DNA from: Amanita rubescens
Lineage: Eukaryota > Basidiomycota > Agaricomycetes > Agaricales > Amanitaceae
DNA length: 64,000 nucleotides
Reading direction: 5' to 3'
Assembly: GCA_015039365.1 (NCBI GenBank)
Contig: WION01000026.1
Span: 186,001 to 250,000, forward strand
This document shows, one piece after another, positions 1-64,000 of the stretch (the first letter of the stretch is position 1; each line of letters opens with the position of its first letter). The notes below the pieces were generated by a model. It saw only the letters and a list, made by a program, of their open reading frames with translations. It was not told where the DNA came from and ran no database searches. Position numbers and translations under genes: made by a program.

Positions 1-2
1 AT

Positions 3-1378
3 GTCCACATCGTATCATGCCACTCTTTGCACGGCCCTACAGTCTCACCTGTTGGCCAGTCTCTCGTATGCCCCTTTCACCACGTCATTCACCATCATTG
101 CCTTAAACCACCACTTCCTAGGTGCTCATCAAACACCGCGGCCCCCCAGAAGCTCTTACACTCGTCGAAAACATCCTCCGCTGTTTCGGATCAAGATACG
201 TCTACCTCTCCTATGCAGAACATGACCTGGTCACCGCCAACACCCAAGCCGTCACACATGCTGCCTTCCTCAGGTACGTCAATCGCTTCACCACTCGCTT
301 TTCTTTCATACTCAAGATTCGCGTCGTAATAGCATGGGAACTGCATGGTGCTCTGCTGAATCATACCCATGGGAGCAAGGACTTTACGTAGGTGGGCTGG
401 AAACGGTAAAGGTCAATCTCACCCTTCGCATCTACTCGAACCAATGGCACGTATACGCCGGCTTGGCCATTTTAAACCCTAGCGCTCGGATTCAGATCAA
501 TCAGTGAGCAACGCCACCATACCAGCTCCTCGATCCAACTAACACAAAAAAGATTCGCTAAAAGCGCTACCGAACTATTCAAACTCATGCTAGCGGGCGG
601 AAACGGGACCGAAGAAGACCGTCGCGCGTTCAAGGCCCGCGTAGAGTGGGGCCGGGAAGTCGTCTTTGGCGATCGTGACGCCTCTCCAGCATCATCACCG
701 ACTAGTACCAACGCTAACGGAGACACCCAGAAAAAGAAGAAAAAACGCCGTCCAATCTTACTTTCCGAAAGCGTCCTAGACAAATTCAGTCTAGGCAAAT
801 TGACCTACAACCCCACTTCCATACCCCTATTAAGTCCACCCATAGGCTTCACCAACCCTCCATTCGCCTCCAGCGGGTCGTCGTCGGAAGAAACCACCCC
901 CTCTACATCCACTGATCCCAAAACGACCCGCCGAGCGTCCACCGGCGTTCCAACCCGCTACAGACCCAACTCCCACCTCGCCCTCCTCGCCATGGTCGAC
1001 TCCTGGGCCCACCTCAAAATCAATCCATACACCCACCTCTCCCTCGCCGCAACCCCCCTCTTCCGTCTCTTCCTCGGCGTAGCCGAGCACCTCTTCCTCA
1101 ACCCCTCCCTCCTTCGCGCTTCTCTCCATTCGGCGCTGTACGATACTTGGCATAGGGCGGACGACCTCGAGTTCGTTGTTGCTGCCAGGGGGTGGAGTCA
1201 GGCTGTCGGTTTTGGTAATTTTGAGGTGTATAAGAGGAGGTTTATGCAGACTAGAGCGTTTTTGGAGAGTAGGTTTGAGGAGGGGGTGAAGGTTGGGAGT
1301 GAGATGATTAAGGCGGTGATGGAGACTGAGGTGCAGAGGGAGAAGGAAGAGGAGGAAGGGGAATGTGAGGAGGTTTAG
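3..1378 (+). CDS. TYR1: Prephenate dehydrogenase (NADP+), 3' portion
   Basis: Oxidises prephenate to 4-hydroxyphenylpyruvate in tyrosine biosynthesis (cytosol). The gene is cut by the window start. The visible exons are 3..65, 122..273, 333..503 and 553..1378, sum 1212 bp, so 403 codons plus stop; introns are 56, 59 and 49 bp. The translation matches the fungal Tyr1 C-terminal half: HSLHGPTVSPVGQ, then NTQAVTHAAFLS, then YPWEQGLYVGGLE, KVNLTLRIYSNQWHVYAGL, and TELFKLMLAG. The NADP-binding Rossmann part lies upstream of position 1. The last exon carries a low-complexity insert (KKKKKRR, then S/T-rich) before a helical end. Pieces of this gene recur at 4635, 21595 and 25690, always next to Crinkler sequence or other repeats. 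This is the only copy here with an undamaged frame. Identification is by recognised family motifs. Confidence 0.9.
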
Positions 1379-1432
1379 AGTGGGATGAATAGTTATGGTT
1401 TTCTTGGGTGTAAAATTGAATTCTTGTTGAAT

Positions 1433-1980
1433 CTCACGGCTTTGCATGATATTCGGCCAACGGATATCCCGATGAAATACTGGCGGATCAGCGTGGGCTA
1501 CCTGGCTTGAGCATTAGTTAATAAAGGAGAAATAGATCGAGACTACCTTGAGAACCTGGAGGATGCACACTACAGCATTTCGAACATCCAAGGGTGATTT
1601 AGGACCTTCGCTAATCCCTACTGGCTCCAGATCGACGTATGTGACACGTAAACGGCGCAGGATTTCGGCTTTCTTAAGTCGGTCCACGTTAGGAACGCTC
1701 TTCGAAACCAATGACGCATAGATCGCCTGTAGATGTTTGACGCGCTCTTCGTCATTGACCACATGCTTGAATTCAGGAACCGCTAATCTATACCTCTTGC
1801 GCACATGTGATAAAAAATATTCAATAGTCTTGCCACCCTCGCTGAGCTTAGAGTCAACATACCAGATGGAAACAGAAGAAATATGCTCACACATCAGGTT
1901 TTCGGCCGGGTCTACTTTCGGCACTTTCAAAAGTGCTGAAAGTGCCTCGGCTGCCCTCACGTGGCCGCATTGACTTCCTC
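1433..1980 (-). pseudogene. Crinkler-kinase 3' fragment (relic)
   Basis: This stretch is a diverged copy of about 23,560-24,060, the kinase part of the Crinkler-kinase gene. It keeps KLSEGGKTIEYFLSHVRK, the run HLQAIYASLVSK, TYVDLEPVGISE and the intron that follows, then the start of the catalytic-loop exon (HDIRPTDIP where the other copy has FHRDIHWSN). The conserved HRD is lost and no DWED/DFG equivalent follows. Similarity stops abruptly at both ends. It lies tail-to-tail with TYR1, 55 bp after its stop. No promoter or N-terminal exons are present, so it is a dead fragment. It is not a separate small gene despite the open frame 1514..2020. Confidence 0.8.
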
Positions 1981-2236
1981 TCATTTCTTGCTGTGCAACG
2001 AAGCGGGAATGGCTCTGCAAAAACAGGTCTTGAGTGTTGACGAAAGCTCATATGAATGCTATCAGAAATATTATTTAAGCAAAAAAAACGAAGAAGGGAA
2101 TACCATGCCAAGCCGGTCGTCGTTGAGCAAAGTAGCATCGGCTAATCAAATACCCGTATGTTTGGTTCAGCGTGGTAATCCGCGTCTCGGGTTCGTTTCG
2201 GCCTCGGAAGACAAAACTAACCGTACACAGACAGCA

Positions 2237-4289
2237 ATGGCTTCTCTCGCCGTCGACATCCCGCCTGCCCAGGCCACCTCGCCTGACCAGAGCCATACCA
2301 TCGCCGCTCGCAAAGCCTACAAGCGTGACGACTGGCGTCTCTTGCACCTCAACGACGCCGTCGAAGACGCCCTCTCCAAGATCCTCAGGTTCGGCTTCGA
2401 CATTGACCGCGTTGTGGTAAAGCCTGCAACCGCCAAAGCTCTTCGCGACCAGATCCTCACCTGGGCCAAGCATATTGCCGGTGAGATCCCGGGCTACACC
2501 GACTGGCAGCAGATCTACGACTTCACCTTCGACGCGCTCTATGTCCCCGATACCGTCCCTGGTGAGGACGCTACGCCCGTCGGTACCGAGGCCGATCTCC
2601 ACGCCATGCTTGAGGACATTGACCTCGAGCGTGACTACGCCTTGCAGACCAGGGACGTCGAGAAGGAGCATCTCGCTGATCATGACCTCTCTCTCGGCAA
2701 GGCACGCATCCGCCAAGACGTCCTCGACAAGATCGCTGCCCGCTACACCGCTGCCAATCCCATGCCTACCCCCCTCGCCCTGCTCTTCCGCAAGATCCGC
2801 TACACGTACAAGCTGCGCGAATGCCTTCTCGGTCAGGTCGGCTACTACAACGGCTCACTCGAGCTCGCCGCAGACATGGCCCACGACTTCGAGTTCCATA
2901 TGTACTTGATCCAAATGAAGTTGCGTCGCCCAGATCGTCTCCACAAGTTCAAGGCCCCCAAGGCGATGACCCACTACCTCACCGACGCAACCTTCCCGGG
3001 CTCCTGGAACAACCAATTCTCCTACTCTTACTGTTATGACGAGTTCGGCCCCCAACAGATGCCGATCTTCGGTATCAACTACATCGAGCGCAAGCTCGTC
3101 GAAGTTCTTCGCCTCGATGTCGCCGGAAAGAAGTGGCAGGGTCTTTGCACCTTGTTGGAATGGGATCCAAAGGATCCCGCTCGCGTCGTTGAGCTCAATC
3201 GTATCAAGACCGACTTCGTGTCCGCTGAAATCGCAGGTAAGCTTTCTCTTTTTTGAATCCTATTTGTTTGTAGCTGGTACAGGTCTTCGAAGCGCCGCTG
3301 GCCACTTCCTTGGCGGCAACCTCACTCTCAGCGACTGCGGCCTCCACATCCTCACCCTTCCCCGCATCATCGCCGTCTTGAGCAACGACGAGACGAAGCG
3401 AAAGGCATTCTACACGCTCTTCCTTGGCCTCACCTGGTCGAACACGCCTCTCAGCAAGGAGGAGAACCCATTCGCCGAAGTCTACGAAGGACGGGCTAGG
3501 AAGCATCGTAACGTTGGCACCCCTATCGATTACGATCTCGCCCACCTCAAGGACAACGACGTCAAAGACCCCAGGATCCCTGCCGATCGTCCCGCTCTCC
3601 TCACTCTCAATCTCGCGCACTATTATCCTCAGGTCGTCGGTCGTAAGGCCAATTTCATCCTTACTCCCGAGACTGCCGGCGCCGATTATCGTCGCAAGCT
3701 CCAGCGCCTCAGCGAAGGCCAATTGGACGAACTCTTTGCCAACATTGAAGCCTATCCCCGCACTGCCGACCTCGCTGACAAGATCGATGCCGTCATCAAC
3801 CAAGCCGTCGAAGCTGCCCGCGACTGGCATGCCTGCGCGATTTCAAACCACCGCCCCATTTACACCGGCACCAGCGGCCACATGCTCAGCTATTCCCGCA
3901 TCTTCCTCGACAGCGTCGCTCCGGAGGGCTGTGCCTCTGCCGACCACCCCACGCTCGAGCAGCTTCGCGTTACCTTGCTCGCCGCTTTGATCGGGTTCAA
4001 CCAGCAGCATACCTACGACGAGTGCATGGTCGCCTCGCATGGACTGACCCATGACAACGAGACGCTCCAATATCAGGATCGCAGCGGCTACCGCGACATC
4101 ATCGATTCCGCCGATTCGTTCGTCCGCAACAAGGTCGGCAAGCCGTTGCTCCAAGCCATGATCGCAATCGGCAAGCAGTTCATCGCCAACTTCGAGGAGC
4201 ATCAGGCCGCACTCGATCCTCCCCTTCCCCACCCCGGCGTTCTCGTTGCGCAATGGTTCAAAGACACGACCGGTCGTGCCTTCGCTTAA
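2237..4289 (+). CDS. Conserved-looking 671-aa protein of unknown function
   Basis: Two exons, 2237..3236 and 3274..4289, are joined across a 37-bp intron (gtaagc...tttgtag), giving 671 aa. The start chosen is ATG 2237 (MASLAVDIPP); the frame is open further upstream but lies in the relic region. Codon third positions are strongly C-rich, unlike most neighbours, which suggests a long-resident and well-expressed gene. The protein is mostly helical, with no signal peptide or clear membrane segment. It is rich in His/Tyr/Asp: DFEFHMYLIQ, SYCYDEFGPQQ, LAHYYPQVVGRK, GTSGHMLSYSR, QQHTYDECMVASHGLTHD. I do not recognise the family. The repeated His residues could fit a metal-dependent or haem enzyme, but that is a guess. 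Neither neighbour hints at a pathway. Confidence 0.85.
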
Positions 4290-4634
4290 GGAGATTGGAA
4301 TGGCGGAGAGCCAGCAAGGCTTGAGTGCGAATATCCAATATTTTCAGTTACGGAAACTAACTGGCGCTCGTCCCTGCACCGGCGTTGAAACACCAGCGCG
4401 AAACGTGTGCTGGGATGCATCATAGGGTGTCAAGACTCAGAATGCACACATCTCCGAACGGGCGTTTTGGAAACGTGGGACAAAGCAATTGCCGTTGCCA
4501 ATGCCAAATGGAATGGCTCCGATGGCGGGATTAGAGGGGACGCTTTATCATTCAATAATCTATATTTGTGCTCGCGCGGATGATTTTGTAACTCCTTCAA
4601 TTACTTATAGACCGGGACTAGCTGCGATCCCACT
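4290..4634. other. Intergenic stretch
   Basis: No gene seen. It holds the 3' flank of the 671-aa gene; short open frames here lack family signal. The last ~20 bases before 4635 resemble the sequence just upstream of the TYR1 pseudogene at 25,690. Confidence 0.5.
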
Positions 4635-5220
4635 ATGGCTCTGTCTGTCCCAAACCCTCATGTCTCCCCCGACGCCCACCCCGACAACCAGCCCACAATC
4701 GGCCTCATAGGCACGAAGTGCGACAACGGGATCTTCCAATCTGGATCAAGAGGCTTCTCGAGATATTCTTTTAGGAGCTTGAGATCCTGCTTGACTGGTG
4801 TTGTCCATAGATCGAATAATTTTCGCGTTATGTCAACTATAGCGTGATTAGCACTTAGTTTGGGCCGCATCAGAAGAAGAAGAAGACTAACTCATCACGT
4901 TTTCTTTTCACTGCTGTATGAAGCATAACCTGTGGAGAGAAGGTCGGTTCTGATCGTGTTGAAAATAAAGTAGGGAAAAGTGCGCCAGAGGCAAGGGCGG
5001 AACGTAGGAGAAGAACTTGTGAGGCACAGTGAATGAAGGTGAGAGCAGCAATGTCTTACACATATTGTCACTACTACGCTGCGTACAGCATCCCTCAAGC
5101 CAACGATATTGTTAGAGCGGGAGGGAGATTCGCCGCGGCGGCCGGCAAAAGTGGCAAGCGGCCGGAGCGGAAATGGCCGAATGCTTACTGTAGCCGCATT
5201 TGTCACCAGCCAGCGCCATG
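4635..5220. pseudogene. Chimeric scar: TYR1 5' end joined to Crinkler-kinase 5' pieces
   Basis: 4635..4710 (plus) is a clean TYR1 first-exon start: ATG, then PNPHVSPDAHPDNQPTIGLIG, running toward the dinucleotide-binding loop. At about 4711 it breaks into minus-strand Crinkler-kinase sequence: DPDWKIPLS, the run VKQDLKLLKEYLEKPLDP, and the 5' splice region. A further deletion removes the counterpart of about 24,915-25,330 and rejoins at the segment before the Crinkler N-terminal exon (FNTIRTDLLSTGYA vs YGAIRTGLISAGYA at 25.4 kb). 5100-5220 resembles the shared upstream region at 25,600-25,670. The intron between the fragments is still recognisable, so the duplication was of genomic DNA. Confidence 0.75.
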
Positions 5221-5502
5221 AATGCTTATAGCTCTGGCGCTGGGGAGGGTGACTGGTGATTAATTGGAGTGCAGGCGAGCAAGCGGGGATGGATAGCGTT
5301 CAGTGTAGTAAGCCATAGCGACGTACGCGTATTGAAACGGGGGAAGAATGCTACTCAAAAGTTTAAGTAAAACGTTTCAATGTGTTGTGGTGTCGGTTGT
5401 AACGAATTGCAATATACAGAGTGCTTTTTTGTGGGTAAGCGTATTTTCGATAGCAAGATCATACAACAGCGCAGTGCAAGTAAGATCTTCGCTGGCGAAA
5501 TA

Positions 5503-5745
5503 TCACTCGCTGTCCGCGTACCCACCATCGAAATCACCATCGAAACCATCATCTAAACCATCATCTAAACCATCGTCCTCAGCATCCAAGTCTGCTTCCT
5601 CGTCTTCGTCATTAATTTCTGAATTACTTTCCTCGTCTGTCTCGTCATCATCAGTTTCTTCATCCGTGCTTTCAGTAGACCCTAGTCCTTCCGAAAGTCC
5701 CCCGACCCCGTCCAAATTTTCGTCATCTTCAACGTTCAAGTCCAC
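5503..5745 (-). other. Acidic low-complexity open frame, possible C-terminal exon
   Basis: An 80-codon minus-strand frame, almost all D/E/G/S (for example DDGLDDGLDDGFDGDFDGG), ends in a stop at 5503. The D/G-rich part is made by imperfect ~15-bp repeats. Just upstream (5,740-5,960 minus) lies an open stretch that could be spliced to the last kinase exon: donor after SQGPTTEEVRN, acceptor ttgcctgttag, then a second intron, giving WSGDELSRWWALF. Whether the acidic tract belongs to the kinase gene, to a separate small gene or to no gene is undecided. The plus-strand reading (S/P-rich) is judged a shadow. Confidence 0.3.
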
Positions 5746-5987
5746 ATTGTCGCCGGGAAATCCGCCTTAAAGGAAATAATCGGTGACTTTTCGTTCAGAT
5801 TTGTGAATAACGCCCACCACCTCGAAAGCTCATCACCACTCCAGTGTGGATGGGTCGCTGGAATATATAAGTGAAACATAATTTTAATGGCATCAGTAAA
5901 AAAACGCGCACACTTGATGGAATAAGCTAACAGGCAATCGGAAACATTAGTAAATTATTGTTCATAGAAAAACTCGGTGCATCTCAC

Positions 5988-8892
5988 GTTTCGAACTTCC
6001 TCGGTGGTTGGACCTTGAGATGAAACTATCATGTTTTTCGTGACATCCTTCATTCTTGGCCGTCTCAACGCCTCCCTCTCCCAGCAGCGCTGAATCATGC
6101 TCCATGCGCTCTCGCTCAAAGGCGGGTCATTGAGTCGAGGCGGATGTTCTCCTCGGAAGTGGAGGCCTACAATTTGTAAATCCGTTTTACCGGCAAATGG
6201 TATACTATCATAATGTATCTACAGAATTCAGATGTGTACCAATGTATCTATTGTGACTCACTTCGTAAAAAAGACATCCAAACGCATAGACGTCCGACAT
6301 TTGTGTCCTTGCAGGAGTATCCGAGTCATCGGAATCGACTTCATCAAAGTTTCCGAATAACTCGGGGGCTGCGAAGTTGAGGTGTTTTGCTCCTGTTTGC
6401 GTGGTCGTAGCGTCCGAGAGCCGCGTCAATCCAAAGTCAGCGATTTGAACACGAATATTTGAATCCAAGAGAATATTGTCCTAAAAGATATATTTAGCAT
6501 TTCTCCAGCGCGCTTCTCAAGCAAAATACCCCGCGAAGGTCGCCGTGAACCGCGCCTACGGAATGAATATATTCAATGCCCTGGGCCACTTCCAGTATCT
6601 TTGAGGAAAGTAAGTGTCAATGAAGTGCCAAAGGTAGAAAGGCCATACACGCTCTTCGATCTGGGCAACTGATGGATTTGTTTTCTTCCGCCATTGGGCC
6701 AGAGTACCGTTCGTCATATAGGGCGAGATAAGGAAAAATTGGGTTGTTCTTCCACTGCCAAATTCATAGATTCCATGAAACGGCAGCACGAACTTGTGCT
6801 TGAGAGAGCCCCACATCAACGCCTCTCGACAAAAGGCCTGTTATGCGAACATCAAGAATGGACTCGTGACAACGGCAACGCGAACGACCTACAACGTCGT
6901 TGTCAGACTTGTACAACACTTTCAGCGCTACGGCTGCCCCCTGTAGTTCGCCAACGAAAACGCGCCCGAATCCCCCACTGCCAATGTATTCGCGCTCGGT
7001 CGCCATGCTGACCCCTGTTACAATCAAAGACGGGGGTATAATAGGCATCTTTGAGTTAAGTTTGAACATCAATCGTCTAGCTCGCTCATTGTTGTCTATG
7101 GTTGGATCCGAATTGGACAAGCGACGGTCGCGAAGCAGGTGAAGCAATAAGTCCAACAAGTTCTGGACGTCTGGGGCCTGGCTTAGCTGTTCCGCAACAC
7201 TGAGATAGTCCTCTCTGGATAGGATTCTACACACGAGATCGATGATGGATGCATTGACGACGGATGTGATGCAAGAGCCGGGCTAGGAGCTCTTTAGTAC
7301 TATATGGGTGCACTTTCTGATGTTGCCATACCTTCCAATCCTTAAGAATGAAAAACAGAGATAGGAGGGGATGGCGGTCTGGATCAGACATCATCCTTTC
7401 AGCGATATCTCTTATTGCTGGTCGTTCTGACGGCATCCTCGCCCAGCACAATCCGATCAACTCCCATGCTTCATCTTTCAAGGGCGGGTCATGCAGGCGA
7501 GGCGGACGTATGCCTTGAGAGACAAGGGCCATGACTTTTAAGTCCTGTTTACCGGCAAAAGGCATGCTGTCATAATGGATCTGCATAATTCAGCAAGAGA
7601 ATCTACATATTAATCATAACCTACTTCGTAATAGAGACATCCAAACGCATAGATGTCCGACATTTGGGTCCTGGCTGAATCATCAGCTGCTGAAGGGTCT
7701 TCGCCGTCCTCGAGGCGTCCAAACAACTCCGGGGCTGCAAAGCGCGTATGTTTCATTCCAGACCGCGTATTTGTCGCATCTGAGAGTCTGGTTAACCCAA
7801 AATCCGCAATTTGAACATGAAGATTGGCATCAAGGAGGACGTTCTCCTAAAGAAAATGATCAGTATCTCAAAATAGCACGTTTCCAGGTGGAGTACCCCA
7901 CGCAGATCACCGTGAAATATGCCTTCTGAATGAATATATTCGATGCCCAGAGCCACCTCTAGTATCTTCCGGAAGGGTGAGATCAACGGTGAGTCAGTTA
8001 AAGAAAATACATACGCGTTCTTCTATCTCGGATAGTGATGGATTTGCTTGCTTCCGCCACTGAGCTAGCGTGCCCTTCTCCATATAGGGAGAGATGAGAA
8101 AGGCAGTTCCACCTTCGTGTTCACCGATTCCCAGGAATGGCAACACGAATTTGTGCTTGAGCAATCCCCACATCAACGCCTCTCGACAAATGGCCAGCTG
8201 GAACCGAAATAAAAGGTTGCGTTATAAGAACGACACGTTGGACTTACAGCATTATTATCAGACTTGTACAATACTTTCAACGCAACGGCTTCTCCCTTTA
8301 GTTCGCTCCTGTAAACGCGCCCAAACCCACCACCGCCAATATAATCTTCCTCTGAAGGCTTGTTGACTCCCGTCACGATTAAGGACAATGGTATGACCGG
8401 CGTCTTTGATATGATTTTGAATATGAATCGCCGTCCTCGCCCGTGGAAGTCGACCGACTCATCCTGATAATTTGGTAAGAGACGATAGCGAAGCATGTGA
8501 AGTATGAAATCGAGCAGAATTTGGGAGTCCGAGATACGATCGATCTTGCCCGCACCGCTGAGGTAGTCTTCCCCAGATAACAGCTTGCACATGAGATCAG
8601 TAGTGTTTGCATTTACGACAGACGTGATAGAGGATCCGGGCTACCAGGCCTTGAGCAGAGTGAACATGCACTTAGAAATGCTAATCACCTTCTTAGCATT
8701 GAGTATAGAGAGAAGCGATGGGAGCGGATCGCTCTCAAGAATATTGTAACTGCCGCTCCAACTTTCATTTCCGTCAGTCAGTCCTTCCTTTGCTTCTTCC
8801 GAGTCCAATGCGCCCATAAATTCTCGTTCTCTTAGCACATCCCTATACGTCCCCGTAATCGCCGCAGGAGCGCCACTGAGGGGATCATTCAT
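5988..8892 (-). CDS. Protein with two tandem serine/threonine kinase domains (TKL-like)
   Basis: Eleven exons: 8892-8689, 8640-8248, 8197-8015, 7965-7897, 7846-7625, 7580-7332, 7282-6893, 6837-6649, 6598-6530, 6480-6262, 6218-5988. All have phase-0 borders and introns of 43-56 bp. The first exon codes for a short N-terminal leader (MNDPLSGAPAA). Unit 1 has GGGGFGRVY, VALK, HGDLRGENVLL, DFGLTR, AAPELFG and SDIYAFG. Unit 2 has GSGGFGRVF, VALK, HGDLRGDNILL, DFGLTR, AAPELFG and SDVYAFG, so both look catalytically competent. The exon ending unit 1 (LFFILKDWK) splices in frame to the exon opening unit 2 (PGSCITSVVNA), exactly as the leader exon (LLSILNAKK) splices to unit 1 (PGSSITSVVNA). The 3' end beyond 5988 is uncertain: either a stop ~30 bp on, or further exons to about 5,500. 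A related single-unit gene lies at 59.3-60.7 kb. Confidence 0.85.
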
Positions 8893-9399
8893 TGTCGAGC
8901 TGACCGGAGTCAAAGGGTGCGACGGATGCCAAGGAGAAAGCTCGAGTTATTCTCGAAGCGCGACGTGCTCAGAGAGGTTCTCAGCCGGATAACCCGTGAC
9001 CTCCCAGCCGTTACAAGCGGTAACGTACTTCACGCCAATTTCTGGAACGCCCGTCCGTTCCCTCAGGCTCATATTTCCTCTCGATTCCTCACCGATTTAT
9101 GGTTTTCCCCCACCACGACAAACACACAAATTCTGACACTGTGATACCGTGTTTTATCGTGGTTCATCAGTACCGTTATCGATGCCATCAGGTACTCATG
9201 TAGTCGTCAATTGATCGGTGGGTTCTGTGGTACATTAAAACCATACTTAGCTGAGCACACACAGCATTTGGCCGCCATCGTGGTCCATCAGCACTGTCTA
9301 GTCACTGTGTCGCTCATCCTCGGCTGAACGCGCCCACGGTTCTGTGGCACTATTGCTCGCGGTCCCACTGGTAGTTTCCCTTACCTTGCACGGTAGGTT

Positions 9400-10660
9400 C
9401 CCCAGCACCATTGCATGGACGCTGATATATCCTCCCCATCGTTCGCTATCTCGCCCAGGTTCGCATTCCCTAGGGTTCTTTAGAACCGTTCGCCACGCCT
9501 CCGCCTGCGGTATTCTTACACCAGCGCCTCCGCGGTTTTTTAGAATCGTTCGCCACCCCGTCGCCTGCGGTATTCTTACACTGGTACCTCCATGGTCTTT
9601 GAGAACTGTTCCCCACACCCTCGCCATCTTACACCAGCACCCACGCGGTTTTTGAAAACTATTCCCCAGCCCTTCCCCGCGGTTTTCTTACACCAGCACC
9701 ATGGTCTTTGACAACCGTTCCTCACGCCATCGCCTGCGGTATTCTTACACCAGCAGATCGATAGTTTTTTAGAACCGTTCCCCACACCCCCGCCTGCGGT
9801 TTTCTTACACCACACTTGTAGTTTTCGAGAACCGTTTTCATGGCCCTGCCCACGGTTTTCCTACACCAACACCTACACAGTTCTTGAGGACTGCCCCCCA
9901 TACTCCCGCCCGCGGTTTCCTTACACCAGCAAACCTGTAGTTTTTTAGGACCATTCGCCACTCCTTTTCCCGTGGTTTTGTTACACCAGCAGCTCCATAG
10001 TCTTTGAGAACTGTGCCCCACGCACTTTCCCGTGGTTTTCTTACACCAACAGACATCTAGTTTTTGAGAACTGTTACCCACCCCTTCGCCCGCGGTTTTG
10101 TTACACCAGGAAACCAATGGTCTTCGAGAACTGTGCCTCACGCACTTGCCCGTGGTTTTATTACACCAACGGATTCATAGTCTTTGATAACCGTTACCCA
10201 CTCCTTTGCGGGCGGTTTTGTTACACCAAGAATCAATGGTCTTTGAGAACTGTGCCCCACGCACTTGCCCATGGTTTTCTTACACCAACGGATCAATAGT
10301 CTTTGAGAACCGTTCCCCACCCCTTTGCCCGTGGTTTTCTCACACCATTACACCAGTACCCCGATGCCAGTTCTTGAGAACCGTTCGTCACCCCTCACTC
10401 GTGGTTCTCGTACACCAGTACCTCCACAGTCTTTGAGAACTGTTCCCCATTCCTTCACCTGCGGTGTTCTCATACCAGCCCACCCATAGTTTTCGAGAAC
10501 CGTTCGCTAGCCCTTTGCCCACGGTTTTCTTACACCAGCACTTGATCCCAGTTCTTGAGAATTATTCGCCACCCCCTCGGCTGCAGTTTTCTTACACCAG
10601 GAACCCAATGGTTACTGAGAACCATCCCTCACACCTGCTCACGGTTTTCTTACACTCTAC
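9400..10660. repeat. Left tandem array, ~60-bp unit, about 20 copies
   Basis: Copies of a ~60-bp unit recur with very regular spacing (cttaca at about 9514, 9574, 9628, 9687, 9743, 9804 and onward to 10,650). Each unit has two related half-motifs, ggttttcttacaccag and agtttttgagaaccgtt, about 30 bp apart. Older, more diverged copies extend left to about 9,095. Open frames on both strands across the array are by-products of the 60-bp (multiple-of-three) period, not genes. Confidence 0.9.
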
Positions 10661-10706
10661 CCAACCTCATTTATATTCATCTACGCAACTCGCAGACATA
10701 AGATGG

Positions 10707-13054
10707 TTAAAAACTGCTGAATTCATCCGATGGCCCCGGCACCTTCATCTCCCCATCGTCTACAAGCATCAATTTGGGTCTGTCCAGCCTCGTCGCTACT
10801 TCATTGTACTTTTCCATAATGCGTTCCAGCTGTTTATAGAGCATCTTCTCCTTGTGCTCGTACGGTGAAATGTTTTTATCACCAGTGTAAAGGTCGTCAA
10901 TAGTTAAGCATGCCATGTCTTCAATGGCCTTTATCATAAAGGCACGTACCCTCGGCGTCAAGCGTTGGTCTCCCATTGACTCCGTGACCTCTTTACCGTC
11001 AACAACACCTGTTATGGTCAACGTCTTCCATAAATACAAGTCCCACAGGCCAGCATCAAGGCTGCAGCCGCAGTTCAAGTAACCTTTACGGACGCGAGCA
11101 TTTCTAAACTGCCCATCCGGTCGGAACAACGACTTTTTCTTTTTAAGCTTTTTGATAGTTTCTGGCGAGACCGTTTTTCGAGGAAGTGGGACCCCGTTCA
11201 ATACGAACTTTTGTCCTGCCTTGCCATCAACTATTTTTCCGCCTTTATCAATTGTGTGGTGGTAGGGACAGAACACATTGAATTGCTGTGTCGTAAGGCA
11301 CTCCAACGCTAGTTCTCGACTTGTTGCGCCTGCCTCAGGGACCACCGACTGATTTTCACGGATCAGGCGGCGAATATGTACATCAATCTGCGTCTCGAGC
11401 GGGTCGATCAAGAAGCGACGAACGGCTTTCTTCGCTTCATCTATACTCCACTGTGAGAAATAGACTGCGAAAGCCGTATGTCTACTGACCCTCTTTCTTA
11501 CGTTTCTTCTCCTCATCCAGATCACGGTATTTCACATCCTTAGCTGCAACTTAAAATCAACGACGACTTGTTTATTTTCGGCAATGATACATACTTTTTT
11601 TCGCATTTGTTTTTCCTTCCTTCGATGTATCCGATTCACCACTACTGCCAGTCTCCAACGATTCTTCGTCGCTACTGTCCTCGTCCTCGTAGTCAGTTTC
11701 GCTTTTCTCTGAAATTATAAGTTAGATAGTGGGAAAGACCTGTGATGGGCAGACACGTACTAGTACGCTTTCTCAATTTCTTTGATTTCCGCACTCGTCG
11801 CTTGCGCTTGCGCGATCCTTTCTTTGATGACACAGGCTCCGAGTCCGAGTCCGAGTCATTTGTGCTTTCATCATCTTCACTATGATCGGAGTCTGATTCA
11901 CCTGAGGAAATGTCTTTCTTCGATCTGGATGCTTTGCCCTTGGACCGATTTTGACGTTTTTTCTTGTTGCGATGCACACGCGCCGGGCCGCCTTCATCAC
12001 TATCAGTATCTGGTGCCTGCTTGCGCTTATTCTTCTTGTCAGAGCCGTCATGCCGTTTAGCTGCAGCAAGCGATAACGCTTCTCCAGTCGTAGCAGGAGC
12101 AACCAAGTCAACTCGAGGAGTCTCGGCAACTGGTGTAGACGGTTGAGGACCCGGAGTGATATCGTGCTGTGGCTTTTCTCCAGTCGTAGCAGGAGTAATC
12201 GAGTCAACTTGAGGAGTCTCGACAACGGGTGCAGACAGTTGAGGTCCCGGAGTGGTATCGGGCCGTGGAGCCTGAATGTCCACCGGTGAAACCAAGTCTC
12301 TGGTTTCAGACGCAGAAAAAGCAGCTGGAGGTTTCTGACTAGGAATGGGTTGCGGGGGATGCAGACCTGGTACATCAGCCCCGTCTATGATGTCGGGTGC
12401 ACAATGCTCAGCCTCGGCACCTGCAAGTGCCTTTCTGGGCTCAGACGGAGCAGATTCAACAACGGGAGTTTGAGCAGGGGCGCAAATCAACATCTGAGGT
12501 ACCACAGGGATGCCAGGTGTCGACATTGATGTCTCAGCAGGGGTATTGGAAGTATTCTTGTGAGTGTTCAAGATACCGTTGGCCTCCGTTGAACTAAGAG
12601 CTTCAGGCGCAGCATATTGCGTAACGAACAAGTGAGCTGCTTCAGAATCTTGGCCGAAACATGCAATCAGGTCTGCTTTATTATCTTCGATGAAGTTCCA
12701 TGCAACTGTCATCACGTCATGTGTCCTGGCTGCCTCACGAAGAGCGGCAATTTCCCCAAACAAGTTGTTCTTCCAGCGTGCAAAATCGTTCAATTTACGC
12801 TTGGGTACATCTGCCACCAATTAAATACTCTCAGTTGAGGTATGCCATCCTTCATAAACATCGTACATCATACCTTCAGGACGCTGAAACTCATTGATAG
12901 CTTTCGTCGCTTTTTCTACCTTTTTAAGTTCTTTTTGACATGATTTAAGAGCACGAGAAACCGCTAAGAAATGGACAATTAGAGGTGAAAATCTTTTGCG
13001 ACATGATTTACCAGTTGGTAATTTGTTCTCTGTGGTATTCAAGTCCTTTGGCAT
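10707..13054 (-). CDS. Transposon accessory protein, basic and S/T/P-rich, unknown function
   Basis: Exons 13054-13012, 12963-12874, 12810-11761, 11708-11595, 11543-11502 and 11464-10707 join in frame to 699 codons (698 aa); introns are 48, 63, 52, 51 and 37 bp. A start further upstream near 13,170, through one more intron, is also possible. The N-terminal ~100 aa is helical (FIEDNKADLIACFGQDSEAA). A ~200-aa P/T-rich middle carries a duplicated tract near 12,100-12,290. It is followed by strongly basic nuclear-localisation-like stretches (RKRKRRVRKSKKLRKR) and acidic runs. The C-terminal ~250 aa is globular with Cys/His (CPYHHTIDKGGK, GYLNCGCSLDAGLWDLYLW). I do not recognise it. Position and orientation between the left array and the transposase suggest an element-encoded nuclear protein. 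Confidence 0.7.
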
Positions 13055-13169
13055 TGGCACGGTATTGGGGACGTCTAAAGGCTTGTTACTTTTTTCACTG
13101 CAATCTTATGTTTATCCCCCCCATCAACGAAAACCTATGACGTTTTGTCGGCCGATGCCAAACCATTAC

Positions 13170-14099
13170 GCGTTTCAAAGCACTGCCAACTAATCCATGT
13201 GACGGTCCCATTCCAAATGGAATATCCGAATATGCAACAAGTCATTGGTCAGGAATCAGGATAATCTTTTCTTTTGCGATCAGGCGCTCAAACCTGCTCA
13301 AACACGGTTTGACATCAGAAGTGGATCCTGACAACTGAAGCGGAATCATTCAAACACGGTTCGACATATAAAGCGGATCCTCAGGCTGTCGGATAAATGT
13401 AAAGATTACAGCTTATCAAATTCCTATCAGAACGGTAACCACTGATCCATCAACATTAGACATGACACACAACAGCACCTGTTGACTCATCATGTTCGCC
13501 TGTATATAGCCTTATATAGCCTATCATCTAGCATTATTATTAGAGGGAGCCAGCTATTGAATAGTGCCAGAGATATGCTAGCAGAGTGAAATAGATAACC
13601 TCGTTGTCGAATTCTCTCTTTGTCCCTCTCTTTATGCTCTCTTTACGTTCTCTTTGTCCCCAGCCTAAACTAGGAAAGTACACGTGCAGCGCCGACCTTC
13701 CCCTTTTGGGCTCTGGAACGCAGGTGGTCTCGATCGCTCCATCGTCAGTGCCACTCAGGAACCCTTAAACTAAACTAGGAAGGTACACGTGCAGTGCCGA
13801 CGGGGGCTGGAGGAGGTGATGGTGATGCGGGTCAGCGGGTGCGGGTGCAAGCCGCAGTTGGTGCTGTCTATGGACTTTGAGAGTTTTCTAGCCGTCCCCC
13901 CTCGCCTGCTCCTAGCAGCGTGCCTGATGTGGCAACAGCGTTTGAAGAGGCCCAAGCTGCCGGTTTAGTCAATACTGTAGTCTAGACTCTAAGTAGTGCA
14001 GTGTGCCCTTTTTGTCGTACTTGTACTAATTCATCAGCATCCCCACTCAAAAATATATGTATGTCATATGAAGTTGTGTCATTTCCTATTTCGACTTCC
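13170..14099. other. Gene-poor stretch with short direct repeats
   Basis: No gene supported. It has two copies of a ~37-bp repeat (taaactaggaaagtacacgt, at about 13,667 and 13,770) and two copies of a shorter motif around caaacacggttygacat (13,303 and 13,350). A C/T-rich tract lies near 13,610-13,660. Confidence 0.6.
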
Positions 14100-14830
14100 C
14101 TACTGCTGGTACATGAGTTGCCTGTTCGTGTGCATGTCAGAAAGCTCAGCAATATCTATCATGGCATAGCACAATATCTCCTCGAGCCCTTTAATAACCA
14201 AATCAATTTTCTGTCGCAGTTCCTGAGTCGAATATAGCTCTTTCCCTACTCCTGCGAGTTGCAGAATGTTGTCTTCACACCTGATTAGGTTGTTCTTCAA
14301 TCGTTCCATATTTGTAAGGGCATGTTCGAGTACAGTTTGATCTTTCTTGGCAATATAGTCGATGCACATGTTTTCGAGGTACACGTTGGCTGACGGAGTC
14401 GCTAACGAAAGGAACGTGTTATAGACACTCTGAGCCTGCTTTTTCCAATGTTGGACACTTTGCAGACTTGAATGATCTCAGGTGACACTCAAAATGCGAT
14501 GGCGAAAATACTACGCACGGAGATTGGTTGCTGGTTGTCGGAAATATGTGGTCGACTATCCCTGGCAGGGGTAAACTTGGGCTACAGTGACAAAAAGAAC
14601 GATGGAAAGATATAAAAAGATCCGAAGGAATAACATACCGAGTTTCCCAGTATTTACTTTTTCGCCGCGCCCGTATCTTCGTTTTATTCCTAGATTCATG
14701 TAAATGAGCCTCAAGTTTTGATACAGAAATTGATTGGTGCTTGCTTTTCGTAGTACCGTTTGCTTCTTTCTCGCTCTGCAGCTTTTTTATCTTCCAGGGT
14801 GTGGTGAAGTTGAGGACGAGGCATGTTTCG
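14100..14830 (-). CDS. Transposon accessory protein, small, helical
   Basis: Supported exons are 14466-14100, 14581-14519 and a 5' exon ending at 14639; phases agree (2, 2). The N-terminal part carries a basic RARRKSKYWETR segment. Near 14,830-14,730 (minus) there is an ATG-led frame, MPRPQLHHTLEDKKAAERER, that looks like a real N-terminus but could not be joined cleanly to the next exon. The C-terminal ~120 aa is helical (NVYLENMCIDYIAKKD, NMERLKNNLIRCEDN) and ends at 14100. Short proteins starting with an MPRPxLxHT motif and a charged coiled region are, from memory, common in Agaricomycetes. Function unknown. It sits between the other two minus-strand genes of the island. Confidence 0.5.
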
Positions 14831-15361
14831 AGTCAAGGAGCTTTAAAGTTTAGACGCATCTGTGACCTAGTCCTTGCATTCGTCTCACGTTTACTCACAG
14901 GCAGTGTTTCCTCGCTGCTACCTCTATGATACCTTGCATTTTTATTGAATATCATAACAACAATTCATCTAATACAATTTAAGACACTTGAATGCGCTGA
15001 TTATACACACACTGGGTAAGTGCAGCCAGTGGTATGTGCATCGGGAGTTCGGACTGGTCCCACATGTGCTTCTTCTTCCTTCAAACCAAACTGAGCGCTT
15101 CAATGGCATTATGGCAACAGTAAGTGGGTCCCTTGCTCTTGCCAAACAACACTATACTACTAGTCTATGCGGTGCGCAAGATATGGAGATGGCAAAGGAA
15201 ACGGACAAACTCGGTTGCATTGCCACAGATAAGAATAGAAATATACTAAAAATAGGTGATGTGCATCATTCCTCGATCACGCATCAAAAATCTAACGGTC
15301 CTCTATTACTCGGCAGGATCGCTCATCCTATCTGACAATAATATTGTCACTACCATAATTT

Positions 15362-16247
15362 CTACCCCGACACAGAAGGTCCAGCAATTCCATGCTGTGC
15401 TAGTAATACTAATGCTTCTGTCAGCTGTGCTTGCTTTGCAGCAAGAGTTGCCTGAGCATCGACGGCTGACTCCTCTGCCTCTACCAGTCTCTTTGCCATT
15501 TCAAGAGCTCCCTGACGCTTCGTGACCAGAAGAGCTCGGGTTATAGAATGAAATTGGTTGATCAAGGAAACCGTATCTTCTTTGGCATCCCTTCGTAAGC
15601 TTGAGGAGGTGAAATGGGTTGCAGACGACCCAGCGTTCCCATGTTGTGCCATCACAGCAAGCCAACAACCAGTTTCTTCGGATAATCTTTCAGCCTAGCC
15701 CAGTCATTATTTTGCGAATCAGAACCAAAATAACTAATGATACTTACTCGAGCAATTAGTGCGCCAATCTCACGATGGAATCGTTTTGTTGATGCGGCCT
15801 GGTCTTCCATTCGCTTGCGTAAGGCCTGAGGACGTATAATTTCTGTGAATCTTGTCAGATATGGGTATATCACATCATTGAAAGCTGACCGAGTTTTTTA
15901 CTACCGCGCATTGCGCCTCCCACGAAGCCCCAAGCAGGATTTTTTTTCGTCACTTTAGCCTTTTTACGAGCAAAAGAAGAAAAGACAGTAGGTGAGCGCA
16001 GAGGAGATGAAGGAGGCAGGCTTGATAGTCCATCCGTTCTTTCAAACAGACCAGGTGACGACATGGGTGTCGCATCAATCCCAGAAAGACTACAGGGATG
16101 TTCCTGGCTTCTGCTAGGTGTGATAGGTGTTGCGTTTCCACACGTAAATGATGAAATCAGAGATTGCTGTGGCGTCAGATGCTCCAGGAGTTGTTGAATC
16201 GAAAGCTGACTTTGCTCATTCGCGATTACAGGCACAGCAGGGGCCAT
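15362..16247 (-). CDS. Transposon accessory protein, S/P-rich N-terminus with helical C-terminus
   Basis: Exons 16247-15890, 15842-15748 and 15694-15362 give 261 aa; introns are 47 and 53 bp and phases are consistent. The first ~100 residues are Ser/Pro-rich (PSRSQEHPCSLSG, SSLPPSSPLRSPT), with a basic patch (FARKKAKVTKKN) and GGAMRGSKKLG. The rest is helical and Ala/Glu/Lys-rich with heptad-like spacing (EMAKRLVEAEESAVDAQATL) and two copies of a short AQHGxAG motif. The start is the ATG at 16247. About 500 bp separates it from the divergently transcribed transposase gene, so they may share a promoter region. Function unknown. Confidence 0.6.
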
Positions 16248-16763
16248 ATGAGACGAAAGACTGTCAGAACCCTAGTATGAAACGATATTGAGTAATGACA
16301 ATTGTGAGTAGTGCGAAGCGTGCCTGCTGCCCTAGGGTTGGGTTTAAGTCCTGTCTCCGAGTCGTCTCTGACTCTTCTACAGTTGCATCATCTGTCGGTC
16401 TCGCCTCTAACCCTTTTTTTTCATGGCTTTTCTGGAGCTAGCGTTCGTGTTACCCCTAGGTGTCGTGCTATACAACAAGGACTCACTTCAAGGAATAAGT
16501 GGCCTGCCTTGGTGTGAATGCACTGTGACAGGGGAGGTCTGTCTGGACATTGGTTACAATACCGCACGCGGCCTTGCTTTGGGGCCATGCTGGAGGTTGC
16601 GAAGGGGAACGGTTGAAGCGGCATGTACTGCCGCACCTGATCAAAAGAATTTGAAAAAGAGACAAAAATAGGTACTTCGGCGCTTTCGGTTTAGGAACCG
16701 GGAAAACATGTCCCATACTATGTTTGGTAAGAGAGAATAGATGGAAATCCTCTTGGAAACGCT

Positions 16764-19700
16764 TTGATGATGCTGGGCTCGTTTGGCGCTTTCGGAGCAA
16801 CGGGTTTAGACTGTTTAGTGAGAGTATGGTTCTGCGTCATGTCTGGCATGGAAATTCGCTTGCAAACACCTCCTGCTTCACCTGTGCTGTTGTCGCTGGA
16901 TGACCTTCCATCACCCGAGTCAATTATACAAAAGAATGTAAAAAAGCAGTCATATACCATCATTTCTCCACAAAAGAAGCCTCGGCACCCTGGCACCGGT
17001 TCTAAGAAAAGCCACCAGAAGCGCACAACTGACACATTTCAAGCAGGTGATGGAGATGATAGCTTCTATGGCGCACATCCTGTAGACGATGACTCGTCAC
17101 AATACAGTCTAAATTCAATAGATGGCTTACCAGAAAGTTCAATCATCGGCCACCCATCAGCGATATCTCCCACCGCCTTTGACGCAACAGACTCCGATGA
17201 GTTGGAGTACTACACATATGTGGAATCGGTCTTGGACTTTGTGGCTGGCTTGTTTCAGGTATCGGCAACGGTGTTTGTGGTTCAAGGCTGGGATATGAAA
17301 AGAGCATCAGCTACAGTAAGTTTCAAGGTGATTTCAATTCATACATGCACCGTGACTCATTCCTGGACCTTTGAAAGACTTCATGGTATCATCTTGAACG
17401 TTTGGTGATAGAAAACAAGGCCGTTATCGTCTGTTGCTGTCCACAAGGGAATATCCATAGAGAAAGGCATTGTGTCCATGTGAAATTCGTCCAAGAGTAC
17501 TATGGAACGGAGCATTTGCCATCCACAAATCAACGTATGCGAGATTTCATGAAACGATGATCATATAGCGGCTGAGGACTGACGCGATGCTAGTTGACAA
17601 CCTGCCCAAACCTGTCGTCATGTTTTCACAAGATATAGGGGATAATCAGACAATAACGCACCTATTCTCCGTTTCTACATTTGGCCAACGCTCCATCAAA
17701 TACCGGTCGATTGTTTATCATGTAGGATCAGCCGATGGTGCAGGAGCATGGACATGCAGTAGGGACGGAAATAGCCAATGTGTGCACATCTCCAGCGCAA
17801 GACACCATCTTCAGAAGCTCGTACATGCAGACCCACATGCGCGGGATCCACTGGCACATTTGCTGCCAGAGCGTGGTACGTGAGCACTGCCACTTGTTTG
17901 GAGATGGTTCTCAAGTCCTAATATGGCAGTTGATCCTGGTGTACGCACCGTCAATAATACAAGTATCACCAGAGTCGCTATTTCGCATCGTCCCATCCTA
18001 CCACCTATCTGGGCAACATTGCCTACTGATCCACATCTTTACAAGCGACCAGTGGCCTCCTTCACTGTTCCCGACCGGATCACATTGGATGCAGATGCGC
18101 GATGTATTTGTGGTGCTTCGAGGGTGCCAGATAACGGGACTGTGTTCCTTCCTTGCAAAGTTTATGGGTTGACCGCGGTCCATACCTGTGAAATTGAACT
18201 TCAACCTTGCAATACCTGCCCCCGCGCGTATCGTCGATATGTTGGTCCAGATAGCCGAGAAAATGGAATCTTCAACTGGAACAATAAACTTCTTTTCACC
18301 CACGATCTCTTAGACGACTACACCGCTTCGTTCACATCATCTGAAACTCCATTTACTGCATGGATGAGCGTGGTACAGAGAAGATACATACGATATGCTT
18401 CACCTGAGCCATTCGTTCGCCGCGATGATGTTTTTTTGGCGGCTTGGTTTGCCTACAGCAATGTTCAGGCGATGGATGGCGATATGAGTTGCCCGGGGTG
18501 CGGGCCTACTCCTGACAACGTGATTTGGGATGGAGTAAGCCTCTCTTTTCATCGCAAACACCTCCTCCCTACCTTACGGCCTCCAACGGTGGTGAACGAA
18601 AATTCTTTGGAGAGAGAGAGCAAACGCATCTCGCAATCGTTGATCAAGTCCGCAGAAGTCCGCCGCAATATGCAGAAAGTCATTGATGCAGCTGGCACCA
18701 CCAAAGGCGAAGCAATACTTTCACTCGGGCAACTGACAGACCACTTTGGACTAATACAGGCGACTACCAGCGCTTTGAGGGAAATAAATCAAGAGCTCGG
18801 AGAATACTTCAATAGCCACTATGGCATTGAGATGTTAGCGAGCGAGAGAAGGCCTAGTTCAGAGATTTCCCAGCTTTTTCGACAGGTACGTGGAACATGT
18901 AGCTTTACATCAATCTGGTTCTTATCCCGGGTATACTACAGATCGCAGCCGACGACTCAGTTCTACAGATGATAACGATCTCATCAAGGAAGCTTCTAGA
19001 AGAGTTTGTTGAAAATCCGTCGCCGGTGACAGTATCGCCTCTCATCACTATACCCGCCATCTACCGCGCGCTCCGATTTGAAGAGCAGCATCATAAACAA
19101 TCATACTCTGCACCACTTATTGCAATCTGCCGGTGGATAGCGAATAAAGCCAAAAGCATTCTCGAATCGATGTTATCAGACACAGCACCCGGCATAGATC
19201 TCACGGCTATGGCGCTTTCCAATGATTGGAGAAAGGTACGTCATTGTCGAGTCGTTCATGCACAAGCAAAGTTTCTGATTGAACGAGGTGCAGACGGGTA
19301 CTTGCTATAGCATGCCACAAATCCGCCACAGACCAAGGTACCCGAAGCTCAAGGATGATAACGTTGGCGAGAGCGACGAGCGGGGTGGCCAATGCTCAAA
19401 ATACTATTGGCAGTATAGCCAAAGACGATTGACAGGCGGCATTATGTGTGCATGGTGCACACATAGCATTTGTTATGGGTTTCACTGCATTCCCAGAGGC
19501 GAAGGGCGTAACGATGTTTTTTCAGCAATGATTACGCGATGGCCCAAGGCTCCGAAACGCGTCATATATGATTTTGCATGCGCGCTGGGTCCCTACTGCA
19601 TGACGCGTGAATCGGACTTTTTCGCTGACACCATTTTTGTAGTAGATGACTTCCACGCAAAGGGTCATACAAAGTGCTCAGCAGCGTCATTCCTCAAAAC

Positions 19701-19890
19701 ATATGCCGAACTGGACCCGCGCTTACTTAAGATCAATTCCAGTGCAGCTGAGTGCGGAAATGGAGGAATTGGACGCATCCGTAAATCAGTCAGTTACATG
19801 ACCCAGGGCCGGGCGATCCTATACACAAAAACTTTCATTTCAGTTTGGAATCGTATAATGATTCGCAAGCAACTGGGGATGGACAAGTAA
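16764..19890 (+). CDS. KDZ-type transposase with cysteine-cluster (CxC) domains
   Basis: Multi-exon plus-strand gene. The 3' structure is secure: an exon ending 18885, then 18942..19235 and 19288..19890. The 5' exons (about 16,764-17,260, 17,405-17,540 and 17,590-17,880) are only outlined; the start may be ATG 16764 or 16839. The N-terminus is S/P-rich and acidic, then come zinc-binding-like stretches VCCCPQGNIHREGHCVHV and WTCSRDGNSQCVHI. The middle has a CxC cluster (RCICGASRV, PCKVYGL, CNTCPRAYRRYVG, CPGCGP). The C-terminal ~200 aa is the highly conserved block GGIMCAWCTHSICYGFHCIP, RWPKAPKRVIYDFACALG, VVDDFHAKGHTKCS, INSSAAECGNGG. Such blocks are known from fungal proteins annotated as CxC clusters associated with KDZ transposases. 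It may itself be the transposase or a close derivative. No frameshift in the 3' half, so the copy may be young. Confidence 0.75.
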
Positions 19891-19914
19891 ATAGTGTATT
19901 ATGCAATTTCATAC

Positions 19915-20830
19915 AAGAATAAACCATAGCTGGGTAGGGTTGAAATGGTACACAAAAACTATAACTGAGTGGTGGTGCAAAGAAACCATACCCGAGTGAG
20001 GCTGAGATGGTGCAAGAAAACTAGAGGCATTCGGCGGTGCGAGGAAACCATACCCTCGCGAGGCTGAGATGGTGCGAGAAAACTGGAGGCAGTAAGTGGT
20101 GCGAGGAAACCATAAGCAAGCGAGGTTGAGATGGTGCGAGAAAACTAGAGGCATTCGGTGGTGCGAGGAAACCATAAGCAAGCGAGGTTGAGATGGTGCG
20201 AGAAAACTATTGCTGGCCACTGGTGCGATAAAACCATACCCGAGCGAGGCTGAGATGGTGCGAGAAAACTAGAGGCAGTCGGTGGTGTGAGGAAACCATA
20301 CCCGAGCGAGGCTGAGATGGTGCGAGAAAACTAGAGGCATTCGGTGGTGAGGAAACCATACCCGAGCGAGGCTGAGATGGTGCGAGAAAACTAGAGGCAG
20401 TCGGTGGTGCGAGGAAACCATAAGCAAGCGAGGTTGAGATGGTGCGAGAAAACTATTGCCGGCCACTGGTGCGATAAAACCATACCCGAGCGAGGCTGAG
20501 ATGGTGCGATAAAACTAGAGGCAGTCAGTGGTGTGAGGAAACCATACCCGGGCGAGGCTGAGATGGTGCGAGAAAACTATTGCTGGCCACTGGTGCGATA
20601 AAACCATACCCGAGCGAGGCTAAGATGGTGCGAGAAAACTAGAGACAGCGGTGGTGTGAGGAAACCATACCCGAGCGAGGCTGAGATGGTGCGAGAAAAC
20701 TAGAGGCAGTCGGTGGTGCGAGGAAACCATAAGCAAGCGAGGTTGAGATGGTGGGAGAAAACTATCGCCCGTCGGTGGTGCGAGGAGACCATAGCTGGGT
20801 GAGGTGCGAGAAAACTATTAGTGTTGGAGC
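19915..20830. repeat. Right tandem array, ~61-bp unit, about 14 copies
   Basis: Unit: gaggaaaccatacccgagcg, then a gaggctgagatggtgcgaga core and an aaaactagaggcagtcggtg tail. It is repeated every 60-62 bp starting 25 bp after the transposase stop. There are two sub-variants (caagcgaggttgag and cccgagcgaggctgag). The two half-motifs gtgcgaGGAAACCATA and gtgcgaGAAAACTA are the inverted equivalents of the left-array half-motifs (ggttttcttacacc, agttttttagaacc), so the arrays are inverted relative to each other. Confidence 0.9.
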
Positions 20831-21594
20831 ACCATCCAAGCAGGAAGTGTCGGAAACGATAGACGGGCGGGCGGCGGTGAATGGAAACCACCAGCTTTGG
20901 AGTGCTGGAATACCGTCGAGGCAACTTGTAAATGGCAGACCCGGAAGGCAGGGCGCAACCGACTACGGCTTAACGACTAGTACGGCCTGGTTCAACCAAG
21001 GCGGGACCTAATCCGCGCAGGGGCTGGCACCTGATCCGGGGTGGCACTCACTTGCGGCGAGCAACGGGAGGTGGCAGAAGGGGAAACCGGGGAGGCGAGA
21101 TATGGTGCAGGAGTACCGACTGGGATGCTGGACCATCCATGCGGGGGAGGCAGTAGTGTACAAGTACCAAGCGCCTAGGCGACGAAGTTGGTAAAAACTA
21201 CGTCGTTTCAAAAGAGTGAGAGAAGTCACGTGCTCTAGGGAACGACCGTCTGTTCCTGTCTTTAGGTGGCAGTACGTGTCCGTTACGAACGTCCTGTCAC
21301 TCGCGTCCTGCCCCTTCTCAGCGCTTGATCGTGTGAATACATGGACATATAGATGGTGGTGAAGGCGATAAACATGAACCCAATATTGTTTGGACAATGA
21401 TCGGTTCACGGGCCGGTTCACCGACGCCACCACATTTTGAACCTTTCTCATTAAATAAAGCTAATTTTTCGACACCAGCGTTAAATCGTTGCATAATTGT
21501 GGGGGTTGACGTAGCCTGCTAATGCAACTTGGGAAAAAGGCCCATTAGATCCAATGGACTAGCTATATGAGCGCAACTCAGCAGTCCTGCTCCC
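20831..21594. other. Right flank of the transposon island
   Basis: No gene supported. GC-rich and degenerate, it may contain the outer end of the element. Open frames on either strand lack family signal. Confidence 0.5.
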
Positions 21595-21665
21595 CTTTAT
21601 GATTATCCCCAAGCCTCTCTCCCGACGCCCACCCCGACAATGAGCGCTACCAGCCTCGTCGACAG
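21595..21665 (+). pseudogene. TYR1 5' fragment (~60 bp)
   Basis: The sequence ccccaagcctctctcccgac followed by gcccaccccgacaatgagcg closely matches the TYR1 start region at 4,650-4,690 and 25,700-25,745. Similarity ends at about 21,665, just before the stop of the isochorismatase-GST gene. Confidence 0.6.
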
Positions 21666-21692
21666 TATGTAGTCTGAATTATGCTAGAAATA

Positions 21693-23042
21693 CTACTCAG
21701 TGGTATTTCTGCGACTTTGAATCTGTATAGCACCGTGAAACAACGAGACCTTCCCTTTCCTTTGCCACCCTAATGGCTTCGCTTCGCTTTCACTCGCTTT
21801 TGCATTAATACGTTCCGCATATGCACGCAGTCCCACCCACTCATCTCCTTCGAGTGTCAAACCTCGATGCTCCAAATAACCCAAGACCGGCCAGAGCGCA
21901 CAATCCGCAACTGTGAACGCATCCCCTGCAACATATTCATGCTCCCGCGCGTAGGTCTCCCAAAACTTCAGCTCTCGCATGGTGCCCTCGAGGGACTCCA
22001 CGATCTCCCGCTCATACGCAGAGTGATCCTCCAAGAAGAGATACTCGAGCCCTTCACAGACGTTATGCAGGTTCTCGCTTTCCTGCACACGCTGAATGCA
22101 CTTTGTATACTCCACCTTGTTTTTGGCACACGGCATGAATGGGTTAGGGTAGTACGTGTCTAGGTACTGCAGGATGGCGATGGACTCGATGATGGTGGTC
22201 CCATCCGAATCGACGAATGTGGGCGTCTTGCAGCGCGGATTGATAGCGGCGAATGCGGGGAGGCGAGTCTCTTTCGGGTCGGTCATGACGCGGAGCCGAC
22301 GAGGGTTGTACGCGATGCGTTTCTCGGCTAGGAGAAGCTGGACGCGCCATGACGGAATGGAGCCGTTGACATAGTACAATGTCGGTAGAGTAGAGTCGAA
22401 GAGAACTTCATCGAGGTCGCGATGGTGAGTGAGGGAGCCGTAGTGCGTTGAGATAGCGTCCAGCGCAGATGTGCCAGCGGTGGAGGAGGTGGGGGCGACC
22501 GCAGACTTGATTACGTTAATGGAGTATTCGTGAAAGAAGGCGTCTGTAACTGTAGCGCGAACACAGGTCGTGGCTGTTACACCCGCAAAGAATAAGGTAT
22601 CGACGTTCAGAGCTTGGAGAGTTTCGTGCAGAGCTGTATCTGTGAAGCCCGAGTAGTAGGTCTTCGTTATGACCGTATCATTTGGGCAAATAAGCAGCTG
22701 TATATCTGGGTGGAACTCTGCGCCTGGAGATCCAGGGTGACAGAACCGCTTCGGGCCATGATGCGAACCAGCTAGGTGGGCGCTGTTTAGAGGCACATTG
22801 ATGTATTTATCACCATCTGGGCGCGTCAAATGCTTTGGAGGAAGAGGGTTATCTACAGCCTGGTATTCGGAACGAATCCAGACGATGGGAAGCTGTCGGC
22901 GCCTGAAAGAAATGACACTTGAGTGCAGATTAGGGAGAAGGTGTGGGTGCGTAGTGGCAAAGTCTCCTCGAGTCTTTCCAAGGAGAAAGTCCGGATGAAG
23001 AAAGTCGTTCTGCAAATCTACGAGGATCAATGCAGGCCTCAT
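21693..23042 (-). CDS. Isochorismatase-like hydrolase fused to glutathione S-transferase-like domain
   Basis: Single exon, 449 aa from ATG 23042 (an in-frame start at 23156 would add 38 residues that look unrelated to the fold). Residues ~1-215 are a cysteine-hydrolase domain: ALILVDLQNDF (catalytic Asp), VITKTYYSGF (Lys) and AGVTATTCVRATV (nucleophile Cys), i.e. the Asp-Lys-Cys triad. Residues ~225-435 are a GST: thioredoxin-like LYYVNGSIPSWRVQLLLAE, the glutathione-contact ESIAILQYLDTYYP, and a helical C-terminal half (FTVADCALWPVLGYLEHRG). A linker with a DLDEVLFDS motif joins them. The fusion suggests one polypeptide that hydrolyses an isochorismate-, nicotinamide- or ureide-like substrate and conjugates or reduces a related compound; the substrate cannot be read from sequence. 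The absence of introns and the frame integrity suggest a functional gene. Confidence 0.9.
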   Translation of the reverse strand: MRPALILVDLQNDFLHPDFLLGKTRGDFATTHPHLLPNLHSSVISFRRRQLPIVWIRSEYQAVDNPLPPKHLTRPDGDKYINVPLNSAHLAGSHHGPKRFCHPGSPGAEFHPDIQLLICPNDTVITKTYYSGFTDTALHETLQALNVDTLFFAGVTATTCVRATVTDAFFHEYSINVIKSAVAPTSSTAGTSALDAISTHYGSLTHHRDLDEVLFDSTLPTLYYVNGSIPSWRVQLLLAEKRIAYNPRRLRVMTDPKETRLPAFAAINPRCKTPTFVDSDGTTIIESIAILQYLDTYYPNPFMPCAKNKVEYTKCIQRVQESENLHNVCEGLEYLFLEDHSAYEREIVESLEGTMRELKFWETYAREHEYVAGDAFTVADCALWPVLGYLEHRGLTLEGDEWVGLRAYAERINAKASESEAKPLGWQRKGKVSLFHGAIQIQSRRNTTE

Positions 23043-23267
23043 AATATCAAGAAATGGGAGCCTGGAGGAAGGGACGAGGTTACCGTAACGGTTGGTTGAC
23101 TCGAGTGTTGATCCGTTGATCACAACAAACAGATACAAACAAGGTATAAGAGGCAACTCCGGATCCGGGGAAGTGGCGTGCAGCAGGTTTAGAGTGGTTT
23201 TCTTGGATGCGCTGGTGTAACGTGGGGCCGTTCCATTATATGACAGCTTTATAAATACAAAATAGAA

Positions 23268-25446
23268 TCATAATTGGGGGAGGTCACATATTTCTTTCAG
23301 TCCCTGCTCGGCATTCAAAACATGGCCGTCCATCATCCTCTCACCAAGGCCCTCGAGAGCCAGATCCCGAGTCGGTAGTCCCGCAGTAAATGCAGTAATT
23401 GCAGTAAATATAAGCCGCCCAACTGCCCATATATCCACTTCTGCACCATGATTATCTTCATATACCTTTGATGAATGTGAGTCACGGCTCAAGTATCGTA
23501 CTGCTTTCGTTGGGGCAAACGAAGCATCTTCCCAGTCGATCAGAAACCACTTGGAAGAATCTTCACGGCTTTGCATGATATTCGACCAATGGATATCGCG
23601 GTGAAATACTGGCGGATCAGCGTGGGCTACCTGACTGGGTCACTGGAGCTTTAGTTAATGAAGTAAAAGGAAATCGAGACTACCTTGAGAGCTTCGAGGA
23701 TGCACACTACAGCATTTCGAACATCCAAGAATGTTTTAGGTTCTTCGCTAATGCCTACTGGCTCCAGATCGACGTATGTGCCACGCATACAGTGCTGAAT
23801 TTCGGCTTTCCTAAGCCGGTCCACGTTAGGAACACCCTTAGAAACCAAGGACGCATAGATCGCCTGTAGGTGTTTGACGCGCTCTTTGCGATCGACCGCA
23901 TCCCTATCTTCGACCCGAACCGCAAATCCATACGTCTTGCGCACATGTGATAAAAAATATTCAATAGTCTTGCCACCCTCACTGAGCTTAGAGTCAATAT
24001 ACAGATGGCAATAGAAGAAACATGCCCACAGGCGATTCACAAACATATCTTCATCTTTGCCTTTTCCGATTGTCTGCTGAAGCGATCGAAGAATGCCGCA
24101 CATCTTGATCATCCTTGTGGCATTCTTGATACGTTCACGTCGTGACGAAAGATCGGCCGTTATTAGATCCACAACCCGAAGGCTTCCACCTTGCGGCAAT
24201 ATAGCCACGATGGTGACACTGACCCCAATGGCGTAATAACCTAGACCACGAAAAAGTGAATGACTAAGAACCTACTCAGGCACGAACGACTACCAACCGA
24301 GAATATAAGGGGCCGGATCATACACCCATCAGGTCTTGTCTTTGAGTTCATCTTTAGGATGCTTCCCCGTGAAGGTCCTGCTACTTTCTTCGCCACGAAA
24401 TACGCAAACGTCGTCGAGTAGGAGACCAAAGCCAGGTCGGAACTGTCCAGGTTCTTTACCCTCGCTGTCACACCAAACATTCTTAGCAGACAAGCATGAA
24501 GAGAGGATTTTTTGGATGTTGTCAACCCAGAATCCACGTAGAGATTTATCAGTACCATCCGGTTCTAGTGGACCATTCATAATTGCCGTCTTCAAGTCAT
24601 GCTGAATCTCATTAGCAGTTTCATCTTCGGATTGTGTAAACAGCAATTCGAGATCTTGGTCGTAGCATGCATGGTCATGAACTCCTCTGAACAAGAGTTT
24701 CCTCCACTCGACGCGGGACAACGGTATCTTCCAGTCTGGATCGAGAGGCTCCTCAAGGTATCCTTTCAGGTGCTCGAGATCCTGCTTGACCGGTATCGCC
24801 CATATATAGAATAAATTGTCCGATATGTCAACTATGGCGTGATTAGTACTTGGTTTAGGCTGCATCAGAAGAGGACTAACTAGGGTCATCGTGTTTTCTT
24901 TTCACTGCTGTTTGCTCAGTAACGCTCGACCGTGGAGATTTATCAACAGTGGCTGGAGCCTTTACAATTATGTGGACGTCGTCGCTAGGAGGCTGCATTG
25001 AAAAGATACTGAAGAGACTATCCGTGGGCTCTAATTTGTCCGCAAATTTCGAAAGTCTATTTCCCAGGGATCCGATACGTTTAGCCAGAGTGTCGGCTGG
25101 CGTCGCAGCGATAGGGTTGGAGTCCTTGGGCTGAGAAAAGGAATGTCAATTCACATCGTGGGTCATCAATGGCGCTCACCTTCCACAATTCTAGAGTGTG
25201 AGGACCAACATCCTTTAAGGTATCTGGTGCACGCTTGCTTTGTATAACTTCCTTGAACTCGCCAACCACACAATCGTGCGTCAGGGTAACGGGAAAGACG
25301 ATAGATTCGCCTTCGATAAGACAATTAAGCCGTGGACCAGTGGGGTACCAAGCATAGCCTGCAGAGATGAGGCCAGTCCTGATTGCACCGTATTGGAAAA
25401 ATGATACATAACGGAGGCAAGGCGGAGCGTAATTAAGAGGAGGCAC
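23268..25446 (-). pseudogene. Crinkler-type protein with C-terminal kinase-like domain, one in-frame TGA
   Basis: Exons 25180 and upstream, 25130-24881, 24831-24298, 24240-23684 and 23630-23268 join in consistent phase. The N-terminal exon encodes a Crinkler ubiquitin-like module: RLNCLIEGESIVFPV, then VVGEFKEVIQSKR and HTLELWK. The next exon is a linker ending in VKRKHDDP. The rest leads to a kinase-like domain with FHRDIHWSN (catalytic loop), FLIDWEDASF (metal-binding Asp) and GAEVDIWAVGRLIF. Crinklers are established as secreted or effector-like proteins in oomycetes and some fungi. A TGA at 24331-24329 interrupts the third exon between ELKDKT and WVYDPAPYILG, while splice sites and frame on both sides stay intact. 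The first exon start is unresolved: no in-frame ATG directly precedes the module, and a 5' intron is likely. It could be a young pseudogene or a recoded gene. Confidence 0.75.
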
Positions 25447-25689
25447 ACCGAGAGCAGCCTGGCCCCTTGATGCATAATGTCTTAGACGTATTGCGCTCTA
25501 TTTGGCGCTGTGTTCTAGTAGCTACTTGGCCATGAGGTCTTCGGGCGTGCAGCCTCCAACAGTTCCAAGGCCATAACCATAACTTCGACGCGAAAGAGGT
25601 CAAAGCCGATATTGCCAGGCGGGAGCGGAGCGGCCAAAGCGTTGTTTGGTAACGGAGCGGAAATTGCCGAAAACCCGCCAGCTAGCGCC

Positions 25690-26190
25690 CTTTGTCGCTC
25701 AGTCTGCCCCAAGCCTCAATGTCCCTCCAGACACCCACCCGACAACTAGTCCACAACCGGCCTTATATGCACACGTTCTGAGCGCCGCGGGCTGGAAAGA
25801 TTATTTAAACAAATCTTATCCGTCCAAATCTGACAATCTCAAGCGTAAATATGCAAGTGCGTTCATAACATTCCTCTTATCTCAGTTCACTGACCATACC
25901 CAGACGCGCGCAGTGACTGTCGCCCGTGTGCTCCGTCATGTCTGAGGGCATCGAATCTGTGGTGAAGGAACTTTGCGGTCCCCGTGAGTCCAACAACGTT
26001 TTCAATGTCACTTCCATTCTAAACTCTTCTAGTCACGAAATGCCGTCGTCGCTGATCAAACCCCGAAAAAAACGCCTGAAAGCAGCATTCGAAAAACCCT
26101 TATCACACCAAAGGTGCACTAAAAGCGCTACCGAACTATTCCAACTCATGCTAGCGGGCGGAAACAGGACGGAATAAGACCGTCGCGCGT
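25690..26190 (+). pseudogene. TYR1 pseudogene (5' and internal pieces)
   Basis: Contains the TYR1 start region (NVPPDTHPTTSPQPAL, matching SVPNPHVSPDAHPDNQPTIG at 4.6 kb) but lacks the glycine-rich loop. It then continues with VLSAAGWK and the equivalent of the next segment, and ends with KSATELFQLMLAGGNRTE, which is nearly identical to exon 4 of the intact gene but closed by a stop (TAA where the intact gene has GAA). Similarity to TYR1 ends at about 26,200. It stands head-to-head with the Crinkler-kinase gene, separated by ~240 bp. Confidence 0.85.
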
Positions 26191-26199
26191 TCAAAGCCC

Positions 26200-27313
26200 G
26201 CGAGCAATTTAAAGTGAAACTCCAGAAGCGAGCTTATGATAATGAAGAGGTCCATAGCTGCCAATCCATTTTATGCGTCATAATCTTGAATATATTAAGA
26301 GAGCTTGCTCTTTATTTCGTTTTTCATGAACAAGACTCGACGTTGCGCAGTTTATCTCTACGTTCCAAATTTGTGACCTGCTAACTCGCAGAACGCCGCA
26401 GATATCCGAGTCCTCACTAGCGCTCGACCTGCCAGAAGAGATGAAAAGCCACGAGGGTCGGTCCAAAAGCGCCTTGACGAAACCTGAAAGGATATAATGT
26501 TTGCTTCGATCTTGTCCCAGTTGGGAAAAACGAACATACATACCTCGAATTGCGGTTGCTCATTCTCTATGCGGGGAGCAAAAACGTGATTTTGAAAGCG
26601 ATGGATAGTGACGTTGCGCTCACGCACTTCGAGCCCGGAAATAGAAAGTCGTTCATAAACGTACAGCAGGGTCTGTCACCATGCTCGACAAGTTGGATGG
26701 TCACACGATGCCACAGTTTATCACGTCACTATCATTTCTCCTGTCATCCATCTTCTCCGATGAACATATCTATATATGATCTATATCATGAACGTTCTAC
26801 GTCCGCATTTCTCGTATCCAACATCACGACCCTCGAAACTTAAAAGTTACACGTCAAATTCACTCGGTACCAAGTGATGTTCGAGTTCAACGTTGGCTCT
26901 AATCGTTATTGATATATCGTTCATACGAATGCTCTTTCACAGGGAGTGCTATTCTCTTACCAGTATATGAGAACGTCAATTCAACATATCATCGCCAACT
27001 GCAACGTTCCATTCCCGAGTCCCTGGCTAATCGACATGTGTTATAGAATGATATGGATCTATTCCATACAAAGCTAGTCTCACTGGAAATAGGGTTAGGC
27101 GCGCGTGGAGTATGTCAATTGTCATGAATTAGGTGTGGTTCTAATATACCCTATGCCCCGTTCTTTTCTCACATCACGAGTATAGATATCATGGGGTACA
27201 CGCTGCAGTATCGTAATCCGGCCTCAAAGTGGTGGTACGCTTCCGCTCTCTCTACTTCCTCACGGACGCTACCCCTCTAAGCAAACGCTCGCCAGTCCGG
27301 TGGACAGTCAACC
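26200..27313. other. Gene-poor stretch
   Basis: No gene supported. Two overlapping minus-strand frames near 26,280-26,630 lack recognisable motifs. AT-rich from 26,750 onward, with TATA-like tatatctatatatg near 26,770; the last ~150 bp is the promoter side of the first receptor gene. Confidence 0.5.
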
Positions 27314-28753
27314 ATGGGAGGCATGACAAGCGTTGGAATTGCCATAACCGCAGTGACCGCTGCTGCAAGTTTTTTATCCTTGATCGGTTCGGGGTTCATA
27401 TTGCTCTGCTACGCCATCCTACCGCTCGACCACCATTTCCGTCATATATTGATTTTGAACCTTGCAACATCCGGTACGCGACCACTAATTCATTCCTCAC
27501 ATCAATACAAGGCTAAGAAAACTATAGATTTCCTAAACTCCTTGAACAACACTGTGGGCGGATTGTACATTCTAGCTCACAAGAAAGGTATAGACCCTGG
27601 ACGTGCATGCGTTTTCAACGGTTTTGTTGGACAGGTTACCGTGCAGGTGAGTTAGTTCATGATGATCGATCGATTAAGTTGACCCGAGTTAATGCAAAGG
27701 CCACCGATTGTGCTATACTGGTTATTGCCATAACTACCGTGTACACGATCGCCGGGAGGCATATATCGGCAGTGCCGGAAGGGCGATGGCAACACAAACG
27801 CGCAGTGCTTCTTACTTGCGCTATTTGGGCCTTTCCCTTTTTCACAGGTGCGGTATACTGACCTCGATGCCCGTAGATAGACATTGATGCTTTCTGTCAG
27901 GGTTTCTAGCATTGGGAAAGGGATGGTATGCCCCGGCCAGCGGCGATTGGTAGGTACCTTCTAGTAGCCCGGCGGCCGCATGTTTGGTGACATTACGGTT
28001 ATTTGACAGGTGCTGGTTAGAAGCCAAGCCAGTTTATATTCGTTACGTACTCACGCATGGTTGGCGATTCCTGTTTATCATCATCGAGGTATGGTTTATT
28101 TTTAGCAATCTGACTCGATACTAAAGCCAATTAGATCTCGCTTTACTTCTATCTGGTATGCTATTCTAATCAGTTGGATAGTCTTGGTGGACGTTGACCG
28201 TTATTCTAAGAATATCTACCTTCGACGACACTATCGAGCAGTGGCTCAGGTTATATCGCCACCGGGCGGCATAGGCTCGCGTTCCACACAAACCGGACCT
28301 CGCCAAGAGTCGAGTTCGAGCCCTTCTTATGGTCAAGTCTCAGCAACGACCATCGACGCGGGAGAAAAAGGCACCGCTACGGCATCGGTATACTCCCCAA
28401 ATCTGAGCCAAAAGTCCACTGCTGGGTTACTTCCACAAAACAAGCCGCGCAGCACATTCTGGTCGCGCCTTACCGGCCTTCGAGGGACGAGTCAGACGAA
28501 GGGTGCTTTCTCCGCCGATGCCCAATATCAAGCGATTCAACGAGCGTTACTGCTCAATGCGTATCCTTTGGCGTACATCATCCTCTGGATTCCTGGGATT
28601 GTTAATCGGTTGATAGAGGCTACTGGACGTCAGAGCACGGTGACGCAGTTTCTGCAGGCGACAACGCAACTTGTGGGGTTGGCGAATGCGCTGACGTATG
28701 GGTGGAATGAGAAAGTGGCGACGCAATTAAGAAAACGATTTTTAAAACGGTAA
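27314..28753 (+). CDS. Seven-helix G-protein-coupled receptor, copy 1
   Basis: Exons 27314..27473, 27528..27646, 27700..27847, 27901..27949, 28010..28088, 28135..28155 and 28211..28753. The sixth exon is a 21-bp microexon (ISLYFYL) at the end of a membrane helix. The protein has seven hydrophobic segments: GFILLCYAILPL, then ILILNLATS, ACVFNGFVGQVTVQATDCAILVIAI, LLTCAIWAFPFFTG, a segment GWRFLFIIIEISLYFYL, then after a ~100-aa S/T/Q-rich third cytoplasmic loop LLLNAYPLAYIILWIPGI and a final helix LVGLANALTYGWNE. The pattern resembles fungal Git3/cAMP-receptor-like GPCRs, which sense nutrients or other small ligands and signal through G-alpha and cAMP. Copies 2 and 3 have the same exon lengths (160, 119, 148-151, 49, 79, 21) and intron phases. 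The ligand is unknown. Confidence 0.85.
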
Positions 28754-29041
28754 ATGGATCATGGAATGGACGGACTTGCTGCTATGCGACGTTTTCATTG
28801 AACGATGTTCACGGACTGTATGTTAGGGATTTGACGGTTGGCATGTGTAAGGCGCGGGGATTACGGTATCTTTGTATATTTAGTTCGTATTCTGCTTATT
28901 TCATCTGAGGCCAGACTCTGACAATAATAAGCGTAGTAATGATTCGACCATTGTCAACCGTGTATTTGAACATTATATGGGAACGACACGCCGTTGGTAT
29001 ACAGTAACTCTGAAAGCGACCAGTCGCATATGCTATTTGGG

Positions 29042-31519
29042 TCAAGCTTCCATCTTCATGCACACGATGCCCTTCTGAGCGTCCGGTCTCCTCTTCCACA
29101 ACGCCTCGAATTTATCTGCATCTTCCTGATGAACCTCAATCTTTAACCAATCCGGCAAGCTGCAAACCCAGCCTTTACAACGGGTTGTTGTTGGGAATGT
29201 GGTTTGTCCCGGCAACTTCCACGCCCATGTCGTGATTTGGTCGAACGCTTGGCCTGGGGGTACTGTGTTATCCGAGATAGGGCCAAGACGGTAGAGGGAT
29301 AGACCATTTATCTTTCGACGCTTGACTCGGAATTCACGATCCAATGTGGAAAGTAAATCTGTATCTTCATCGTCCGATTCGTCCCCGGATTCTGGGGCAT
29401 CCAATAATGGTTTCACTTTGCTCAAGCCTACCAAATAAAGCTCCGCTTCCCCGTTAGTGCTATCCTTACTAGTTCCGACTACTATGTTTCGCTTCTTGAC
29501 TTTGTCGTATTTATACCCCCTCTCGCCCACGTATTCTAAGGTCCGTTTAAGACCCGTTCTGCCGTAAGATAGTCAGTGCCACATCCTCTGTAGGCGAGCG
29601 TCCATTACTCACCGCTGAGTCGGTGAGGGTTTATCCGACAACCGATCTCCCACATATCTCTCCAGTATGACGGCGTACGGCATATCGGTGTTTGATAAAT
29701 CGACGAAAAACCCATACAGGGAGGGAATTTTACACCTTTGGGGGTCATCCATCAGAGAACGGAATATGCATGACTCGCGCTGAAGCTCCTGTACATTATC
29801 TTGGCCTTGAGCAGTCTTCACAATGACGCAATCGGCAAAAGTCTTTCCCTTCCACTTCACGGTGCCAATAAAAATACTGCGGTCGTCGTTGATGATGGGC
29901 CTGATCTTGATTTCCAGGCCAAAGGAATTTTGCTCCTGCGGATAGCGCTTGTACAAGTTCATACTGTACTGTGACCCGCTGCCTTTTTTCGGGCCCAAGC
30001 AAAGCTCCTGACATTCAGATAATATCTGTCCCACGTCGACAGGTCCCATGTCCGGTTCGTCGTCCTCGATGCGGTAATGCCTTTCAGTATACGTTGTCCA
30101 AGACAAAGGTAAGTTGTTTTTATCTTCGCAGGCTTTCAATCGCGCGGCACGATCTATGGCATCCCGAATGGAGGCAATAAACAGGCCGACCAACATCTGG
30201 ATATAACCAGGCTTAGTAGTGAAAATGGGATCGCCCAGATATAGCACTTTCTCAGCACGATTTCGTGCAACTATCATATCGATATTGCCGCAGCTGAGCA
30301 CCAGAAATGTCGCATCGTTCTTAACCATCTCGGACCATATCTATTTGAATTCAGCAAAGCCTGTATAAATGATAACCAATTTTCACCTGTTGGAGAATGC
30401 GCTTGGCAGACGATCTATGATCATCTTCCAGGTCGACCGCTGGCTTCGTCCAATTGGCCGCTTTGAGTTGGACAATAGGATTTGCGGCATCAAAACCAGT
30501 CCTGCTGCCTGTCACCCGAAAATTAATCTTATCACGCTCGCAAGTCTGGCGGTCGCATTCTTCCCAGTGAACATCATCATCGCAAGTCATTTCAAGTATC
30601 GCGATCATGTGTTCGTAACTCCCGGCTAGAAGATTCTTGAACTCGTAAAGCGTGACGCAGGGGAAGTAGCGAAATACATCTTTCAGTTCATTCATTGACG
30701 GATCATCGCAGACGGGGCAGTTGAACATCGACATTTCACCCTGAACTGCAGTTTCCCCCAAGGGCGGTCTTCTGTTCCCCTGGTCTACAGGAGAATAGGG
30801 ACAGTCGTGGTGAATGCTCCCAGGTGGCGGGAAATCGAGATCTACGCGCAATGCAGCATCCGCGATGGCCTTATCCATTGGCTGCACTGTTGACCATTGC
30901 ATGTACCGCGTCCACCAAGAAGGCGTCTCGAACGCAAGTGCAGAGACTATAGGCAAGATGGTGTCCGGTATGATCTGTGCATAATGCTGGAGGATGCCAT
31001 TTTCGACCTTAACCGTAGGGGCTCCATATCGGTACAATGCATCTCGTACAGCGGCTGGATCGGTGCTGTCACATTTAGGCGGCGGTCCAAATTTCTCGAT
31101 ATATTTTTGGTAGTATCTGTCGGCGATTTCTTCTATCTGCAGATTTAGGCCTGGACAGTATGCAACTTTCGCGGGTCTCAAAAGTTTGTCAAGATGTTTA
31201 TCGTAATAACCTGGTTTCCGAGTTGAACGGGATGGTGTATGATCTTTCGCAGCTTTGTACCCTGGTATACCGAGCTTGAATATCTTCCGTACATCGTCGG
31301 GGTCACCCGGTTTATACGCGCGCAAATAAGATGGAATGATATCATTATCAACTTCCATCGCAAACAAGTGTAAGCGAATTTTCGTATTTCTCAAAAGAAT
31401 GAATTACCCATTGAGACATCCGAAGCCTCGTCGTTGCTTCTGTTAGAGGTAACAGAGTCGTCTTTCTTGGCTGCAGAGCTAGCAAGCGGTTTTTTGGTGC
31501 GGCGCGACGGACGCGACAT
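29042..31519 (-). CDS. Kinase-like family member A (truncated kinase lobe, alternative C-terminus)
   Basis: Exons 31519-31408, 31351-30387, 30340-29613 and 29558-29042 give 773 aa with consistent phases. A basic N-terminus (MSRPSRRTKKP) leads to the family N-domain (YYDKHLDKLLRPAKVAYC, TILPIVSALAFETPSWW) with a CPVCDDP...C-rich insert and a CDDDVHWEECDRQTC cluster. The second block is TFLVLSCGNIDMIVARNRAEK. A kinase-like N-lobe follows (CVIVKTAQG with the Lys; PYAVILERYVG). It then stops at the hinge: no catalytic loop, no metal-binding Asp. The chain instead continues into a ~170-aa domain with LYLVGLSKV and GWVCSLPDWLKIEV. Member D (49.7-52.3 kb) has the same plan, so this is not a fresh truncation. 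Likely catalytically inactive; function unknown. Confidence 0.8.
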
Positions 31520-32626
31520 TTTCTTTCGATAAATTTATTGAGTTGTCGGCGGAAATACCTGTTTACTTGCAATAATCAGATCCTACGAGTTATATCGACG
31601 AATGCGAAGGCGTACAAAGATGTTGGATTAAGTGGCGACATACAATCGCCATGCGGTGTCTTATACATCTTTGGCCTACGAACCGGGGACGGGGAACAAT
31701 AACAATAACGCTAACGCAGCTTGTTCCTTTTCCGAAGCTGAAGTGAAAAGCTGGAGAAACCATGGTTACTCTGTAGATGTGTGATCCGAGAACGTCGTCG
31801 TTGCTACAAGCAAAGAACAGTCAGAACGGCACGTATCATATCTTCTCCCGTTTTGGAAAGTGCCAGTGAAAACGGTTTCAGAAGCGTGCCTAACCTTGTG
31901 AGGAGTCGTCAAGTGAATAACACTTAGCCATACTGGGACAAACAACTAGGACAACAAAAACACCCACGGACCCACAACTGAACATTGCTGCTGGCGCAAG
32001 TACTTATGGCTGATGACGAACCATAGAAAGTGACATCTGGGCAATACCTTCTGTACTGACTTGAATCAAGCTGGTAAGACTTAGACGACTGTGTTCTAAG
32101 ACTCAAAAGAAACGGAATCAACCACTGCTACATTCGGACCACAAAGGCAATTCACAGGGGAATGGTGCCTAATTCACGACATCCAGTTAACAAAGACCTG
32201 CCAGCACCCTTGTCTGAACCATCCTCCAAATGGGAAGATTAGTCGGAGCAAGAGTCACGAGTGCCGAGACGGGACAATTGGAATAGATTCCTGATTGGGG
32301 TTGTGCAGACGCTTATAGTCACTATAGTACGATTCGCCGCTGTCATAAATCAAATAATTGCGATGGCGATTCAACCGAGTCCACATGTCAAACATATATG
32401 TAGCGACCTTGGGAAAAGAGAAGCAGATAAATTATTGTGACATTTGGCATTTACATGTCGATTGGACATCTTGCTGAAACCGTTGGAGAACATGATATAA
32501 TGGAATTCCCTTGCAATAATGCCAAGAGGTTGGCGTTTTTTCGCACCAAAAGCTAAACCTAGTTAAGGGGTATACATCGGTTTATGCAGGGTATATGCGG
32601 TATACAGTTGCAAAAGCCGCGTTTAT
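31520..32626. other. Gene-free stretch with one dispersed-repeat arm
   Basis: No gene supported. 31,930-31,980 matches the ~45-bp terminal motif (caaacaactaggacaacaaa) of the inverted-repeat element at 52.57-53.0 kb, and weaker similarity continues ~60 bp inward. No matching right-hand arm was found. Confidence 0.5.
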
Positions 32627-34904
32627 TTAAATCCTACCATCCAATGAATCATCGTCCGTTGCGAGAGATGCTGCCGAGACGGAAGTTGGGGGACTTCCCC
32701 ATTGGTTGGGCGGATGGTATTTTCCATTGAGAAGGGAGCACAGATGGGCGAATTCCCGCTGACGAGATCTTTTACCTGCCTCGACCTTCGCCATGTCGAA
32801 ATCAATTATAGACGCATGTCCTTCATCATCCATCATCAAATTCTCCGGACGAATATCATAGTGGCGGACACCAGCTTCGTGTATCTCTATCATTACTGCC
32901 TTGAATGCTTTCCTGATAGGGGCGCTTTACCAAAAGTAACATAGGAATGAGCGTGAAACTTACTTCTGTTCATCGGTCAAGCTAACTTGTCCGTGCTGTC
33001 GATAATGCGGTTGTTTGACCAAGCTCGTCCCAGCGTGACTCATAATAAGAATCAAAGCCTCGTTTGTGGCATCTTCAAAAAGGCCGTATATTTTTGCGAC
33101 ACCGTTTACCCCTTGGCGCTCCAGGTATCGATAGACAACATATTCATGCCGTAGTTTCTGTCGCTTTCCTTGTTCGAGAGCGATTTTGGCGATGGCAAGA
33201 CAGCCATAAACACGACCGTCGCTTGTTTGAACTTCGACCTTGGCATTGTGGACTCTGCCTGTAGCCCCTTCCGCAATGATGTCGGACGTCAACGTTATGC
33301 AAAAGTAGTCGGCAGAGATGTACTTTCGCTTTCTCTTATTCCTGGAGGAAAGCGACTCTCCAGGTACGGGATCAAATATCGTCGCCGGGTCAACGCGGTA
33401 GAGAGCTGCTGGTGATGGCGAGTTAAATACTCCATATTCAAGTCTGAGCAAAGCTAAATCTCGAGGAGAGGTTTCACGGAGAACGATCTGATATGGCGTC
33501 AGCGCGCTTTCGAAGGGCCGAGAAACACACTCACAGATTGAGTATTTTCAGCCCACCTGCGCAGTGTAGAGGTTGAAGACCCGGATCTAAGTTTCTTATA
33601 TGTCAAATTCGAGTCGTTATCTCCCGCACCATCTGATCGCTTCCTTTTAGCGGAGCCGTCTTTTACAAGCCGCACACGTTCAAGGGCATCTCGAAGAATG
33701 ATCATGTATAGGCCAATTTGAAGCTGGCCGTAATGAGGCTTGGAACCCGTGGAGACGTCTATCAAGTCAGAAAGAAAAAGAGTCTGGCTGCCGCGGTGTC
33801 GATATCCTATGCGCTCGTAACTGCCGCAGTGAAAAACTATCAGTGTAGCGTCAGCTTCCACAGCGCGAGTCCAAGCCTGATGCAAAATGTTCATTAGGTT
33901 TCAATTCGTATTTTTTTATATTCACATACGTGTTGGACGAACACAGCGGATCCGACTCTTGCTGCTGCTTTTTTCACAGTTACGGTGGGCCAGGGCTTGC
34001 CCATAGCACCAATTTTCGACTGTTTTTTCCTCGGGGGCTGCTCCTTAGAGAAATTCAGACGAGCGCTCCGTCGCAGTTCCGGACCCACAAGGCAGTATTT
34101 CGCAATGGAAGGTATGGATTTCAACATAAAAAAGGAATCGGGGGAGGGCGATAACGGAATGTCATTTTGGGCGTCATAACCGAAAACCGGACATGCCAGC
34201 GAAGGTATCCCGTTCTCCCTCATCGCCGTACCCATGTTTTTGAACATGTCCTCTACTTCTGGCAAGGGAACGAGGAGCTGGAAGGCCGCTAGAGATCCTA
34301 ACCGGTTGGATATTCTACGAATGTCGTCACGAAGCCCTTCATCTAGACAAGACCAGATAGACTCTAACACCTCCACCTCTCCAGTCACATCATCACGAGG
34401 TATTTTCAGGGTACAGTCATCGATCATCAGCGGATATCGCTCGAGTTCACGTTCAGATCCGTAAAACGATAAGATAGAAAGCCACGTATCGGCATGTGGA
34501 TGCAAAGCTATAGTCGACGCAACCGAGGCGCAATTAAAGTAAGAAACTTGGTCGTAGAAACCAACAACGGACTTGGCATCCGTTATCGTCGTCCGGAAAG
34601 TTTCTTTTTGCCGACGTTCCTTGGTGCTGAAACGACATCCGTCCGGGCTGTCGGACCTGTCCGGAGGAAGGGATTGATCCTTGGCTTTCAGAACTTTAAG
34701 TTCGTCATAAACCAGCTTTGCAATGTCTCTCGGGAGGGATGAGGCGATTTTGACATATTTCAGGCTGAGCCGTGGATCCAGGTGCCGGTCGTAGAACATG
34801 TTTGGGTAACAGAATGTTACTTGTGAGTCTTGTGCAACATGAACTGGAGGCGGGTTATAGTTCATCAACATGATAAGTTCCTCGTAAACTTTCCGGTATG
34901 CCAT
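32627..34904 (-). CDS. Kinase-like family member B (complete kinase-like end)
   Basis: Exons 34904-33930, 33876-33535, 33487-32964 and 32924-32627 give 712 aa. The start ATG 34904 (MAYRKVYEELIML) was chosen by alignment with member C. N-domain ~320 aa: MFYDRHLDPRLSLKYVK, STIALHPHADTWLSILSFY. Second block: ATLIVFHCGSYERIGYRHR, LFLSDLIDV and YGQLQIGLYMIILRDALER. The kinase-like domain has AEGATGRVHNAKVEV (loop), AIAKIALE (Lys), RHYDIRPENLMMDD (catalytic loop) and IIDFDMAK (metal-binding Asp). It ends only ~50 aa after DFD, with no APE motif or large C-lobe, a compact form seen in lipopolysaccharide-kinase-like folds. Same exon phases as member C. Function unknown; phosphotransfer is plausible because Lys, Asp, Asn and Asp are present. 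Confidence 0.8.
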
Positions 34905-35450
34905 GTTGCGGCTAGGTTGAATATAGCCGTAAACAAATTGAAACAGATGACCATTATGGGACGTCACATTGTCACGCGCCTCTTGGACTCCTCTTGGACC
35001 TCTTTACCTCCCCGAACTTGTCGGATCCAACTGCATGATTCGTAGGCTGAATTTCTATTCTCTGACACGTTTTAAATAAAAATTTTAAAATGGATCTCGA
35101 ATTTACCACAGATCTTGGGTGTTCCAGCTCCTCCCAGTTCCCCAATTTAGCCTTTTCGACTCCATACGCAGTGATATGTTATGCAATTTTGTAGAATTGG
35201 ACGTTAGGGTTTGCCTCCCTTGAACATGCCACGATGCCGGTATGTGGTCCGAATCTGTCTCAATGCTACGTTACGACTAATGAAAATAGACATCAAATGC
35301 AGGAACAGTTCAAACCAAATTTATAATGATGTAGAGCCTTGAGGAGCGGTGCGTTTCCCTCCTGTCTGATCTCTCTCTCTCTCTCTCTCAAGTTCGCTCA
35401 ATATATCTTCCAGCTAACTCAACGCCCGCCATTCTGGACAACACCTGGCC
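34905..35450. other. Intergenic promoter region between divergent genes
   Basis: Separates member B (minus) and receptor copy 2 (plus). It holds a (CT)n run near 35,370-35,388 about 70 bp before the receptor start, a common fungal core-promoter pattern, and AT-rich sequence at 35,060-35,330. No gene seen. Confidence 0.5.
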
Positions 35451-36891
35451 ATGGTACAGGCATCCAAGGTCGAGATTGCTATAGCAGCGGTGACGGCTTG
35501 TGCGGGCCTCATGTCTTTGATTGGCTCGGCACTCATTTTGGTCTGCTACGCCATTCTACCATTCGACCGTCATTTTCGTCACGTCTTGATTCTGAATCTC
35601 GCAACATCCGGTAGGCGACCGTTAATGTATTGCCATTACTGTGCCCGGCTGATAGACGAACAGACTTTCTTCATTCCCTAAACAACGTTGTCCCCGATCT
35701 GTACATCGTTTCGCACAAGAAAGATTTGGCTCGTAGCCCTGCCTGCGTTTTCAACGGGTTCGCTACTCAGGTTACCGTTCAGGTAATTCCATGCGCCATG
35801 ACCCTATCAATGAAGTTGACATAATATAAAGGCGACGGATTGTGCTGTGTTGGCGATTACAATAACTACGGTATATGCGATTACTAAGAGGGCAACTATA
35901 TCATCAATGTCAGGAGGGCGATGGGAATGGAGATGGATAGTGCTGCTCACCTGTAGTATTTGGATTTTACCTATCTTCACGGGTGCGGTCAAAGTTTCAT
36001 ACCAAAAGACGCTGAAACAAATTCTTACTCTAGGATTCCTGGGCCTGGCGATGGAATGGTACAGTCCAGTCTCGGGAAGTTGGTTAGTGCCATCTTGGTG
36101 GTTACATATTGTAGACCTGACAATTTTGCGATGGTTCAATAGGTGCTGGTTGGAAGCCAAGCCAGTTTATCTTCGTTACGTGCTAATGCACGGTTGGCGA
36201 TTCTTGTTTATTTTCATCGAGGCACGTTACAGTTGGTCCTAGCCTAACTCCGACACTAACGCGAACTAGATTGGACTCTTCATCTATCTAGTTCGTATCT
36301 TCAACAATGAGAAAGCGTTGTTATCTTTGACGAGTTGTTCTAAAGGATATCCACCTTCGACGGCACTATCGAATGGTGTCGGAGAGCATTTCATCACGAA
36401 ACATGGCTTCTCGTATCGCCTTTGATGAACCAAGGCGTGAGTCAGCCATGCGACCTCCCGTCGGCGGATTCTCAATGCACGTTCTCAATGCGGGTGAAAA
36501 GCTGGGCGGGGCACATGACAGATACGCCGCCAGTCCCAGTGAGGCGTCCAACGTAGGCCTAATTGAACAAAACAAGTCCCGCCGCGTGTTTCATTGGTTT
36601 TCCCGCATATCGGGGCTACGGGGAACAAGCCAAACAGCTAGCTCTTTCTCTTCAGATACCCAACACCAGGCAGTTCAACGGGCACTTCTACTTAATGCCT
36701 ACCCTTTGGCGTACATCATACTCTGGATTCCTGCACTTGCCAATCGGTTAATCGAGGCAACTGGAAGTTCAAGCATCCCGATGCAATTTTTGCAGGTGAC
36801 TGCACAGCTAATCGGGTTAGCAAATGCGTTGACCTACGGCTGGAATGAAAAAGTTGCGGAACTGCTGAAGGAGAAATTTGCAAGCCGATAG
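35451..36891 (+). CDS. Seven-helix G-protein-coupled receptor, copy 2
   Basis: Exons 35451..35610, 35664..35782, 35832..35982, 36034..36082, 36143..36221, 36270..36290 and 36346..36891, matching copy 1 in length and phase, including the 21-bp microexon (IGLFIYL). Helices include SLIGSALILVCYAILPF, ATDCAVLAITITTVYAI, LLTCSIWILPIFTG, GWRFLFIFIE, LLLNAYPLAYIILWIPAL and LIGLANALTYGWNEK. The fifth intron appears to start with GC (atcgag|gcacgt) where copies 1 and 3 have GT (gag|gtatg). If GC is not used, the frame runs on to a nearby stop, so function of this copy depends on a GC-AG intron. Ligand unknown; family as for copy 1. Confidence 0.8.
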
Positions 36892-37737
36892 ATCCGCTTA
36901 TCACGGTCGATTACACGTCATGTCACGACATTTTTATGTAATGTCGCCTCACATCTCTCCTTCAAACTCTAAACTTAAATGTAGAAAATATTAAAACGTG
37001 TATCAGAGCACCTCGCAAAATATACCCAGCCCTTTTTTCGGAGATGATGATACTTAGACTAATTATTCTGCTAATTTTATGTCCGACGTCATCATGTCTT
37101 GTTTCCGTTCTCCCAAGCGGTTATAAAGGATTGCTGGTCTCCTGACGTATCAAGATCCGCTGGTCAGACGGAGAGAGAAACACTGGGCCATTTCATTGCA
37201 TGCTTAATGGGCTTGGCATGTCGTCGTTCACAGCAGCTGTTGCAAGTCCGGCGTTCCTACCCGGCGCTGTATCTGTTGACCGGTGTTTGTGCACGCTGAT
37301 TTTGGCAACTCACCTTCAAGCGTGGGCATGTGGTTCAATTCTTCGGTGCGGTTAGCTCCTTGCCCTTAGGCCAACGTATCTAATCAATATTCTGTAGGGA
37401 GAAACTACGTGGATGGGCCCATGTCTATATGCTACGGAAGACTACGTGACAGCATTTAGTCGATCTTGGGCTTCGCGATATTGTGCTGCATACAAAAGAA
37501 GCTCATTTTGCAGTGATTCTGGCCATTGTCAATGGTCGAGGCGCGCCTCAATGCGGGTATACGAGGTCTGAACGTGGTTGATGTCTGGGTCTGTCAACAC
37601 TTGCCACAGTTGCTGCTGTATCGAAAACCCCGAAGATGACTGGGCTGCTGTGATTGGGTTTTCCTTTTTGCCCCTACGCTTTCTAACCAGTTTCTTTCTC
37701 AACGTTCCATTCATTTCATTGCTAACGGCATTTATTC
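36892..37737. other. Intergenic stretch between receptor copies 2 and 3
   Basis: No gene supported. It carries the 3' flank of copy 2 and the promoter side of copy 3, and has no obvious repeats. Confidence 0.5.
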
Positions 37738-39168
37738 ATGTCCCAAGCATCAACGGTCCAGATTGCGATGGCAGCAGTGACGGCCAGTACGAACATCTTA
37801 TCCGTCAGCGGCTCTGCATTCATATTGGTGTGCTACACCATCTTACCATTCGACGGCCATTTTCGCCACATCTTGATTCTCAACCTAACAGTGACCGGTA
37901 GACGTCCTCTCATACTTTGCTATATCACGACTAGGCTGACAGAATTGTAGACTTTCTTCATGCCGTAAACAACATTGCTATCAGCTCATACGTCCTGGTA
38001 CACAGGACAAATCTAGATCCAGGTTGTGCGTGCGTTTTCAATGGCTTTGTCGGCCAGGTTACCTCTCAGGTAATTCAATACATGGAAATTTGCTGGTCGA
38101 GCTGACATGACGAAAGGCTACCGATTGCTCTATCCTGGCGATTACAATAACTACAGTATATACGATCACTAGGGAGACAGTTAAATCAACGCCCTCGCCA
38201 GGAAGAAGGCTATACGAGCGAATCGTGTTACTTAGTTGTTCTATATGGGCTTTACCCCTTTTCACAGGTACGACGCACTGTACGCACCGAAAAATACTGA
38301 AACTTATTCCTTATCACAGGGTTCCTGGCCTTAGGGATGAGATGGTATGGCCCAGTCACGGGAAGCCGGTAAATGTCTTTTGTCGTTTACGTGGTACATA
38401 ACTGAGGGATCTGCATGTATTGACAGGTGTTGGATAAAAGAAAATCCAAAGTATCTTCGTTACGCGCTGACTCACGGCTGGCGTTTCTTGTTTATTATTA
38501 TAGAGGTATGCCTCAGTTCACCGCTGACCTACTTCCATGCTAATACCAACTAGATTGGACTCTTCATCTATATGGTACCAATTCCATCAGTTGTCTTGCG
38601 TCACAATCTTTAATGATTCAATTTAAAGGATGTCTATCTTCGGCGGCACTATCGAATGATGGCAAAGAGTATACCACCGTGGAATCCTGATCCTCCCCCC
38701 GCTCATTGCGAATCCTACGGAGGTTCGACTCTGGGTTCCCCTATATCAGAGGCATCAATTCAGGCTGTTGACATGGGCGAACAGCGAGACAACAAGTCAT
38801 CCACGTCCTCAGTTACCTTGGTCCGACAGAATAAGCCCTGTCGCGCGCTTCATTGGTTCTCGCGCATATCAGGCCTGCGAGCAAGCCGATCTGGTAGCGA
38901 TTTGTCCGCAGACACCCCATATTTGACAGTTCACAAAGCGCTCCTCCTCAATGCGTACCCGTTGGCGTATATCATACTATGGCTTCCTGCCATTGCCAAT
39001 CGGTTGATTGAGGCAACCGGGCATTCAAGCACTGTGATGCAGTTTCTGCAGTTGACTTCACAACTAGTAGGTCTAGCAAACGCGTTGACTTATGGTTGGA
39101 ACGAAAGAGTGGAGAGGCAGCTAAGAGCAAAGTTTTCAAAGCGATCAATTGCCAGTAACAAGGCATGA
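37738..39168 (+). CDS. Seven-helix G-protein-coupled receptor, copy 3
   Basis: Exons 37738..37897, 37951..38069, 38117..38267, 38320..38368, 38427..38505, 38554..38574 and 38629..39168; same structure as copies 1 and 2, with microexon IGLFIYM. Helices: SVSGSAFILVCYTILPF, DCSILAITITTVYTIT, LLSCSIWALPLFTG, GWRFLFIIIE, LLLNAYPLAYIILWLPAI and LVGLANALTYGWNER. The region after helix 4 differs from the other copies (GSRCWIKENPKYLRYA vs GDWCWLEAKPVYIRYV). The cytoplasmic loop is shorter. All frames are intact, so it is probably functional. It lies 0.85 kb downstream of copy 2 in the same direction, an evident tandem duplicate. A fourth, broken copy lies at 61.9-62.5 kb. Confidence 0.85.
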
Positions 39169-39250
39169 AGATGACGTTACATATTCTAATGTCGTATCAC
39201 CAGATCCTAGTGTTAGCGGTGTAGTTAAAAATTGCTAGCTGGCGTGACAC

Positions 39251-40760
39251 GTGTCACTTGATATATTCGCGATGTATCGACTTACGTTCTTTGACCGGCA
39301 CATTGACCCACAAATATTCTTGAAACACAGCCGATATCGCTCAGGTTCTTGGTTGCGCAATAAAGGACGAGGACTCCCCGTGATTTGGCTACAAGGATTA
39401 CTGGCGTTATTTACGAAGAATGACGAGAACTGGGGAACGGTACTGGGGAACACAGTAACATATGACACCATGCTTGGGATACTACGTCGGAGGATGATTT
39501 CCCTTGGGAAGGTTGTTCAGACCCGCAATACTGTGCTTCTGAAGTCGGTCCAAGGCTAGGTCGCAAGCCAGTCACGGGAGACCCTCTAGGTATCGAGTAC
39601 TGCCTAGTTTCAACTTCGTCCTTCTGAATGGCCCGGGGATAGGGAGAATAGAGGACAACTCAACGCGATTAAAGAAAGGCAAAGTCTAAAACGCATGCAC
39701 GGGACATGCTGCAGCAGGTCTGTTTATGCATCCTGTTATTCCCCTTTGACTTATTATTATATGCACGCCCGACAGATATGATTAAGTGCGACGCCACTTA
39801 TTCCTGGGAACTATGAAGTTGTGTTCATCCGGAACCGCCGAGACCAGACTAAGCCTCACAGTATTGGGAAAGAGATACCCGGAAGTCCAGGCTACTACCA
39901 GGTCTACATTGGACTATATATCAGCAATCCGGGATGTGATAATTCGCGCCCGGCAGCTGAAAGAGTTTGGAGGAGCTGAAGATATACTTCCTGAGACGTG
40001 GACGAGACCATACGATCGTAGTGGTAAATGGAAACCTGTAAGTTATTTTTCCTTAATATAATGTCTGTTGCCTTACGTGCTATGTAGGCTCCAACCCCAG
40101 AGCTTTCGTTTCCCGCCGTGATGTCTGTGATATATAGATATATAGAACTTTGTTTAGCGCCCGCCAGGAATGAATCAAGAAGCTTCCACTACACCGAAGG
40201 AAGACCATGCCGCCGCTCTCCTCATGGTGCAAAAAAGAAATCCTCCCCCCTTGAAACCAGTGGTCACACTACGCGAAACGAATTGACCGGAACTCTTATC
40301 ATTAACGACGACGCATATCAATTGTATTCTGTGGTCGTTAAGGTTGCTAGCACAAAGCGCGAAAGTGAAAGATTATACCAGGAGTATTCGAAACATATGC
40401 TTTTTCGAAAGAATGGATGCGAAAGCAGAATGTCATGATCCCGAAAACCTACGGCCTAAAAGGACGGAAAATGGCAATCAAGAATCTATCCTGCTCATTG
40501 AATATGTCGGAAAGCCAGTGGCGTGCATCAGCGATCTTATATCGTATCAAAAGTACGTTACTTTTAACTACTGCTCTTACCTTGGAAATAAATATCGTAA
40601 AGGACCGTCCTTCAGCAGACTCCAAGCTGTCCACGATAAAGGCTCAGTTCACGGGGATCTCTCTCGTCGCAAGATCGTTATGAAGGATGATCGAAAGAGA
40701 AATGGAAGTAACCTGAAGGAAGGCGTGCGCAGTGGATGACTTATAGATTTTGACCGCGTA
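39251..40760 (+). pseudogene. Degenerate kinase-like family member
   Basis: Scattered plus-strand pieces follow the family order: FFDRHIDPQIFLKHSR (N-domain FxDRHxDPR motif), then ISAIRDVIIRARQL (second block), YIELCLAPARN, ELTGTLIINDDAYQLYSVVVKVAS (kinase strand with Lys), LQAVHDKGSVHGDLSRRKIVM (catalytic loop) and LIDFDRV (metal-binding Asp). They lie in different frames with several stops and large losses from the N-domain. The pieces near 40,730 recur at 52,735 inside a repeated segment. Confidence 0.7.
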
Positions 40761-41160
40761 GTAAAATAAGCCTGCTCACATTCTAAAGATTCGCTTCCAT
40801 CGCCTCCTTCGCCCTTCTTATGTAGCTTTTCTTTACCGATATCATGTAGCATACGAAAGAGCAACAGCCGGCGTCCGGCGTCCAGCATCGTTCTCTCATC
40901 GGTTTCTAGATTCGTGACAGCTTCCCTTTCTGACTTCCAAGGCAGACGCCGGGCACCGCGACATGGATGTTTGTGGGTCCATGGGTATTTTGTTGTCCTA
41001 GTTGTTTGCCCAAGTATAAGTAGCCAAGTCATGGTATTGTTCTTGAAGTTGAAACGTTAACGTCGACATTGAACCTTATTGAGCCGATGATGTTTTGATG
41101 CCCGTTGACGTTGGTGCATTGATGCGCATCAATAACTAGAACACTGATGTGCTGTGACGT
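40725..41160. repeat. Dispersed repeat segment, copy 1
   Basis: About 290 bp (40,725-41,012), starting within the kinase-relic LIDFDRV region and ending with the rc of the 45-bp motif (gggtccatgggtattttgtt), is repeated at 52,735-53,003. It is followed in each case by a shared tail (gttgaaacgtt, gatgcccgttga, aacactgat), which also occurs at 46,395-46,500. Confidence 0.7.
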
Positions 41161-41328
41161 ATCTGCCCAAGTTTAGGAGGCCAACTCGTTTTGAAGCGGT
41201 TGCGGGGAATGCAGCTCACTGACACACTGTAGAGGTAGTAGAGAGCTTACAAAGACCACTGAATGATTTCACAATCTACAAATACATCATCGGCCTATTC
41301 AGTAGTCTAACAACAACACCGCGATCAA

Positions 41329-42002
41329 CTACACGCGCGACCAGTGTGGCTTGTCCTTCGCATATCTAATTATGGTCTCATCATCGGTCATTTCAAATAC
41401 GTAAGGATCGGAGACAGTCTCGTCGATGATGGTGTCGGTTATCAAATGCTGGTGCCAGAAGATGGAGAATTTCCTGATCGGGGTAAGCTCGCTCGTCATA
41501 TCAGTCAGAATTTGGGGCGATAGGAAGAGAGCATTGTAAGTCTCGGTGATGGGGTCGAAGCTCCTGACCCCCACGCGGGCATCCTCCTTCCAATCATTTC
41601 GGACTGCGAGTGGCTTACTCTGGTCCCCCTCACCAACGGCTTTGCCGGCACCATGAATGTCAAACGTGACCTTCTGGCCTAATTTCATGTCGACGAATTT
41701 GGTGCCAGACGAGACTTTGACGCCCGCCTATATAATAAATGCACATCTTAGCGAGGGAATCAATGACTGAGTAGGTGCAGACTGACCTTGTATGACGTCG
41801 TTTCGAAGACTTGATACTTGTCCTCCCACTCGAGTTCCACCTCGGGCGCGAGACTCTTGGTAGGAACCATAGAGAAGACGACATTTCCTTTGAGTATTTT
41901 TGTGCCAACCTTCACGTCTCTCGTGAGGCAGAGATTGAATTCACTGTTCATGAGTGTTTGTAACGCGTCTCCGTCAACGAGAACTTTGATCTTCGTCGTC
42001 AT
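41329..42002 (-). CDS. Small uncharacterised two-exon protein, copy 1
   Basis: Exons 42002-41787 and 41727-41329 give 204 aa. No signal peptide. The predicted structure is beta-rich: TLMNSEFNLCLTRDVKVG, KGNVVFSMVPTKSL, WEDKYQVFETTSYK at the splice point, LGQKVTFDIHG, the most conserved block NDWKEDARVGVRSFDP, then LFLSPQILTDMTSELTPI, KFSIFWHQ and a C-terminal Trp motif (KPHWSRV). Copies 2 (45.4 kb) and 3 (56.7 kb) are intact and 60-85% alike by eye. I do not recognise the family. The lack of a leader, like the aegerolysin nearby, would fit a cytosolic or unconventionally exported protein. Function unknown. Confidence 0.8.
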
Positions 42003-42829
42003 CTGGATAACATAGAAAGGGTGGTGAGCGAGTGGACAGTATCGAAGACAAGCAGCTGGCATACAATGCTTAGAGTAGAGAGTGCAAACTGTTGGGTTGG
42101 TTGTTGGTTGGTTGGATCCCTTCAGATTGAAGCAGCTTTATAGCTTTTCATTCGAACATCCGGAAATTCAGACGCCGCACAACGTCCAATCCATAAAGCT
42201 TGATACATCAAGCGTGCCAGTGAGGGTTGCATGTTGTCCCAATATCATTGTGGCCAGGTGACATATCGGACTCACACTGTGGGATTTTTTCGATGCTAAA
42301 TGAACACTTTTCGATTGGCCCATTCGATTGAGAAGTTCCAGATAACGAGAAGGAGGAGGTACCCCAGAATCCTAGCGCGTATTCCGATGCTCACATATCT
42401 GAATGTATTGTTTCTTTACCGGAGCTCACGGATCTCGTCAATCTAGGCAGTGCTAGTACTAGGCTACATCAGAACTTCATTAATGTCAGGTAGCCTGTCG
42501 CGACTCACATCCTGGGTCGAGAGTTCCAAATCGATATATAGAAATGCTTCTATAGTAGATCATCGTATAAGCAACAGCGGCTGAGAAATCCCACGAGAAG
42601 ATAAACACAGTCATTTCAAGTTTTACCCACCCTAAATTCGCGCATCCGTGACAATATGGTGAAGCTCGATGTCTCGTGAGTCTGTGATGTTAAGGGCGGC
42701 CCACTACTCCGAGTCCAGTCCAACGCACATATAATCATCCCTGATAATATAGCAATAGGAAGGAGACACTGTGTCTTTCTGCCTTGTGCGTTGGAATATG
42801 CTAGCAATCAATTAATCACGCGTCACGAA
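42003..42829. other. Upstream region shared with copy 3
   Basis: 42,003-42,500 is duplicated almost unchanged at 57,353-57,780 (for example tgttggttggttggatccct, then the motif attcgaacatc). It is the promoter side of copy 1. No gene seen in 42,500-42,829. Confidence 0.7.
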
Positions 42830-44285
42830 GTGAGTTTGACTTTCCATATCCGGTTGTGCTTCCTGGCGGAAATTAATATAGTTAATTTCCCGTTGACATC
42901 TTGCTCGTATAGCCGGATACCCAGTCGTTTACCGTACACGACTGAGGCGAGTTACACTTATATTATAGCTGTTTCCGTATGCTTACTTACTTGTACTAGC
43001 TCGTTACGCGTCACTACTTCTATAGGTAGCTAGTACACATTACAGTCGTTTGCTGTACGACTGAGCGCTGAGCCTTACTTAGTCTTACAGGTTACGGGCC
43101 CCGCGCCCATTGCGTGGAGAGATCAATACAGCAATTGAAACATGTCCCCTACAATTGTTACAGACGTCGAAAAGCTTGATGCGAATGGGTGATGTTCTAT
43201 GGTCGGTACTACCCTGATGGTGGTTCCTGACGTGGAACCCAGTGCGAAAGGAAGTACATATCGAAGACGCGGGAAATCCGAAACCGGGCGTGTGTTGGAA
43301 TTGCGGGGGTCGAGGGCACAACCGTGGTGCCTGCCCCAGTCCAAATACGGCCGCTAGCGGTGAAGAAGGTTCTGTTGGAACCGAACAAGCGGGATCTGAT
43401 GAGAGCGAAAGGGACGCACCTGGCGGTTCCCATTCAGGCTCTACTACTAGCTCCGAGAGGTTAAAGTCGAGATCGAGGGATCCGGACATGAGCGCTGGAC
43501 CATTGGAAGAAGGTTCGAATGATGCTGGTGTGATGCCTGCATTAGCTATCGCAGCTATCACCGAATTATACACATACAAGGCTATTGACGGGTCGATGAG
43601 CCTGATTTTGTGCAGGTCTTGACGGAAATTGGAATGTGATGATCTGGACGTGGAAGACGTTGCCGGTGACATAGTTTTCCCATCGAATTCATCTTGTACC
43701 ACCATACGTGTATTCAATGAAGAACGACCTAATTCGGAAGCGGTCGTTATCCCCGCTGAACCAGAAACTGAAGAGGTCGTCGTACCTGAAGAACCCTGTG
43801 GCTTAATGACTCGAGCGCGAGTCATCATGTTGATACCGGCGTTGAGAAGTCGTTGAAGCCGTCTGAGGCGGTGAATGCCCTTGAGGGTTGGATCAGTTTG
43901 GATACCGACCGTTGGGATTCGCTTGATTATCAGTTGGGCTACGAAGCTAGAGCGGGCGGTGATGCGGTCCTACGCAATCGATGAAGAATTCTTGAAGGAC
44001 GCTGCACGGGAACTTTGGTTTATTTTCTTGATGAAAACATTTCGTGGCATTTTTCAAGTTGCTTTGGATAGAGGGGGGGTGTTGGAATATACGGAGTGAG
44101 TTATTTGGTGTTCTGCGAGCATTTGGCGCTTTGGCGCATGCGCGGGAAAGTCGGATTGATCCGACTTTCCGTATTCGGTTGTCCTGCTTGGTGGAAATTA
44201 ATTAATTTAATACATATACAAGTTAATTTCCGGTTGACATCGTGGTTTGCTCGTATACACCTCAGTCGTTTACCGTACACTTCTA
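42830..44285 (+). mobile_element. Decayed LTR retroelement with Gag zinc knuckle
   Basis: Direct repeats of ~115 bp at about 42,836-42,945 and 44,160-44,280 (shared: ggaaattaat, gttaatttcc, cagtcgtttaccgtacac) behave as degenerate LTRs. Between them 43,242..43,622 encodes CWNCGGRGHNRGACP, a CX2CX4HX4C nucleocapsid zinc knuckle, followed by charged sequence and a frame break at 43,620. No protease, reverse transcriptase or integrase is visible, so it is a deleted or non-autonomous element. Confidence 0.6.
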
Positions 44286-44320
44286 CATTGTGACCTTCCT
44301 CTCCCATCTGTTGTCCAAGC

Positions 44321-44846
44321 ATGGGTTATGCACAGTGGGTTGTTTTCACCATCACCAACCGGAGCAACTTCTTCACCTTGGTTATTAAAAATCTCCGTAC
44401 GGAGTTTGGCAAGATTCATGAGAATGGTAACTGGAGCTATATAACTTTTTCGCGTACATCGCTACTAATGTATATACTCAGGTAACATGGACAAGGAGAT
44501 TGGTGTAGGGGCGATTGAAGGAAAGGAAATTGGTGTTGAACAGGAATTCACATTCAGTTCCTCTGGTCGAGAGTATTCTGATACTGGCACGGAGGGCTCA
44601 TTCGACATCTACCTAAAGGGCAAAGGAAAACTGTGTCATTGTTACTGGGACTGTCCATACTGGCGGCCCACGAATACTTGGAAGATTAGCGGTGCGAACC
44701 TATATATTTCGACTTTCTCCGCATAATTATCTCATTGGCGTTATAATCTCTTAGAATATCACCCTGATTGGGTCATTCAAACTGACGGAGCGTCGACGAC
44801 TGGTGCATTAGGTGATATCACCATCAAGGCTACTGAGGGGCGCTGA
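44321..44846 (+). CDS. Aegerolysin family protein
   Basis: Exons 44321..44426, 44482..44691 and 44755..44846 give 135 aa, the usual length for the family; introns are 55 and 63 bp with matching phases (1, 1). Recognised family features in order: an N-terminal YAQWV, then KNLRTEFGKIH, the central GTEGSFDIY, the signature YWDCPYW, NTWKISG, and ALGDITI near the end. Aegerolysins are small, leaderless beta-sandwich proteins that bind specific membrane lipids. Some act with a MACPF partner as a two-component membrane-permeabilising system. No MACPF-domain gene is visible in this window. The frame is intact and all exon joins are canonical. It sits 36 bp after the right repeat of the LTR relic, so its promoter may include element sequence. 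Confidence 0.9.
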
Positions 44847-44979
44847 GTTGAGTCCGTATTTTAGAGTAGTACGTAGGCATTTTACAGTTCTGTTGTTGTC
44901 TCTGGTCTTACTTTTTCTACGCTATCTTGAAGAAATACGATTGCATGACATTCCATCACATTTGAATATTTAGATGGGT

Positions 44980-45165
44980 CGTGTGCATGAGTGATGAATC
45001 GATGAGGTGCGGCCCGCCCGCGTACACCGTCGTTTCGAGGACTTGATACTTGTCCTCCCACTCGAGTCCCACCGTGGACGGCGCGAGGTTCTTGGAAGAA
45101 AGTTGTGCCTTCTACGCGAAGATGCCATGGCGTCCCTGGTCATGGTCATGGGGTACAAAATTTCA
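44980..45165 (-). pseudogene. Fragment of the small two-exon family (first-exon end)
   Basis: 45,020-45,100 (minus) matches the end of exon 1 of the small family (WEDKYQVLETTVY at the splice point) but without the second exon or a start. It is an isolated 80-100 bp piece between the aegerolysin gene and copy 2. Confidence 0.6.
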
Positions 45166-45417
45166 AAATTTCGATGTGGAACTCATCAGGATGCCGTCAT
45201 AACTGACCGTGACAGCGATTAATGGGATAGCGCCCTGAGTCCTAGGTTGTATGAAATGGAAGCGAAGGCCAGATGACTGCGTGGAACTGAAGTTTGAATC
45301 GGGATCAGCAAACAATTCACAAGCTTATCGGATCTCTCGCCATGGGTGATTATTTATTTCTTTGGAGAAGTCAATCCATCTGAAGCGTTCGTCCACAGAC
45401 CCGATCCTGTGACCATT

Positions 45418-46098
45418 ATGTCGACCGTCGTTCAAGTCGTCATCCAAAAGGAGGCCTTGGAGACCCTCATCGGCAGTGAATTCAATCTCTGCATAGTTAG
45501 GATGGTGGAGGTTGGTGATGTGGAGTACAAAGGAAACGTTGTCTTTGCTATGGTTCCCTTCAAGGACCTACGCCGTGGCGTGACCCTCCAATGGGAGGAC
45601 AAGTACCAAGTCTTCGAAACGACGTCGTATAAGGTCAGTCTCCACCTATTCGCTCACCGATCGATCCGGAAGGTGATCATTATGTAGGTGGGCTCGAAAG
45701 TCACGGCTGGCACCGAAACTGCCGACATTAAACTGGGCCAGCAGGCCACATTCGATGTTATAGGTGGAGCCGATGTCACTGGTGGAGAGGACGTAAAACA
45801 GCCACTCCACGTCAGGAATGACTGGAAGGAAGGCGCACGTGTGGGGGTCAGGAACTTCGACCCCACCGACGAATCCTACCATTCCCTTTTCCTATCCCCA
45901 GAAATTCTCACTGACATGACGGTCAAACTAACCCCGACTAACAAATTCGCCGTCTTCTGGCACCAGCAGTTGGTAACGGACACCATAACCGACTTGAACA
46001 CTATCGCCGACCCTTTCGTTTTCGAAATCAACCATCGCAATATGGCTAAGCTCATATATGGCAAGGAGAAACCGCATTGGACGAAAGCTCCTCCCTAG
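45418..46098 (+). CDS. Small uncharacterised two-exon protein, copy 2
   Basis: Exons 45418..45633 and 45688..46098 give 208 aa. Same exon-1 length (216 bp) and intron phase 0 as copy 1. Shares EALETLIGSEFNLCIVR, the stretch KGNVVFAMVPFKDL, WEDKYQVFETTSYK, NDWKEGARVGVRNFDP, LFLSPEILTDMT, KFAVFWHQ and the KPHWTK ending. It is the most diverged intact copy and is on the opposite strand to copies 1 and 3. An intact frame under this divergence suggests selection. Function unknown. Confidence 0.8.
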
Positions 46099-46379
46099 AG
46101 CTAATGATGTCCCCTGTTCACAGGATCGATTAGCGGGAAATGGCATAGTACTTATATAATATTTTTTCCTTTGTGCAGTATACGTACTTTTACAACTGAA
46201 AGCGAAGTGACCGTGTACTCATCGATGATGTACGTACGAATCCTGTCTTCTTTGACGCCCCTGCACAACGTAGGGTCCAAGGAAGCACTGACAGTCGGCT
46301 TCATGGAGATGCGTGCGGCCAGCCTGAGAATAGGGACTTCCTGTCTTTTTGATCGCCGACCTGCGTTAGCCGACAGGCT

Positions 46380-47090
46380 GTTCTTGGAAGTAAAAGTTGA
46401 AACGTTGACGTTGACATTAATGAAATTTGAAATTGGGTTGGTGACGTTTTGATGCCCGTTGATGCATTGATGCATCATCAACTACAACACTGATAAATCA
46501 GGCACCTACGAGTTGGAGTAGTGGTAGCCGGAAAGTGCCACTGACGTGACATATTTGAAATTCCCCAAGTTCAGGAGGCCGACTCATTTTGGAGCGGTTC
46601 GAGGTTTCCTCGTTATTGTTTTTATGGCTATGCGTTCAAAAAGATAAATGGTATACCATGTACGGTTGAGTCACGGCCTGATTGAGATGATAGATCGAAT
46701 CGGAGGGAATGTTTGGTCGCACCAAACAAACGCGTTGCCTTTCCGAGTCAGATGCCTTGAAGTTGAAACAGAACATCTCAGTCGAACTTGTACGTACGTA
46801 CGTCTTTCCCCAACCATTTTATTGTACTAAAATATACGTGGCTGTGAATCTAGGAATACTCAGTTCCCACTCCTTCACCAAGTCTTGTTGCAAAACGGTA
46901 ATCACACAATAGAGACCGTGCCGCGCGCTCTTGCGTTGAAATGGACGTTGATAGTATCAAGTTTAAACGTTTTTTTGCGTTGGGAAAGTCAAGGAGCCTT
47001 CTGAGAAAGCCAGCGTTAGCGCACTCGATCCATGGATGGCGCTGGAGCAAGATTATTCGGTGGGCGTAGCGGCCAAACATGGATCAAGGC
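46380..47090. repeat. Dispersed repeat segment, copy 2
   Basis: 46,395-46,500 matches the shared tail at 41,050 and 53,010. 46,600-47,060 matches 53,130-53,560 (ggtcgcaccaaacaaacg, tatacgtggctgtgaa, then gtcaaggagccttctgagaa). No intact gene; short frames here are non-coding. Confidence 0.7.
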
Positions 47091-47241
47091 CAACTTTCGA
47101 AGACCACACCAGGCTCAGGCTTTCGAATCCCTGGATATGGTGTGGTACATTACTAACATATATTAATATATACATGCAACGTAGTTATATACGACATGGT
47201 ATCTTGTGCCAGATAGAGCGGCAATAGAATACGAACTTGAA

Positions 47242-49544
47242 TTAGTAAATCCGTCCATAAATGATGTCGTCATCCGCTGGTGGGAATCTAGCGGATGGGG
47301 AAGTTGGGGGACTTTCCCATTGATTCGGCGGGTCATAACTTTCGTCGAGAAGATAACCGAGATGCTCAAACTCTCGCTGACGAGATCGTTTACCGGCCTT
47401 AACTTTCGCCATGTCAAAGTCGATTATGGTTGCTCGGCCTTGGTCGTCCATCATCAAATTGTTGGGACGAATATCGTAATGGCGGACACCAGCTTGGTGT
47501 ATTTCCCTCATCGCTGTTATGAACGCTTCCCTGACAAATTGTGAGTGTGAAAAAGATGCAAGAGTACGTTCCATGCCTACTTTTGTTCTTCGGTCAAGCT
47601 GACCTGGCCATGTTCTATATAGTGCGGTTGCTCGGCCAAACTCGTCCCTGCGTGGCTCATGGCGAGAACGGTGGCTTCATTCGCTGCATCTTCAAAAAGG
47701 CCATATACAGAGACGACGTGATTGACCTTGTTGACCATCATGTGTCGATATACAGCGCATTCATGACGTAGCTTCTCTCGTTCTTTATTCCCAAGTGCAA
47801 TTTTGACGACTCCTTCACAACTATAAACGCGACAATCGCTTGCCTGAACCTCAATCTTGGCATCGTGGACTTTTCCTGTCGCTCCTTCTGCCACTTCTGA
47901 CGTTAGCGTCAAACGGAAGTAGTCCTCAGGACGGTATTTTCGCTCCTTTCTAGTAGTAAAACGTGGTTGACCATCTGATGAACGGCCAACGCGATGTAGG
48001 ACAGCGGGCTCCGGAGAATTGAACACCCCATATTTGAACCAGAGGAGTACCACATCCCTGCAATCCGTTTCGCAGAGTACTAGCTAATACAAAGGTTAGA
48101 GGTTTACTAAAAAGACATAGAATATATTAGTCACTGAGTGCATATCTTCAGGAGACTCCTGGAACATTTGCTTTCCGGAGGTCGTCAGCCTAGTCCTAGG
48201 CCTCTTGGACTCGCGGTTCGCATCTGCGTATTCCGCGTCATTTGATCGCTTCCTTTTAGCTTTGGTTGTTGTGCTCTCGGCCTCGAGTCCAACTTGGTGA
48301 CGTATTCGATCAAGCGCATCTCGTAAGATTGCCATGTATAAACCAATTTGTATCTGACCATAACCAGGTTCAAAACATTCAGAAACGTCTATCAAGTCCG
48401 AAAGATATAGTGTCTGACTATCGCGATGTCGAAATCCGATGCGTTCGTAATTTCCACAATTGAAGACAATCAACGTAGCATCATACTGTACAGCGCGGGT
48501 CCAGGCCTGCAGTTAATCATGAGAAGGTGTAATACTCATAATTTCAGTACCTACACGTTGGATAAACAGAAGAGAGTTGGGGCGCGAAACTTTGGTAGGC
48601 TTCACATTTAACGTAGGCCATGCCTTGACCTTTGTTCGACTCGTCTGGCCCTCCCGCCCTGTGCTTGAAACCGATTCCGACCGCCCTTCACTTCGAGAGC
48701 TGAGACGAGTACTGCGACGGGCCGCTTGCGTCGATGCACAAGGTGCCATGATACAAGGAAGTGATTTTATAGTTGCTAAAGAGTCGGGCAGTGGGTATGG
48801 CAGGGCATTCTGTGACACGACAAGACCAACAGTGGGGCATTGTAGCAAGGGTAACCTGCTCCATTTTGCGACCACACCCATATCTCTGAATAAATCTTCC
48901 GCTTTTATCGACGGAACGTGAAACTGGAAGGCGGCCAATGTTCTAAATCTGTCCGACATCGCCCGAATGTCTTGGCGAAGATCGTCCTTGAGGCACGACG
49001 AGATTGCCTTAGATGTCGTCAACTCTCCCGTTTCATGACGATGGGAGATCTGCAAAATATAATTGTCGATCATCGCAGGATGTTGACCACGTTCGAGTTC
49101 GGAGCCTTCGCAAAAATCTAGAATTTTATACCATGCTTCTCCATAAGGGTATAATGCGATAGTTGAAGCAACAGGAGCGCAGTTCTTGTAAGAAGCGCGG
49201 GAATAAAACTGAGCAACGGATTCAGCATCCCAGATCGTCGTACGCGGCGGATAAGTTTTTCTGTTATTCTCCGTGACGAAACAACAGCCTTCATTTCTGA
49301 GAAAGGGAAGGGGTTGACCCCTGCTCTTCAGAGTTATCAGCTCGTCCTCGACAAGTTTGGAAAGTTCGAGAGACAGGGATGGAGCAGCTTTGATATGTTT
49401 CAGGCAAAGGCGGGGATCCAGGTGCCGGTCATAGAATACATTTGGATATGAGAAGGTGATACCCGATTCCTCTGAAAGTGTAGTCGTAGGGGGGTTATAA
49501 TCGAAGAGAGCGGCTATTTCCTCGTAGACCTTCCGGCGTGCCAT
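47242..49544 (-). CDS. Kinase-like family member C (complete kinase-like end)
   Basis: Exons 49544-48555, 48506-48135, 48083-47581 and 47530-47242 give 717 aa. Same four-exon plan and phases as member B. N-domain: VFYDRHLDPRLCLKHIK, STIALYPYGEAWYKILDF. Second block: ATLIVFNCGNYERIGFRHR, LYLSDLIDV and YGQIQIGLYMAILRDALDR, followed by a basic KAKRKRS stretch (possible nuclear signal). Kinase-like end: EGATGKVHDAKIEV, GVVKIALG (Lys), GVRHYDIRPNNLMMDD, TIIDFDMAK, then ~50 aa. All key residues present. Closest relative is member B (32.6 kb). Function unknown. Confidence 0.8.
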
Positions 49545-49680
49545 AACGTTTTTTGAGACGTGTAACTCATCAGTGCATCAGTTGGAAACTAGTAAATGTC
49601 ATAACAAGTGCATACAGAGGCTTACAGTCATAAACGTAAACGTTGAACGATAATTTTAAACTAGCAGCGCCGAGCAATCA

Positions 49681-52267
49681 TCATGCTGCCTTATAAACCA
49701 TACATACAGTCTTTCTTAGATAGGCAGGTCTCTGATTCCCATTCCATAACTCTTCGAATTCCTCTGCATCCTCCCCAGAGATATCAATCTCCAACCAATC
49801 CGGCAAGTTATCCACCCAACTCAAGCAGCGTGCTGTTGGCGGGAATTTTGTCCACGCCGTGACCTCTTTGAATACTCGAGTTGCACTGGCCGACACGGGG
49901 TTTGTAATAGGACCGAGATGAATCGATGGTCCCCAATTTCTTGGACGGCATTTTTCAGTCTTCTCGGCCGAAGAACGTACACATTTGCTTAACCCCACCA
50001 AAAAGACATCTGACTTGATGTCATCTCCACCACGTGCGATTACAACACTTTTCTCGTCTATTTTCCCGTATTCATAATGTCGCTTGTCCATATAATATTT
50101 AGTTCTGTTCAGGCTTTTCCTGTTCCTTGTCTAAGTGCCTCATCCGTAACAATCGCATTCCTCGTACCATTGATCACTTGACAATTGTCCAGAACATTGA
50201 TACCAAGGCTTTCCCAAATATTCCAATAACAAGACAGCGTGTGGCTCATCTTTGTCCAGAGAACTCACGAAAAAACCATACATACGAGCAATTTTACATT
50301 CTTGAGGGTCTTCGCTGAGTGAGCGATATGCAGAGGACTCCTCTGAAAGTATTCGTGTGGCATACTTTCCGCGCGCAGTCTTGACGACAACACAATCTTC
50401 AAAAGCTTTCCCTGACAATTCCACGCTGCCCACAAAAATGTTCCAGTCATCGCTAGCTCTAGTCCGTATAATCAGAGGATGGGATTCCTCAAGTTGCTCT
50501 TTTGGACTACGCTCGTACAAGTTCCAGTGCCTGTAGGGTACGGGATCATCGGCACCTTTCCGGGGGAACAGGGAGAGTTCTCGACAGTTCGATAGTACTT
50601 CTTCAATATCAATTGGGCCTATCTCTACGTCAGGAGCCTTGGTGCGACGATGTTTTACATATCCTGTCCATGAGGAAGGGAGGTCATTGGCGACTTTGCT
50701 TGCATTCAGTCGTGTCGCGCGATCTATGGCATCTTGAATTGCAGCAATAAAAAGACCGACGTGGATCTGAAAATAGCCGGGATCGGCAGTGACAATGAGG
50801 TCACTTAGATAAAGCGTCCTGTTTCCACGGTCACGAACAACAATAATTTCAAAGTTTCCGCTGTTGAGAACCAGAAATGTTGCATCGTGCTTCACCATTT
50901 CAGACCATATCTACGTATCAAGTTAGTTCGATCAACTATTGCATTAATGCGCTTTTCACCTGTTGTATCATACGCTTGGCTGATTCCTTGTGATTTTTGC
51001 GGTGTATGACAAGCGGCCGGGATGTGCCGAGTGAACGTCCAACGTCAGTCTTTCCCCAATCACTGGCGGTCAATCGAATGACAGGATTCTCCGCATCAAA
51101 CCCGGTTGGGCGACCCGTCACCGGGGTGTTGAGCCTGGCATGCGAACAACGCTCGTCACATCCTTTCCAGCAAAAGTCGCCATGACAAGTCTGCTCCAGT
51201 AATGCAGTTAAATGTTGAAAAGTTCCGGACGCGAGGCTCTTGAACTCGTAAAGTACGATATCGGCAAAATACTCCGCGACATCGTTCAACTTCTCTGGGA
51301 AGGGATTGTCACAAATGTAACATCTAAGACCGTCGAGAAGGGCACTTTGTCTTCTCTTTCGGTCTGATGGCTTTTTCGTTATCTTGGTATATGGACAATC
51401 GTGCGAGCTGTCTTCCGGTGGCAGGATACCGAGATTTATGCGTATGCTCGCATCCGGAATAGCCATGTCTTGCTTGTGATCCTTCTTCCATTCTATATAC
51501 CTCGGTTTCCACGAGGGAGTTTCAAACGCAAGTGCTGAAACTATAGGCAGGATCGCTTCTCCCATCGTCTTCGCATAATCATCGATGATCGCGTCCTCTG
51601 ATCCGACAACTTTCTTGCCCTCAAGTAAGTTGCGCACATGATTGAAGTTGGTTTCTTCGCATTCAGGAGGCATGCCTAATTTCCCTTTGTATTCCTCGTA
51701 GCGCCTTTTTGCCACTTCTGCGAGCTGCGCTGATATGTTGGAGCAATAGGCGACTTTCGTCGGCCTCAAATTGATGTCAAGGTGCCTATCATAGGATCCT
51801 GGTTCGCGAGTTGAACTGCATTTTGAATGATCAACTGCACGTTTATAGGGTCCGTCTAACCCTAGCCTAAAAATCTTCTGTATGTTGTCAAGGTCATCCG
51901 GCTCAGGAGTCGAAACCTGGTCATCGTCAGACACAATGTATCTGTTAACCACTCCTGTTAGATGATTCAGCGCTGATTTCATGCGTACATCATGTAGTCA
52001 TTTACCCGGTGCCGCTTTGCTTTTACGATCTACGCATTTACCAGAAGTAGCAATTTTCTTTGTCCGAGGCGTCGACGTATCAGAACTTGGGTTTTTCTCG
52101 TCAACGAATCCTTTCCTCGTCGCGAGAATATGGCCAATCGTAGACCGGAGTGTCTGAACAAATAGACGGATGCTCCCGAAAATGAGAATTGGGATGAACC
52201 GGAGTATCTGAACAAATAGATGAATGCTCCCGAAAATGAGAATTAGGATGAACCACGTCAGGGGCAT
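49681..52267 (-). CDS. Kinase-like family member D (truncated kinase lobe, alternative C-terminus)
   Basis: Exons 52267-52006, 51954-50960, 50910-50168 and 50113-49681 give 810 aa. Same exon plan as member A: YDRHLDINLRPTKVAYC, AILPIVSALAFETPSWK, YICDNPF and CWKGCDERC clusters, ATFLVLNSGNFEIIVVRDRG, a kinase-like N-lobe (CVVVKTARGK, PHAVLLLEYLGKPW), then the alternative end (FLVGLSKC, WVDNLPDWLEIDI, EEFEELWNG). No catalytic loop or DFD. The N-terminal exon contains a hydrophobic repeated stretch (ILIFGSIHLFVQILR / ILIFGSIRLFVQTLR) created by a ~57-bp tandem repeat at 52,130-52,255. If translated it would add two membrane-like segments, but the true start may differ. Its 3' end is duplicated at 57.8 kb. 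Confidence 0.75.
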
Positions 52268-52565
52268 GCTGGAAGTCGTCAAAAGCGACAATTATCCAAT
52301 TATAGGTTTTATACTTCTCGCAGCATCGATTAGGCACAATAGCACCGGGGTAGCTAGTTCCACCTTCAGAAGTGAAGGGCAAATCGCGAAACCATGGATA
52401 CTGTGTGTGCGTGTCATTTTTCAACACAGCCGTGAATATCAAAAACGAGAAACCCACTCTGGGGCAGCCCTTGAAATATCACTGGTGCTTGATTAATCAA
52501 AAATTGTATTAATTTTGGCTTGTAACACGATAGCATCCGTCGATCACTGGACAGCAATACTATTC

Positions 52566-53003
52566 AGGTATACTTGGACAAACAACTAGACATCAGAAAT
52601 ACTCATGGACCCACAAAGATGCATAGGCTTCTGGCACGGGCAATAGTTCTATGATGCGATTTGACGTGATCATGACAGATATGAACCGTTTTATGAGGCG
52701 CACAGTCCTTTGAGATAGATACGATGCGTAGTGAAGGCGCGCGCAGTAAATGACTTGTAGATTTTGACGGCGTAAAATAAGCCTGCTCACATTCTAAAGA
52801 TTCGCTCCCATCGCCTATGTCGCCCTTCTTACGTAGTTTTTCTTTACCGATGTCATGTAGCATGCGAAGGAGGCAACAGCCGGCGTCCGCCGTCCAGCAT
52901 TGTTCTCCCAGATCCGTGACAGCTGCCTTCCTAGGCAGACGAGCGCATGGATGTTTGTGGGTCCATGGGTATTTTATTGTCCTAGTTGTTTGCCCAAGTA
53001 TAA
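52566..53003. mobile_element. Inverted-repeat (MITE-like) element, ~435 bp
   Basis: Left arm 52,568-52,612 (tacttggacaaacaactaga, aaatactcatggacccacaa) and right arm 52,955-53,003 (its reverse complement with a few changes) form ~45-bp terminal inverted repeats. Each arm is flanked by TA. The interior includes a kinase-family relic (gattttgacggcg). Single arms recur at 31,930 and 40,965-41,010. Confidence 0.55.
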
Positions 53004-53700
53004 TCTTGGAAGTTGAAACGTTGACATTGAACTTGGGCTGGAGATGTTTTGATGCCCGTTGATGCGTCCATCAATAACCACAACACTGATAAATCAGGCA
53101 AGTGCTGTTCCGAGGCCGTAAGTGGAACGGTACTCGGTTTCCTCGTTACATCATATTGGTTTTACGGCTATGTGTTCAAAAACCGTGGTTCACAGCCTGG
53201 TTCAAGAGGTGATAGATCCGAGTCTGTGATCACTGGGAGGGATTATTTGGTCGCACCAAACAAACGTGTCGCCTTTGAAACAGAACCGTCGAACTTAGGC
53301 AAGTACGTACGTCCTTCCCTAACCATTCCATTCTATTGTATTAAAGTATACGTGGCTGTGAACCTAGGAATCCTTCACCGGGTCTACCCACGTTCTTCAC
53401 TTTTCAATGTTGCAATACTAAAGCGACCGCGCTCTCTCGCGTTGTAATGGACGTATGATGTCAAATCCGTGATGCATGCGGGTTTAAACGTTTTTTTTTC
53501 GGGAAAGTCAAGGAGCCTTCTGAGAAAGCCAGCGTTAGTGTACTCGATCCATTTGTCGAACAGACTGTTCACTTCCTGATCCTCGCTGGTACTTCTAGTG
53601 CTAGACTTCCCCCTCCTCAGAACAATTACCTTGATCGCCAAGACGTTCTCGAACGACATATGCAAGATGAGAACCTAGGCATTGGGCGTTCTTATCGTCG
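53004..53700. repeat. Dispersed repeat segment, copy 3
   Basis: Continues from the inverted-repeat element with the shared tail (gatgcccgttgatgc, aacactgataaatcaggca) and then the segment shared with 46,600-47,060. No intact gene. Confidence 0.65.
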
Positions 53701-53753
53701 GTCCTTCAACCCTCGGTCATATTAAGCCTTTCCTGCTCCAGAATCGGTAACTC

Positions 53754-54005
53754 TTGGTGGCGACCGCTTATCCTGGATCGAACTTTAATATCGGCCATCT
53801 CTTGCGCCTCGAGCAAAACCTCGATTGCAAGATGCTAGTGCGTTTAGGTGAAGTCAAGGCTATCGAAGAATACCGAGCCATCGGTACTGGTGACAAGGGT
53901 ATCATCAAGGAGTGTCTCATTGCCAATTGTCCCATGAGGAAAGCTGGATTCATTGACACACCAGAGGACTACTTCAAGCATGCATCGATAGGACGATCGA
54001 ACTGA
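53754..54005 (+). other. Unassigned open frame (83 codons)
   Basis: Encodes LLRLEQNLDCKMLVRLGEVK, GDKGIIKECLIANCPMRKAG and TPEDYFKHASIG. The composition looks protein-like (balanced, no runs), but no family is recognised and no flanking exon could be joined. May be an exon of a decayed element gene. Confidence 0.25.
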
Positions 54006-54344
54006 AAAAGGGAATGGGCCTCTTATCATTCCTTGGACTACAGGTACGTGACGCGCTCCTGATGATGATTCATACGTTAATCGGTTCTTAAGAACTTGGC
54101 TTCATCAGAAAGCCAAGGGTATTCATTTCGATCTTTTTTCGACGAGTGTAAGAACCACTCTTTATAGGTATGCTCATGGAAGTGTTGTCAGCTTGCACTG
54201 ATTTAAGCGCCTTCAGGACACATTGACACCACTCTTGGGATATTAGGGCATAGTTTACCGGACAGTTTCCCTTTGCAATGTTGCTGTTCGGAATATTGAG
54301 GATGGCCCATATATGCGTGCTGGAGGGGGGGGGAGCATATCTAG

Positions 54345-54595
54345 TAACTAAGTACGCCCAAAAAGGACAAAATCTCCTTGTTGAAGCTATTTGCATCATA
54401 CGTAGAGGCGATATCGATACCTGATACAGAGAGCCCTATCATTCCGCTGCTCATGCTTGCCTCAAGCTGCTCCGGAACATCTCCTGTACGAACGTAGGTA
54501 TCTATCGCAGAGTCCTCAGGAATGATTGATGGCGGAAAGATGTTATCTCGCCAATCGGGCCAGTTCCTTCCAGCAACTCCGATGGCGACTCACCC
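54345..54595 (-). other. Unassigned open frame, likely exon remnant
   Basis: A clean minus-strand stretch encodes GRNWPDWRDNIFPPSIIPED, DTYVRTGDVPEQLEASM and SGIDIASTYDANSFNKEIL, and stops at about 54,347. It lacks a start codon and a convincing upstream exon. Composition and punctuation look coding; family unknown. Confidence 0.3.
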
Positions 54596-55240
54596 TATCC
54601 CAAATGCATGGACGTCCCGGTGCCCATATAGGCATGTGCCCGAGACGATGGATTATTCAAACGGTGAAAACAGTACCAAATAGTAAATTGACGTACGTGA
54701 GCTGTGCCCTCCCTCACTTCCCTGCTCTTGCCATCTACACGTCCAAGTGATCCTGAGGCGGGAAAAAGTATTTCAATACAAATATTGTGACAAGCCCATA
54801 ACGAATGTTTATTGCATATAAAAACGCCTGTATTCTCTGATCAATTTTATCCGATCTGATACCTATGTCTGAATATGGACAGAGGAAATACATCTTCCTG
54901 TGATGTTGTGAGGGCATCCCAAGTATCATATCCCAATGATCATCAGGCAGACACTACCACAATGTCACCACGACATCACGATTCACTAGATTGACTCAGA
55001 TAGCTCATCGCAAATAAATGTGGTTGCTGCTCGACTGTTACATTTCTCGGAACATTCAATATATTGCAAGCTAAGATACTACTCATAAAAATCTATTAGG
55101 GGTGATATGGACACGTTGTGGTAAATTGTAATGACAGGGTGTCGAGTCTGTCGACCGCGGTCCGCGTCGTGTGTGGGTATGCTATGTAATCCGGGCAAAA
55201 GATGGAAGCCACCGTGGCGCTGCGGGGGACTGTTTGGTCG
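54596..55240. other. Gene-free stretch
   Basis: No gene supported. AT-rich with several short motif echoes (gatcatcagg at 54,936 and 55,905; accacaatgtca) that hint at an old element. Confidence 0.4.
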
Positions 55241-55475
55241 ATGGGCCATCTGGGTGCGGGCGAGGGAGGGAGGACACATATCGAGTATTGTGAGTGTTGC
55301 GAGTGTTGGTGCCAACTTGGTGGACCGGTGGCAAAGGGTTTCTTGAAGAGCAGTGGCGGGTTCTAGTAATTGGGTTGAGTTAATAAATTCTAAACCGTGT
55401 TTGGGTGCTGGCGAGGGGGGGAGGACACATACCGAGTATTGTGCGTGTTGCCGCGGTGGCCAACGGGGTATCATA
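55241..55475. repeat. Two-copy direct repeat, ~70 bp
   Basis: gcgagggagggaggacacat followed by atcgagtattgtg (about 55,258) recurs as gcgagggggggaggacacat followed by accgagtattgtg (about 55,411). The intervening ~150 bp is not repeated. No function assigned. Confidence 0.7.
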
Positions 55476-56681
55476 AGGTTCGTTCGTGTACGGTGTTTGT
55501 GGAGATGCCATGTCTTTGTTTGCATGTCCAAATAATGGACTTTGCCTATATTCCTGTTCATCCACACCCGCGACCGCTCGCAATTGGAGCCTCGTGCTCC
55601 CTCCCTCGGATGTATTCATGATCATAGTATTATAGATTAGTGGTATGTTGTACTTATCGAGAGTGTACATGTCGAATACAAAAAAAAAAAGATAATGGAC
55701 ATCATGGTAAGGTCAACGTGATGTCAATGTGGTATCTAATAAAGATGACTAAATTATGCCCTAGAAGCAGATGTTAGGCAAACATTCTACTGGCAAACAT
55801 CAGGGTGACATTGTCCGGTCATATAAAAATTGTTGCCAAGTCAAACATTGTGCTGATAACCAGGGTTTAGATGTTGTATCAACATCTCGAAAAATTCCGA
55901 TCATCAGGTTATTCTGATGTCACAATGGCGTGTTACAGATCTCATATTAACAGTTGCGCTCTCAGGCACATCTAACATTTTTCTCATTTGGACGTGTAGC
56001 TCGTCTCTCCCCACGCTCATCGCCCATGGCTACGACCGCATCGCATTATGTCTTCACTCCACCAATGGACCGTCAGAGTCATGAGCAAACCGATATAAAG
56101 GTCTGAGTCGCCACCGTGCGCGCTCGGTCAGGGTGTACGCATCAAATTATTTTTTCTGCCCAACACTTCTCTTATAAGTAGCACATTCAGGTCCCACAGC
56201 GCTGTCTGTGTATGATCTCGAAATTGGTATGTAATATATCCTCGATACGAGCCATTTGAATAAAAACGCGCATATAGTTAAGTTTAGGATATGGGACTCC
56301 GCCCATCTCTCACCCCAGCTCCCGCCACCCTTCAAGCATCCGTCTCTCAGGCTCTCGAAGTCACTCTTGCTACCGCTGCCGCCGAATCTCCCCCTGCGCC
56401 GAAATGGGAACCGAAGCCGGTGCCGGCCAAAGACCCAAAGGCGGGGTCAACTAGCAAGAGACATTAGGCCGACGTGGCATAGCCGACGCTCTCTTCAAGT
56501 TGTACAATGTAATCAATTACAATAGCAGCAATGAAATGAATTGCAACGTGTGGATTGTAACTTAAGCTTTCAAGCCTGATGAGCAGTTAGATTTGTATTG
56601 CTATTAGGTTATAATTCCGCAATTTACAAATGCATCATCGGCCTATTCAACAGTAGACTAACAATACAACATCGCGATCAA
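55476..56681. other. Gene-poor stretch with poly(A) run
   Basis: An A13 run lies at about 55,680-55,692, possibly the tail of an old retroposed sequence. One short frame at 56,291-56,467 is listed separately. Downstream of 56,620 the sequence is the 3' flank of small-family copy 3, shared with 41,270-41,328. Confidence 0.45.
56291..56467 (+). other. Short A/P-rich open frame (58 aa), possible gene end
   Basis: ATG 56291 to TAG encodes a 58-aa A/P/K-rich peptide (ESPPAPKWEPKPVPAKDPK). Its C-rich third positions are like those of the 671-aa gene and unlike its surroundings, so it may be the displaced last exon of a well-expressed gene. No family is recognised. Confidence 0.3.
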
Positions 56682-57352
56682 CTACACGAACGACCAGTGC
56701 GGCTGCTCCTTCGCATATTTAATTGTGATCTCATCTCTGTTCATTTCAAATACGAAAGGATCGGAGACAGCGTTGTCGATGATGGTGTCGGTTACCAAAT
56801 ACTGGTGCCAGAAGATGGAGAATTTCTTGATCGGGGTAAGCTCGCTCGTCATATCAGTCAGAATTTTGGACGATAGGAAGAGAGAATGGTAAGTGTCAGT
56901 GATGGGGTTGAAGCTCCTGACCCCCACGCGGGCATCCTCCCTCCAATCATTTTGGACTCCGAGTGGCTTATTCTGGTCTACATCACCAATGACTCTGCCG
57001 TCACCATGATCATCAAACGTGGCCTTCTGGCCTAATTTAATGTCGGCAAATTCGGTGCCAGACGTGACTTTGGTGCCCTCCTACATAATAAATGCACTTC
57101 TTAGCGAAGGAATCGATGACTAAATAGGTGCAGACTGACCTGGTACGACATCGTTTCGAAGACTTGATACTTCTCCTCCCACTCGAGTTTCACCTCGAGC
57201 CCGAGACTCTTGTTAGGAACCATAGCGAAGATGACATTTCCTTTAAGTATTTTTGGACCAGCTTTTACGTCCCTCGTGAGGCAGAGATTGAAATCACGGC
57301 CCACGAGTGTTTCTAACGCGTCTCTATCAATGAGAACTTTGACCTTCGGCAT
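56682..57352 (-). CDS. Small uncharacterised two-exon protein, copy 3
   Basis: Exons 57352-57140 and 57080-56682 give 203 aa, with the same intron position as copies 1 and 2. Closest to copy 1, including ~60 bp of 3' and ~430 bp of 5' flank, so it arose by a ~1.2-kb segmental duplication. Shares FNLCLTRDVKAGPKILKGN, FAMVPNKSLG, WEEKYQVFETMSYQ, the block DARVGVRSFNPITDTYHS and KFSIFWHQYLVTDTII. Frame intact. Function unknown. Confidence 0.8.
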
Positions 57353-57790
57353 CTGAATAACATAGAAATGGCGATGACTCTGGTGAGCGAGTGGACAGTA
57401 TCGAAGACAAGCAGCTGGCATACAATGCTTAGAGTAGAGAGCGCAAACTGTCAGGTTGGTTGTTGGTTGGTTGGATCCCTTCAGATTGAAGCAGCTTTAT
57501 AGCTTTTCATTCGAACATCTGGAGATTCAGACGCAAGCTACGCGGTCCTTCCCCACAACGGGCCATCTTCAATCAACACATCGGACTCTCACTGTGGGAT
57601 TTTTTCGCTGCTAAAAGAACACTTTTCGATTGGCCGATTCGATTGAGAAGTTCCAGATAACGAGAAGGCACCCGACATATATTGCGATGCTCACACATGT
57701 GAATGTATTGTTTCTCTACCGGAGCTCACGGATCTCATCCATCTACATCAGAAATTCATTAATGTCAGGCAGCCTGTCACATCCTAGGTT
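57353..57790. repeat. 5' flank duplicated from 42.0-42.5 kb
   Basis: Nearly identical to 42,003-42,500 apart from indels (for example the segment ctcacggatctcatccatct). It ends where the member-D fragment begins. Confidence 0.75.
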
Positions 57791-57794
57791 ATGC

Positions 57795-57945
57795 AGAGAA
57801 TTCGAAGAGTTATGGAATGGGACGGCAGAGACCTGCCTATCTAAGAAAGACTGTATGTATGGTTTACAAGGCAGCATGATTGCTCAGCGCTCAGCCATGA
57901 ACGCGCGGCTAGTTTATCGTTTATCGTTTATGACTGTATAGTCGC
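57795..57945 (+). pseudogene. 3' end fragment of kinase-like member D
   Basis: About 110 bp are nearly identical to the last coding bases and stop region of member D (49,670-49,760, inverted): EFEELWNG, then the same nucleotides through the D stop codon. No upstream exons. A recent inverted duplication. Confidence 0.8.
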
Positions 57946-58349
57946 ATAATGTAGAATCGATATTAGGAAACTTGTGACATTTGTTTCACTCCGCTTGAGC
58001 TCATCCTGTTTGCTTTCACAGCCACATTCCAATCGCACGCCTGGTCTACGCCAGCCGCCCGCTTATAGACGTATGTAACGCATCATCCACAAAGGTTGCC
58101 CATGTCGGGCTGGGCGCTGAGCGGCGAGTCTTCGTTTTCTCATGTTGTGTACATATCCGTATAAACTCCCACTATACGACGGGCAAGGTAGGCTCCATTT
58201 TCACCTTCTGACCTGATCCTGATATTTAATTAACATTTAATTAAATCCCCAAACCTAAAATACAGATAACATATGGTAGACGATAGCCTTTGAAGAGGAC
58301 GCCTAACTAAGATGGTCCTACAATCAAAACAAGAGCAGAGAGTTGGATG
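57946..58349. other. 3' flank of the kinase-PHD gene
   Basis: No gene seen. 58,165-58,215 (aaactcccactatacgacgg...ctccattttcacc) resembles 60,990-61,045 (aaactcccagctatagaaag...), so the same flank is present on both sides of the kinase-PHD gene. Confidence 0.5.
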
Positions 58350-60731
58350 TCATGACGCCTTAGCCGACCTGGCGTTGGCATTATTTCGTCTTCCGCCCCT
58401 CAAAGGTCTAAGAGCATTTCGTTTTTTATTGCATGCACTACAGTACCATTGTCCTTGGGGAATCGACGTCAATCGCACACACGCGATATGGAACTGTGAC
58501 CATTTCATCAGCCAAAAAGATTTAGAATAAAGTTGAGAAACGCACCCATTCCCGCTCGCACTTGTCATCTTCACAAGCAATCATCTCTCCGTAACTGACG
58601 CCGCCACAAAAACAGTAGCCCTCATCATCGTTGACGTTCTTCCGTGTTTCGTCCCTCGAAAGTCTATGCGCATTTCGTTTTTCACCGCATGCACTACAGT
58701 ACCAATGTCCTTGGGGAATCGACGTCAGCCCCACACACGCGATATGGAACTGTGACCGTTTCATCAGCCAAAGATTTAAAATAGTAATTTAGACACACCC
58801 ATTCCCGCTCGCACTCGTCATCATCACAAGCAATCATCTCTCCGTAACTGACGCTGCCACAGAAACAGTACTTCTCATCTTCCACTTCATCTGTCTCCAT
58901 AGCATGACCCACACCCGTCGCTCCGACGGAGGCCACGGCCCTATCGCATTCGTTCGACGTGAGCAAAATGAGATAATGAATGCTGACACGCACCTTCTTC
59001 CACCGTTGTTTCTTGCACTAGTGCCTTCCGCTGCCCCGCCCTTCCTAGGCGACTTGTTAGGAATACCATCATCTCTTGCTGGCCGTTTTCTCTCTGCAGG
59101 GAGGATCCAGCCCGCATCGAACATCTTGAACGTACGTCTGCTACCGGACTCGAACGAAGGTGCGGGCGTGGACAAGTGGGGAGCGACATGGGGATACGTC
59201 GTCTTCCTCGCCAGAGCAAATGGGTCAAAACTGTTGATAGTTGTCACATTTGGGACAGATGCGATGGAAGATCCGGGCTAAAGCCTGTTAATAGAGTACA
59301 TTCTGCGTGACGCGACGTTGCGTACCTTCTTATCGTTGAGCAAAGATGAGAGGGACATCGACTGAGATGTAGCAATCAGGCTCCCAACGACATCTTTTAT
59401 CCCCGGTCGTTTCTGTGGTTCCCTCACCCAGCACTGCTGAATCACCTCCCATGCCCCATCACTCAAAGGTGGCTCATCTAGTCGATTTGGACGCTTATCT
59501 TGAATGACAAGGGCCACAATCTGTCCTTCTGGCCTGCCAGCAAAGGGTATTCTATCAAAATAGATCTGGCCAAATCAGCAAGGGTATCAGTATGATTGTT
59601 ATGACGCACTTCATAATAAAGACATCCAAATGAGTAGACATCTGACATTTGCGTTCTGGCTGGCTCAACAGCTGAGGGGTCGTCGGCATCCTCGAGGCAA
59701 CCGAATAACTCTGGGGCTGAAAAGTTGAGATGTTTTGCTCCCGATTGGGTATTTGTAGCGTCCAAGAGTCGGGTTAATCCGAAATCTGCAATTTGAACAT
59801 GAAGATTGGCATCCAAAAGGACGTTGTCCTGGAAAAGGTGTCAACATTTCAAAATATCATGCTTCAGTTGGAATACCCCTCGCAGGTCACCGTGAATAAC
59901 ACCTTCTGAATGAATGTATTCCATGCCTTGAGCCACCTCTAGTATCTTTGTCGGGGGTGAGCATCAACGAAGAGCAAAAAAAAAAAGCCATACACGTTCC
60001 CATGTCTCGTTAACAGATGGTTTTGCGTTCTTCCGCCATTGGGCCAGTGTGCCGTTCTCCATGTAAGGCGAGACAAGGAACATTTCCTCTTGTTGTTCAT
60101 AAATTCCCAGGAATGACAGTACAAACTCGTGCTTGAGCGTTGCCCACGTCAATGCCTCTCGACAGAACGCCTGTTAGAACAAACTTCAACGATAAGAACG
60201 GAACAAGGGAGGGAAGGACTCACAACATTGTCACCGGTTCTGTATAATACTTTCAGCGCAACGATCTCCCCGCGTAATTCGCCCTTGCAAACACCCCCGT
60301 ATGCACCACCAGCAATGTAATTACGCTTGGCTGGTACTGCGACTTCAGTCACAATCAAGGATCGTGGTATCACGGGGTTTGTAGATATGATTTTTAACAT
60401 CAACCGTTTTGCCCGTCGGTTGAAATTGCTAGTTGGATCCGGACTTGTTCGATCGCGAAGCAGATGAAGAATAAAATCCAACAAATTCAGGACGTCTGAG
60501 GTCTCGCTAAGTCGGGTGGCAACGTTGACGTAGTCTACAGGATGTAACAGATTGCACAGAAGATTGATAGTTGTTACGTTTACGACAGACGCGATGGAAG
60601 ATCCAGGCTATGACCTATCGTCAGAGTGTGTTCCGCACTTTTGCAATAACGCGCACCTCCTTGTTATTGAGCATAGAAAGTAGTAATGAGAGGGTGTCGT
60701 TGCCGCTGCCAGCGCCGGGACCATGGTCCAT
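58350..60731 (-). CDS. Protein kinase fused to two ING-type PHD fingers
   Basis: Ten exons: 60731-60657, 60607-60224, 60170-59994, 59945-59877, 59828-59610, 59565-59326, 59277-58994, 58940-58799, 58749-58546 and 58493-58350, total 1938 bp (645 aa), all phases consistent. Residues ~1-390 are a kinase unit homologous to those at 6-8.6 kb: AGGAYGGVCKGE (altered glycine loop), VALK, IHGDLRGDNVLL, DFGLTR, SAPELFG and SDVYSFG. The exon after LSSLLNDKK opens like a second kinase unit (PGSSIASVPNVTTIN) but then becomes unrelated sequence with a basic PAERKRPARDD tract. Two PHD fingers follow, each split after EREW by a 49-52 bp intron: YCFCGSVSYGEMIACDDDEC + FHIACVGL...WYCSAC, and YCFCGGVSYGEMIACEDDKC + FHIACVRL...WYCSAC. 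ING-family PHD fingers bind H3K4me3, and the cage Tyr, Tyr and Trp are present in both. The ING N-terminal helices are absent. Likely a nuclear chromatin-targeted kinase, if expressed. Confidence 0.85.
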
Positions 60732-61890
60732 GTTGGATGCGAAGGAGGTCTTCAGCGCTTATCGAGTCCATGCTAAGCAAGTCCAGTCACGGTCCCCTTT
60801 GTCACGTACGAGATTTCAAGCTTAGCTCGTACACATGGAATAGCAACCGAAGCCGCTCGCTTGCATTGGAATGCAGACGTAACACGCCATCCACCCGTGT
60901 CCTGGCACTTGCAACGCGGAACGATTTTTTCCTCATGTTTTAACTGCGCCATGCACGCCGCTTTTCCAGCGCAGAACAACGCGCGTGTATCTGTATAAAC
61001 TCCCAGCTATAGAAAGGCGAGGTGAGCTCCATTTTCACCTGACGGTCTGATCCTGACAATGCTCGACACGACAGCTCTGCTGCTGTTGCTTACCAACTCG
61101 CTTCAGCACCTCCAAAACCTAACTTCAACGTCTCTCAGGATACGGGAAATGAGTCATGACGATGGATAGCGGTCTTGGTCGCCTTCCTCAACGTCCGCGC
61201 AGCTTTCACGTCAGGCGTAGATGCGATGACGCCTTCGACACCGAGTCTGCTGCATCTGGCAGCGGAACCAGTTGAAAGTAGACGTCAACGTTCAAGACGC
61301 AAATTACCCAACACGCCGTTTCTGCCCCGTAAATGGCAGACAGTGCTGCCTCCACTGCGAGCACGAGTGGTGTCAAGAGTATGCACGAGTATCATGCAAG
61401 GAGAGGGGACTCGATAATGCAGATCAACCCCGGCGTTAGGTGCTGCATCATGCTCAAGTCATGGACGATGCTGACGACATGCAACTGCTTTCCAGCGCGC
61501 ACCGCTACTCAAGCTTCACCGAGGACAAAGGAGCAACAAGAGGGAAAAGAGAAGGAGAAAGGATGATGCCGCTCAACGACCGCCTGTATCCACGACGGAT
61601 CCGATCTACGTGCCTGTCTGCATCCACGCACTGTAGTTGTCCCACCAGCTGCGCAAATGCAACTAGTTCAACTACGGCTCCAACCTCCCCTACTGAAGCT
61701 CTACAGAGAGCCGGGCCGGTAGCTGGATCTCCGAATGCCAAGGGCGCTATGATTACAGAAGCAGCTACGCAGTAGCATAAGGGACTCTATCACAGGATCG
61801 TGGATCCGGATTGGTTGTACGTTGCCTCAGACTGAAGGTGGCCCCTTGCGGAATTCAGCACGCCGACGTTTCAAGAGATGAGTCGATATG
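60732..61890. other. Gene-poor stretch
   Basis: No gene supported. Overlapping frames at 61,140-61,790 on the plus strand have biased composition (S/T/R-rich) and no recognised motif. 60,990-61,045 repeats the flank seen at 58,165. Confidence 0.45.
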
Positions 61891-61899
61891 ATATGATAT

Positions 61900-62500
61900 T
61901 GGGTTTAAAATGATATGTATGTCTATTCAATCATCCCTCTGCATGCGAATGGAATCCTCATTTGGCTCTTCTCGCAGATACTATCACAAGGACCTTCGAA
62001 GGACGGTAATCCACTTCGTGTAGTTAAATCAACGTTCTCGCGAGGAAGATTGCAATATGGGCGAATAGTATTCTGCCTGGGTTTTGCCCTTGGTCTCGGA
62101 CTCTATCTAGTGCGTTTCTAATTGGTTGGTTGGTTGGTTGGCGTTATAGTCTCTGACAGTTAATATAGGGGGACACGTTTGCTGGATATCTGAAAACAAA
62201 CCACTACGCACTCGGCTCCTCCAATTAAATGCGCCACAGGGTTCATCTTGTCGAATTAATGCGGATGAAGACGTGGTGACTTGCTGTCTTGGTTTTCGTC
62301 CACGTCAATAGCCTGAATTGTGGGTTCGGCGATAGGGGGACTCGAATTTGAACCCTTGCAGGATTCCCAATGAGCGAGACTGAACCGGCATTCCACGATG
62401 TATCATTCGATAGAAGTTGGACGACCTATGGTTAGAACAAAAAGGCAGCTAAGAGAAAGGTTTTCAAGGTGATCAATTGCTGATCATGAAGCATAACTCT
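61900..62500 (+). pseudogene. Receptor (GPCR) relic
   Basis: 62,020-62,110 (gttaaatcaacgttctcgcg aggaagattgc) matches the loop-helix region of receptor copy 3 at 38,180-38,260. 62,440-62,490 (aggcagctaagagaaaggtt, tcaaggtgatcaattgc) matches its C-terminal end at 39,118-39,160. The sequence between is deleted or unrecognisable. Confidence 0.65.
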
Positions 62501-62735
62501 ACGGTGGTATGCATATCTCTCATCGGCCATTGACCTGATCTGATTCGAGCGCCGCCAGTATATTTGAATTTCAAGTTGTTCTGAGTGCAAGAACTCGGAG
62601 AGCATACGGAAGCTGAATAAGGCTTATAGATGGTGATGTGGAGCGTTAGATTGTAGACGATTGTGGAGTACGGCGCACTTTAATGTTTGGCAAAAGCTAG
62701 CACGTTTGATAAATGTGACATGCGTGACATGCGAC

Positions 62736-64000
62736 ATGTCCGACGGCCGTGAACAATCCTGGAGCAGAGAGCTACAGGACTTGTTCAACTATAACCCCCC
62801 TGCTGTAGAGAAGGCAGATGATCCGACGCCTTATCGACTCCCATTTACATTTTTTGATCGTCACATTGATTCACGACTTTCTTTGCGACGCGTTGTTTCC
62901 GTTCCTTCGTTCACGGCCGACATCGCTGAGGTTGTCGATCGCGCGGTACTTGTAACTAAAAATGAAGGGGGGGACTTACCTGATATCGACTACAAGGACG
63001 AAGAAGAGAGATCAGCGTTCTTCTCGAAGAGCGGACGAAGCTGGGGATATCTAGGAAATAGACTCACGGACGCTTCTTCTGTCGCGCGTTCCTATATTGA
63101 GGTCTCATTCCTCTATTGCTCTCCAGTTGGATCTACTTTTGCTTTGAACCCTCACTGTTACACCTGGTTGAACATCTTCCGGTTCAACAAGGCTGGCACG
63201 GAACCTGGCGAGGGTCGCAACTCCACAACAAATAACTATTTTCTTGAGATCCAGAGGGACAATAACACTGGTACTATGAACATCCCAAGGGGGATATGGA
63301 ACTTCCTTAACGAGGACGATCGTATGGATCTTTCCGAGATATCCGCAAGGTTTCGCCGACTAGTCACCTACCAATTCTGCGCGGCGACCAACGAGTACGA
63401 TGAACTTTTGGAGAAAATGGGCGATCTTTATGGAAGCGAATCCATCCCTTCTTTTTCAGACACCGTTTCTGGTTTTCAGACGCAGGAAATGCCGCTCACG
63501 CTGGTCGTGGATAGCACGATATTGCCATGGGGACCACGAGACACGGACGAGACACGAAGCACTGAAGAGAAGGAGAGAGGGGAGTCCCTCGGGCAGACGA
63601 TGAATGAGCCAGCCAAACTGCCGCCAAGCAATAAAGAACCTCTTCAGCCCAAAGGGATTACCGTTAGGAAGTCCACTGCCAACATAGACGATGTCACAAT
63701 CTTCGTTAAGCACGTAAGCAAATCTATCATATTTTTTTTTTTAGTTGTTTAACGATTGCAGGCATGGACCCGATCCGTCATGGACGACACCACTTTCATT
63801 GTATTTCATTCTGGTAAATACGAGCGTATTGGAGTGCGCCACCGTGAAACTGGCACATTGTCCTTGTCTGACTTGATCGACGTCCATAGTTGTCGAGATC
63901 CAGGATATGGCAAGATTCAAACTGGACTTTACCTTCTAATTATCAAGGACGTCATGGAGCGAGCGCGTGTCCTCAGAAAATTGATACCAGAACCTTCCAT
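62736..64000 (+). CDS. Kinase-like family member E, 5' portion
   Basis: Exon 1 is 62736..63713 (326 codons) and exon 2 starts at 63762 and runs off the window. The start ATG 62736 (MSDGREQSWSREL) follows an AT-poor region. N-domain: LPFTFFDRHIDSRLSLRRV, GSTFALNPHCYTWLNIFRF, ISARFRRLVTYQFCA. The first intron falls after IFVKH, the same place as in members B and C (VQH, IQR). Exon 2 begins AWTRSVMDDTTFIVFHSGKY, then ERIGVRHRETG, LSLSDLIDV and YGKIQTGLYLLIIKD. The domain content so far groups it with the kinase-bearing members B and C. Its 3' half is not visible. Confidence 0.8.

Follow-up and report, generated by a model that had tools for sequence, protein, structure and literature searches.

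A CxC4/KDZ transposase element of Amanita rubescens carries long, directional tandem arrays inward of its termini

Introduction

DNA transposons whose ends carry internal repeats include the En/Spm (CACTA) elements, in which, according to the available text of one report, the subterminal repeats and the protein that binds them are poorly conserved and the transposase is conserved (PMC2613891). In Galileo, a member of the P-element superfamily, repeats near the ends are described, in the part of the source that was accessible, as holding extra transposase-binding sites (PMC3688188). Among elements with KDZ transposases, the accessible text on nematode Zisupton describes inverted repeats and states that no duplications were found (PMC9297572), and the terminal motifs of Marasmius KDZ elements are referred by the article to a supplementary figure (PMC8290104). 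In the main text of the survey of Zisupton and Dileera by Kojima (2025; PMC12730594) the word 'subterminal' is absent and 'tandem' occurs once, and the main text of the paper on the Cryptococcus elements KDZ1, KDZ2 and KDZ3 contains neither 'subterminal' nor 'tandem repeat' (PMC12810828). A literature search, outside which subscription papers, Repbase and supplements mostly lay, turned up no description of KDZ elements with long tandem arrays in a subterminal position.

KDZ elements are common in the A. rubescens genome (126 matches). Here we describe one of them, situated in a 64-kb stretch of contig C179 of the 75.7-Mb assembly (this whole stretch is hereafter the window), whose genes lie between two tandem arrays.

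Ends of the element and target-site duplication

The first-pass annotation had suggested that the arrays are the functional ends of an ~11.7-kb element at 9100-20830, and had proposed a search for other genomic copies and an empty-site comparison to define the ends. Another copy exists on the minus strand of C5; it matches window 8986-21314, similarity breaks off on both sides, and because the match runs exactly between these points the element ends are fixed at 8986 and 21314 (Table 1). The shorter span must therefore be abandoned, and so must the idea that the arrays are the ends, as the true left terminus lies 488 bp, and the true right terminus 521 bp, outward of the point at which the respective array begins, and both are bounded by an 8-bp target-site duplication. 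The C5 copy has its own 8-bp duplication, GGAAATCA, on each side. Duplications are readable for eight separate insertions, six of them exact over 8 bp (window, C5, C777 with C133 as the same insertion, C179:343936-350135 or C179b, C162, and C146:381737-388486 or C146b) and two agreeing at 7 of 8 bases (C13 and C46). C149 follows the window without a break from its first base, at 97.7% identity, until the contig ends, and thus looks like the other allele.

Table 1. Coordinates of the element and its parts in the window
Feature	Position	Strand	Size	Remarks
Left 8-bp target-site duplication	8978..8985			TTCTCAGC
Whole transposon	8986..21314		12,329 bp	homology with the C5 copy begins and ends here; flanks unrelated
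Left terminal region	8986..9473		488 bp	outer ~76 bp common to diverged elements
Left subterminal array	9474..10660		~60-bp units	TRF and motif sites
Accessory gene A	10707..13054	-		710-aa model, 5 exons
Gene B	14100..14824	-		less certain; exon structure uncertain
Accessory gene C	15362..16247	-		261-aa model, 3 exons
CxC4/KDZ transposase	16848..19890	+		917-aa model, 6 exons; CxC4 match, 216 homologues
Right subterminal array	19971..20793		62-bp units, 13.3 copies	TRF
Right terminal region	20794..21314		521 bp	outer ~90 bp common to diverged elements
Right 8-bp target-site duplication	21315..21322			TTCTCAGC, identical to left

The element termini read CGGATAAC...CTGCCCC, and terminal inverted repeats, a feature looked for as a mark of Zisupton, are weak: the outer 100 bp are imperfectly similar, with a score of 33 where the highest among 500 shuffles was 32. 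Genome searches returned 45 matches to the left terminus (488 bp) and 49 to the right (514 bp), and the 20 top matches from either search were extracted for comparison. The KDZ lineage Kyakuja, with a 7-bp duplication, 5'-CA..TG-3' termini and no inverted repeats, does not match the 8-bp duplication and the termini seen here.

Several features of the surroundings were recorded in passing. The C5 copy holds, at the position equivalent to window 9337, a nested insertion of ~3.9 kb with ends CATCAACAAAA / TTTTGTTGATG and a 2-bp CA duplication. Window 6012-7295, 7386-8661 and 59385-60616 have related counterparts on C5 and C149, with roughly 67-72% identity; their open reading frames resemble, by eye, protein kinases, and the element is inserted beside one such stretch. 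A set of neighboring minus-strand frames is apparently repeated at 29609-35003 and 48513-51997 (by eye, 29609-30340, 30351-31403 and 33894-35003 correspond to 50140-50910, 50936-51997 and 48513-49577), and 62637-63752 resembles one member of this set. One frame adjoining the right end, 21693-23267, resembles, by eye, a fusion of an isochorismatase-type domain and a glutathione S-transferase-type domain.

Genes and their conservation

Gene models confirm a KDZ/CxC transposase and accessory genes on opposite strands, divergently arranged between the arrays. The transposase matches CxC4 (PF18717), the type of cysteine cluster associated with KDZ transposases, scoring 144.6 bits where the cut-off is 26.9. 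The KDZ domain itself (PF18758) scores 19.1 bits in the spliced model and 22.6 in the last exon, below the Pfam cut-off of 26.6; of six relatives scanned, P0045 (27.1) and P0053 (28.1) pass and the other four score 17.7-25.4. Purifying selection acts on the transposase and also on the last exon of gene A, for which dN/dS is 0.21 relative to the C146 copy. Gene A matched no Pfam family, its predicted fold is uninformative (pLDDT 37), and its coding part holds a 96-bp two-copy tandem repeat (12080-12268). A TET/JBP gene was looked for, and no Pfam match of any kind rose above cut-off in A, C or one exon of gene B.

The three accessory genes originally proposed are not of equal standing: A and C are conserved, and B, as far as sequence matching goes, is not. 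Gene B matches are confined to the C179 and C5 copies plus relatives at 41% on C95 and C772. These relatives (C95:54500-54826 and C772:45644-45970) lie 2-3 kb from strong matches to KDZ transposases of another type.

A genome search with the transposase, in which 50 of 58 candidates were scored, gave at least 20 contigs with a match. Among the candidates scored, gene A is placed divergently beside the transposase in 13 of 20 transposase-bearing places, and the window's full divergent order of A, C and transposase recurs in 12 of the 20 (C179, C5, C201, C769, C54, C48, C121, C10, C77, C396, C363 and C266), down to identities of 34% for A, 42% for C and 45% for the middle of the transposase. Independent events are fewer than 12, since several of these places are alleles or near copies. 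Elsewhere, C13 keeps part of gene A and has no gene C match, C133 and C777 have an internal deletion, C44, C257 and C146:163127 are transposase fragments, C100 has gene C with no gene A match, and C701 matches neither. The last exon of the transposase is 79-99% identical in most places; the middle there is 45-98% identical. As to whether arrays and gene order persist between copies, gene order and array position recur and the unit sequence changes.

At C363:191038-253307 the transposase match of a diverged element is split by ~53 kb, suggesting a large nested insertion. C146:89445-163417 may hold what is left of a fragmented element: gene A (80%) is accompanied by a left array at 89.4-92.6 kb, parts of gene C are found at 104 and 122 kb, and part of the transposase at 163 kb.

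Subterminal arrays and their directional motif

That two ~60-bp tandem arrays flank the genes was upheld by TRF, which reports 60 bp x 19.4 with 67% matches on the left (9474-10635) and 84% matches on the right; the 64-kb window yields eight TRF rows, of which three lie outside both arrays and have 2.0-4.4 copies each. As first described, the genes stop within tens of bases of the arrays, gene A ~50-70 bp from the left one and the transposase 80 bp from the right. The proposal that the units are inverted relatives of each other stands in part. Aligned whole, the arrays score 35 inverted and 21 direct against a best of 30 in 100 shuffles, but the TRF consensus units have no significant likeness in inverted alignment, 601 of 2000 shuffles reaching their score.

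Common to both arrays is a 15-bp motif that runs in the same direction relative to the terminus. Its core is about RGTTNYCNNNCACCA in the window's subfamily, with spacings of 25-27 and 35 bp, or of 60 bp. The motif was initially picked by eye from these same arrays, and a weight matrix was then built with the right array of the window as its sole source (26 sites), strand being read from the terminus inward. Applied to the left end of the window, this right-array matrix finds 19 forward sites and 1 reverse; in the 51.5 kb outside the element it finds 3 sites, all of them forward. In 16 of 17 arrayed ends drawn from the genome it finds 6-34 forward sites against 0-1 reverse, the exception being the C769 array with 1 site, and the spacings group at 27 plus 35, at 35, or at 60 bp. 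The 35-bp-spaced pattern is widespread, with 381 genome matches against 167 for a reversed control. Among the matches listed, none falls on C10, C54, C77 or C100, and C48 has one, far away; the motif is not retained in the most diverged elements. A shorter sequence, CACCA, is enriched in the C10 and C54 arrays and shows no enrichment in C146a (1 seen, 1.6 expected).

Arrays at other termini and in deleted relatives

After removal of near-identical loci, 22 representative ends remained, for which ~1300 bases inside the terminus were scanned by TRF. Arrays were found in 17 of 22, covering 374-1121 of these bases and beginning about 365 to 850 bp from the terminus, and in 0 of 22 outer flanks, of which at most 1500 bases were scanned and in one instance 115. 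The five array-less ends are C608, C781, C705, C468 and C44. Those of C608 and C44 each represent near-identical loci with common flanks and are likely to be embedded fragments; the contig of the C44 end also bears part of a transposase.

Transposase copies lacking arrays were also sought, 11 of the 20 contigs being read. All nine that were read into at least one array side have arrays: on both sides in C179, C5, C13, C777 and C133, and on the one side read in C769 and C201 (left) and C54 and C10 (right). In the remaining two, C44 and C257, the transposase is present only as a fragment, and the right-end piece ~4 kb away is rearranged and has no array. If arrays belong to the design of the element, a diverged relative should carry one after its transposase, and this was seen in both of those read. 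On C54, whose transposase is 50% identical over residues 210-560 and 82% at the C-terminus, a 75-bp array fills the 1.45 kb read after the gene; on C10, with 52% identity over 317-560, a repeat of ~131 bp is seen in the 221 bases read after it (no TRF row; BLAST 90% over 93 bp). The units of both differ from those of the window.

Arrays without the genes, raised by the first-pass annotation as a difficulty, do exist in the literal sense, but where their sequence was read they are found next to the same termini, as non-autonomous relatives would be. The C777/C133 insertion joins window 8986-10655, together with additional units of the array, to 18158-21314. In C13 both ends and their arrays are preserved, and the transposase match holds stops. 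The diverged elements C179b, C162 and C146b have no transposase match and combine exact duplications with subterminal arrays. A further family of 13 copies has a left-type array of ~490 bp, with right-end-like sequence nearby in 5 of 13.

What the arrays may do

This is a mobile element that makes 8-bp duplications, and its array design is retained while the units change. We favor, at a probability of roughly 0.65, the reading that it is a KDZ-superfamily cut-and-paste transposon whose arrays serve as directional cis sites for the transposase, for a fast-evolving accessory protein, or for both, much as in En/Spm. By analogy with its family, the transposase (CxC4 cysteine cluster plus RNase-H-like core) would cut at 8986 and 21314, and insertion would proceed through an 8-bp staggered cut. 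Each array would present a row of directional sites for an element-encoded protein, either the N-terminal region of the transposase or the product of A or C or both kinds together; many occupied sites would gather this protein at each end, the gathered protein would pair the ends, and binding to the arrays would lead the transposase to pick its own element. We infer that the arrays are bound and that movement needs them, and the binding protein is likewise presumed.

A skeptic might hold that the element is real and that its arrays are passive satellites, grown in untranscribed DNA immediately inward of the ends, through slippage or through unequal exchange, and without a role in transposition. 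Array length does differ between near-identical copies (the right array has 13.3 units in the window and 16.3 in C5), the sequence of the units changes rapidly, and the array-less ends noted above point the same way. Against this, diverged elements keep the same class of distance from the terminus and the same motif direction at both ends, arrays follow directly after the transposase where its middle region is only ~50% identical, and deleted copies retain both arrays; we regard passive satellites as unlikely. It is more improbable still that the arrays shield the genes, by terminating transcription, by insulating or by giving rise to small RNAs, with the outer ends alone used in transposition: both outer genes do point at the nearby arrays, but arrays are kept in elements with no transposase match, and the motif holds one direction with respect to the terminus. 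Chance capture of older host or foreign satellite DNA would accommodate the wide spread of the 35-bp-spaced pattern but is scarcely credible, as all eight clusters of that pattern (at least 3 matches within 2 kb, judged by eye among the places listed, C1-C118) adjoin independently found termini.

The arrays also illustrate a way in which satellite-like DNA can arise from a transposon. If end recognition depends on the arrays, this could account for the coexistence of many KDZ subfamilies in a genome without their mobilizing each other.

Comparison with known systems

Among KDZ elements, the Amanita transposon resembles Zisupton and Dileera, as presented in the available text of Kojima (2025; PMC12730594), in its 8-bp duplication, its KDZ-type transposase and its nature as a multi-gene fungal element, and it differs in that no TET/JBP family was recognized in A and C by Pfam. 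The accessible text on the Cryptococcus elements (PMC12810828) offers a likeness in size (about 9-11 kb) and in the pairing of KDZ with a CxC zinc-cluster domain; KDZ1 makes 8-bp duplications, as here, and KDZ2 and KDZ3 duplications of 4-8 bp. These elements differ in carrying CxC1, where the Amanita element has CxC4, and terminal inverted repeats of 139-241 bp.

For the arrays, the parallels lie in other superfamilies. Galileo, as far as the available text goes (PMC3688188), also has internal tandem repeats near its ends, but these lie within terminal inverted repeats of 0.5-1.2 kb, whereas the Amanita ends are only weakly inverted-repeat-like. The other parallel is En/Spm with its TnpA protein, for which the accessible text (PMC2613891) describes subterminal repeats as cis determinants, the role proposed here for the arrays, and a conserved transposase accompanied by fast-changing subterminal repeats and a second, poorly conserved element protein. 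The systems differ in transposase family and in scale, the Amanita units being ~60-130 bp and the arrays up to at least 1.44 kb, and an accessory binder in the Amanita element is a guess; by this analogy A or C may be the array reader, as TnpA is for En/Spm. It is enticing to speculate, albeit tentatively and at less than even odds, that Amanita KDZ elements evolved an En/Spm-like system independently, in which a conserved DDE transposase is joined by a fast-evolving orphan protein, A and/or C, that reads the arrays, with the array and the reader of each subfamily diverging together and setting which transposase moves which element. Were end recognition indeed set by the arrays, these elements would provide a second case, beside CACTA, in which the co-evolution of protein and repeat can be tested.
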